Shown here: one piece after another, positions 1-64,000 of the stretch
Position numbering within the stretch: the stretch's first letter is position 1
How the letters are laid out: each line of letters starts with the position of its first letter
DNA from: Odiellus spinosus
Lineage: Eukaryota > Arthropoda > Arachnida > Opiliones > Phalangiidae
Reading direction: 5' to 3'
DNA: 64,000 nt
Assembly: GCA_963920705.1 (NCBI GenBank)
Contig: CAWUCO010000268.1
Location: 3,782,001-3,846,000, forward strand
The notes under the pieces: generated by a model
What the model was told of the DNA's origin: nothing
The model's input: only the letters and a program-made list of their open reading frames with translations
Database searches by the model: none
Made by a program: the position numbers and the translations under genes

Positions 1-9
1 AACTTTTAA

Positions 10-55
10 TATTTTGGAGGGGATAAAAACTTAAGGGTATTATTTTGGAGGGGAT
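10..55. repeat. Short direct repeat pair with G-rich core
   Basis: The 15-base word TATTTTGGAGGGGAT occurs at 10-24 and again, unchanged, at 41-55, a 31-bp offset. The sequence between the copies is AT-rich. This could be the end of a minisatellite cut by the window edge, or a small duplication. Only two copies are visible and no function can be assigned. Confidence 0.6.
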
Positions 56-64
56 TTAACTGTT

Positions 65-160
65 AATCAAGTGTATTTCATGTTATTAGTTTAGTGTATA
101 TTTAGCGGACCTTCTGTTTAATTAAGTGTATTTCATGTTGTTAGTATTAGTGTATAATTA
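65..160. repeat. Degenerate direct repeat, about 41 bp x 2, 55-bp spacing
   Basis: A segment at about 65-105 containing AAGTGTATTTCATGTT then TTAGT and TAGTGTATA recurs at about 120-160 with a few substitutions. The spacing of about 55 bp suggests a diverged two-copy tandem duplication. It is unrelated to the 383-bp monomer. Confidence 0.6.
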
Positions 161-274
161 GTATTAGTTCAATTTAAATATTATATTGATTAAAATTAAG
201 TTAAACCATTGGAAACCTTCCGTCCCATGATTTAGAAAGCTGATAAGCCTATCCCAAGTTTAGTTAAATGAAAA

Positions 275-355
275 ATGAACCGCTCCCTCCTAATAGTGAA
301 AGGGCCAGCGGATGAACCCGAAGTCAAGAGCAGAGTTATAGTTTTTAATTTGTAG
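275..355 (+). other. Very short open frame in the flank, possible coding relic
   Basis: An ATG at 275 opens 26 codons, closed by TAG at 353. The same frame upstream is interrupted by a TGA just before the ATG and a TAG about 60 bp earlier, with readable stretches between. The patch is less AT-rich than its surroundings, which is why I note it. No motif is recognisable and 26 codons is well within chance. It could be a decayed exon or transposon fragment, or nothing. Confidence 0.12.
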
Positions 356-404
356 CGTTAATAGTATTTATTATCAAGTTATTAGGTTAAAGAAAGACTA
401 ACTA

Positions 405-425
405 AAGACGTTACAATTCAAGAAA
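405..425. other. Left boundary of the satellite array
   Basis: Monomer homology begins at about 414, where CAATTCAAGAAATCATAG matches the interior of every monomer. The preceding bases (ending GACGTTA) do not match the expected AAATATGGC. The array therefore starts abruptly about 232 bp into a monomer (counting from TTGCAATTTAG), not at a monomer edge. There is no obvious target-site duplication or microhomology beyond a base or two. Confidence 0.8.
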
Positions 426-1843
426 TCATAGAATATCAAAATAGTCAAATTTCAGATTTTCAAAATTCGCTTTTTGATATTAGATGTTTTTTTGAATTGT
501 CCATATTTTCCATGTTTTTCAACGGATTTTCCAAAACTCTTGATTTTCAGATAGACCAATATTTGCTCTTTCGAGTGGTCTTAATTTTGTCTAAATCGCT
601 TAAAAATCAAACGTTTTATGTCCATTTGAATCCAATAATCTTGGATTTTTAAGTGTTTTTGCTTTATTTTAACCAATTTTATATTTGTCACAATTTTGCA
701 ATTTAGACAAAACCAAAGTCATTCGAAAGCGCAATTAATGGACAGTCTAAATAACAAGAGTTTTCAAAAATCCGTTGAAAAACAAGAAAAATATGGCCAA
801 TTCAAGAAATCATACCATATCAAAATAGTCAAATTTCAGATTTTAAAAATTCGCTTTTTGATATTAGATGCTTTTGAATTGTCCATATTTTCCATGTTTT
901 TCAACGGATTTTCCAAAACTCTTGTTTTTTAGATAGACCAATATTTGCTCTTTCGAGTGGTCTTAATTTTGTCTAAATCGCTTAAAAATCAAAAGTTTTG
1001 TGTCCATTTGAATCCAATAATCTTGGATTTTTAAGTGTTTTTGCTTAGTTTTAACCAATTTTATATTTGTCACAATTTTGCAATTTAGACAAAACCAAAG
1101 TCATTTGAAAGAGCAATTAATGGACAGTATAAATAACAAGAGTTTTCAAAAATCCGTTGAAAAACAAGAAAAATATGGCCAATTCAAGAAATCATACAAT
1201 ATCAAAATAGTCAAATTTCAGATTTTAAAAATTCGCTTTTTGATATTAGATGTTTTTTGAATTGGCTATATTTTCCATGTTTTTCAACGGATTTTCCAAA
1301 ACTCTTGTTTTTTAGATAGACCAATATTTGCTCTTTCGAGTGGTCTTAATTTTGTCTAAATCGCTTCAAAATCAAAAGTTTTGTGTCCATTTGAATCCAA
1401 TAATCTTGGATTTTTAAGTGTTTTTGCTTTATTTTAACCAATTTTATATTTGTCACAATTTTGCAATTTAGACAAAACCGAAGTCATTCGAAAGAGCAAT
1501 TAATGGACAGTCTAAATAATAAGAGTTTTCAAAAATCCGTTGAAAAACAAGAAAAATATGGCCAATTCAAGAAATCATAGAATATCAAAATAGTCAAATT
1601 TCAGATTTTCAAAATTCGCTTTTTGATATTAGATGTTTTTTGAATTGTCCATATTTTCCATGTTTTTCAACGGATTTTCCAAAACTCTTGATTTTCAGAT
1701 AGACCAATATTTGCTCTTTCGAGTGGTCTTAATTTTGTCTAAATCGCTTAAAAATCAAAAGTTTTGTGTCCATTTGAATCCTATAATCTTGGATTTTTAA
1801 GTGTTTTTGCTTTATTTTAACCAATTTTATATTTGTCACAATT

Positions 1844-2226
1844 TTGCAATTTAGACAAAACCAAAGTCATTCGAAAGAGCAATTAATGGACAGTCTAAAT
1901 AACAAGAGTTTTCAAAAATCCGTTGAAAAACAAGAAAAATATGGCCAATTCAAGAAATCATACAATATCAAAATAGTCAAATTTCAGATTTTAAAAATTC
2001 GCTTTTTGATATTAGATGCTTTTTGAATTGTCCATATTTTCCATGTTTTTCAACGGATTTTCCAAAACTCTTGATTTTCAGATAGACCAATATTTGCTCT
2101 TTCGAGTGGTCTTAATTTTGTCTAAATCGCTTAAAAATCAAAAGTTTTGTGTCCATTTGAATCCTATAATCTTGGATTTTTAAGTGTTTTTGCTTTATTT
2201 TAACCAATTTTATATTTGTCACAATT
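1844..2226 (+). repeat. Representative satellite monomer (383 bp)
   Basis: I use TTGCAATTTAGAC as an arbitrary phase start. In order, the unit holds: a left palindrome arm to about 1987, including GAAAGAGCAATTAATGG and AAAAATCCGTTG; a central AT-rich turn (TTTCAGATTTTAAAAATTCG); a right arm with TTTTTCAACGGATTTTCC and GCTCTTTCGAG ending at 2130; and a linker of about 98 bp with a 10-bp inverted pair, CTTAAAAATC at 2130-2139 and GATTTTTAAG at 2175-2184. A- and T-runs of 4-6 bases are frequent and often about 10 bp apart. At 383 bp the unit is close to two typical nucleosome repeats. An open frame runs from 1844 to 2026 but shows no sign of being a gene. Confidence 0.95.
1846..2130. repeat. Imperfect palindrome within each monomer (about 285 bp, centre about 1988)
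   Basis: Pairs of complementary words are symmetric about one point. GCAATTTAGAC at 1846 pairs with GTCTAAATCGC ending 2130; CAAGAG at 1903 with CTCTTG ending 2073; AATATC at 1964 with GATATT ending 2013. The coordinate sums are all 3,976-3,977. Reverse-complementing the left arm and aligning it to the right gives about 109 identities in 143 positions by hand. The best stretches are TGTTTTTCAACGGATTTT (18 of 18), TTGCTCTTTCGA and TTTTGTCTAAAT (12 of 12 each). Roughly one indel is needed. The same structure recurs in every monomer. It could extrude as a hairpin or cruciform, or simply record an inverted duplication at the origin of the repeat. Confidence 0.9.
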
Positions 2227-2994
2227 TTGCAATTTAGCCAAAATCAAAGTCATTCGAAAGAGCAATTAATGGACAGTCTAAATAACAAGAGTTTTCAAAA
2301 ATCCGTTGAAAAACAAGAAAAATATGGCCAATTCAAGAAATCATACAATATCAAAATAGTCAAATTTCAGATTTTAAAAATTCGCTTTTTGATATTAGAT
2401 GCTTTTTGAATTGTCCATATTTTCAATGTTTTTCAACGGATTTTCCAAAACTCTTGTTTTTTAGATAGACCAATATTTGCTCTTTCGAGTGGTCTTAATT
2501 TTTGTCTAAATCGCTTAAAAATCAAAAGTTTTGTGTCCATTTGAATCCAATAATCTTGGATTTTTAAGTGTTTTTGCTTTATTTTAACCAATTTTATATT
2601 TGTCACAATTTTGCAATTTAGCCAAAATCAAAGTCATTCGAAAGAGCAATTAATGGACAGTCTAAATAACAAGAGTTTTCAAAAATCCGTTGAAAAACAA
2701 GAAAAATATGGCCAATTCAAGAAATCATACAATATCAAAATAGTCAAATTTCAGATTTTAAAAATTCGCTTTTTGATATTAGATGCTTTTTGAATTGTCC
2801 ATATTTTCAATGTTTTTCAACGGATTTTCCAAAACTCTTGTTTTTTAGATAGACCAATATTTGCTCTTTCGAGTGGTCTTAATTTTTGTCTAAATCGCTT
2901 AAAAATCAAAAGTTTTGTGTCCATTTGAATCCAATAATCTTGGATTTTTAAGTGTTTTTGCTTTATTTTAACCAATTTTATATTTGTCACAATT
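2227..2994 (+). repeat. Tandem pair of near-identical monomers
   Basis: Two adjacent monomers share private variants not seen elsewhere in the window: TTTAGCCAAAATCAAAG (at about 2,232 and 2,616), together with TTTTCAATGTTTTT and a five-T TTAATTTTTGTC. The offset is 384 bp. This looks like a recent single-monomer duplication, as expected from unequal crossing-over. Confidence 0.85.
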
Positions 2995-5900
2995 TTGCAA
3001 TTTAGACAAAAACAAAGTCATTCGAAAGAGCAATTAATGGACAGTCTAAATAATAAGAGTTTTCAAAAATCCGTTGAAAAACAAGAAAAATATGGCCAAT
3101 TCAAGAAATCATAGAATATCAAAATAGTCAAATTTCAGATTTTCAAAATTCGCTTTTTGATATTTGATGTTTTTTGAATTGTCCATATTTTCCATGTTTT
3201 TCAACGGATTTTCCAAAACTCTTGATTTTCAGATAGACCAATATTTGCTCTTTCGATTGGTCTTAATTTTGTCTAAATCGCTTAAAAATCAAAAGTTTTG
3301 TGTCCATTTGAATCCTATAATCTTGGATTTTTAAGTGTTTTTGCTTTATTTTAACCAATTTTATATTTGTCACAATTTTGCAATTTAGACAAAACCAAAG
3401 TCATTCGAAAGAGCAATTAATGGACAGTCTAAAAAACAAGAGTTTTCAAAAATCCGTTGAAAAACAAGAAAAATATGGCCAATTCAAGAAATCATACAAT
3501 ATCAAAATAGTCAAATTTCAGATTTTAAAAATTCGCTTTTTGATATTAGATGCTTTTTGAATTGTCCATATTTTCCATGTTTTTCAACGGATTTTCCAAA
3601 ACTCTTGATTTTCAGATAGACCAATATTTGCTCTTTTGAGTGGTCTTAATTTTGTCTAAATCGCTTAAAAATCAAAAGTTTTGTGTCCATTTGAATCCTA
3701 TAATCTTGGATTTTTAAGTGTTTTTGCTTTATTTTAACCAATTTTATATTTGTCACAATTTTGCAATTTAGACAAAACAAAGTCATTCGAAAGAGCAATT
3801 AATGGACAGTCTAAATAACAAGAGTTTTCAAAAAACCGTTGAAAAACAAGAAAAATATGGCCAATTCAAGAAATCATACAATATCAAAATAGTCAAATTT
3901 CAGATTTTAAAAATTCGCTTTTTGATATTAGATGCTTTTTGAATTGTCCATATTTTCCATGTTTTTCAACGGATTTTCCAAAACTCTTGTTTTTTAGATA
4001 GACCAATATTTGCTCTTTCGAGTGGTCTTAATTTTTGTCTAAATCGCTTAAAAATCAAAAGTTTTGTGTCCATTTGAATCCAATAATCTTGGATTTTTAA
4101 GTGTTTTTGCTTTATTTTAACCAATTTTATATTTGTCACAATTTTCCAATTTAGACAAAACCAAAGTCATTCGAAAGAGCAATTAATGGACAGTCTAAAT
4201 AACAAGAGTTTTCAAAAATCCGTTGAAAAACAAGAAAAATATGGCCAATTCAAGAAATCATACAATATCAAAATAGTCAAATTTCAGATTTTAAAAATTC
4301 GCTTTTTGATATTAGATGCTTTTTGAATTGTCCATATTTTCCATGTTTTTCAACGGATTTTCCAAAACTCTTGTTTTTTAGATAGACCAATATTTGCTCT
4401 TTCGAGTGGTCTTAATTTTGTCTAAATCGCTTAAAAATCAAAAGTTTTGTGTCCATTTGAATCCAATAATCTTGGATTTTTAAGTGTTTTTGCTTAGTTT
4501 TAACCAATTTTATGTTTGTCACAATTTTGCAATTTAGACAAAACCAAAGTCATTCGAAAGAGCAATTAATGGACACTATAAATAACAAGAGTTTTCAAAA
4601 ATCCGTTGAAAAACAAGAAAAATATGGCCAATTCAAGAAATCATACAATATCAAAATAGTCAAATTTCCGATTTTAAAAATTCGCTTTTTGATATTAGAT
4701 GCTTTTTGAATTGTCCATATTTTCCATGTTTTTCAACGGATTTTCCAAAACTCTTGTTTTTTAGATAGACCAATATTTGCTCTTTCGAGTGGTCTTAATT
4801 TTTGTCTAAATCGCTTAAAAATCAAAAGTTTTGTGTCCATTTGAATCCAATAATCTTGGATTTTTAAGTGTTTTTGCTTTATTTTAACCAATTTTATATT
4901 TGTCACAATTTTGCAATTTAGACAAAACCAAAGTCATTCGAAAGAGCAATTAATGGACAGTCTAAATAATAAGAGTTTTGAAAAATCCGTTGAAAAACAA
5001 GAAAAATATGGCCAATTCAAGAAATCATAGAATATCAAAATAGTCAAATTTCAGATTTTCAAAATTCGCTTTTTGATATTTGATGTTTTTTGAATTGTCC
5101 ATATTTTCCATGTTTTTCAACGGATTTTCCAAAACTCTTGATTTTCAGATAGACCAATATTTGCTCTTTCGAGTGGTCTTAATTTTGTCTAAATCGCTTA
5201 AAAATCAAAAGTTTTGTGTCCATTTGAATCCTATAATCTTGGATTTTTAAGTGTTTTTGCTTTATTTTAACCAATTTTATATTTGTCACAATTTTGCAAT
5301 TTAGACAAAACCAAAGTCATTCGAAAGAGCAATTAATGGACAGTCTAAATAACAAGAGTTTTCAAAAATCCGTTGAAAAACAAGAAAAATATGGCCAATT
5401 CAAGAAATCATACAATATCAAAATAGTCAAATTTCAGATTTTAAAAATTCGCTTTTTGATATTAGATGCTTTTTGAATTGTCCATATTTTCCATGTTTTT
5501 CAACGGATTTTCCAAAACTCTTGATTTTCAGATAGACCAATATTTGCTCTTTCGAGTGGTCTTAATTTTGTCTAAATCGCTTAAAAATCAAAAGTTTTGT
5601 GTCCATTTGAATCCTATAATCTTGGATTTTTAAGTGTTTTTGCTTTATTTTAACCAATTTTATATTTGTCACAATTTTGCAATTTAGACAAAACCAAAGT
5701 CATTCGAAAGAGCAATTAATGGACAGTCTAAATAACAAGAGTTTTCAAAAATCCGTTGAAAAACAAGAAAAATATGGCCAATTCAAGAAATCATACAATA
5801 TCAAAATAGTCAAATTTCAGATTTTAAAAATTCGCTTTTTGATATTAGATGCTTTTTGAATTGTCCATATTTTCCATGTTTTTCAACGGATTTTCCAAAA

Positions 5901-6060
5901 CTCTTGTTTTTTAGATAGACCAATATTTGCTCTTTCGAGTGGTCTTAATTTTTGTCTAAATCGCTTAAAAATCAAAAGTTTTGTGTCCATTTGAATCCAA
6001 TAATCTTGGATTTTTAAGTGTTTTTGCTTTATTTTAACCAATTTTATATTTGTCACAATT

Positions 6061-7593
6061 TTGCAATTTAGACAAAACCAAAGTCATTCGAAAGAGCAAT
6101 TAATGGACAGTCTAAATAATAAGAGTTTTCAAAAATCCGTTGAAAAACAAGAAAAATATGGCCAATTCAAGAAATCATAGAATATCAAAATAGTCAAATT
6201 TCAGATTTTCAAAATTCGCTTTTTGATATTAGATGTTTTTTGAATTGTCCATATTTTCCATGTTTTTCAAGGGATTTTCCAAAACTCATGTTTTTTAGAT
6301 AGACCAATATTTGCTCTTTCGAGTAGTCTTAATTTTGTCTAAATCGCTTAAAAATCAAAAGTTTTGTGTCCATTTGAATCCAATAATCTTGGATTTTTAA
6401 GTGTTTTTGCTTTATTTTAACCAATTTTATATTTGTCACAATTTTGCAATTTAGACAAAACCAAAGTCATTCGAAAGAACAATTAATGGACAGTCTAAAT
6501 AACAAGAGTTTTCAAAAATCCGTTGAAAAACAAGAAAAATATGGCCAATTCAAGAAATCATACAATATCAAAATAGTCAAATTTCAGATTTTAAAAATTC
6601 GCTTTTTGATATTAGATGCTTTTTGAATTGTCCATATTTTCCATGTTTTTCAACGGATTTTCCAAAACTCTTGTTTTTTAGATAGACCAATATTTGCTCT
6701 TTCGAGTGGTCTTAATTTTTGTCTAAATCGCTTAAAAATCAAAAGTTTTGTGTCCATTTGAATCCAATAATCTTGGATTTTTAAGTGTTTTTGCTTTATT
6801 TTAACCAATTTTATATTTGTCACAATTTTGCAATTTAGACAAAACCAAAGTCATTCGAAAGAGCAATTAATGGACAGTCTAAATAATAAGAGTTTTCAAA
6901 AATCCGTTGAAAAACAAGAAAAATATGGCCAATTCAAGAAATCATAGAATATCAAAATAGTCAAATTTCAGATTTTCAAAATTCGCTTTTTGATATTAGA
7001 TGTTTTTTGAATTGTCCATATTTTCCATGTTTTTCAAGGGATTTTCCAAAACTCATGTTTTTTAGATAGACCAATATTTGCTCTTTCGAGTAGTCTTAAT
7101 TTTGTCTAAATCGCTTAAAAATCAAAAGTTTTGTGTCCATTTGAATCCAATAATCTTGGATTTTTAAGTGTTTTTGCTTTATTTTAACCAATTTTATATT
7201 TGTCACAATTTTGCAATTTAGACAAAACCAAAGTCATTCGAAAGAACAATTAATGGACAGTCTAAATAACAAGAGTTTTCAAAAATCCGTTGAAAAACAA
7301 GAAAAATATGGCCAATTCAAGAAATCATACAATATCAAAATAGTCAAATTTCAGATTTTAAAAATTCGCTTTTTGATATTAGATGCTTTTTGAATTGTCC
7401 ATATTTTCCATGTTTTTCAACGGATTTTCCAAAACTCTTGATTTTCAGATAGACCAATATTTGCTCTTTCGATTGGTCTTAATTTTGTCTAAATCGCTTA
7501 AAAATCAAAAGTTTTGTGTCCATTTGAATCCTATAATCTTGGATTTTTAAGTGTTTTTGCTTTATTTTAACCAATTTTATATTTGTCACAATT
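6061..7593 (+). repeat. Tandem dimer duplication (2 x 767 bp)
   Basis: A two-monomer block is repeated head to tail. The first monomer has AATAATAAGAG, TCATAG, CAAGGG and CTCATG; the second has the rare GAAAGAACAATT at about 6,475 and 7,242. The copies lie 767 bp apart. GAAAGAAC is seen otherwise only at about 36,364, which hints at long-range exchange. Confidence 0.85.
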
Positions 7594-7977
7594 TTGCAAT
7601 TTAGACAAAACCAAAGTCATTCGAAAGAGCAATTAATGGACAGTCTAAATAACAAGAGTTTTCAAAAATCCGTTGAAAAACAAGAAAAATATGGCCAATT
7701 CAAGAAATCATACAATATCAAAATAGTCAAATTTCAGATTTTAAAAATTCGCTTTTTGATATTAGATGCTTTTTGAATTGTCCATATTTTCCATGTTTTT
7801 CAACGGATTTTCCAAAACTCTTGTTTTTTAGATAGACCAATATTTGCTCTTTCGAGTGGTCTTAATTTTTGTCTAAATCGCTTAAAAATCAAAAGTTTTG
7901 TGTCCATTTGAATCCAATAATCTTGGATTTTTAAGTGTTTTTGCTTTATTTTAACCAATTTTATATTTGTCACAATT

Positions 7978-9500
7978 TTCCAATTTAGACAAAACCAAAG
8001 TCATTCGAAAGAGCAATTAATGGACAGTCTAAATAACAAGAGTTTTCAAAAATCCGTTGAAAAACAAGAAAAATATGGCCAATTCAAGAAATCATACAAT
8101 ATCAAAATAGTCAAATTTCAGATTTTAAAAATTCGCTTTTTGATATTAGATGCTTTTTGAATTGTCCATATTTTCCATGTTTTTCAACGGATTTTCCAAA
8201 ACTCTTGTTTTTTAGATAGACCAATATTTGCTCTTTCGAGTGGTCTTAATTTTTGTCTAAATCGCTTAAAAATCAAAAGTTTTGTGTCCATTTGAATCCA
8301 ATAATCTTGGATTTTTAAGTGTTTTTGCTTTATTTTAACCAATTTTATATTTGTCACAATTTTCCAATTTAGACAAAACCAAAGTCATTCGAAAGAGCAA
8401 TTAATGGACAGTCTAAATAACAAGAGTTTTCAAAAATCCGTTAAAAAACAAGAAAAATATGGCCAATTCAAGAAATCATACAATATCAAAATAGTCAAAT
8501 TTCAGATTTTAAAAATTCGCTTTTTGATATTAGATGCTTTTTGAATTGTCCATATTTTCCATGTTTTTCAACGGATTTTCCAAAACTCTTGTTTTTTAGA
8601 TAGACCAATATTTGCTCTTTCGAGTGGTCTTAATTTTTGTCTAAATCGCTTAAAAATCAAAAGTTTTGTGTCCATTTGAATCCAATAATCTTGGATTTTT
8701 AAGTGTTTTTGCTTTATTTTAACCAATTTTATATTTGTCACAATTTTCCAATTTAGACAAAACCAAAGTCATTCGAAAGAGCAATTAATGGACAGTCTAA
8801 ATAACAAGAGTTTTCAAAAATCCGTTGAAAAACAAGAAAAATATGGCCAATTCAAGAAATCATACAATATCAAAATAGTCAAATTTCAGATTTTAAAAAT
8901 TCGCTTTTTGATATTAGATGCTTTTTGAATTGTCCATATTTTCCATGTTTTTCAACGGATTTTCCAAAACTCTTGTTTTTTAGATAGACCAATATTTGCT
9001 CTTTCGAGTGGTCTTAATTTTTGTCTAAATCGCTTAAAAATCAAAAGTTTTGTGTCCATTTGAATCCAATAATCTTGGATTTTTAAGTGTTTTTGCTTTA
9101 TTTTAACCAATTTTATATTTGTCACAATTTTCCAATTTAGACAAAACCAAAGTCATTCGAAAGAGCAATTAATGGACAGTCTAAATAACAAGAGTTTTCA
9201 AAAATCCGTTAAAAAACAAGAAAAATATGGCCAATTCAAGAAACAATACAATATCAAAATAGTCAAATTTCAGGTTTTCAAAATTCGCTTTTTGATATTA
9301 GATGTTTTTTGAATTGTCCATATTTTCCATGTTTTTCAACGGATTTTCCAAAACTCTTGTTTTTTAGATAGACCAATATTTGCTCTTTCGAGTGGTCTTA
9401 ATTTTGTCTAAATCGCTTAAAAATCAAAAGTTTTGTGTCCATTTGAATCCAATAATCTTGGATTTTTAAGCGTTTTTGCTTAATTTTAACCAATTTTATA
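7978..9500 (+). repeat. TTCCAATTT-class run with dimer period
   Basis: Four successive monomers carry TTTTCCAATTT instead of TTTTGCAATTT. A rarer change, CCGTTAAAAAAC for CCGTTGAAAAAC, marks every second one (about 8,441 and 9,209, 768 bp apart), showing a dimer duplication. The last monomer also switches to CAATAC and CAGGTTTTC, the transition into the central domain. Confidence 0.75.
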
Positions 9501-11045
9501 TTGGTCACAATTTTGCAATTTAGACAAAACCAAAGTCATTCGAAAGAGCAATTAATGGGCAGTCTAAATAACAAGAGTTTTCAAAAATCCGTTGAAAAAC
9601 AAGAAAAATATGGCCAATTCAAGAAACCATACAATATCAAAATAGTCAAATTTCAGATTTTCAAAATTCGCTTTTTGATATTAGATGTTTTTTGAATTGT
9701 CCATATTTTCCATGTTTTTCAAGGGATTTTCCAAAACTCATGTTTTTTAGATAGACCTATATTTGCTCTTTCGAGTAGTCTTAATTTTGTCTAAATCGCT
9801 TAAAAATCAAAAGTTTTGTGTCCATTTGAATCCAATAATCTTGGATTTTTAAGTGTTTTTGCTTTATTTTAACCAATTTTATATTTGTCACAATTTTGCA
9901 ATTTAGACAAAACCAAAGTCATTCGAAAGAGCAATTAATGGACAGTCTAAATAACAAGAGTTTTCAAAAATCCGTTGAAAAACAAGAAAAATATGGCCAA
10001 TTCAAGAAATCATACAATATCAAAATAGTCAAATTTCAGATTTTAAAAATTCGCTTTTTGATATTAGATGCTTTTTGAATTGTCCATATTTTCCATGTTT
10101 TTCAACGGATTTTCCAAAACTCTTGATTTTCAGATAGACCAATATTTGCTCTTTCAAGTGGTCTTAATTTTGTCTAAATCGCTTAAAAATCAAAAGTTTT
10201 ATGTCCATTTGAATCCTATAATCTTGGATTTTTAAGTGTTTTTGCTTTATTTGAACCAATTTTATATTTGTCACAATTTTGCAATTTAGACAAAACCAAA
10301 GTCATTCGAAAGAGCAATTAATGGACAGTCTAAATAACAAGAGTTTTCAAAAATCCGTTGAAAAACAAGAAAAATATGGCCAATTCAAGAAATCATACAA
10401 TATCAAAATAGTCAAATTTCAGATTTTAAAAATTCGCTTTTTGATATTAGATGCTTTTTGAATTGTCCATATTCTCCATGTTTTTCAACGGATTTTCCAA
10501 AACTCTTGTTTTTTAGATAGACCAATATTTGCTCTTTCGAGTGGTCTTAATTTTTGTCTAAATCGCTTAAAAATCAAAAGTTTTGTGTCCATTTGAATCC
10601 AATAATCTTGGATTTTTAAGTGTTTTTGCTTTATTTTAACCAATTTTATATTTGTCACAATTTTCCAATTTAGACAAAACCAAAGTCATTCGAAAGAGCA
10701 ATTAATGGACAGTCTAAATAACAAGAGTTTTCAAAAATCCGTTGAAAAACAAGAAAAATATGGCCAATTCAAGAAACAATACAATATCAAAATAGTCAAA
10801 TTTCAGATTTTCAAAATTCGCTTTTTGATATTAGATGTTTTTTGAATTGTCCATATTTTCCATGTTTTTCAAGGGATTTTCCAAAACTCTTGTTTTTTAG
10901 ATAGACCAATATTTGCTCTTTCGAGTGGTCTTAATTTTTGTCTAAATCGCTTAAAAATCAAAAGTTTTGTGTCCATTTGAATCCAATAATCTTGGATTTT
11001 TAAGTGTTTTTGCTTTATTTTAACCAATTTTATATTTGTCACAAT

Positions 11046-11811
11046 TTTCCAATTTAGACAAAACCAAAGTCATTCGAAAGAGCAATTAATGGACAGTCTA
11101 AATAACAAGAGTTTTCAAAAATCCGTTGAAAAACAAGAAAAATATGGCCAATTCAAGAAACAATACAATATCAAAATAGTCAAATTTCAGATTTTCAAAA
11201 TTCGCTTTTTGATATTAGATGTTTTTTGAATTGTCCATATTTTCCATGTTTTTCAAGGGACTTTCCAAAACTCATGTTTTTTGATAGACCAATATTTGCT
11301 CTTTCGAGTAGTCTTAATTTTGTCTAAATCGCTTAAAAATCAAAAGTTTTGTGTCCATTTGAATCCAATAATCTTGGATTTTTAAGTGTTTTTGCTTTAT
11401 TTTAACCAATTTAATATTTGTCACAATTTTGCAATTTAGACAAAACCAAAGTCATTCGAAAGAGCAATTAATGGACAGTCTAAATAACAAGAGTTTTCAA
11501 AAATCCGTTGAAAAACAAGAAAAATATGGCCAATTCAAGAAACAATACAATATCAAAATAGTCAAATTTCAGATTTTCAAAATTCGCTTTTTGATATTAG
11601 ATGTTTTTTGAATTGTCCATATTTTCCATGTTTTTCAAGGGACTTTCCAAAACTCATGTTTTTTGATAGACCAATATTTGCTCTTTCGAGTAGTCTTAAT
11701 TTTGTCTAAATCGCTTAAAAATCAAAAGTTTTGTGTCCATTTGAATCCAATAATCTTGGATTTTTAAGCGTTTTTGCTTAATTTTAACCAATTTTATATT
11801 GGTCACAATTT
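11046..11811 (+). repeat. Tandem pair sharing GGGACTTTCC and a one-base deletion
   Basis: Two adjacent monomers share GGGACTTTCC (at 11,257 and 11,639) where others have GGGATTTTCC. Both also have TTTTTTGATAGACC in place of TTTTTTAGATAGACC, a one-base loss. The 382-bp offset fits a recent single-monomer duplication. I saw neither variant elsewhere. Confidence 0.8.
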
Positions 11812-13331
11812 TGCAATTTAGACAAAACCAAAGTCATTCGAAAGAGCAATTAATGGACAGTCTAAATAACAAGAGTTTTCAAAAATCCGTTGAAAAACAA
11901 GAAAAATATGGCCAATTCAAGAAATCATACAATATCAAAATAGTCAAATTTCAGATTTTAAAAATTCGCTTTTTGATATTAGATGCTTTTTGAATTGTCC
12001 ATATTTTCCATGTTTTTCAACGGATTTTCCAAAACTCTTGTTTTTTAGATAGACCAATATTTGCTCTTTCGAGTGGTCTTAATTTTTGTCTAAATCGCTT
12101 AAAAATCAAAAGTTTTGTGTCCATTTGAATCCAATAATCTTGGATTTTTAAGTGTTTTTGCTTTATTTTAACCAATTTTATATTTGTCACAATTTTCCAA
12201 TTTAGACAAAACCAAAGTCATTCGAAAGAGCAATTAATGGACAGTCTAAATAACAAGAGTTTTCAAAAATCCGTTGAAAAACAAGAAAAATATGGCCAAT
12301 TCAAGAAACAATACAATATCAAAATAGTCAAATTTCAGATTTTCAAAATTCGCTTTTTGATATTAGATGCTTTTTGAATTGTCCATATTTTCCATGTTTT
12401 TCAACGGATTTTCCAAAACTCTTGTTTTTTAGATAGACCAATATTTGCTCTTTCGAGTGGTCTTAATTTTGTCTAAATCGCTTAAAAATCAAAAGTTTTG
12501 TGTCCATTTGAATCCAATAATCTTGGATTTTTAAGCGTTTATGCTTAATTTTAACCAATTTTATATTGGTCACAATTTTGCAATTTAGACAAAACCAAAG
12601 TCATTCGAAAGAGCAATTAATGGACAGTCTAAATAACAAGAGTTTTCAAAAATCCGTTGAAAAACAAGAAAAATATGGCCAATTCAAGAAACCATACAAT
12701 ATCAAAATAGTCAAATTTCAGATTTTCAAAATTCGCTTTTTGATATTAGATGTTTTTTGAATTGTCCATATTTTCCATGTTTTTCAAGGGATTTTCCAAA
12801 ACTCATGTTTTTTAGATAGACCAATATTTGCTCTTTCGAGTAGTCTTAATTAGGTCTAAATCGCTTAAAAATCAAAAGTTTTGTGTCCATTTGAATCCAA
12901 TAATCTTGGATTTTTAAGTGTTTTTGCTTTATTTTAACCAATTTTATATTTGTCACAATTTTCCAATTTAGAAAAAACCAAAGTCATTCGAAAGAGCAAT
13001 TAATGGACAGTCTAAATAACAAGAGTTTTCAAAAATCCGTTGAAAAACAAGAAAAATATGGCCAATTCAAGAAACAATACAATATCAAAATAGTCAAATT
13101 TCAGATTTTCAAAATTCGCTTTTTGATATTAGATGCTTTTTGAATTGTCCATATTTTCCATGTTTTTCAACGGATTTTCCAAAACTCTTGTTTTTTAGAT
13201 AGACCAATATTTGCTCTTTCGAGTGGTCTTAATTTTGTCTAAATCGCTTAAAAATCAAACGTTTTGTGTCCATTTGAATCCAATAATCTTGGATTTTTAA
13301 GCGTTTTTGCTTAATTTTAACCAATTTTATA

Positions 13332-16300
13332 TTGGCCACAATTTTGCAATTTAGACAAAACAAAAGTCATTCGAAAGAGCAATTAATGGACAGTCTAAAT
13401 AACAAGAGTTTTCAAAAATCCGTTGAAAAACAAGAAAAATATGGCCAATTCAAGAAACCATACAATATCAAAATAGTCAAATTTCAGATTTTCAAAATTC
13501 GCTTTTTGATATTAGATGTTTTTTGAATTGTCCATATTTTCCATGTTTTTCAAGGGATTTTCCAAAACTCATGTTTTTTAGATAGACCAATATTTGCTCT
13601 TTCGAGTAGTCTTAATTTTGTCTAAATCGCTTAAAAATCAAAAGTTTTGTGTCCATTTGAATCCAATAATCTTGGATTTTTAAGTGTTTTTGCTTTATTT
13701 TAACCAATTTTATATTTGTCACAATTTTGCAATTTAGACAAAACCAAAGTCATTCGAAAGAGCAATTAATGGACAGTCTAAATAACAAGAGTTTTCAAAA
13801 ATCCGTTGAAAAACAAGAAAAATATGGCCAATTCAAGAAATCATACAATATCAAAATAGTCAAATTTCAGATTTTAAAAATTCGCTTTTTGATATTAGAT
13901 GCTTTTTGAATTGTCCATATTTTCCATGTTTTTCAACGGATTTTCCAAAACTCTTGATTTTCAGATAGACCAATATTTGCTCTTTCGAGTGGTCTTAATT
14001 TTGTCTAAATCGCTTAAAAATCAAAAGTTTTGTGTCCATTTGAATCCTATAATCTTGGATTTTTAAGTGTTTTTGCTTTATTTTAACCAATTTTATATTT
14101 GTCACAATTTTGCAATTTAGACAAAACCAAAGTCATTCGAAAGAGCAATTAATGGACAGTCTAAATAACAAGAGTTTTCAAAAATCCGTTGAAAAACAAG
14201 AAAAATATGGCCAATTCAAGAAATCATACAATATCAAAATAGTCAAATTTCAGATTTTAAAAATTCGCTTTTTGATATTAGATGCTTTTTGAATTGTCCA
14301 TATTTTCCATGTTTTTCAACGGATTTTCCAAAACTCTTGTTTTTTAGATAGACCAATATTTGCTCTTTCGAGTGGTCTTAATTTTGTCTAAATCGCTTAA
14401 AAATCAAAAGTTTTGTGTCCATTTGAATCCAATAATCTTGGATTTTTAAGCGTTTTTGCTTAATTTTAACCAATTTTATATTGGTCACAATTTTTCAATT
14501 TAGACAAAACCAAAGTCATTCGAAAGAGCAATTAATGGACAGTCTAAATAACAAGAGTTTTCAAAAATCCGTTGAAAAACAAGAAAAATATGGCCAATTC
14601 AAGAAATCATAGAATATCAAAATAGTCAAATTTCAGATTTTAAAAATTCGCTTTTTGATATTAGATGCTTATTGAATTGTCCATATTTTCCATGTTTTTC
14701 AACGGATTTTCCAAAACTCTTGTTTTTTAGATAGACCAATATTTGCTATTTCGAGTGGTCTTAATTTTGTCTAAATCGCTTAAAAATCAAAAGTTTTGTG
14801 TCCATTTGAATCCAATAATCTTGGATTTTTAAGCGTTTTTGCTTAATTTTAACCAATTTTATATTGGTCACAATTTTGCAATTTAGACAAAACCAAAGTC
14901 ATTCGAAAGAGCAATTAATGGACAGTCTAAATAACAAGAGTTTTCAAAAATCCGTTGAAAAACAAGAAAAATATGGCCAATTCAAGAAACCATACAATAT
15001 CAAAATAGTCAAATTTCAGATTTTCAAAATTCGCTTTTTGATATTAGATGTTTTTTGAATTGTCCATATTTTCCATGTTTTTCAAGGGATTTTCCAAAAC
15101 TCATGTTTTTTAGATAGACCAATATTTGCTCTTTCGAGTAGTCTTAATTTTGTCTAAATCGCTTAAAAATCAAAAGTTTTGTGTCCATTTGAATCCAATA
15201 ATCTTGGATTTTTAAGTGTTTTTGCTTTATTTTAACCAATTTTATATTTGTCACAATTTTGCAATTTAGACAAAACCAAAGTCATTCGAAAGAGCAATTA
15301 ATGGACAGTCTAAATAACAAGAGTTTTCAAAAATCCGTTGAAAAACAAGAAAAATATGGCCAATTCAAGAAATCATACAATATCAAAATAGTCAAATTTC
15401 AGATTTTAAAAATTCGCTTTTTGATATTAGATGCTTTTTGAATTGTCCATATTTTCCATGTTTTTCAACGGATTTTCCAAAACTCTTGATTTTCAGATAG
15501 ACCAATATTTGCTCTTTCGAGTGGTCTTAATTTTGTCTAAATCGCTTAAAAATCAAAAGTTTTGTGTCCATTTGAATCCTATAATCTTGGATTTTTAAGT
15601 GTTTTTGCTTTATTTTAACCAATTTTATATTTGTCACAATTTTGCAATTTAGACAAAACCAAAGTCATTCGAAAGAGCAATTAATGGACAGTCTAAATAA
15701 CAAGAGTTTTCAAAAATCCGTTGAAAAACAAGAAAAATATGGCCAATTCAAGAAACCATACAATATCAAAATAGTCAAATTTCAGATTTTCAAAATTCGC
15801 TTTTTGATATTAGATGTTTTTTGAATCGTCCATATTTTCCATGTTTTTCAACGGATTTTCCAAAACTCTTGTTTTTTAGATAGACCAATATTTGCTCTTT
15901 CGAGTGGTCTTAATTTTGTCTAAATCGCTTAAAAATCAAAAGTTTTGTGTCCATTTGAATCCAATAATCTTGGATTTTTAAGCGTTTTTGCTTAATTTTA
16001 ACCAATTTTATATTGGTCACAATTTTTCAATTTAGACAAAACCAAAGTCATTCGAAAGAGCAATTAATGGACAGTCTAAATAACAAGAGTTTTCAAAAAT
16101 CCGTTGAAAAACAAGAAAAATATGGCCAATTCAAGAAATCATAGAATATCAAAATAGTCAAATTTCAGATTTTAAAAATTCGCTTTTTGATATTAGATGC
16201 TTATTGAATTGTCCATATTTTCCATGTTTTTCAACGGATTTTCCAAAACTCTTGTTTTTTAGATAGACCAATATTTGCTATTTCGAGTGGTCTTAATTTT

Positions 16301-16395
16301 GTCTAAATCGCTTAAAAATCAAGAGTTTTGTGTCCATTTGAATCCAATAATCTTGGATTTTTAAGCGTTTTTGCTTAATTTTAACCAATTTTATA
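13332..16395 (+). repeat. Two tandem 1,532-bp tetramer HOR copies
   Basis: The order is: TTGGTCAC/CCATAC monomer; TCATAC with GATTTTCAG and CCTATA; a TCATAC or CCATAC monomer; and a TTTTTCAATTT/TCATAG monomer with GATGCTTATT and GCTATTTCG. The same order repeats from 14,864. The private TTTTTCAATTT lies at 14,491 and 16,023, exactly 1,532 bp apart. The third monomer differs between copies (CCATAC and GAATCGTCC in the second), so some exchange followed the duplication. Confidence 0.85.
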
Positions 16396-17040
16396 TTGGT
16401 CACAATTTTGCAATTTAGACAAAACCAAAGTCATTCGAAAGAGCAATTAATGGACAGTCTAAATAACAAGAGTTTTCAAAAATCCGTTGAAAAACAAGAA
16501 AAATATGGCCAATTCAAGAAACCATACAATATCAAAATAGTCAAATTTCAGATTTTCAAAATTCGCTTTTTGATATTAGATGTTTTTTGAATTGTCCATA
16601 TTTTCCATGTTTTTCAAGGGATTTTCCAAAACTCATGTTTTTTAGATAGACCAATATTTGCTCTTTCGAGTAGTCTTAATTTTGTCTAAATCGCTTAAAA
16701 ATCAAAAGTTTTGTGTCCATTTGAATCCAATAATCTTGGATTTTTAAGTGTTTTTGCTTTATTTTAACCAATTTTATATTTGTCACAATTTTGCAATTTA
16801 GACAAAACCAAAGTCATTCGAAAGAGCAATTAATGGACAGTCTAAATAACAAGAGTTTTCAAAAATCCGTTGAAAAACAAGAAAAATATGGCCAATTCAA
16901 GAAATCATACAATATCAAAATAGTCAAATTTCAGATTTTTAAATTCGCTTTTTGATATTAGATGCTTATTGAATTGTCCATATTTTCCATGTTTTTCAAC
17001 GGATTTTCCAAAACTCTTGTTTTTTAGATAGACCAATATT

Positions 17041-17860
17041 TGCTATTTCGAGTGGTCTTAATTTTGTCTAAATCGCTTAAAAATCAAAAGTTTTGTGTCC
17101 ATTTGAATCCTATAATCTTGGATTTTTAAGTGTTTTTGCTTTATTTTAACCAATTTTATATTTGTCACAATTTTGCAATTTAGACAAAACCAAAGTCATT
17201 CGAAAGAGCAATTAATGGACAGTCTAAATAACAAGAGTTTTCAAAAATCCGTTGAAAAACAAGAAAAATATGGCCAATTCAAGAAATCATAGAATATCAA
17301 AATAGTCAAATTTCAGATTTTAAAAATTCGCTTTTTGATATTAGATGCTTATTGAATTGTCCATATTTTCCATGTTTTTCAACGGATTTTCCAAAACTCT
17401 TGTTTTTTAGATAGACCAATATTTGCTCTTTCGAGTGGTCTTAATTTTGTCTAAATCGCTTAAAAATCAAAAGTTTTGTGTCCATTTGAATCCAATAATC
17501 TTGGATTTTTAAGTGTTTTTGCTTTATTTTAACCAATTTTATATTTGTCACAATTTTCCAATTTAGACAAAACCAAAGTCATTCGAAAGAGCAATTAATG
17601 GACAGTCTAAATAACAAGAGTTTTCAAAAATCCGTTGAAAAACAAGAAAAATATGGCCAATTCAAGAAACCATACAATATCAAAATAGTCAAATTTCAGA
17701 TTTTCAAAATTCGCTTTTTGATATTAGATGTTTTTTGAATTGTCCATATTTTCCATGTTTTTAAACGGATTTTCCAAAACTCTTGTTTTTTAGATAGACC
17801 AATATTTGCTCTTTCGAGTGGTCTTAATTTTGTCTAAATCGCTTAAAAATCAAAAGTTTT
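17041..17860 (+). repeat. Block duplicated 5,364 bp away (at about 22,404-23,223)
   Basis: Three spaced markers recur at nearly the same offset: GCTATTTCG (17,041 and 22,404), GATGCTTATT (17,344 and 22,708) and GTTTTTAAACGG (17,757 and 23,121). The offsets of 5,363-5,364 bp equal 14 monomers. Identity is lost by about 17,870, where this copy has CCAATA and the other CCTATA. It is a medium-range duplication superimposed on the local HOR pattern. Confidence 0.75.
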
Positions 17861-19076
17861 GTGTCCATTTGAATCCAATAATCTTGGATTTTTAAGTGTT
17901 TTTGCTTTATTTTAACCAATTTTATATTTGTCACAATTTTGCAATTTAGACAAAACCAAAGTCATTCGAAAGAGCAATTAATGGACAGTCTAAATAACAA
18001 GAGTTTTCAAAAATTCGTTGAAAAACAAGAAAAATATGGCCAATTCAAGAAATCATACAATATCAAAATAGTCAAATTTCAGATTTTAAAAATTCGCTTT
18101 TTGATATTAGATGCTTTTTGAATTGTCCATATTTTCCATGTTTTTCAACGGATTTTCCAAAACTCTTGATTTTCAGATAGACCAATATTTGCTCTTTCGA
18201 GTGGTCTTAATTTTGTCTAAATCGCTTAAAAATCAAAAGTTTTGTGTCCATTTGAATCCTATAATCTTGGATTTTTAAGTGTTTTTGCTTTATTTTAACC
18301 AATTTTATATTTGTCACAATTTTGCAATTTAGACAAAACCAAAGTCATTCGAAAGAGCAATTAATGGACAGTCTAAATAACAAGAGTTTTCAAAAATCCG
18401 TTGAAAAACAAGAAAAATATGGCCAATTCAAGAAATCATACAATATCAAAATAGTCAAATTTCAGATTTTAAAAATTCGCTTTTTGATATTAGATGCTTT
18501 TTGAATTGTCCATATTTTCCATGTTTTTCAACGGATTTTCCAAAACTCTTGTTTTTTAGATAGACCAATATTTGCTCTTTCGAGTGGTCTTAATTTTTGT
18601 CTAAATCGCTTAAAAATCAAAAGTTTTGTGTCCATTTGAATCCAATAATCTTGGATTTTTAAGTGTTTTTGCTTTATTTTAACCAATTTTATATTTGTCA
18701 CAATTTTCCAATTTAGACAAAACCAAAGTCATTCGAAAGAGCAATTAATGGACAGTCTAAATAACAAGAGTTTTCAAAAATCCGTTGAAAAACAAGAAAA
18801 ATATGGCCAATTCAAGAAATCATACAATATCAAAATAGTCAAATTTCAGATTTTAAAAATTCGCTTTTTGATATTAGATGCTTTTTGAATTGTCCATATT
18901 TTCCATGTTTTTCAACGGATTTTCCAAAACTCTTGTTTTTTAGATAGACCAATATTTGCTCTTTCGAGTGGTCTTAATTTTGTCTAAATCGCTTAAAAAT
19001 CAAAAGTTTTGTGTCCATTTGAATCCAATAATCTTGGATTTTTAAGCGTTTTTGCTTAATTTTAACCAATTTTATA

Positions 19077-22000
19077 TTGGTCACAATTTTGCAATTTAGA
19101 CAAAACCAAAGTCATTCGAAAGAGCAATTAATGGACAGTCTAAATAACAAGAGTTTTCAAAAATCCGTTGAAAAACAAGAAAAATATGGCCAATTCAAGA
19201 AACCATACAATATCAAAATAGTCAAATTTCAGATTTTCAAAATTCGCTTTTTGATATTAGATGTTTTTTGAATTGTCCATATTTTCCATGTTTTTCAAGG
19301 GATTTTCCAAAACTCATGTTTTTTAGATAGACCAATATTTGCTCTTTCGAGTAGTCTTAATTTTGTCTAAATCGCTTAAAAATCAAAAGTTTTGTGTCCA
19401 TTTGAATCCAATAATCTTGGATTTTTAAGTGTTTTTGCTTTATTTTAACCAATTTTATATTTGTCACAATTTTGCAATTTAGACAAAACCAAAGTCATTC
19501 GAAAGAGCAATTAATGGACAGTCTAAATAACAAGAGTTTTCAAAAATTCGTTGAAAAACAAGAAAAATATGGCCAATTCAAGAAATCATACAATATCAAA
19601 ATAGTCAAATTTCAGATTTTAAAAATTCGCTTTTTGATATTAGATGCTTTTTGAATTGTCCATATTTTCCATGTTTTTCAACGGATTTTCCAAAACTCTT
19701 GATTTTCAGATAGACCAATATTTGCTCTTTCGAGTGGTCTTAATTTTGTCTAAATCGCTTAAAAATCAAAAGTTTTGTGTCCATTTGAATCCTATAATCT
19801 TGGATTTTTAAGTGTTTTTGCTTTATTTTAACCAATTTTATATTTGTCACAATTTTGCAATTTAGACAAAACCAAAGTCATTCGAAAGAGCAATTAATGG
19901 ACAGTCTAAATAACAAGAGTTTTCAAAAATCCGTTGAAAAACAAGAAAAATATGGCCAATTCAAGAAATCATACAATATCAAAATAGTCAAATTTCAGAT
20001 TTTAAAAATTCGCTTTTTGATATTAGATGCTTTTTGAATTGTCCATATTTTCCATGTTTTTCAACGGATTTTCCAAAACTCTTGTTTTTTAGATAGACCA
20101 ATATTTGCTCTTTCGAGTGGTCTTAATTTTTGTCTAAATCGCTTAAAAATCAAAAGTTTTGTGTCCATTTGAATCCAATAATCTTGGATTTTTAAGTGTT
20201 TTTGCTTTATTTTAACCAATTTTATATTTGTCACAATTTTCCAATTTAGACAAAACCAAAGTCATTCGAAAGAGCAATTAATGGACAGTCTAAATTACAA
20301 GAGTTTTCAAAAATCCGTTGAAAAACAAGAAAAATATGGCCAATTCAAGAAATCATACAATATCAAAATAGTCAAATTTCAGATTTTAAAAATTCGCTTT
20401 TTGATATTAGATGCTTTTTGAATTGTCCATATTTTCCATGTTTTTCAACGGATTTTCCAAAACTCTTGATTTTCAGATAGACCAATATTTGCTCTTTCGA
20501 GTGGTCTTAATTTTGTCTAAATCGCTTAAAAATCAAAAGTTTTGTGTCCATTTGAATCCTATAATCTTGGATTTTTAAGTGTTTTTGCTTTATTTTAACC
20601 AATTTTATATTTGTCACAATTTTGCAATTTAGACAAAACCAAAGTCATTCGAAAGAGCAATTAATGGACAGTCTAAATAACAAGAGTTTTCAAAAATCCG
20701 TTGAAAAACAAGAAAAATATGGCCAATTCAAGAAATCATACAATATCAAAATAGTCAAATTTCAGATTTTAAAAATTCGCTTTTTGATATTAGATGCTTT
20801 TTGAATTGTCCATATTTTCCATGTTTTTCAACGGATTTTCCAAAACTCTTGATTTTCAGATAGACCAATATTTGCTCTTTCGAGTGGTCTTAATTTTGTC
20901 TAAATCGCTTAAAAATCAAAAGTTTTGTGTCCATTTGAATCCTATAATCTTGGATTTTTAAGTGTTTTTGCTTTATTTTAACCAATTTTATATTTGTCAC
21001 AATTTTGCAATTTAGACAAAACCAAAGTCATTCGAAAGAGCAATTAATGGACAGTCTAAATAACAAGAGTTTTCAAAAATCCGTTGAAAAACAAGAAAAA
21101 TATGGCCAATTCAAGAAATCATACAATATCAAAATAGTCAAATTTCAGATTTTAAAAATTCGCTTTTTGATATTAGATGCTTTTTGAATTGTCCATATTT
21201 TCCATGTTTTTCAACGGATTTTCCAAAACTCTTGTTTTTTAGATAGACCAATATTTGCTCTTTCGAGTGGTCTTAATTTTTGTCTAAATCGCTTAAAAAT
21301 CAAAAGTTTTGTGTCCATTTGAATCCAATAATCTTGGATTTTTAAGTGTTTTTGCTTTATTTTAACCAATTTTATATTTGTCACAATTTTCCAATTTAGA
21401 CAAAACCAAAGTCATTCGAAAGAGCAATTAATGGACAGTCTAAATAACAAGAGTTTTCAAAAATCCGTTGAAAAACAAGAAAAATATGGCCAATTCAAGA
21501 AATCATACAATATCAAAATAGTCAAATTTCAGATTTTAAAAATTCGCTTTTTGATATTAGATGCTTTTTGAATTGTCCATATTTTCCATGTTTTTCAACG
21601 GATTTTCCAAAACTCTTGATTTTCAGATAGACCAATATTTGCTCTTTCGAGTGGTCTTAATTTTGTCTAAATCGCTTAAAAATCAAAAGTTTTGTGTCCA
21701 TTTGAATCCTATAATCTTGGATTTTTAAGTGTTTTTGCTTTATTTTAACCAATTTTATATTTGTCACAATTTTGCAATTTAGACAAAACAAAGTCATTCG
21801 AAAGAGCAATTAATGGACAGTCTAAATAACAAGAGTTTTCAAAAATCCGTTGAAAAACAAGAAAAATATGGCCAATTCAAGAAATCATACAATATCAAAA
21901 TAGTCAAATTTCAGATTTTAAAAATTCGCTTTTTGATATTAGATGCTTTTTGAATTGTCCATATTTTCCATGTTTTTCAACGGATTTTCCAAAACTCTTG

Positions 22001-22345
22001 TTTTTTAGATAGACCAATATTTGCTCTTTCGAGTGGTCTTAATTTTTGTCTAAATCGCTTAAAAATCAAAAGTTTTGTGTCCATTTGAATCCAATAATCT
22101 TGGATTTTTAAGTGTTTTTGCTTTATTTTAACCAATTTTATATTTGTCACAATTTTCCAATTTAGACAAAACCAAAGTCATTCGAAAGAGCAATTAATGG
22201 ACAGTCTAAATAACAAGAGTTTTCAAAAATCCGTTGAAAAACAAGAAAAATATGGCCAATTCAAGAAACAATACAATATCAAAATAGTCAAATTTCAGAT
22301 TTTCAAAATTCGCTTTTTGATATTAGATGTTTTTTGAATCGTCCA
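19077..22345 (+). repeat. Long duplicated block, copy 1 (offset 6,513 bp)
   Basis: About 3.3 kb here matches 25,590-28,858 monomer by monomer. Shared markers in order are: the TTGGTCAC/CCATAC monomer; AAATTCGTTG at about 19,546; AAATTACAAG at about 20,292; a one-base loss giving AGACAAAACAAAG at 21,781; and GAATCGTCC at 22,336. Each recurs 6,513 bp downstream, i.e. 17 monomers. The copies diverge after about 22,360, where this one has a shortened T-run and GCTATTTCG. Confidence 0.85.
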
Positions 22346-25300
22346 TATTTTCCATGTTTTTCAACGGATTTTCCAAAACTCTTGTTTTTAGATAGACCAA
22401 TATTTGCTATTTCGAGTGGTCTTAATTTTGTCTAAATCGCTTAAAAATCAAAAGTTTTGTGTCCATTTGAATCCTATAATCTTGGATTTTTAAGTGTTTT
22501 TGCTTTATTTTAACCAATTTTATATTTGTCACAATTTTGCAATTTAGACAAAACCAAAGTCATTCGAAAGAGCAATTAATGGACAGTCTAAATAACAAGA
22601 GTTTTCAAAAATCCGTTGAAAAACAAGAAAAATATGGCCAATTCAAGAAATCATAGAATATCAAAATAGTCAAATTTCAGATTTTAAAAATTCGCTTTTT
22701 GATATTAGATGCTTATTGAATTGTCCATATTTTCCATGTTTTTCAACGGATTTTCCAAAACTCTTGTTTTTTAGATAGACCAATATTTGCTCTTTCGAGT
22801 GGTCTTAATTTTGTCTAAATCGCTTAAAAATCAAAAGTTTTGTGTCCATTTGAATCCAATAATCTTGGATTTTTAAGTGTTTTTGCTTTATTTTAACCAA
22901 TTTTATATTTGTCACAATTTTCCAATTTAGACAAAACCAAAGTCATTCGAAAGAGCAATTAATGGACAGTCTAAATAACAAGAGTTTTCAAAAATCCGTT
23001 GAAAAACAAGAAAAATATGGCCAATTCAAGAAACCATACAATATCAAAATAGTCAAATTTCAGATTTTCAAAATTCGCTTTTTGATATTAGATGTTTTTT
23101 GAATTGTCCATATTTTCCATGTTTTTAAACGGATTTTCCAAAACTCTTGTTTTTTAGATAGACCAATATTTGCTCTTTCGAGTGGTCTTAATTTTGTCTA
23201 AATCGCTTAAAAATCAAAAGTTTTGTGTCCATTTGAATCCTATAATCTTGGATTTTTAAGTGTTTTTGCTTTATTTTAACCAATTTTATATTTGTCACAA
23301 TTTTGCAATTTAGACAAAACCAAAGTCATTCGAAAGAGCAATTAATGGACAGTCTAAATAACAAGAGTTTTCAAAAATCCGTTGAAAAACAAGAAAAATA
23401 TGGCCAATTCAAGAAATCATACAATATCAAAATAGTCAAATTTCAGATTTTAAAAATTCGCTTTTTGATATTAGATGCTTTTTGAATTGTCCATATTTTC
23501 CATGTTTTTCAACGGATTTTCCAAAACTCTTGTTTTTTAGATAGACCAATATTTGCTCTTTCGAGTGGTCTTAATTTTTGTCTAAATCGCTTAAAAATCA
23601 AAAGTTTTGTGTCCATTTGAATCCAATAATCTTGGATTTTTAAGTGTTTTTGCTTTATTTTAACCAATTTTATATTTGTCACAATTTTCCAATTTAGACA
23701 AAACCAAAGTCATTCGAAAGAGCAATTAATGGACAGTCTAAATAACAAGAGTTTTCAAAAATCCGTTGAAAAACAAGAAAAATATGGCCAATTCAAGAAA
23801 TCATACAATATCAAAATAGTCAAATTTCAGATTTTAAAAATTCGCTTTTTGATATTAGATGCTTTTTGAATTGTCCATATTTTCCATGTTTTTCAACGGA
23901 TTTTCCAAAACTCTTGTTTTTTAGATAGACCAATATTTGCTCTTTCGAGTGGTCTTAATTTTGTCTAAATCGCTTAAAAATCAAAAGTTTTGTGTCCATT
24001 TGAATCCAATAATCTTGGATTTTTAAGCGTTTTTGCTTAATTTTAACCAATTTTATATTGGTCACAATTTTGCAATTTAGACAAAACCAAAGTCATTCGA
24101 AAGAGCAATTAATGGACAGTCTAAATAACAAGAGTTTTCAAAAATCCGTTGAAAAACAAGAAAAATATGGCCAATTCAAGAAACCATACAATATCAAAAT
24201 AGTCAAATTTCAGATTTTCAAAATTCGCTTTTTGATATTAGATGTTTTTTGAATTGTCCATATTTTCCATGTTTTTCAAGGGATTTTCCAAAACTCATGT
24301 TTTTTAGATAGACCAATATTTGCTCTTTCGAGTAGTCTTAATTTTGTCTAAATCGCTTAAAAATCAAAAGTTTTGTGTCCATTTGAATCCAATAATCTTG
24401 GATTTTTAAGTGTTTTTGCTTTATTTTAACCAATTTTATATTTGTCACAATTTTGCAATTTAGACAAAACCAAAGTCATTCGAAAGAGCAATTAATGGAC
24501 AGTCTAAATAACAAGAGTTTTCAAAAATTCGTTGAAAAACAAGAAAAATATGGCCAATTCAAGAAATCATACAATATCAAAATAGTCAAATTTCAGATTT
24601 TAAAAATTCGCTTTTTGATATTAGATGCTTTTTGAATTGTCCATATTTTCCATGTTTTTCAACGGATTTTCCAAAACTCTTGATTTTCAGATAGACCAAT
24701 ATTTGCTCTTTCGAGTGGTCTTAATTTTGTCTAAATCGCTTAAAAATCAAAAGTTTTGTGTCCATTTGAATCCTATAATCTTGGATTTTTAAGTGTTTTT
24801 GCTTTATTTTAACCAATTTTATATTTGTCACAATTTTGCAATTTAGACAAAACCAAAGTCATTCGAAAGAGCAATTAATGGACAGTCTAAATAACAAGAG
24901 TTTTCAAAAATCCGTTGAAAAACAAGAAAAATATGGCCAATTCAAGAAATCATACAATATCAAAATAGTCAAATTTCAGATTTTAAAAATTCGCTTTTTG
25001 ATATTAGATGCTTTTTGAATTGTCCATATTTTCCATGTTTTTCAACGGATTTTCCAAAACTCTTGTTTTTTAGATAGACCAATATTTGCTCTTTCGAGTG
25101 GTCTTAATTTTGTCTAAATCGCTTAAAAATCAAAAGTTTTGTGTCCATTTGAATCCTATAATCTTGGATTTTTAAGTGTTTTTGCTTTATTTTAACCAAT
25201 TTTATATTTGTCACAATTTTGCAATTTAGACAAAACCAAAGTCATTCGAAAGAGCAATTAATGGACAGTCTAAATAACAAGAGTTTTCAAAAATCCGTTG

Positions 25301-25589
25301 AAAAACAAGAAAAATATGGCCAATTCAAGAAATCATACAATATCAAAATAGTCAAATTTCAGATTTTAAAAATTCGCTTTTTGATATTAGATGCTTTTTG
25401 AATTGTCCATATTTTCCATGTTTTTCAACGGATTTTCCAAAACTCTTGTTTTTTAGATAGACCAATATTTGCTCTTTCGAGTGGTCTTAATTTTGTCTAA
25501 ATCGCTTAAAAATCAAAAGTTTTGTGTCCATTTGAATCCAATAATCTTGGATTTTTAAGCGTTTTTGCTTAATTTTAACCAATTTTATA

Positions 25590-28500
25590 TTGGTCACAAT
25601 TTTGCAATTTAGACAAAACCAAAGTCATTCGAAAGAGCAATTAATGGACAGTCTAAATAACAAGAGTTTTCAAAAATCCGTTGAAAAACAAGAAAAATAT
25701 GGCCAATTCAAGAAACCATACAATATCAAAATAGTCAAATTTCAGATTTTCAAAATTCGCTTTTTGATATTAGATGTTTTTTGAATTGTCCATATTTTCC
25801 ATGTTTTTCAAGGGATTTTCCAAAACTCATGTTTTTTAGATAGACCAATATTTGCTCTTTCGAGTAGTCTTAATTTTGTCTAAATCGCTTAAAAATCAAA
25901 AGTTTTGTGTCCATTTGAATCCAATAATCTTGGATTTTTAAGTGTTTTTGCTTTATTTTAACCAATTTTATATTTGTCACAATTTTGCAATTTAGACAAA
26001 ACCAAAGTCATTCGAAAGAGCAATTAATGGACAGTCTAAATAACAAGAGTTTTCAAAAATTCGTTGAAAAACAAGAAAAATATGGCCAATTCAAGAAATC
26101 ATACAATATCAAAATAGTCAAATTTCAGATTTTAAAAATTCGCTTTTTGATATTAGATGCTTTTTGAATTGTCCATATTTTCCATGTTTTTCAACGGATT
26201 TTCCAAAACTCTTGATTTTCAGATAGACCAATATTTGCTCTTTCGAGTGGTCTTAATTTTGTCTAAATCGCTTAAAAATCAAAAGTTTTGTGTCCATTTG
26301 AATCCTATAATCTTGGATTTTTAAGTGTTTTTGCTTTATTTTAACCAATTTTATATTTGTCACAATTTTGCAATTTAGACAAAACCAAAGTCATTCGAAA
26401 GAGCAATTAATGGACAGTCTAAATAACAAGAGTTTTCAAAAATCCGTTGAAAAACAAGAAAAATATGGCCAATTCAAGAAATCATACAATATCAAAATAG
26501 TCAAATTTCAGATTTTAAAAATTCGCTTTTTGATATTAGATGCTTTTTGAATTGTCCATATTTTCCATGTTTTTCAACGGATTTTCCAAAACTCTTGTTT
26601 TTTAGATAGACCAATATTTGCTCTTTCGAGTGGTCTTAATTTTTGTCTAAATCGCTTAAAAATCAAAAGTTTTGTGTCCATTTGAATCCAATAATCTTGG
26701 ATTTTTAAGTGTTTTTGCTTTATTTTAACCAATTTTATATTTGTCACAATTTTCCAATTTAGACAAAACCAAAGTCATTCGAAAGAGCAATTAATGGACA
26801 GTCTAAATTACAAGAGTTTTCAAAAATCCGTTGAAAAACAAGAAAAATATGGCCAATTCAAGAAATCATACAATATCAAAATAGTCAAATTTCAGATTTT
26901 AAAAATTCGCTTTTTGATATTAGATGCTTTTTGAATTGTCCATATTTTCCATGTTTTTCAACGGATTTTCCAAAACTCTTGATTTTCAGATAGACCAATA
27001 TTTGCTCTTTCGAGTGGTCTTAATTTTGTCTAAATCGCTTAAAAATCAAAAGTTTTGTGTCCATTTGAATCCTATAATCTTGGATTTTTAAGTGTTTTTG
27101 CTTTATTTTAACCAATTTTATATTTGTCACAATTTTGCAATTTAGACAAAACCAAAGTCATTCGAAAGAGCAATTAATGGACAGTCTAAATAACAAGAGT
27201 TTTCAAAAATCCGTTGAAAAACAAGAAAAATATGGCCAATTCAAGAAATCATACAATATCAAAATAGTCAAATTTCAGATTTTAAAAATTCGCTTTTTGA
27301 TATTAGATGCTTTTTGAATTGTCCATATTTTCCATGTTTTTCAACGGATTTTCCAAAACTCTTGATTTTCAGATAGACCAATATTTGCTCTTTCGAGTGG
27401 TCTTAATTTTGTCTAAATCGCTTAAAAATCAAAAGTTTTGTGTCCATTTGAATCCTATAATCTTGGATTTTTAAGTGTTTTTGCTTTATTTTAACCAATT
27501 TTATATTTGTCACAATTTTGCAATTTAGACAAAACCAAAGTCATTCGAAAGAGCAATTAATGGACAGTCTAAATAACAAGAGTTTTCAAAAATCCGTTGA
27601 AAAACAAGAAAAATATGGCCAATTCAAGAAATCATACAATATCAAAATAGTCAAATTTCAGATTTTAAAAATTCGCTTTTTGATATTAGATGCTTTTTGA
27701 ATTGTCCATATTTTCCATGTTTTTCAACGGATTTTCCAAAACTCTTGTTTTTTAGATAGACCAATATTTGCTCTTTCGAGTGGTCTTAATTTTTGTCTAA
27801 ATCGCTTAAAAATCAAAAGTTTTGTGTCCATTTGAATCCAATAATCTTGGATTTTTAAGTGTTTTTGCTTTATTTTAACCAATTTTATATTTGTCACAAT
27901 TTTCCAATTTAGACAAAACCAAAGTCATTCGAAAGAGCAATTAATGGACAGTCTAAATAACAAGAGTTTTCAAAAATCCGTTGAAAAACAAGAAAAATAT
28001 GGCCAATTCAAGAAATCATACAATATCAAAATAGTCAAATTTCAGATTTTAAAAATTCGCTTTTTGATATTAGATGCTTTTTGAATTGTCCATATTTTCC
28101 ATGTTTTTCAACGGATTTTCCAAAACTCTTGATTTTCAGATAGACCAATATTTGCTCTTTCGAGTGGTCTTAATTTTGTCTAAATCGCTTAAAAATCAAA
28201 AGTTTTGTGTCCATTTGAATCCTATAATCTTGGATTTTTAAGTGTTTTTGCTTTATTTTAACCAATTTTATATTTGTCACAATTTTGCAATTTAGACAAA
28301 ACAAAGTCATTCGAAAGAGCAATTAATGGACAGTCTAAATAACAAGAGTTTTCAAAAATCCGTTGAAAAACAAGAAAAATATGGCCAATTCAAGAAATCA
28401 TACAATATCAAAATAGTCAAATTTCAGATTTTAAAAATTCGCTTTTTGATATTAGATGCTTTTTGAATTGTCCATATTTTCCATGTTTTTCAACGGATTT

Positions 28501-28858
28501 TCCAAAACTCTTGTTTTTTAGATAGACCAATATTTGCTCTTTCGAGTGGTCTTAATTTTTGTCTAAATCGCTTAAAAATCAAAAGTTTTGTGTCCATTTG
28601 AATCCAATAATCTTGGATTTTTAAGTGTTTTTGCTTTATTTTAACCAATTTTATATTTGTCACAATTTTCCAATTTAGACAAAACCAAAGTCATTCGAAA
28701 GAGCAATTAATGGACAGTCTAAATAACAAGAGTTTTCAAAAATCCGTTGAAAAACAAGAAAAATATGGCCAATTCAAGAAACCATACAATATCAAAATAG
28801 TCAAATTTCAAATTTTCAAAATTCGCTTTTTGATATTAGATGTTTTTTGAATCGTCCA
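25590..28858 (+). repeat. Long duplicated block, copy 2
   Basis: Second copy of the block at 19,077-22,345. Its markers are AAATTCGTTG at about 26,058, AAATTACAAG at about 26,805, AGACAAAACAAAG at 28,294 and GAATCGTCC at 28,849. In the last monomer this copy has CCATAC and CAAATTTTCAAAATT where copy 1 has CAATAC and CAGATTTTC, so the right end is mosaic. Confidence 0.85.
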
Positions 28859-31800
28859 TATTTTCCATGTTTTTCAACGGATTTTCCAAAACTCTTGTTT
28901 TTTAGATAGACCAATATTTGCTCTTTCGAGTGGTCTTAATTTTGTCTAAATCGCTTAAAAATCAAAAGTTTTGTGTCCATTTGAATCCAATAATCTTGGA
29001 TTTTTAAGCGTTTTTGCTTAATTTTAACCAATTTTATATTGGTCACAATTTTGCAATTTAGACAAAACCAAAGTCATTCGAAAGAGCAATTAATGGACAG
29101 TCTAAATAACAAGAGTTTTCAAAAATCCGTTGAAAAACAAGAAAAATATGGCCAATTCAAGAAACCATACAATATCAAAATAGTCAAATTTCAGATTTTC
29201 AAAATTCGCTTTTTGATATTAGATGTTTTTTGAATTGTCCATATTTTCCATGTTTTTCAAGGGATTTTCCAAAACTCATGTTTTTTAGATAGACCAATAT
29301 TTGCTCTTTCGAGCAGTCTTAATTTTGTCTAAATCGCTTAAAAATCAAAAGTTTTGTGTCCATTTGAATCCAATAATCTTGGATTTTTAAGGGTTTTTGC
29401 TTTATTTTAACCAATTTTATATTTGTCACAATTTTGCAATTTAGACAAAACCAAAGTCATTCGAAAGAGCAATTAATGGACAGTCTAAATAACAAGAGTT
29501 TTCAAAAATCCGTTGAAAAACAAGAAAAATATGGCCAATTCAAGAAATCATACAATATCAAAATAGTCAAATTTCAGATTTTAAAAATTCGCTTTTTGAT
29601 ATTAGATGCTTTTTGAATTGTCCATATTTTCCATGTTTTTCAACGGATTTTCCAAAACTCTTGATTTTCAGATAGACCAATATTTGCTCTTTCGAGTGGT
29701 CTTAATTTTGTCTAAATCGCTTAAAAATCAAAAGTTTTATGTCCATTTGAATCCTATAATCTTGGATTTTTAAGTGTTTTTGCTTTATTTTAACCAATTT
29801 TATATTTGTCACAATTTTGCAATTTAGACAAAACCAAAGTCATTCGAAAGAGCAATTAATGGACAGTCTAAATAACAAGAGTTTTCAAAAATCCGTTGAA
29901 AAACAAGAAAAATATGGCCAATTCAAGAAATCATACAATATCAAAATAGTCAAATTTCAGATTTTAAAAATTCGCTTTTTGATATTAGATGCTTTTTGAA
30001 TTGTCCATATTCTCCATGTTTTTCAACGGATTTTCCAAAACTCTTGTTTTTTAGATAGACCAATATTTGCTCTTTCGAGTGGTCTTAATTTTTGTCTAAA
30101 TCGCTTAAAAATCAAAAGTTTTGTGTCCATTTGAATCCAATAATCTTGGATTTTTAAGTGTTTTTGCTTTATTTTAACCAATTTTATATTTGTCACAATT
30201 TTCCAATTTAGACAAAACCAAAGTCATTCGAAAGAGCAATTAATGGACAGTCTAAATAACAAGAGTTTTCAAAAATCCGTTGAAAAACAAGAAAAATATG
30301 GCCAATTCAAGAAACAATACAATATCAAAATAGTCAAATTTCAGATTTTCAAAATTCGCTTTTTGATATTAGATGTTTTTTGAATTGTCCATATTTTCCA
30401 TGTTTTTCAAGGGATTTTCCAAAACTCATGTTTTTTAGATAGACCAATATTTGCTCTTTCGAGTAGTCTTAATTTTGTCTAAATCGCTTAAAAATCAAAA
30501 GTTTTGTGTCCATTTGAATCCAATAATCTTGGATTTTTAAGTGTTTTTGCTTTATTTTAACCAATTTTATATTTGTCACAATTTTGCAATTTAGACAAAA
30601 CCAAAGTCATTCGAAAGAGCAATTAATGGACAGTCTAAATAACAAGAGTTTTCAAAAATCCGTTGAAAAACAAGAAAAATATGGCCAATTCAAGAAATCA
30701 TACAATATCAAAATAGTCAAATTTCAGATTTTAAAAATTCGCTTTTTGATATTAGATGCTTTTTGAATTGTCCATATTCTCCATGTTTTTCAACGGATTT
30801 TCCAAAACTCTTGTTTTTTAGATAGACCAATATTTGCTCTTTCGAGTGGTCTTAATTTTTGTCTAAATCGCTTAAAAATCAAAAGTTTTGTGTCCATTTG
30901 AATCCAATAATCTTGGATTTTTAAGTGTTTTTGCTTTATTTTAACCAATTTTATATTTGTCACAATTTTCCAATTTAGACAAAACCAAAGTCATTCGAAA
31001 GAGCAATTAATGGACAGTCTAAATAACAAGAGTTTTCAAAAATCCGTTGAAAAACAAGAAAAATATGGCCAATTCAAGAAACAATACAATATCAAAATAG
31101 TCAAATTTCAGATTTTCAAAATTCGCTTTTTGATATTAGATGCTTTTTGAATTGTCCATATTTTCCATGTTTTTCAACGGATTTTCCAAAACTCTTGTTT
31201 TTTAGATAGACCAATATTTGCTCTTTCGAGTGGTCTTAATTTTGTCTAAATCGCTTAAAAATCAAAAGTTTTGTGTCCATTTGAATCCAATAATCTTGGA
31301 TTTTTAAGCGTTTTTGCTTAATTTTAACCAATTTTATATTGGTCACAATTTTGCAATTTAGACAAAACCAAAGTCATTCGAAAGAGCAATTAATGGACAG
31401 TCTAAATAACAAGAGTTTTCAAAAATCCGTTGAAAAACAAGAAAAATATGGCCAATTCAAGAAACCATACAATATCAAAATAGTCAAATTTCAGATTTTC
31501 AAAATTCGCTTTTTGATATTAGATGTTTTTTGAATTGTCCATATTTTCCATGTTTTTCAAGGGATTTTCCAAAACTCATGTTTTTTAGATAGACCAATAT
31601 TTGCTCTTTCGAGTAGTCTTAATTTTGTCTAAATCGCTTAAAAATCAAAAGTTTTGTGTCCATTTGAATCCAATAATCTTGGATTTTTAAGCGTTTTTGC
31701 TTAATTTTAACCAATTTTATATTGGTCACAATTTTGCAATTTAGACAAAACCAAAGTCATTCGAAAGAGCAATTAATGGACAGTCTAAATAACAAGAGTT

Positions 31801-32871
31801 TTCAAAAATCCGTTGAAAAACAAGAAAAATATGGCCAATTCAAGAAACCATACAATATCAAAATAGTCAAATTTCAGATTTTCAAAATTCGCTTTTTGAT
31901 ATTAGATGTTTTTTGAATTGTCCATATTTTCCATGTTTTTCAAGGGATTTTCCAAAACTCATGTTTTTTAGATAGACCAATATTTGCTCTTTCGAGTAGT
32001 CTTAATTTTGTCTAAATCGCTTAAAAATCAAAAGTTTTGTGTCCATTTGAATCCAATAATCTTGGATTTTTAAGTGTTTTTGCTTTATTTTAACCAATTT
32101 TATATTTGTCACAATTTTGCAATTTATACAAAACCAAAGTCATTCGAAAGAGCAATTAATGGACAGTCTAAATAACAAGAGTTTTCAAAAATCCGTTGAA
32201 AAACAAGAAAAATATGGCCAATTCAAGAAATCATACAATATCAAAATAGTCAAATTTCAGATTTTAAAAATTCGCTTTTTGATATTAGATGCTTTTTGAA
32301 TTGTCCATATTTTCCATGTTTTTCAACGGATTTTCCAAAACTCTTGATTTTCAGATAGACCAATATTTGCTCTTTCGAGTGGTCTTAATTTTGTCTAAAT
32401 CGCTTAAAAATCAAAAGTTTTGTGTCCATTTGAATCCTATAATCTTGGATTTTTAAGTGTTTTTGCTTTATTTTAACCAATTTTATATTTGTCACAATTT
32501 TGCAATTTAGACAAAACCAAAGTCATTCGAAAGAGCAATTAATGGACAGTCTAAATAACAAGAGTTTTCAAAAATCCGTTGAAAAACAAGAAAAATATGG
32601 CCAATTCAAGAAATCATACAATATCAAAATAGTCAAATTTCAGATTTTAAAAATTCGCTTTTTGATATTAGATGCTTTTTGAATTGTCCATATTTTCCAT
32701 GTTTTTCAACGGATTTTCCAAAACTCTTGTTTTTTAGATAGACCAATATTTGCTCTTTCGAGTGGTCTTAATTTTTGTCTAAATCGCTTAAAAATCAAAA
32801 GTTTTGTGTCCATTTGAATCCAATAATCTTGGATTTTTAAGTGTTTTTGCTTTATTTTAACCAATTTTATA

Positions 32872-35500
32872 TTTGTCACAATTTTCCAATTTAGACAAAA
32901 CCAAAGTCATTCGAAAGAGCAATTAATGGACAGTCTAAATAACAAGAGTTTTCAAAAATCCGTTGAAAAACAAGAAAAATATGGCCAATTCAAGAAACAA
33001 TACAATATCAAAATAGTCAAATTTCAGATTTTCAAAATTCGCTTTTTGATATTAGATGCTTTTTGAATTGTCCATATTTTCCATGTTTTTCAACGGATTT
33101 TCCAAAACTCTTGTTTTTTAGATAGACCAATATTTGCTCTTTCGAGTGGTCTTAATTTTGTCTAAATCGCTTAAAAATCAAAAGTTTTGTGTCCATTTGA
33201 ATCCAATAATCTTGGATTTTTAAGCGTTTTTGCTTAATTTTAATCAATTTTATATTGGTCACAATTTTGCAATTTAGACAAAACCAAAGTCATTCGAAAG
33301 AGCAATTAATGGACAGTCTAAATAACAAGATTTTTCAAAAATCCGTTGAAAAACAAGAAAAATATGGCCAATTCAAGAAACCATACAATATCCAAATAGT
33401 CAAATTTCAGATTTTCAAAATTCGCTTTTTGATATTAGATGTTTTTTGAATTGTCCATATTTTCCATGTTTTTCAAGGGATTTTCCAAAACTCATGTTTT
33501 TTAGATAGACCAATATTTGCTCTTTCGAGTAGTCTTAATTAGGTCTAAATCGCTTAAAAATCAAAAGTTTTGTGTCCATTTGAATCCAATAATCTTGGAT
33601 TTTTAAGTGTTTTTGCTTTATTTTAACCAATTTTATATTTGTCACAATTTTGCAATTTAGACAAAACCAAAGTCATTCGAAAGAGCAATTAATGGACAGT
33701 CTAAATAATAAGAGTTTTCAAAAATCCGTTGAAAAACAAGAAAAATATGTCCAATTCAAGAAATCATACAATATCAAAATACTCAAATTTCAGATTTTAA
33801 AAATTCGCTTTTTGATATTAGATGCTTTTTGAATTGTCCATATTTTCCATGTTTTTCAACGGATTTTCCAAAACTCTTGTTTTTTAGATAGACCAATATT
33901 TGCTCTTTCGAGTGGTCTTAATTTTTGTCTAAATCGCTTAAAAATCAAAAGTTTTGTGTCCATTTGAATCCTATAATCTTGGATTTTTAAGTGTTTTTGC
34001 TTTATTTTAACCAATTTTATATTTGTCACAATTTTGCAATTTAGACAAAACCAAAGTCATTCGAAAGAGCAATTAATGGACAGTCTAAATAACAAGAGTT
34101 TTCAAAAATCCGTTGAAAAACAAGAAAAATATGGCCAATTCAAGAAATCATACAATATCAAAATAGTCAAATTTCAGATTTTAAAAATTCGCTTTTTGAT
34201 ATTAGATGCTTTTTGAATTGTCCATATTTTCCATGTTTTTCAACGGATTTTCCAAAACTCTTGTTTTTTAGATAGACCAATATTTGCTCTTTCGAGTGGT
34301 CTTAATTTTTGTCTAAATCGCTTAAAAATCAAAAGTTTTGTGTCCATTTGAATCCAATAATCTTGGATTTTTAAGTGTTTTTGCTTTATTTTAACCAATT
34401 TTATATTTGTCACAATTTTCCAATTTAGACAAAACCAAAGTCATTCGAAAGAGCAATTAATGGACAGTCTAAATAACAAGAGTTTTCAAAAATCCGTTGA
34501 AAAACAAGAAAAATATGGCCAATTCAAGAAACAATACAATATCAAAATAGTCAAATTTCAGATTTTCAAAATTCGCTTTTTGATATTAGATGCTTTTTGA
34601 ATTGTCCATATTTTCCATGTTTTTCAACGGATTTTCCAAAACTCTTGTTTTTTAGATAGACCAATATTTGCTCTTTCGAGTGGTCTTAATTTTGTCTAAA
34701 TCGCTTAAAAATCAAAAGTTTTGTGTCCATTTGAATCCAATAATCTTGGATTTTTAAGCGTTTTTGCTTAATTTTAATCAATTTTATATTGGTCACAATT
34801 TTGCAATTTAGACAAAACCAAAGTCATTCGAAAGAGCAATTAATGGACAGTCTAAATAACAAGAGTTTTCAAAAATCCGTTGAAAAACAAGAAAAATATG
34901 GCCAATTCAAGAAACCATACAATATCCAAACAGTCAAATTTCAGATTTTCAAAATTCGCTTTTTGATATTAGATGTTTTTTGAATTGTCCATATTTTCCA
35001 TGTTTTTCAAGGGATTTTCCAAAACTCATGTTTTTTAGATAGACCAATATTTGCTCTTTCGAGTAGTCTTAATTAGGTCTAAATCGCTTAAAAATCAAAA
35101 GTTTTGTGTCCATTTGAATCCAATAATCTTGGATTTTTAAGTGTTTTTGCTTTATTTTAACCAATTTTATATTTGTCACAATTTTGCAATTTAGACAAAA
35201 CCAAAGTCATTCGAAAGAGCAATTAATGGACAGTCTAAATAATAAGAGTTTTCAAAAATCCGTTGAAAAACAAGAAAAATATGTCCAATTCAAGAAATCA
35301 TACAATATCAAAATACTCAAATTTCAGATTTTAAAAATTCGCTTTTTGATATTAGATGCTTTTTGAATTGTCCATATTTTCCATGTTTTTCAACGGATTT
35401 TCCAAAACTCTTGTTTTTTAGATAGACCAATATTTGCTCTTTCGAGTGGTCTTAATTTTTGTCTAAATCGCTTAAAAATCAAAAGTTTTGTGTCCATTTG
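32872..35500 (+). repeat. HOR pair with one unit a monomer shorter
   Basis: Markers repeat 1,534 bp apart: TAATCAATTT (33,241 and 34,775), AATATCCAAA (33,387 and 34,921), ATGTCCAATTC (33,747 and 35,281) and ATACTCAAATT. The first unit then has a TCATAC monomer (34,034) before the CAATAC monomer (about 34,417). The second goes straight to the CAATAC monomer (about 35,567). One unit is therefore a tetramer and the next a trimer, an insertion or deletion of exactly one monomer. Confidence 0.85.
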
Positions 35501-35938
35501 AATCCAATAATCTTGGATTTTTAAGTGTTTTTGCTTTATTTTAACCAATTTTATATTTGTCACAATTTTCCAATTTAGACAAAACCAAAGTCATTCGAAA
35601 GAGCAATTAATGGACAGTCTAAATAACAAGAGTTTTCAAAAATCCGTTGAAAAACAAGAAAAATATGGCCAATTCAAGAAACAATACAATATCAAAATAG
35701 TCAAATTTCAGATTTTCAAAATTCGCTTTTTGATATTAGATGCTTTTTGAATTGTCCATATTTTCCATGTTTTTCAACGGATTTTCCAAAACTCTTGTTT
35801 TTTAGATAGACCAATATTTGCTCTTTCGAGTGGTCTTAATTTTGTCTAAATCGCTTAAAAATCAAACGTTTTGTGTCCATTTGAATCCAATAATCTTGGA
35901 TTTTTAAGCGTTTTTGCTTAATTTTAACCAATTTTATA

Positions 35939-38900
35939 TTGGTCACAATTTTGCAATTTAGACAAAACCAAAGTCATTCGAAAGAGCAATTAATGGACAG
36001 TCTAAATAACAAGAGTTTTCAAAAATCCGTTGAAAAACAAGAAAAATATGGCCAATTCAAGAAACCATACAATATCAAAATAGTCAAATTTCAGATTTTC
36101 AAAATTCGCTTTTTGATATTAGATGTTTTTTGAATTGTCCATATTTTCCATGTTTTTCAAGGGATTTTCCAAAACTCATGTTTTTTAGATAGACCAATAT
36201 TTGCTCTTTCGAGTAGTCTTAATTTTGTCTAAATCGCTTAAAAATCAAAAGTTTTGTGTCCATTTGAATCCAATAATCTTGGATTTTTAAGTGTTTTTGC
36301 TTTATTTTAACCAATTTTATATTTGTCACAATTTTGCAATTTAGACAAAACCAAAGTCATTCGAAAGAACAATTAATGGACAGTCTAAATAACAAGAGTT
36401 TTCAAAAATCCGTTGAAAAACAAGAAAAATATGGCCAATTCAAGAAATCATACAATATCAAAATAGTCAAATTTCAGATTTTAAAAATTCGCTTTTTGAT
36501 ATTAGATGCTTTTTGAATTGTCCATATTTTCCATGTTTTTCAACGGATTTTCCAAAACTCTTGATTTTCAGATAGACCAATATTTGCTCTTTCGAGTGGT
36601 CTTAATTTTGTCTAAATCGCTTAAAAATCAAAAGTTTTGTGTCCATTTGAATCCTATAATCTTGGATTTTTAAGTGTTTTTGCTTTATTTTAACCAATTT
36701 TATATTGGTCACAATTTTGCAATTTAGACAAAACCAAAGTCATTCGAAAGAGCAATTAATGGACAGTCTAAATAACAAGAGTTTTCAAAAATCCGTTGAA
36801 AAACAAGAAAAATATGGCCAATTCAAGAAATCATACAATATCAAAATAGTCAAATTTCAGATTTTAAAAATTCGCTTTTTGATATTAGATGCTTTTTGAA
36901 TTGTCCATATTTTCCATGTTTTTCAACGGATTTTCCAAAACTCTTGTTTTTTAGATAGACCAATATTTGCTCTTTCGAGTGGTCTTAATTTTGTCTAAAT
37001 CGCTTAAAAATCAAAAGTTTTGTGTCCATTTGAATCCAATAATCTTGGATTTTTAAGCGTTTTTGCTTAATTTTAACCAATTTTATATTGGTCACAATTT
37101 TGCAATTTAGACAAAACCAAAGTCATTCGAAAGAGCAATTAATGGACAGTCTAAATAACAAGAGTTTTCAAAAATCCGTTGAAAAACAAGAAAAATATGG
37201 CCAATTCAAGAAATCATAGAATATCAAAATAGTCAAATTTCAGATTTTAAAAATTCGCTTTTTGATATTAGATGCTTATTGAATTGTCCATATTTTCCAT
37301 GTTTTTCAACGGATTTTCCAAAACTCTTGTTTTTTAGATAGACCAATATTTGCTATTTCGAGTGGTCTTAATTTTGTCTAAATCGCTTAAAAATCAAAAG
37401 TTTTGTGTCCATTTGAATCCAATAATCTTGGATTTTTAAGCGTTTTTGCTTAATTTTAACCAATTTTATATTGGTCACAATTTTGCAATTTAGACAAAAC
37501 CAAAGTCATTCGAAAGAGCAATTAATGGACAGTCTAAATAACAAGAGTTTTCAAAAATCCGTTGAAAAACAAGAAAAATATGGCCAATTCAAGAAACCAT
37601 ACAATATCAAAATAGTCAAATTTCAGATTTTCAAAATTCGCTTTTTGATATTAGATGTTTTTTGAATTGTCCATATTTTCCATGTTTTTCAAGGGATTTT
37701 CCAAAACTCATGTTTTTTAGATAGACCAATATTTGCTCTTTCGAGTAGTCTTAATTTTGTCTAAATCGCTTAAAAATAAAAAGTTTTGTGTCCATTTGAA
37801 TCCAATAATCTTGGATTTTTAAGTGTTTTTGCTTTATTTTAACCAATTTTATATTTGTCACAATTTTGCAATTTAGACAAAACCAAAGTCATTCGAAAGA
37901 GCAATTAATGGACAGTCTAAATAACAAGAGTTTTCAAAAATCCGTTGAAAAACAAGAAAAATATGGCCAATTCAAGAAATCATACAATATCAAAATAGTC
38001 AAATTTCAGATTTTAAAAATTCGCTTTTTGATATTAGATGCTTTTTGAATTGTCCATATTTTCCATGTTTTTCAACGGATTTTCCAAAACTCTTGATTTT
38101 CAGATAGACCAATATTTGCTCTTTCGAGTGGTCTTAATTTGGTCTAAATCGCTTAAAAATCAAAAGTTTTGTGTCCATTTGAATCCAATAATCTTGGATT
38201 TTTAAGCGTTTTTGCTTAATTTTAACCAATTTTATATTGGTCACAATTTTGCAATTTAGACAAAACCAAAGTCATTCGAAAGATCAATTAATGGACAGTC
38301 TAAATAACAAGAGTTTTCAAAAATCCGTTGAAAAACAAGAAAAATATGGCCAATTCAAGAAATCATACAATATCAAAATAGTCAAATTTCAGATTTTAAA
38401 AATTCGCTTTTTGATATTAGATGCTTTTTGAATTGTCCATATTTTCCATGTTTTTCAACGGATTTTCCAAAACTCTTGATTTTCAGATAGACCAATATTT
38501 GCTCTTTCGAGTGGTCTTAATTTTGTCTAAATCGCGTAAAAATCAAAAGTTTTGTGTCCATTTGAATCCAATAATCTTGGATTTTTAAGCGTTTTTGCTT
38601 ATTTTTAACCAATTTTATATTGGTCACAATTTTGCAATTTAGACAAAACCAAAGTCATTCGAAAGAGCAATTAATGGACAGTCTAAATAACAAGAGTTTT
38701 CAAAAATCCGTTGAAAAACAAGAAAAATATGGCCAATTCAAGAAATCATAGAATATCAAAATAGTCAAATTTCAGATTTTAAAAATTCGCTTTTTGATAT
38801 TAGATGTTTTTTGAATTGTCCATATTTTCCATGTTTTTCAAGGGATTTTCCAAAACTCTTGTTTTTTAGATAGACCAATATTTGCTATTTCGAGTGGTCT

Positions 38901-40534
38901 TAATTTTGTCTAAATCGCTTAAAAATCAAAAGTTTTGTGTCCATTTGAATCCAATAATCTTGGATTTTTAAGCGTTTTTGCTTAATTTTAACCAATTTTA
39001 TATTGGTCACAATTTTGCAATTTAGACAAAACCAAAGTCATTCGAAAGAGCAATTAATGGACAGTCTAAATAACAAGAGTTTTCAAAAATCCGTTGAAAA
39101 ACAAGAAAAATATGGCCAATTCAAGAAACCATACAATATCAAAATAGTCAAATTTCAGATTTTCAAAATTCGCTTTTTGATATTAGATGTTTTTTGATTT
39201 GTCCATATTTTCCATGTTTTTCAAGGGATTTTCCAAAACTCATGTTTTTTAGATAGACCAATATGTGCTCTTTCGAGAAGTCTTAATTTTGTCTAAATCG
39301 CTTAAAAATAAAAAGTTTTGTGTCCATTTGAATCCAATAATCTTGGATTTTTAAGTGTTTTTGCTTTATTTTAACCAATTTTATATTTGTCACAATTTTG
39401 CAATTTAGACAAAACCAAAGTCATTCGAAAGAGCAATTAATGGACAGTCTAAATAACAAGAGTTTTCAAAAATCCGTTGAAAAACAAGAAAAATATGGCC
39501 AATTCAAGAAATCATACAATATCAAAATAGTCAAATTTCAGATTTTAAAAATTCGCTTTTTGATATTAGATGCTTTTTGAATTGTCCATATTTTCCATGT
39601 TTTTCAACGGATTTTCCAAAACTCTTGATTTTCAGATAGACCAATATTTGCTCTTTCGAGTGGTCTTAATTTTGTCTAAATCGCTTAAAAATCAAAAGTT
39701 TTGTGTCCATTTGAATCCAATAATCTTGGATTTTTAAGCGTTTTTGCTTAATTTTAACCAATTTTATATTGGTCACAATTTTGCAATTTAGACAAAACCA
39801 AAGTCATTCGAAAGAGCAATTAATGGACAGTCTAAATAACAAGAGTTTTCAAAAATCCGTTGAAAAACAAGAAAAATATGGCCAATTCAAGAAATCATAG
39901 AATATCAAAATAGTCAAATTTCAGATTTTAAAAATTCGCTTTTTGATATTAGATGTTTTTTGAATTGTCCATATTTTCCATGTTTTTCAAGGGATTTTCC
40001 AAAACTCATGTTTTTTAGATAGACCAATATTTGCTCTTTCGAGTAGTCTTAATTTTGTCTAAATCGCTTAAAAATCAAAAGTTTTGTGTCCATTTGAATC
40101 CAATAATCTTGGATTTTTAAGTGTTTTTGCTTTATTTTAACCAATTTTATATTTGTCACAATTTTGCAATTTAGACAAAACCAAAGTCATTCGAAAGAGC
40201 AATTAATGGACAGTCTAAATAACAAGAGTTTTCAAAAATCCGTTGAAAAACAAGAAAAATATGGCCAATTCAAGAAATCATACAATATCAAAATAGTCAA
40301 ATTTCAGATTTTAAAAATTCGCTTTTTGATATTAGATGCTTTTTGAATTGTCCATATTTTCCATGTTTTTCAACGGATTTTCCAAAACTCTTGATTTTCA
40401 GATAGACCAATATTTGCTCTTTCGAGTGGTCTTAATTTTGTCTAAATCGCTTAAAAATCAAAAGTTTTGTGTCCATTTGAATCCTATAATCTTGGATTTT
40501 TAAGTGTTTTTGCTTTATTTTAACCAATTTTATA
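35939..40534 (+). repeat. Three consecutive 1,532-bp tetramer HOR units
   Basis: TTGGTCAC/CCATAC monomers start at 35,939, 37,471 and 39,003, each 1,532 bp apart. Each is followed by a TCATAC monomer with GATTTTCAG, then a third, then a TCATAG monomer. TAAAAATAAA (for TAAAAATCAAA) marks units two and three at 37,771 and 39,303. In the third unit the TTGGTCAC monomer at about 39,770 already carries TCATAG with CAAGGG, a combination that looks recombinant. Confidence 0.85.
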
Positions 40535-40917
40535 TTTGTCACAATTTTGCAATTTAGACAAAACCAAAGTCATTCGAAAGAGCAATTAATGGACAGTCTA
40601 AATAACAAGAGTTTTCAAAAATCCGTTGAAAAACAAGAAAAATATGGCCAATTCAAGAAACCATAGAATATCAAAATAGTCAAATTTCAGATTTTAAAAA
40701 TTCGCTTTTTGATATTAGATGCTTATTGAATTGTCCATATTTTCCATGTTTTTCAACGGATTTTCCAAAACTCTTGTTTTTTAGATAGACCAATATTTGC
40801 TATTTCGAGTGGTCTTAATTTTGTCTAAATCGCTTAAAAATCAAAAGTTTTGTGTCCATTTGAATCCAATAATCTTGGATTTTTAAGCGTTTTTGCTTAA
40901 TTTTAACCAATTTTATA

Positions 40918-43900
40918 TTGGTCACAATTTTGCAATTTAGACAAAACCAAAGTCATTCGAAAGAGCAATTAATGGACAGTCTAAATAACAAGAGTTTTCA
41001 AAAATCCGTTGAAAAACAAGAAAAATATGGCCAATTCAAGAAACCATACAATATCAAAATAGTCAAATTTCAGATTTTCAAAATTCGCTTTTTGATATTA
41101 GATGTTTTTTGAATTGTCCATATTTTCCATGTTTTTCAAGGGATTTTCCAAAACTCATGTATTTTAGATAGACCAATATTTGCTCTTTCGAGTAGTCTTA
41201 ATTTTGTCTAAATCGCTTAAAAATCAAAAGTTTTGTGTCCATTTGAATCCAATAATCTTGGATTTTTAAGTGTTTTTGCTTTATTTTAACCAATTTTATA
41301 TTTGTCACAATTTTGCAATTTAGACAAAACCAAAGTCATTCGAAAGAGCAATTAATGGACAGTCTAAATAACAAGAGTTTTCAAAAATTCGTTGAAAAAC
41401 AAGAAAAATATGGCCAATTCAAGAAATCATACAATATCAAAATAGTCAAATTTCAGATTTTAAAAATTCGCTTTTTGATATTAGATGCTTTTTGAATTGT
41501 CCATATTTTCCATGTTTTTCAACGGATTTTCCAAAACTCTTGATTTTCAGATAGACCAATATTTGCTCTTTCGAGTGGTCTTAATTTTGTCTAAATCGCT
41601 TAAAAATCAAAAGTTTTGTGTCCATTTGAATCCTATAATCTTGGATTTTTAAGTGTTTTTGCTTTATTTTAACCAATTTTATATTTGTCACAATTTTGCA
41701 ATTTAGACAAAACCAAAGTCATTCGAAAGAGCAATTAATGGACAGTCTAAATAACAAGAGTTTTCAAAAATCCGTTGAAAAACAAGAAAAATATGGCCAA
41801 TTCAAGAAATCATACAATATCAAAATAGTCAAATTTCAGATTTTAAAAATTCGCTTTTTGATATTAGATGCTTTTTGAATTGTCCATATTTTCCATGTTT
41901 TTCAACGGATTTTCCAAAACTCTTGTTTTTTAGATAGACCAATATTTGCTCTTTCGAGTGGTCTTAATTTTGTCTAAATCGCTTAAAAATCAAAAGTTTT
42001 GTGTCCATTTGAATCCAATAATCTTGGATTTTTAAGCGTTTTTGCTTAATTTTAACCAATTTTATATTGGTCACAATTTTGCAATTTAGACAAAACCAAA
42101 GTCATTCGAAAGAGCAATTAATGGACAGTCTAAATAACAAGAGTTTTCAAAAATCCGTTGAAAAACAAGAAAAATATGGCCAATTCAAGAAACCATACAA
42201 TATCAAAATAGTCAAATTTCAGATTTTCAAAATTCGCTTTTTGATATTAGATGTTTTTTGAATTGTCCATATTTTCCATGTTTTTCAAGGGATTTTCCAA
42301 AATTCATGTTTTTTAGATAGACCAATATTTGCTCTTTCGAGTAGTCTTAATTAGGTCTAAATCGCTTAAAAATCAAAAGTTTTGTGTCCATTTGAATCCA
42401 ATAATCTTGGATTTTTAAGCGTTTTTGCTTAATTTTAACCAATTTTATATTGGTCACAATTTTGCAATTTAGACAAAACCAAAGTCATTCGAAAGAGCAA
42501 TTAATGGACAGTCTAAATAACAAGAGTTTTCAAAAATCCGTTGAAAAACAAGAAAAATATGGCCAATTCAAGAAACCATACAATATCAAAATAGTCAAAT
42601 TTCAGATTTTCAAAATTCGCTTTTTGATATTAGATGTTTTTTGAATTGTCCATATTTTCCATGTTTTTCAAGGGATTTTCCAAAACTCATGTATTTTAGA
42701 TAGACCAATATTTGCTCTTTCGAGTAGTCTTAATTTTGTCTAAATCGCTTAAAAATCAAAAGTTTTGTGTCCATTTGAATCCAATAATCTTGGATTTTTA
42801 AGTGTTTTTGCTTTATTTTAACCAATTTTATATTTGTCACAATTTTGCAATTTAGACAAAACCAAAGTCATTCGAAAGAGCAATTAATGGACAGTCTAAA
42901 TAACAAGAGTTTTCAAAAATTCGTTGAAAAACAAGAAAAATATGGCCAATTCAAGAAATCATACAATATCAAAATAGTCAAATTTCAGATTTTAAAAATT
43001 CGCTTTTTGATATTAGATGCTTTTTGAATTGTCCATATTTTCCATGTTTTTCAACGGATTTTCCAAAACTCTTGATTTTCAGATAGACCAATATTTGCTC
43101 TTTCGAGTGGTCTTAATTTTGTCTAAATCGCTTAAAAATCAAAAGTTTTGTGTCCATTTGAATCCTATAATCTTGGATTTTTAAGTGTTTTTGCTTTATT
43201 TTAACCAATTTTATATTTGTCACAATTTTGCAATTTAGACAAAACCAAAGTCATTCGAAAGAGCAATTAATGGACAGTCTAAATAACAAGAGTTTTCAAA
43301 AATTCGTTGAAAAACAAGAAAAATATGGCCAATTCAAGAAATCATACAATATCAAAATAGTCAAATTTCAGATTTTAAAAATTCGCTTTTTGATATTAGA
43401 TGCTTTTTGAATTGTCCATATTTTCCATGTTTTTCAACGGATTTTCCAAAACTCTTGATTTTCAGATAGACCAATATTTGCTCTTTCGAGTGGTCTTAAT
43501 TTTGTCTAAATCGCTTAAAAATCAAAAGTTTTGTGTCCATTTGAATCCTATAATCTTGGATTTTTAAGTGTTTTTGCTTTATTTTAACCAATTTTATATT
43601 TGTCACAATTTTGCAATTTAGACAAAACCAAAGTCATTCGAAAGAGCAATTAATGGACAGTCTAAATAACAAGAGTTTTCAAAAATCCGTTGAAAAACAA
43701 GAAAAATATGGCCAATTCAAGAAATCATACAATATCAAAATAGTCAAATTTCAGATTTTAAAAATTCGCTTTTTGATATTAGATGCTTTTTGAATTGTCC
43801 ATATTTTCCATGTTTTTCAACGGATTTTCCAAAACTCTTGTTTTTTAGATAGACCAATATTTGCTCTTTCGAGTGGTCTTAATTTTGTCTAAATCGCTTA

Positions 43901-44747
43901 AAAATCAAAAGTTTTGTGTCCATTTGAATCCAATAATCTTGGATTTTTAAGCGTTTTTGCTTAATTTTAACCAATTTTATATTGGTCACAATTTTGCAAT
44001 TTAGACAAAACCAAAGTCATTCGAAAGAGCAATTAATGGACAGTCTAAATAACAAGAGTTTTCAAAAATCCGTTGAAAAACAAGAAAAATATGGCCAATT
44101 CAAGAAACCATACAATATCAAAATAGTCAAATTTCAGATTTTCAAAATTCGCTTTTTGATATTAGATGTTTTTTGAATTGTCCATATTTTCCATGTTTTT
44201 CAAGGGATTTTCCAAAATTCATGTTTTTTAGATAGAACAATATTTGCTCTTTCGAGTAGTCTTAATTAGGTCTAAATCGCTTAAAAATCAAAAGTTTTGT
44301 GTCCATTTGAATCCAATAATCTTGGATTTTTAAGTGTTTTTGCTTTATTTTAACCAATTTTATATTTGTCACAATTTTCCAATTTAGACAAAACCAAAGT
44401 CATTCGAAAGAGCAATTAATGGACAGTCTAAATAACAAGAGTTTTCAAAAATCCGTTGAAAAACAAGAAAAATATGGCCAATTCAAGAAACAATACAATA
44501 TCAAAATAGTCAAATTTCAGATTTTCAAAATTCGCTTTTTGATATTAGATGCTTTTTGAATTGTCCATATTTTCCATGTTTTTAAACGGATTTTCCAAAA
44601 CTCTTGTTTTTTAGATAGACCAATATTTGCTCTTTCGAGTGGTCTTAATTTTGTCTAAATCGCTTAAAAATCAAAAGTTTTGTGTCCATTTGAATCCAAT
44701 AATCTTGGATTTTTAAGCGTTTTTGCTTAATTTTAACCAATTTTATA
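40918..44747 (+). repeat. Tetramer and pentamer HOR units side by side
   Basis: CATGTATTTTAG occurs at 41,156 and 42,688 (1,532 bp apart), marking two units. The first runs CCATAC, AAATTCG, TCATAC, then CCATAC with AATTCATG and TTAATTAGGTC. The second has the AAATTCG monomer twice in succession (42,845 and 43,228), making five monomers before the same AATTCATG/TTAATTAGGTC monomer at 43,982. The extra copy is a single-monomer tandem duplication inside the HOR. Confidence 0.85.
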
Positions 44748-45909
44748 TTGGTCACAATTTTGCAATTTAGACAAAACCAAAGTCATTCGAAAGAGCAATT
44801 AATGGACAGTCTAAATAACAAGAGTTTTCAAAAATCCGTTGAAAAACAAGAAAAATATGGCCAATTCAAGAAACCATACAATATCAAAATAGTCAAATTT
44901 CAGATTTTCAAAATTCGCTTTTTGATATTAGATGTTTTTTGAATTGTCCATATTTTCCATGTTTTTCAAGGGATTTTCCAAAATTCATGTTTTTTAGATA
45001 GACCAATATTTGCTCTTTCGAGTAGTCTTAATTAGGTCTAAATCGCTTAAAAATCAAAAGTTTTGTGTCCATTTGAATCCTATAATCTTGGATTTTTAAA
45101 TGTTTTTGCTTTATTTTAACCAATTTTATATTTGTCACAATTTTGCAATTTAGACAAAACCAAAGTCATTCGAAAGAGCAATTAATGGACAGTCTAAATA
45201 ATAAGAGTTTTCAAAAATCCGTTGAAAACCAAGAAAAATATGGCCAATTCAAGAAATCATAGAATATCAAAATAGTCAAATTTCAGATTTTAAAAATTCG
45301 CTTTTTGATATTAGATGCTTATTGAATTGTCCATATTTTCCATGTTTTTCAACGGATTTTCCAAAACTCTTGTTTTTTAGATAGACCAATATTTGCTATT
45401 TCGAGTGGTCTTAATTTTGTCTAAATCGCTTAAAAATCAAAAGTTTTGTGTCCATTTGAATCCAATAATCTTGGATTTTTAAGTGTTTTTGCTTAATTTT
45501 AACCAATTTTATATTTGTCACAATTTTGCAATTTAGACAAAACCAAAGTCATTCGAAAGAGCAATTAATGGACAGTCTAAATAATAAGAGTTTTCAAAAA
45601 TCCGTTGAAAAACAAGAAAAATATGGCCAATTCAAGAAACCATACAATATCAAAATAGTCAAATTTCAGATTTTAAAAATTCGCTTTTTGATATTAGATG
45701 TTTTTTGAATTGTCCATATTTTCCATGTTTTTCAACGGATTTTCCAAAACTCTTGTTTTTTAGATAGACCAATATTTGCTCTTTCGAGTGGTCTTAATTT
45801 TTGTCTAAATCGCTTAAAAATCAAAAGTTTTGTGTCCATTTGAATCCAATAATCTTGGATTTTTAAGTGTTTTTGCTTAATTTTAACCAATTTTATATTT
45901 GTCACAATT

Positions 45910-48900
45910 TTGCAATTTAGACAAAACCAAAGTCATTCGAAAGAGCAATTAATGGACAGTCTAAATAATAAGAGTTTTTAAAAATCCGTTGAAAAACAAG
46001 AAAAATATGGCCAATTCAAGAAACCATACAATATCAAAATAGTCAAATTTCAGATTTTCAAAATTCGCTTTTTGATATTAGATGCTTTTTGAATTGTCCA
46101 TATTTTCCATGTTTTTCAACGGATTTTCCAAAACTCTTGTTTTTTAGATAGACCAATATTTGCTCTTTCGAGTGGTCTTAATTTTTGTCTAAATCGCTTA
46201 AAAATCAAAAGTTTTGTGTCCATTTGAATCCAATAATCTTGGATTTTTAAGTGTTTTTGCTTAATTTTAACCAATTTTATATTTGTCACAATTTTGCAAT
46301 TTAGACAAAACCAAAGTCATTCGAAAGAGCAATTAATGGACAGTCTAAATAATAAGAGTTTTCAAAAATCCGTTGAAAAACAAGAAAAATATGGCCAATT
46401 CAAGAAACCATACAATATCAAAATAGTCAAATTTCAGATTTTCAAAATTCGCTTTTTGATATTAGATGCTTTTTGAATTGTCCATATTTTCCATGTTTTT
46501 CAACGGATTTTCCAAAACTCTTGTTTTTTAGATAGACCAATATTTGCTCTTTCGAGTGGTCTTAATGTTGTCTAAATCGCTTAAAAATCAAAAGTTTTGT
46601 GTCCATTTGAATCCAATAATCTTGGATTTTTAAGCGTTTTTGCTTAATTTTAACCAATTTTATATTGGTCACAATTTTGCAATTTAGACAAAACCAAAGT
46701 CATTCGAAAGAGCAATTAATGGACAGTCTAAATAACAAGAGTTTTCAAAATCCGTTGAAAAACAAGAAAAATATGGCCAATTCAAGAAACCATACAATAT
46801 CAAAATAGTCAAATTTCAGATTTTCAAAATTCGCTTTTTGATATTAGATGTTTTTTGAATTGTCCATATTTTCCATGTTTTTCAAGGGATTTTCCAAAAT
46901 TCATGTTTTTTAGATAGACCAATATTTGCTCTTTCGAGTAGTCTTAATTAGGTCTAAATCGCTTAAAAATCAAAAGTTTTGTGTCCATTTGAATCCTATA
47001 ATCTTGGATTTTTAAATGTTTTTGCTTTATTTTAACCAATTTTATATTTGTCACAATTTTGCAATTTAGACAAAACCAAAGTCATTCGAAAGAGCAATTA
47101 ATGGACAGTCTAAATAATAAGAGTTTTTAAAAATCCGTTGAAAAACAAGAAAAATATGGCCAATTCAAGAAACCATACAATATCAAAATAGTCAAATTTC
47201 AGATTTTCAAAATTCGCTTTTTGATATTAGATGCTTTTTGAATTGTCCATATTTTCCATGTTTTTCAACGGATTTTCCAAAACTCTTGTTTTTTAGATAG
47301 ACCAATATTTGCTCTTTCGAGTGGTCTTAATTTTTGTCTAAATCGCTTAAAAATCAAAAGTTTTGTGTCCATTTGAATCCAATAATCTTGGATTTTTAAG
47401 TGTTTTTGCTTAATTTTAACCAATTTTATATTGGTCACAATTTTGCAATTTAGACAAAACCAAAGTCATTCGAAAGAGCAATTAATGGACAGTCTAAATA
47501 ACAAGAGTTTTCAAAATCCGTTGAAAAACAAGAAAAATATGGCCAATTCAAGAAACCATACAATATCAAAATAGTCAAATTTCAGATTTTCAAAATTCGC
47601 TTTTTGATATTAGATGTTTTTTGAATTGTCCATATTTTCCATGTTTTTCAAGGGATTTTCCAAAATTCATGTTTTTTAGATAGACCAATATTTGCTCTTT
47701 CGAGTAGTCTTAATTAGGTCTAAATCGCTTAAAAATCAAAAGTTTTGTGTCCATTTGAATCCTATAATCTTGGATTTTTAAATGTTTTTGCTTTATTTTA
47801 ACCAATTTTATATTTGTCACAATTTTGCAATTTAGACAAAACCAAAGTCATTCGAAAGAGCAATTAATGGACAGTCTAAATAATAAGAGTTTTTAAAAAT
47901 CCGTTGAAAAACAAGAAAAATATGGCCAATTCAAGAAACCATACAATATCAAAATAGTCAAATTTCAGATTTTCAAAATTCGCTTTTTGATATTAGATGC
48001 TTTTTGAATTGTCCATATTTTCCATGTTTTTCAACGGATTTTCCAAAACTCTTGTTTTTTAGATAGACCAATATTTGCTCTTTCGAGTGGTCTTAATTTT
48101 TGTCTAAATCGCTTAAAAATCAAAAGTTTTGTGTCCATTTGAATCCAATAATCTTGGATTTTTAAGTGTTTTTGCTTAATTTTAACCAATTTTATATTTG
48201 TCACAATTTTGCAATTTAGACAAAACCAAAGTCATTCGAAAGAGCAATTAATGGACAGTCTAAATAATAAGAGTTTTCAAAAATCCGTTGAAAAACAAGA
48301 AAAATATGGCCAATTCAAGAAACCATACAATATCAAAATAGTCAAATTTCAGATTTTCAAAATTCGCTTTTTGATATTAGATGCTTTTTGAATTGTCCAT
48401 ATTTTCCATGTTTTTCAACGGATTTTCCAAAACTCTTGTTTTTTAGATAGACCAATATTTGCTCTTTCGAGTGGTCTTAATGTTGTCTAAATCGCTTAAA
48501 AATCAAAAGTTTTGTGTCCATTTGAATCCAATAATCTTGGATTTTTAAGCGTTTTTGCTTAATTTTAACCAATTTTATATTGGTCACAATTTTGCAATTT
48601 AGACAAAACCAAAGTCATTCGAAAGAGCAATTAATGGACAGTCTAAATAACAAGAGTTTTCAAAATCCGTTGAAAAACAAGAAAAATATGGCCAATTCAA
48701 GAAACCATACAATATCAAAATAGTCAAATTTCAGATTTTCAAAATTCGCTTTTTGATATTAGATGTTTTTTGAATTGTCCATATTTTCCATGTTTTTCAA
48801 GGGATTTTCCAAAATTCATGTTTTTTAGATAGACCAATATTTGCTCTTTCGAGTAGTCTTAATTAGGTCTAAATCGCTTAAAAATCAAAAGTTTTGTGTC

Positions 48901-48973
48901 CATTTGAATCCTATAATCTTGGATTTTTAAATGTTTTTGCTTTATTTTAACCAATTTTATATTTGTCACAATT
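45910..48973 (+). repeat. Trimer-dimer-trimer HOR block (1,149 + 766 + 1,149 bp)
   Basis: Trimer 45,910-47,058 contains an AGAGTTTTTAAAAATCC monomer, a TTAATGTTGTC monomer (about 46,565) and a TTGGTCAC monomer with a one-base loss (TCAAAATCC, about 46,745). Dimer 47,059-47,824 has the first and third types only. Trimer 47,825-48,973 repeats all three, with TTAATGTTGTC at about 48,480. Each block ends with the rare TTTTTAAATGTTTTTGC. The middle block is the trimer minus its central monomer. Confidence 0.85.
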
Positions 48974-50929
48974 TTGCAATTTAGACAAAACCAAAGTCAT
49001 TCGAAAGAGCAATTAATGGACAGTCTAAATAATAAGAGTTTTCAAAAATCCGTTGAAAAACAAGAAAAATATGGCCAATTCAAGAAATCATAGAATATCA
49101 AAATAGTCAAATTTCAGATTTTCAAAATTCGCTTTTTGATATTAGATGCTTTTTGAATTGTCCTTATTTTCAATGTTTTTCAACGGATTTTCCAAAACTC
49201 TTGTTTTTTAGATAGACCAATATTTGCTCTTTCGAGTGGTCTTAATTTTGTCTAAATCGCTTAAAAATCAAAAGTTTTGTGTCCATTTGAATCCAATAAT
49301 CTTGGATTTTTAAGCGTTTTTGCTTTATTTTAACCAATTTTATATTTGTCACAATTTTGCAATTTAGACAAAACCAAAGTCATTCGAAAGAGCAATTAAT
49401 GGACAGTCTAAATAATAAGAGTTTTCAAAAATCCGTTTAAAAACAAGAAAAATATGGCCAATTCAAGAAATCATAGAATATCAAAATAGTCAAATTTCAG
49501 ATTTTAAAAATTCTCTTTTTGATATTAGATGTTTTTTGAATTGGCTATATTTTCCATGTTTTTCAACGGATTTTCCAAAACTCTTGTTTTTTAGATAGAC
49601 CAATATTTGCTCTTTCGAGTGGTCTTAATTTTGTCTAAATCGCTTAAAAATCAAAAGTTTTGTGTCCATTTGAATCCAATAATCTTGGATTTTTAAGTGT
49701 TTTTGCTTTATTTTAACCAATTTTATATTTGTCACAATTTTGCAATTTAGACAAAACCAAAGTCATTCGAAAGAGCAATTAATGGACAGTCTAAATAATA
49801 AGAGTTTTCAAAAATCCGTTGAAAAACAAGAAAAATATGGCCAATTCAAGAAATCATAGAATATCAAAATAGTCAAATTTCAGATTTTAAAAATTCGCTT
49901 TTTGATATTAGATGTTTTTTGAATTGGCTATATTTTCCATGTTTTTCAACGGATTTTCCAAAACTCTTGTTTTTTAGATAGACCAATATTTGCTCTTTCG
50001 AATAGTCTTAATTTTGTCTAAATCGCTTAAAAATCAAAAGTTTTGTGTCCATTTGAATCCAATAATCTTGGATTTTTAAGTGTTTTTGCTTTATTTTAAC
50101 CAATTTTATATTTGTCACAATTTTGCAATTTAGACAAAACCAAAGTCATTCGAAAGAGCAATTAATGGACAGTCTAAATAATAAGAGTTTTCAAAAATCC
50201 GTTGAAAAACAAGAAAAATATGGCCAATTCAAGAAATCATAGAATATCAAAATAGTCAAATTTCAGATTTTCAAAATTCGCTTTTTGATATTAGATGCTT
50301 TTTGAATTGTCCTTATTTTCAATGTTTTTCAACGGATTTTCCAAAACTCTTGTTTTTTAGATAGACCAATATTTGCTCTTTCGAGTGGTCTTAATTTTGT
50401 CTAAATCGCTTAAAAATCAAAAGTTTTGTGTCCATTTTAATCCAATAATCTTGGATTTTTAAGCGTTTTTGTTTAATTTTAACCAATTTTATATTTGTCA
50501 CAATTTTGCAATTTAGACAAAACCAAAGTCATTCGAAAGAGCAATTAATGGACAGTCTAAATAATAAGAGTTTTCAAAAATCCGTTGAAAAACAAGAAAA
50601 ATATGGCCAATTCAAGAAATCATAGAATATCAAAATAGTCAAATTTCAGATTTTCAAAATTCGCTTTTTGATATTAGATGCTTTTTGAATTGTCCATATT
50701 TTCAATGTTTTGCAACGGATTTTCCAAAACTCTTGTTTTTTAGATAGACCAATATTTGCTCTTTCGAGTGGTCTTAATTTTGTCTAAATCGCTTAAAAAT
50801 CAAAAGTTTTGTGTCCATTTGAATCCAATAATCTTGGATTTTTAAGTGTTTTTGCTTTATTTTAACCAATTTTATATTTGTCACAATTTTGCAATTTAGA
50901 CAAAACCAAAGTCATTCGAAAGAGCAATT

Positions 50930-53270
50930 AATGGACAGTCTAAATAATAAGAGTTTTCAAAAATCCGTTTAAAAACAAGAAAAATATGGCCAATTCAAGA
51001 AATCATAGAATATCAAAATAGTCAAATTTCAGATTTTAAAAATTCGCTTTTTGATATTAGATGTTTTTTGAATTGGCTATATTTTCCATGTTTTTCAACG
51101 GATTTTCCAAAACTCTTGTTTTTTAGATAGACCAATATTTGCTCTTTCGAGTGGTCTTAATTTTGTCTAAATCGCTTAAAAATCAAAAGTTTTGTGTCCA
51201 TTTGAATCCAATAATCTTGGATTTTTAAGTGTTTTTGCTTTATTTTAACCAATTTTATATTTGTCACAATTTTGCAATTTAGACAAAACCAAAGTCATTC
51301 GAAAGAGCAATTAATGGACAGTCTAAATAATAAGAGTTTTCAAAAATCCGTTGAAAAACAAGAAAAATATGGCCAATTCAAGAAATCATAGAATATCAAA
51401 ATAGTCAAATTTCAGATTTTCAAAATTCGCTTTTTGATATTAGATGCTTTTTGAATTGTCCATATTTTCAATGTTTTTCAACGGATTTTCCAAAACTCTT
51501 GTTTTTTAGATAGACCAATATTTGCTCTTTCGAGTAGTCTTAATTTTGTCTAAATTGCTTAAAAATCAAAAGTTTTGTGTCCATTTGAATCCAATAATCT
51601 TGGATTTTTAAGTGTTTTTGCTTAGTTTTAACCAATTTTATATTTGTCACAATTTTGCAATTTAGACAAAACCAAAGTTATTCGAAAGAGCAATTAATGG
51701 ACAGTCTAAATAACAAGAGTTTTCAAAAATCCGTTGAAAAACAAGAAAAATATGGCCAATTCAAGAAATCATAGAATATCAAAATAGTCAAATTTCAGAT
51801 TTTCAAAATTCGCTTTTTGATATTAGATGTTTTTTGAATTGTCCATATTTTCCATGTTTTTCAACGGATTTTCCAAAACTCTTGATTTTCAGATAGACCA
51901 ATATTTGCTCTTTCGAGTGGTCTTAATTTTGTCTAAATCGCTTAAAAATCAAAAGTTTTGTGTCCATTTGAATCCAATAATCTTGGATTTTTAAGTGTTT
52001 TTGCTTTATTTTAACCGATTTTATATTTGTCACAATTTTGCAATTTAGACAAAACCAAAGTCATTCGAAAGAGCAATTAATGGACAGTCTAAATAATAAG
52101 AGTTTTCAAAAATCCGTTTAAAAACAAGAAAAATATGGCCAATTCAAGAAATCATAGAATATCAAAATAGTCAAATTTCAGATTTTAAAAATTCGCTTTT
52201 TGATATTAGATGTTTTTTGAATTGGCTATATTTTCCATGTTTTTCAACGGATTTTCCAAAACTCTTGTTTTTTAGATAGACCAATATTTGCTCTTTCGAG
52301 TGGTCTTAACTTTGTCTAAATCGCTTAAAAATCAAAAGTTTTGTGTCCATTTGAATCCAATAATCTTGGATTTTTAAGTGTTTTTGCTTTATTTTAACCA
52401 ATTTTATATTTGTCACAATTTTGCAATTTAGACAAAACCAAAGTCATTCGAAAGAGCAATTAATGGACAGTCTAAATAATAAGAGTTTTCAAAAATCCGT
52501 TGAAAAACAAGAAAAATATGGCCAATTCAAGAAATCATAGAATATCAAAATAGTCAAATTTCAGATTTTCAAAATTCGCTTTTTGATATTAGATGCTTTT
52601 TGAATTGTCCATATTTTCAATGTTTTTCAACGGATTTTCCAAAACTCTTGTTTTTTAGATAGACCAATATTTGCTCTTTCGAGTAGTCTTAATTTTGTCT
52701 AAATTGCTTAAAAATCAAAAGTTTTGTGTCCATTTGAATCCAATAATCTTGGATTTTTAAGTGTTTTTGCTTAGTTTTAACCAATTTTATATTTGTCACA
52801 ATTTTGCAATTTAGACAAAACCAAAGTTATTCGAAAGAGCAATTAATGGACAGTCTAAATAACAAGAGTTTTCAAAAATCCGTTGAAAAACAAGAAAAAT
52901 ATGGCCAATTCAAGAAATCATAGAATATCAAAATAGTCAAATTTCAGATTTTCAAAATTCGCTTTTTGATATTAGATGTTTTTTGAATTGTCCATATTTT
53001 CCATGTTTTTCAACGGATTTTCCAAAACTCTTGATTTTCAGATAGACCAATATTTGGTCTTTCGAGTGGTCTTAATTTTGTCTAAATCGCTTAAAAATCA
53101 AAAGTTTTGTGTCCATTTGAATCCAATAATCTTGGATTTTTAAGTGTTTTTGCTTTATTTTAACCGATTTTATATTTGTCACAATTTTGCAATTTAGACA
53201 AAACCAAAGTCATTCGAAAGAGCAATTAATGGACAATCTAAATAATAAGAGTTTTCAAAAATCCGTTTAA
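50930..53270 (+). repeat. Two tandem 1,149-bp trimer HOR copies
   Basis: CCGTTTAAAAAC occurs at about 50,964, 52,113 and 53,262. AAAGTTATTCG occurs at 51,674 and 52,823, and TTAACCGATTTTA at about 52,011 and 53,160. All are 1,149 bp (three monomers) apart. A related dimer step follows: AAAGTTA recurs at 53,589 and 54,355, each 766 bp on. Confidence 0.8.
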
Positions 53271-54120
53271 AAACAAGAAAAATATGGCCAATTCAAGAAA
53301 TCATAGAATATCAAAATAGTCAAATTTCAGATTTTAAAAATTCGCTTTTTGATATTAGATGTTTTTTGAATTGGCTATATTTTCCATGTTTTTCAACGGA
53401 TTTTCCAAAACTCTTGTTTTTTAGATAGACCAATATTTGCTCTTTCGAGTGGTCTTAATTTTGTCTAAATCGCTTAAAAATCAAAAGTTTTGTGTCCATT
53501 TGAATCCAATAATCTTGGATTTTTAAGTGTTTTTGCTTAGTTTTAACCAATTTTATATTTGTCACAATTTTGCAATTTAGACAAAACCAAAGTTATTCGA
53601 AAGAGCAATTAATGGACAGTCTAAATAACAAGAGTTTTCAAAAATCCGTTGAAAAACAAGAAAAATATGGCCAATTCAAGAAATCATAGAATATCAAAAT
53701 AGTCAAATTTCAGATTTTCAAAATTCGCTTTTTGATATTAGATGTTTTTTGAATTGTCCATATTTTCCATGTTTTTCAACGGATTTTCCAAAACTCTTGA
53801 TTTTCAGATAGACCAATATTTGCTCTTTCGAGTGGTCTTAATTTTGTCTAAATCGCTTAAAAATCAAAAGTTTTGTGTCCATTTGAATCCAATAATCTTG
53901 GATTTTTAAGTGTTTTTGCTTAATTTTAACCAATTTTATATTTGTCACAATTTTGCAATTTAGACAAAACCAAAGTCATTCGAAAGAGCAATTAATGGAC
54001 AGTCTAAATAATAAGAGTTTTCAAAAATCCGTTGAAAAACAAGAAAAATATGGCCAATTCAAGAAATCATAGAATATCAAAATAGTCAAATTTCAGATTT
54101 TCAAAATTCGCTTTTTGATA

Positions 54121-54800
54121 TTAGATCCTTTTTGAATTGTCCATATTTTCAATGTTTTTCAACGGATTTTCCAAAACTCTTGTTTTTTAGATAGACCAAT
54201 ATTTGCTCTTTCGAGTAGTCTTAATTTTGTCTAAATTGCTTAAAAATCAAAAGTTTTGTGTCCATTTGAATCCAATAATCTTGGATTTTTAAGTGTTTTT
54301 GCTTAGTTTTAACCAATTTTATATTTGTCACAATTTTGCAATTTAGACAAAACCAAAGTTATTCGAAAGAGCAATTAATGGACAGTCTAAATAACAAGAG
54401 TTTTCAAAAATCCGTTGAAAAACAAGAAAAATATGGCCAATTCAAGAAATCATAGAATATCAAAATAGTCAAATTTCAGATTTTCAAAATTCGCTTTTTG
54501 ATATTAGATGTTTTTTGAATTGTCCATATTTTCCATGTTTTTCAACGGATTTTCCAAAACTCTTGATTTTCAGATAGACCAATATTTGCTCTTTCGAGTG
54601 GTCTTAATTTTGTCTAAATCGCTTAAAAATCAAAAGTTTTGTGTCCATTTGAATCCAATAATCTTGGATTTTTAAGTGTTTTTGCTTAATTTTAACCAAA
54701 TTTATATTTGTCACAATTTTGCAATTTAGACAAAACCAAAGTCATTCGAAAGAGCAATTAATGGACAGTTTAAATAATAAGAGTTTTCAAAAATCCGTTG
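54121..54800 (+). repeat. Block duplicated 3,446 bp downstream (about 57,567-58,246)
   Basis: TTAGATCCTTTTTG, a change of GATG to GATC, is seen only at 54,121 and 57,567. ACAGTTTAAAT occurs at 54,765 and 58,211, and AACCAAATTTATA precedes each. The offset of 3,446 bp equals nine monomers. Beyond about 54,850 the copies differ (GGCTATATT here, GTCCATATT there). Confidence 0.8.
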
Positions 54801-56639
54801 AAAAACAAGAAAAATATGGCCAATTCAAGAAATCATAGAATATCAAAATAGTCAAATTTCAGATTTTAAAAATTCGCTTTTTGATATTAGATGTTTTTTG
54901 AATTGGCTATATTTTCCATGTTTTTCAACGGATTTTCCAAATCTCTTGTTTTTTAGATAGACCAATATTTGCTCTTTCGAGTGGTCTTAATTTTGTCTAA
55001 ATCGCTTAAAAATCCAAAGTTTTGTGTCCATTTGAATCCAATAATCTTGGATTTTTAAGCGTTTTTGCTTAATTTTAACCAATTTTATATTGGTCACAAT
55101 TTTGCAATTAGACAAAACCAAAGTTATTCGAAAGAGCAATTAATGGACAGTCTAAATAACAAGAGTTTTCAAAAATCCGTTGAAAAACAAGAAAAATATG
55201 GCCAATTCAAGAAATCATAGAATATCAAAATAGTCAAATTTCAGATTTTCAAAATTCGCTTTTTGATATTAGATGTTTTTTGAATAGTCCATATTTTCCA
55301 TGTTTTTCAACGGATTTTCCAAAACTCTTGATTTTCAGATAGACCAATATTTGCTCTTTCGAGTGGTCTTAATTTTGTCTAAATCGCTTAAAAATCAAAA
55401 GTTTTGTGTCCATTTTAATCCAATAATCTTGGATTTTTAAGCGTTTTTGCTTAATTTTAACCAATTTTATATTTGTCACAATTTTGCAATTTAGACAAAA
55501 CCAAAGTCATTCGAAAGAGCAATTAATGGACAGTCTAAATAATAAGAGTTTTCCAAAATCCGTTGAAAAACAAGAAAAATAAGGCCAATTCAAGAAATCA
55601 TAGAATATCAAAATAGTCAAATTTCAGATTTTCAAAATTCGCTTTTTGATATTAGATGTTTTTTGAATTGTCCATATTTTCCATGTTTTTCAACGGATTT
55701 TCCAAAACTCTTGATTTTCAGATAGACCAATATTTGCTCTTTCGAGTGGTCTTAATTTTGTCTAAATCGCTTAAAAATCAAAAGTTTTGTGTCCATTTTA
55801 ATCCAATAATCTTGGATTTTTAAGCGTTTTTGCTTAATTTTAACCAAATTTATATTTGTCACAATTTTGCAATTTAGACAAAGCCAAAGTCATTCGAAAG
55901 AGCAATTAATGGACAGTCTAAATAATAAGAGTTTTCAAAAATCCGTTGAAAAACAAGAAAAATATGGCCAATTCAAGAAATCATAGAATATCAAAATAGT
56001 CAAATTTCAGATTTTCAAAATTCGCTTTTTGATATTAGATGTTTTTTGAATTGTCCATATTTTCCATGTTTTTCAACGGATTTTCCAAAACTCTTGATTT
56101 TCAGATAGACCAATATTTGCTCTTTCGAGTGGTCTTAATTTTGTCTAAATCGCTTAAAAATCAAAAGTTTTGTGTCCATTTTAATCCAATAATCTTGGAT
56201 TTTTAAGCGTTTTGGCTTAATTTTAACCAATTTTATATTTGTCACAATTTTGCAATTTAGACAAAACCAAAGTCATTCGAAAGAGCAATTAATGGACAGT
56301 CTAAATAACAAGAGTTTTCAAAAATCCGTTGAAAAACAAGAAAAATATGGCCAATTCAAGAAATCATAGAATATCAAAATAGTCAAATTTCAGATTTTAA
56401 AAATTCGCTTTTTGATATTAGATGTTTTTTGAATTGGCTATATTTTCCATGTTTTTCAACGGATTTTCCAAAACTCTTGTTTTTTAGATAGACCAATATC
56501 TGCTCTTTCGAGTGGTCTTAATTTTGTCTAAATCGCTTAAAAATCAAAACTTTTGTGTCCATTTTAATCCAATAATCTTGGATTTTTAAGTGTTTTTGCT
56601 TTATTTTAACCAATTTTATATTTGTCACAATTTTGCAAT

Positions 56640-59600
56640 TTAGACAAAACCAAAGTCATTCGAAAGAGCAATTAATGGACAGTCTAAATAATAAGAGTTT
56701 TCAAAAATCCGTTGAAAAACAAGAAAAATATGGCCAATTCAAGAAATCATAGAATATCAAAATAATCAAATTTCAGATTTTAAAAATTCGCTTTTTGATA
56801 TTAGATGCTTTTTGAATTGTACATATTTTCAATGTTTTTCAACGGATTTTCCAAAACTCTTGTTTTATAGATAGACCAATATTTGCTCTTTCGAGTGGTC
56901 TTAATTTTGTCTAAATCGCTTAAAAATCAAAAGTTTTGTGTCCATTTTAATCCAATAATCTTGGATTTTTAAGCGTTTTGGCTTAATTTTAACCAATTTT
57001 ATATTTGTCACAATTTTGCAATTTAGACAAAACCAAAGTCATTCGAAAGAGCAATTAATGGACAGTCTAAATAACAAGAGTTTTCAAAAATCCGTTGAAA
57101 AACAAGAAAAATATGGCCAATTCAAGAAATCATAGAATATCAAAATAGTCAAATTTCAGATTTTAAAAATTCGCTTTTTGATATTAGATGTTTTTTGAAT
57201 TGGCTATATTTTCCATGTTTTTCAACGGATTTTCCAAAACTCTTGTTTTTTAGATAGACCAATATTTGCTCTTTCGAGTGGTCTTAATTTTGTCTAAATC
57301 GCTTAAAAATCAAAAGTTTTGTGTCCATTTGAATCCAATAATCTTGGATTTTTAAGTGTTTTTGCTTTATTTTAACCAATTTTATATTTGTCACAATTTT
57401 GCAATTTAGACAAAACCAAAGTCATTCGAAAGAGCAATTAATGGACAGTCTAAATAATAAGAGTTTTCAAAAATCCGTTGAAAAACAAGAAAAATATGGC
57501 CAATTCAAGAAATCATAGAATATCAAAATAGTCAAATTTCAGATTTTCAAAATTCGCTTTTTGATATTAGATCCTTTTTGAATTGTCCATATTTTCAATG
57601 TTTTTCAACGGATTTTCCAAAACTCTTGTTTTTTAGATAGACCAATATTTGCTCTTTCGAGTAGTCTTAATTTTGTCTAAATTGCTTAAAAATCAAAAGT
57701 TTTGTGTCCATTTGAATCCAATAATCTTGGATTTTTAAGTGTTTTTGCTTAGTTTTAACCAATTTTATATTTGTCACAATTTTGCAATTTAGACAAAACC
57801 AAAGTTATTCGAAAGAGCAATTAATGGACAGTCTAAATAACAAGAGTTTTCAAAAATCCGTTGAAAAACAAGAAAAATATGGCCAATTCAAGAAATCATA
57901 GAATATCAAAATAGTCAAATTTCAGATTTTCAAAATTCGCTTTTTGATATTAGATGTTTTTTGAATTGTCCATATTTTCCATGTTTTTCAACGGATTTTC
58001 CAAAACTCTTGATTTTCAGATAGACCAATATTTGCTCTTTCGAGTGGTCTTAATTTTGTCTAAATCGCTTAAAAATCAAAAGTTTTGTGTCCATTTGAAT
58101 CCAATAATCTTGGATTTTTAAGTGTTTTTGCTTAATTTTAACCAAATTTATATTTGTCACAATTTTGCAATTTAGACAAAACCAAAGTCATTCGAAAGAG
58201 CAATTAATGGACAGTTTAAATAATAAGAGTTTTCAAAAATCCGTTGAAAAACAAGAAAAATATGGCCAATTCAAGAAATCATAGAATATCAAAATAGTCA
58301 AATTTCAGATTTTCAAAATTCGCTTTTTGATATTAGATGTTTTTTGAATTGTCCATATTTTCCATGTTTTTCAACGGATTTTCCAAAACTCTTGATTTTC
58401 AGATAGACCAATATTTGCTCTTTCGAGTGGTCTTAATTTTGTCTAAATCGCTTAAAAATCAAAAGTTTTGTGTCCATTTTAATCCAATAATCTTGGATTT
58501 TTAAGCGTTTTTGCTTAATTTTAACCAAATTTATATTTGTCACAATTTTGCAATTTAGACAAAGCCAAAGTCATTCGAAAGAGCAATTAATGGACAGTCT
58601 AAATAATAAGAGTTTTCAAAAATCCGTTGAAAAACAAGAAAAATATGGCCAATTCAAGAAATCATAGAATATCAAAATAGTCAAATTTCAGATTTTCAAA
58701 ATTCGCTTTTTGATATTAGATGTTTTTTGAATTGTCCATATTTTCCATGTTTTTCAACGGATTTTCCAAAACTCTTGATTTTCAGATAGACCAATATTTG
58801 CTCTTTCGAGTGGTCTTAATTTTGTCTAAATCGCTTAAAAATCAAAAGTTTTGTGTCCATTTTAATCCAATAATCTTGGATTTTTAAGCGTTTTGGCTTA
58901 ATTTTAACCAATTTTATATTTGTCACAATTTTGCAATTTAGACAAAACCAAAGTCATTCGAAAGAGCAATTAATGGACAGTCTAAATAATAAGAGTTTTC
59001 AAAAATCCGTTGAAAAACAAGAAAAATATGGCCAATTCAAGAAATCATAGAATATCAAAATAATCAAATTTCAGATTTTAAAAATTCGCTTTTTGATATT
59101 AGATGCTTTTTGAATTGTACATATTTTCAATGTTTTTCAACGGATTTTCCAAAACTCTTGTTTTTTAGATAGACCAATATTTGCTCTTTCGAGTGGTCTT
59201 AATTTTGTCTAAATCGCTTAAAAATCAAAAGTTTTGTGTCCATTTTAATCCAATAATCTTGGATTTTTAAGCGTTTTGGCTTAATTTTAACCAATTTTAT
59301 ATTTGTCACAATTTTGCAATTTAGACAAAACCAAAGTCATTCGAAAGAGCAATTAATGGACAGTCTAAATAACAAGAGTTTTCAAAAATCCGTTGAAAAA
59401 CAAGAAAAATATGGCCAATTCAAGAAATCATAGAATATCAAAATAGTCAAATTTCAGATTTTAAAAATTCGCTTTTTGATATTAGATGTTTTTTGAATTG
59501 GCTATATTTTCCATGTTTTTCAACGGATTTTCCAAAACTCTTGTTTTTTAGATAGACCAATATTTGCTCTTTCGAGTGGTCTTAATTTTGTCTAAATCGC

Positions 59601-60502
59601 TTAAAAATCAAAAGTTTTGTGTCCATTTGAATCCAATAATCTTGGATTTTTAAGTGTTTTTGCTTTATTTTAACCAATTTTATATTTGTCACAATTTTGC
59701 AATTTAGACAAAACCAAAGTCATTCGAAAGAGCAATTAATGGACAGTCTAAATAATAAGAGTTTTCAAAAATCCGTTGAAAAACAAGAAAAATATGGCCA
59801 ATTCAAGAAATCATAGAATATCAAAATAGTCAAATTTCAGATTTTCAAAATTCGCTTTTTGATATTAGATGCTTTTTGAATTGTCCATATTTTCAATGTT
59901 TTTCAACGGATTTTCCAAAACTCTTGTTTTTTAGATAGACCAATATTTGCTCTTTCGAGTAGTCTTAATTTTGTCTAAATGCTTAAAAATCAAAAGTTTT
60001 GTGTCCATTTGAATCCAATAATCTTGGATTTTTAAGTGTTTTTGCTTAGTTTTAACCAATTTTATATTTGTCACAATTTTGCAATTTAGACAAAACCAAA
60101 GTTATTCGAAAGAGCAATTAATGGACAGTCTAAATAACAAGAGTTTTCAAAAATCCGTTGAAAAACAAGAAAAATATGGCCAATTCAAGAAATCATAGAA
60201 TATCAAAATAGTCAAATTTCAGATTTTCAAAATTCGCTTTTTGATATTAGATGTTTTTTGAATTGTCCATATTTTCCATGTTTTTCAACGGATTTTCCAA
60301 AACTCTTGATTTTCAGATAGACCAATATTTGCTCTTTCGAGTGGTCTTAATTTTGTCTAAATCGCTTAAAAATCAAAAGTTTTGTGTCCATTTGAATCCA
60401 ATAATCTTGGATTTTTAAGTGTTTTTGCTTAATTTTAACCAAATTTATATTTGTCACAATTTTGCAATTTAGACAAAACCAAAGTCATTCGAAAGAGCAA
60501 TT
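56640..60502 (+). repeat. Nested duplication, offset 2,297 bp (six monomers)
   Basis: About 1.57 kb at 56,640-58,205 matches 58,937-60,502. Paired markers are AAAATAATCAAA, TGTACATATT (56,819 and 59,116), GCGTTTTGGC (about 56,976 and 59,273), GGCTATATT (about 57,212 and 59,509), AAAGTTATTCG (57,801 and 60,098) and ACCAAATTT (58,141 and 60,438). Private differences such as GTTTTATAG at about 56,865 and GATCC versus GATGC arose in single copies. The AAGCCAAAGT marker (55,881 and 58,562, offset 2,681 bp) shows another overlapping event. Confidence 0.8.
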
Positions 60503-60820
60503 AATGGACAGTCTAAATAATAAGAGTTTTCAAAAATCCGTTGAAAAACAAGAAAAATATGGCCAATTCAAGAAATCATAGAATATCAAAATAGTCAAAT
60601 TTCAGATTTTCAAAATTCGCTTTTTGATATTAGATGTTTTTTGAATTGGCTATATTTTCCATGTTTTTCAACGGATTTTCCAAAACTCTTGATTTTCAGA
60701 TAGACCAATATTTGCTCTTTCGAGTGGTCTTAATTTTGTCTAAATCGCTTAAAAATCAAAAGTTTTGTGTCCATTTTAATCCAATAATCTTGGATTTTTA
60801 AGCGTTTTTGCTTAATTTTA

Positions 60821-63118
60821 ACCAAATTTATATTTGTCACAATTTTGCAATTTAGACAAAACCAAAGTCATTCGAAAGAGCAATTAATGGACAGTCTAAA
60901 TAATAAGAGTTTTCAAAAATCCGTTGAAAAACAAGAAAAATATGGCCAATTCAAGAAATCATAGAATATCAAAATAGTCAAATTTCAGATTTTCAAAATT
61001 CGCTTTTTGATATTAGATGTTTTTTGAATTGTCCATATTTTCCATGTTTTTCAACGGATTTTCCAAAACTCTTGATTTTCAGATAGACCAATATTTGCTC
61101 TTTCGAGTGGTCTTAATTTTGTCTAAATCGCTTAAAAATCAAAAGTTTTGTGTCCATTTTAATCCAATAATCTTGGATTTTTAAGCGTTTTGGCTTAATT
61201 TTAACCAATTTTATATTTGTCACAATTTTGCAATTTAGACAAAACCAAAGTCATTCGAAAGAGCAATTAATGGACAGTCTAAATAACAAGAGTTTTCAAA
61301 AATCCGTTGAAAAACAAGAAAAATATGGCCAATTCAAGAAATCATAGAATATCAAAATAGTCAAATTTCAGATTTTAAAAATTCGCTTTTTGATATTAGA
61401 TGTTTTTTGAATTGGCTATATTTTCCATGTTTTTCAACGGATTTTCCAAAACTCTTGTTTTTTAGATAGACCAATATTTGCTCTTTCGAGTGGTCTTAAT
61501 TTTGTCTAAATCGCTTAAAAATCAAAAGTTTTGTGTCCATTTTAATCCAATAATCTTGGATTTTTAAGTGTTTTTGCTTTATTTTAACCAATTTTATATT
61601 TGTCACAATTTTGCAATTTAGACAAAACCAAAGTCATTCGAAAGAGCAATTAATGGACAGTCTAAATAATAAGAGTTTTCAAAAATCCGTTGAAAAACAA
61701 GAAAAATATGGCCAATTCAAGAAATCATAGAATATCAAAATAATCAAATTTCAGATTTTAAAAATTCGCTTTTTGATATTAGATGCTTTTTGAATTGTAC
61801 ATATTTTCAATGTTTTTCAACGGATTTTCCAAAACTCTTGATTTTCAGATAGACCAATATTTGCTCTTTCGAGTGGTCTTAATTTTGTCTAAATCGCTTA
61901 AAAATCAAAAGTTTTGTGTCCATTTTAATCCAATAATCTTGGATTTTTAAGCGTTTTTGCTTAATTTTAACCAAATTTATATTTGTCACAATTTTGCAAT
62001 TTAGACAAAACCAAAGTCATTCGAAAGAGCAATTAATGGACAGTCTAAATAATAAGAGTTTTCAAAAATCCGTTGAAAAACAAGAAAAATATGGCCAATT
62101 CAAGAAATCATAGAATATCAAAATAGTCAAATTTCAGATTTTCAAAATTCGCTTTTTGATATTAGATGTTTTTTGAATTGTCCATATTTTCCATGTTTTT
62201 CAACGGATTTTCCAAAACTCTTGATTTTCAGATAGACCAATATTTGCTCTTTCGAGTGGTCTTAATTTTGTCTAAATCGCTTAAAAATCAAAAGTTTTGT
62301 GTCCATTTTAATCCAATAATCTTGGATTTTTAAGCGTTTTGGCTTAATTTTAACCAATTTTATATTTGTCACAATTTTGCAATTTAGACAAAACCAAAGT
62401 CATTCGAAAGAGCAATTAATGGACAGTCTAAATAACAAGAGTTTTCAAAAATCCGTTGAAAAACAAGAAAAATATGGCCAATTCAAGAAATCATAGAATA
62501 TCAAAATAGTCAAATTTCAGATTTTAAAAATTCGCTTTTTGATATTAGATGTTTTTTGAATTGGCTATATTTTCCATGTTTTTCAACGGATTTTCCAAAA
62601 CTCTTGTTTTTTAGATAGACCAATATTTGCTCTTTCGAGTGGTCTTAATTTTGTCTAAATCGCTTAAAAATCAAAAGTTTTGTGTCCATTTTAATCCAAT
62701 AATCTTGGATTTTTAAGTGTTTTTGCTTTATTTTAACCAATTTTATATTTGTCACAATTTTGCAATTTAGACAAAACCAAAGTCATTCGAAAGAGCAATT
62801 AATGGACAGTCTAAATAATAAGAGTTTTCAAAAATCCGTTGAAAAACAAGAAAAATATGGCCAATTCAAGAAATCATAGAATATCAAAATAATCAAATTT
62901 CAGATTTTAAAAATTCGCTTTTTGATATTAGATGCTTTTTGAATTGTACATATTTTCAATGTTTTTCAACGGATTTTCCAAAACTCTTGTTTTTTAATTA
63001 GACCAATATTTGCTCTTTCGAGTGGTCTTAATTTTGTCTAAATCGCTTAAAAATCAAAAGTTTTGTGTCCATTTGAATCCAATAATCTTGGTTTTTTAAG
63101 CGTTTTTGCTTAATTTTA
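60821..63118 (+). repeat. Two tandem 1,149-bp trimer HOR copies at the right edge
   Basis: ACCAAATTT (60,821 and 61,970), GCGTTTTGGC (61,186 and 62,335) and TGTACATATT (61,796 and 62,945) all repeat at exactly 1,149 bp. The trimer order is an AACCAAATTT/GATTTTCAG monomer, a GGCTATATT monomer and a TGTACATATT monomer. Copies are nearly identical until about 62,985, where the second acquires private changes. Confidence 0.85.
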
Positions 63119-63630
63119 ACCAATTTTATATTTGTCACAATTTGGCAATTTAGACAAAACCAAAGTCAATCGAAAGAGCAATTAATGGACAGTCTAAATA
63201 ATAAGAGTTTTCAAAAATCCGTTGAAAAACAAGAAAAATATGGCCAATTCAAGAAATCATAGAATATCAAAATAGTCAAATTTCAGATTTTAAAAATTCG
63301 CTTTTTGATATTAGATGCTTTTTGAATTGTACATATTTTCAATGTTTTTCAACGGATTTTCCAAAACTCTTGTTTTTTAGATAGACCAATATTTGCTCTT
63401 TCGAGTGGTCTTAATTTTGTCTAAATCGCTTAAAAATCAAAAGTTTTGTGTCCATTTGAATCCAATAATCTTGGATTTTTAAGTGTTTTTGCTTAATTTT
63501 AACCAATTTTATATTTGTCACAATTTTGCAATTTAGACAAAACCAAAGTCATTCGAAAGAGCAATTAATGGACAGTCTAAATAATAAGAGTTTTCAAAAA
63601 TCCGTTGAAAAACAAGAAAAATATGGCCAC
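62985..63630 (+). repeat. Terminal forward monomers with private substitutions
   Basis: Within about 200 bp several changes appear that are not seen elsewhere: TTTTTTAATTAGACC (about 62,991), CTTGGTTTTTTAAG (about 63,088), TTTGGCAATTT (about 63,141) and AAAGTCAATCG (about 63,163). The following monomer has GGCCACTTC (about 63,625) just before the orientation switch. A cluster of unique changes is typical of an array edge that no longer exchanges with the interior. Confidence 0.75.
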
Positions 63631-63740
63631 TTCAAAAAACATCTAATATCAAAAAGCGAATTTTAAAAATCTGAAATTTGACTATTTTGATATTCTATGA
63701 TTTCTTGAATTCACAATATTTTTCTTGTTTTTCAACGGAT
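63631..63740 (-). repeat. Inverted partial monomer
   Basis: The segment beginning TTCAAAAAACATCTAATATC reads as the reverse complement of the monomer from GATATTAGATG back to ATCCGTTG. It includes TGAAATTTGACTATTTTG and ends TTTTTCAACGGAT at 63,740. It carries a private change, GAATTCACAATATT for GAATTGGCCATATT, arguing against a trivial copy of neighbouring sequence. The entry point lies in ATATGGCCA-TTCAA, shared by both orientations. Confidence 0.85.
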
Positions 63741-63820
63741 TCAAGAAACCATACAATATCAAAATAGTCAAATTTCAGATTTTAAAAATTCGCTTTTTGA
63801 TATTAGATGTTTTTTGAATT
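63741..63820 (+). repeat. Short forward partial monomer between inverted segments
   Basis: TCAAGAAACCATACAATATC restores the forward orientation and runs to GATGTTTTTTGAATT. It has CCATAC, not the TCATAG typical of neighbouring right-domain monomers, so its source was probably a different monomer class. The left junction (CGGAT to TCAAG) is an abrupt join within the monomer; the right junction lies in the palindromic TTGAATTGGCC. Confidence 0.85.
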
Positions 63821-64000
63821 GGCCATATTTTTCTTGTTTTTCAACGGATTTTTGAAAACTCTTATTATTTAGACTGTCCATTAATTGCTCTTTCGAATGA
63901 CTTTGGTTTTGTCTAAATTGCAAAATTGTGACAAATATAAAATTGGTTAAAATAAAGCAAAAACACTTAAAAATCCAAGATTATTGAATTCAAATGGACA
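63821..64000 (-). repeat. Reverse-orientation satellite continuing past the window end
   Basis: From GGCCATATTTTTCTTG onward the sequence is the reverse complement of a monomer: CTCTTATTATTTAGACTG, GCTCTTTCGAATGACTTT, TTGCAAAATTGTGAC, GGTTAAAATAAAGC, then CACTTAAAAATCCAAG. It reaches the window end still inside the monomer. The array probably continues in minus orientation beyond 64,000. Confidence 0.88.

Follow-up and report, generated by a model that had tools for sequence, protein, structure and literature searches.

A palindromic turn at the right end of a 383-bp satellite array in Odiellus spinosus, a candidate macro-dyad inversion site

Near the right end of a long satellite array of the arachnid Odiellus spinosus, the repeat changes strand three times in quick succession. 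Is this a real turn of the array, and by what route could such a junction arise? We addressed both questions in the window, meaning the whole stretch of 64,000 nucleotides analysed here. The junction is probably real, and a single palindromic turn of a known kind. As to its origin, we read it from the sequence, at a probability of about 0.5, as a macro-dyad inversion site: an inverted-repeat strand switch at a module boundary would have turned the array, and a 111-bp inverted templated insertion would have elaborated it.

A plus-strand array of two-dyad monomers

Tandem Repeats Finder places a single array at 414-63741, with a period of 383, 165.3 copies and 97% matches. Orientation was mapped by two-strand Viterbi alignment of the entire window to the consensus monomer (Table 1). 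The plus-strand array proper (414-63627) is 98.4% identical to that consensus and its monomers, compared all against all, are 97.6% identical; the G+C content of the window is about 27%. Over the same interval, no flip was found at either of two jump penalties.

Table 1 Features of the satellite array and of its right-end junction (window coordinates; identities are to the consensus, from the Viterbi alignment).
Feature	Position	Strand	Description
383-bp satellite array	414..63627	+	165 monomers, none reversed; both edges at consensus phase 1/383, i.e. CAATTCAA
Right-end subfamily run	49076..63627	+	38 monomers, all 13T/18G; stops at the turn
Palindrome left arm (P, then inverted M')	63449..63712	+	63449 simply mirrors the end of the window
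Minus run: inverted module M' (consensus 85 to 1) and 383 to 358	63628..63738	-	94.6% identity
Spacer of the gap-free palindrome (its hairpin loop)	63713..63736		24 nt; axis at 63724.5
Palindrome right arm (M, then P')	63737..64000	-	ends with the window
Plus module M (consensus 3 to 77)	63739..63813 (module end 63821)	+	97.3% identity; haplotype 13C/18C
Final minus run (consensus 8 to 1, then 383 to 205)	63814..64000	-	98.9% identity

The consensus monomer matches its own reverse complement at 71% (276/388). It is composed of two imperfect dyads, M (consensus 1-85) and P (86-383), whose self-complementarity reaches 66/87 and 214/308 (69.5%), respectively, with 82/100 in the outer 100 bp of P. 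The two ends of M are marked by 8-bp inverted repeats without mismatch, CAATTCAA and TTGAATTG; at the M/P boundary the consensus reads AAAATATGGCCAATTCAA on one strand and AAAATATGGACAATTCAA on the other. When folded, one ordinary plus monomer (62479-62861, 383 bases) reaches -80.9 kcal/mol (z -13). Where P begins, the trinucleotide after TTGAATTG (around 501-509 in the first monomer) differs among monomers: the five commonest forms listed include TCC (142), GCT (13) and TAC (5).

Within the array, an exact segment of 3,561 bp is present twice at 18709-28782 with an offset of 6,513 bp, or 17 monomers; it is a recent segmental duplication. A smaller duplication lies close to the turn (1,180 bp, offset 1,149, start 60661).

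In the left flank (1-413), the stricter jump penalty gave no satellite match; the laxer one gave partial matches, short scraps of 60-77% identity that we take as noise. The flank holds an imperfect direct repeat at 61-150 (TTAATCAAGTGTATTTCATGTTATTAGT and TTAATTAAGTGTATTTCATGTTGTTAGT), spotted by eye. At 414, the first base of the array is exactly consensus position 1 (CAATTCAA), which belongs to the 18-bp stretch where the right-end turn also lies; we estimate the chance of this coincidence of phase at about 5% (18/383). Rfam returned nine matches on 1-1200, all under the gathering score of their family, and Pfam no match for three of the six short left-flank reading frames. Pattern scans of viral and genome contig collections, neither of them of eukaryote genomes, gave 0 matches. 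Among the titles returned by a text search of the literature with six short monomer stretches, none was on satellite DNA.

One palindrome joins the plus array to a minus run

The junction reads P (+), M' with a 26-nt piece of P' (-), M (+) and P' (-). An earlier note, made from the sequence, had described this plus, minus, plus, minus order, and the mapped coordinates agree with it to within about 8 bases; switch coordinates are themselves uncertain by about 8 bases, owing to the shared 8-mer TTGAATTG/CAATTCAA. No foreign sequence is found at the junction, which is made of satellite only and lies between the plus array and a minus run. On the minus side, only 187 bases of the final run fall in the window, and we therefore infer the minus-strand array from them.

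The three orientation switches are parts of one palindrome. Its arms pair at 257 of 264 positions without gaps, and BLAST of arm against arm gives 256/262 identity with an E-value of 5e-137. Folded as single-stranded DNA, the 552 bases from 63449 to 64000 reach -277 kcal/mol, against a mean of -53.2 kcal/mol for 100 shuffles (z -50). With such an E-value and such a z-score, the palindrome is not due to chance. Two simpler descriptions were rejected: four independent orientation segments, since together they form this one palindrome, and a plain inversion of M within a plus array, since M' is followed by minus P' and not by plus P. We also sought four module-inversion strings on the plus strand of the whole window. 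Three occur once each, all at the junction (63630, 63699 and 63699), and CAATTCAAAAAACATC nowhere; because two of the three matching strings hold junction-private bases, a fair test is provided by just GATTTCTTGAATT (63699) and the missing CAATTCAAAAAACATC.

Within the palindrome, the P|M' and M|P' switches mirror each other. Both fall within the shared ATGGCCAATTCAA/TTGAATTGGCCAT, which bears out the earlier observation that two of the three switches lie in sequence common to both orientations. Each joins a plus position to its minus-strand dyad partner, so that the dyad register of the monomer is kept. If strands were switched at random on the consensus, at least 8 bp would be shared in 0.2% of position pairs; the shared-sequence switches are therefore unlikely to be random. 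The central, third switch has a 3-bp microhomology, ATT: at least 3 bp would be shared in 10.5% of pairs, hence this switch is unremarkable.

Hairpin formation or template switching at the monomer dyad had been put forward as the source of the inversion. The shared sequence and the register kept at P|M' and M|P' agree with that proposal. Its location must be amended: the shared switch site is no dyad centre but the 18-bp boundary of the M and P dyads, where both potential hairpins have their base. This boundary is not the longest shared run, as an exact 18 bp exists deeper within P. The turn is expected to be prone to hairpin or cruciform formation and to recombination; no coding or regulatory function is proposed for it.

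Arm likeness, mixed haplotypes and a possible route to the turn

The likeness of the arms had also been offered as a date for the event, on the grounds that they resemble each other far more than the two arms of the monomer do. That the event is younger than the monomer palindrome stands, and nothing finer does. Between comparable 264-column blocks of the plus strand (P and the next M), the mean number of differing positions is 6.0 (sd 2.65, 13,366 pairs); for adjacent blocks it is 5.25, and 72.5% of all pairs show 7 differences or fewer. With 7 differences in 264, the junction arms are at the usual level of the array: their identity reflects array homogenisation and gives no date for the inversion, and we rejected its use as a clock.

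The differences themselves are informative. Three of the seven (positions 13, 18 and 251) are common array variants, with a common allele in each arm. At the other four (218, 83, 48 and 2, the last edging the central switch), one allele is absent from all 165 monomers. Under a model of random change, with 10 common-variant sites in 264 columns and one base in three, at least three of seven changes would fall on such variants with a probability of about 7e-5, or 0.002 if the linked positions 13 and 18 are counted once; the threshold for a common variant, 16/165, was chosen after inspection of the data. Random monomer pairs differ on average at 4.05 of these ten sites; the arms thus resemble a pair of different monomers.

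The inner modules differ in their affinities. The 38 monomers nearest to the turn are fixed for one haplotype (Table 1); among the other 127, 112 have 18C, and position 13 is mixed (79 T, 48 C). Each of the two alleles carried by the right inner module M is found in 0/38 of these neighbours. Comparing local with other monomers, the log-likelihood is -9.17 for M and +4.65 for M', which over consensus 3-77 is at one mismatch from 24/38 local monomers against 6/127 of the others. Over its 75 positions, M is matched exactly by one monomer, at 45628. Because positions 13 and 18 are linked, the non-local origin of M amounts in effect to one haplotype of a 75-bp module. The P columns fail to separate local from other monomers: P' (-3.14) and the last plus monomer (-3.10) both favour the rest. 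Between the P parts of the arms there are 2 differences in 179, a likeness equalled or surpassed by 141 of 703 local pairs; the best matches of P', at one mismatch, are eight monomers, six of which lie in the local run.

The right arm is not a mirror-copy of its immediate neighbour, a candidate we rejected. The last plus monomer is not the best match: among the 165 it ranks, with ties, 9-30 for P', from which it differs by 2 mismatches against 1 for the best monomer, and 111-143 for M. From a snap-back copy one would expect arms identical except for new mutations, and these are not, although later gene conversion could mimic such a pattern. The short spacer and homology expected of snap-back are present, as the 24-nt loop and ATT, with 8-bp inverted repeats at the module ends. 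Taken together, the common-variant differences between the arms and an M haplotype absent nearby make a fold-back read chimera or a single snap-back copy unlikely. That M carries a non-local haplotype likewise disfavours the simple hairpin copy contained in the earlier proposal.

These results bear on whether the junction is an assembly artefact, in which two satellite contigs, or the two ends of one array, were misjoined facing opposite ways, or a chimeric fold-back read was incorporated. The setting is the hardest case for an assembler, a near-homogeneous array of 63 kb. A fold-back chimera copies one molecule, yet variants common in the array make up three of the seven differences between the arms; there is no need for an arbitrary misjoin to show the ordered 111-bp insert or the dyad register of the shared switches. 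A misjoin along homologous sequence is left untouched by the arguments from variants, insert and register. We regard an artefact as unlikely, but as a reading that has to be taken seriously.

The interval 63628-63738, which takes in M' and the spacer, contains 5 alleles seen in 0/165 monomers, three of them at 63712-63715 and the others at 63630 and 63665. By comparison, none of the 63,085 overlapping array windows of 111 bp holds even 4 singleton alleles. This excess suggests that the inner junction stands outside the homogenised pool, or that it is the product of error-prone synthesis.

The route that we favour would involve two events. In the first, the plus array would exchange strands with an inverted copy, or anneal to it by folding back, at the M/P boundary, where both strands read AAAATATGG(C/A)CAATTCAA; the array would turn with its dyad register kept (P-M | P'). 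In the second, a short-range template switch would exit the plus strand at CAATTCAA (at consensus 383 or, within the shared 8-mer, as far on as 8), copy 111 nt of the opposite strand from a local P-M boundary and return very close to its exit, at position 3, through the 3-bp microhomology. M' and the 26-nt piece of P' would thereby be inserted, and the palindrome at the centre would result. Subsequent turnover within the plus array, with one subfamily spreading to the junction, would account for an M unlike its neighbours. Both events are read back from their product, and their order is an argument from parsimony: as many steps are needed if P switches to M' first and a fold-back with a 24-nt loop comes second. 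Neither event alone accounts for the five private alleles in M' and the spacer.

Processes of both types have been described elsewhere. According to the available text of the study, inverted repeats in yeast single-stranded DNA drive fold-back rearrangement unless their heterology exceeds 25% (PMC10164571); the outer P arms (18%) and M (24%) lie within this limit, and the whole of P (30%) lies beyond it. Short-range template switching has been described in great apes (PMC7954356, in the part available). At self-complementary sequence, fold-back and template switching could yield inverted duplications or templated insertions. Going by the accessible parts of these two papers, fold-back is demonstrated in yeast and template switching is an interpretation of great-ape sequences; at this junction only a product is seen.

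A single replication event could instead have made three serial template switches, from plus to minus at CAATTCAA, from minus to plus at ATT and from plus to minus at TTGAATTG. The three switches, and the sequence shared at each, are found as this account describes, and the mixed haplotypes of M' and M could reflect different templates within one event. It nevertheless demands three switches at once, whereas a palindrome, or a turn with one inverted insertion, explains the mirror symmetry, and it leaves unexplained why M alone is non-local. We consider it improbable.

Array turns in flour beetles and the meaning of the junction

The closest known systems are satellites of Tribolium. In the available part of a study of T. 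madens (PMC13081366), the arrays of TmSat1 and TmSat2 reverse at inversion sites that are both conserved and diverged and were verified on HiFi reads, and ectopic recombination between similar inverted subunits is suggested as the origin of the TmSat2 turns. The same text states that macro-dyads are documented so far in Tribolium alone, and that the dominant satellites of T. castaneum and T. freemani form them too. Our junction is alike in several respects: opposite subarrays meet at an inversion site made of satellite, a diverged copy sits there, and a hairpin is predicted. As with TmSat2, the monomer has a large internal dyad. Monomer length differs, at 383 bp here against 225, 704 and 1264 bp for TmSat1, TmSat2 and TmSat3, as the accessible text gives them. 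One junction is seen here and there are thousands in T. madens, and the turn described here has an extra inverted insert of 111 bp. Arms of several kb would be expected on both sides of a macro-dyad like those of Tribolium; here the left side extends over 63 kb and the right side is cut by the window end at 64,000.

TCAST of T. castaneum, with monomers of 362 and 377 bp in the portion consulted of PMC3411249, is near in size, and array-level dyads occur in both. The TCAST probe primers Tcastan1 and Tcastan2 (PMC7598501) have 0 matches on either strand of the window at up to 3 mismatches; with these sites absent, we rejected TCAST identity for the 383-bp satellite. Palindromic monomers are also cited in the available text of PMC13081366 for the 1061-bp satellite of T. 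brevicornis and the 385-bp satellite of Trichogramma brassicae. Both have long inverted segments in the monomer, as here, a likeness by description alone; the lengths of 385 and 383 bp are no evidence of membership by themselves. Elsewhere, the available parts of a mouse T2T paper and of a nanopore satellite-read paper contain nothing on within-array turns, the part seen of an Edessa paper names macro-dyads in its reference list only, and nearly all literature terms on orientation switches were without a paper.

For the turns INV_1a, INV_1b and INV_2 of T. madens, the text available (PMC13081366) proposes that the turn or hairpin is retained for (peri)centromeric chromatin. By analogy, our junction might be a copy of a recurrent, conserved inversion-site element, spread with macro-dyad cassettes and kept for such a chromatin role. 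Its five private alleles in 111 bp recall the diverged inversion-site subunits reported there. One copy is seen within the window, however, and private alleles may equally mark a single copy that escapes homogenisation. We give this reading, with its cassettes and its role, very little credence; that the junction is an inversion-site element which recurs and is retained by selection in a macro-dyad satellite outside Tribolium is in itself hardly probable. If true, palindromic (peri)centromeric satellites would have come by array-level dyad turns convergently, through repeated origin at one hairpin-base site, CAATTCAA, which is also where the array starts at its left edge.

Array inversions of this kind have already been described for centromere-region repeats of flour beetles. 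Our preferred reading remains a strand switch at the module boundary followed by an inverted insertion. If real, the junction is a base-resolved turn of a satellite array, and its breakpoint is linked to the base of the hairpins inside the monomer; the origin of macro-dyads, by recombination of inverted subunits or by fold-back replication, is therefore testable by breakpoint mapping. It would also suggest that a turn can have different array subfamilies on its two sides, and hence that turns may outlive local array homogenisation.
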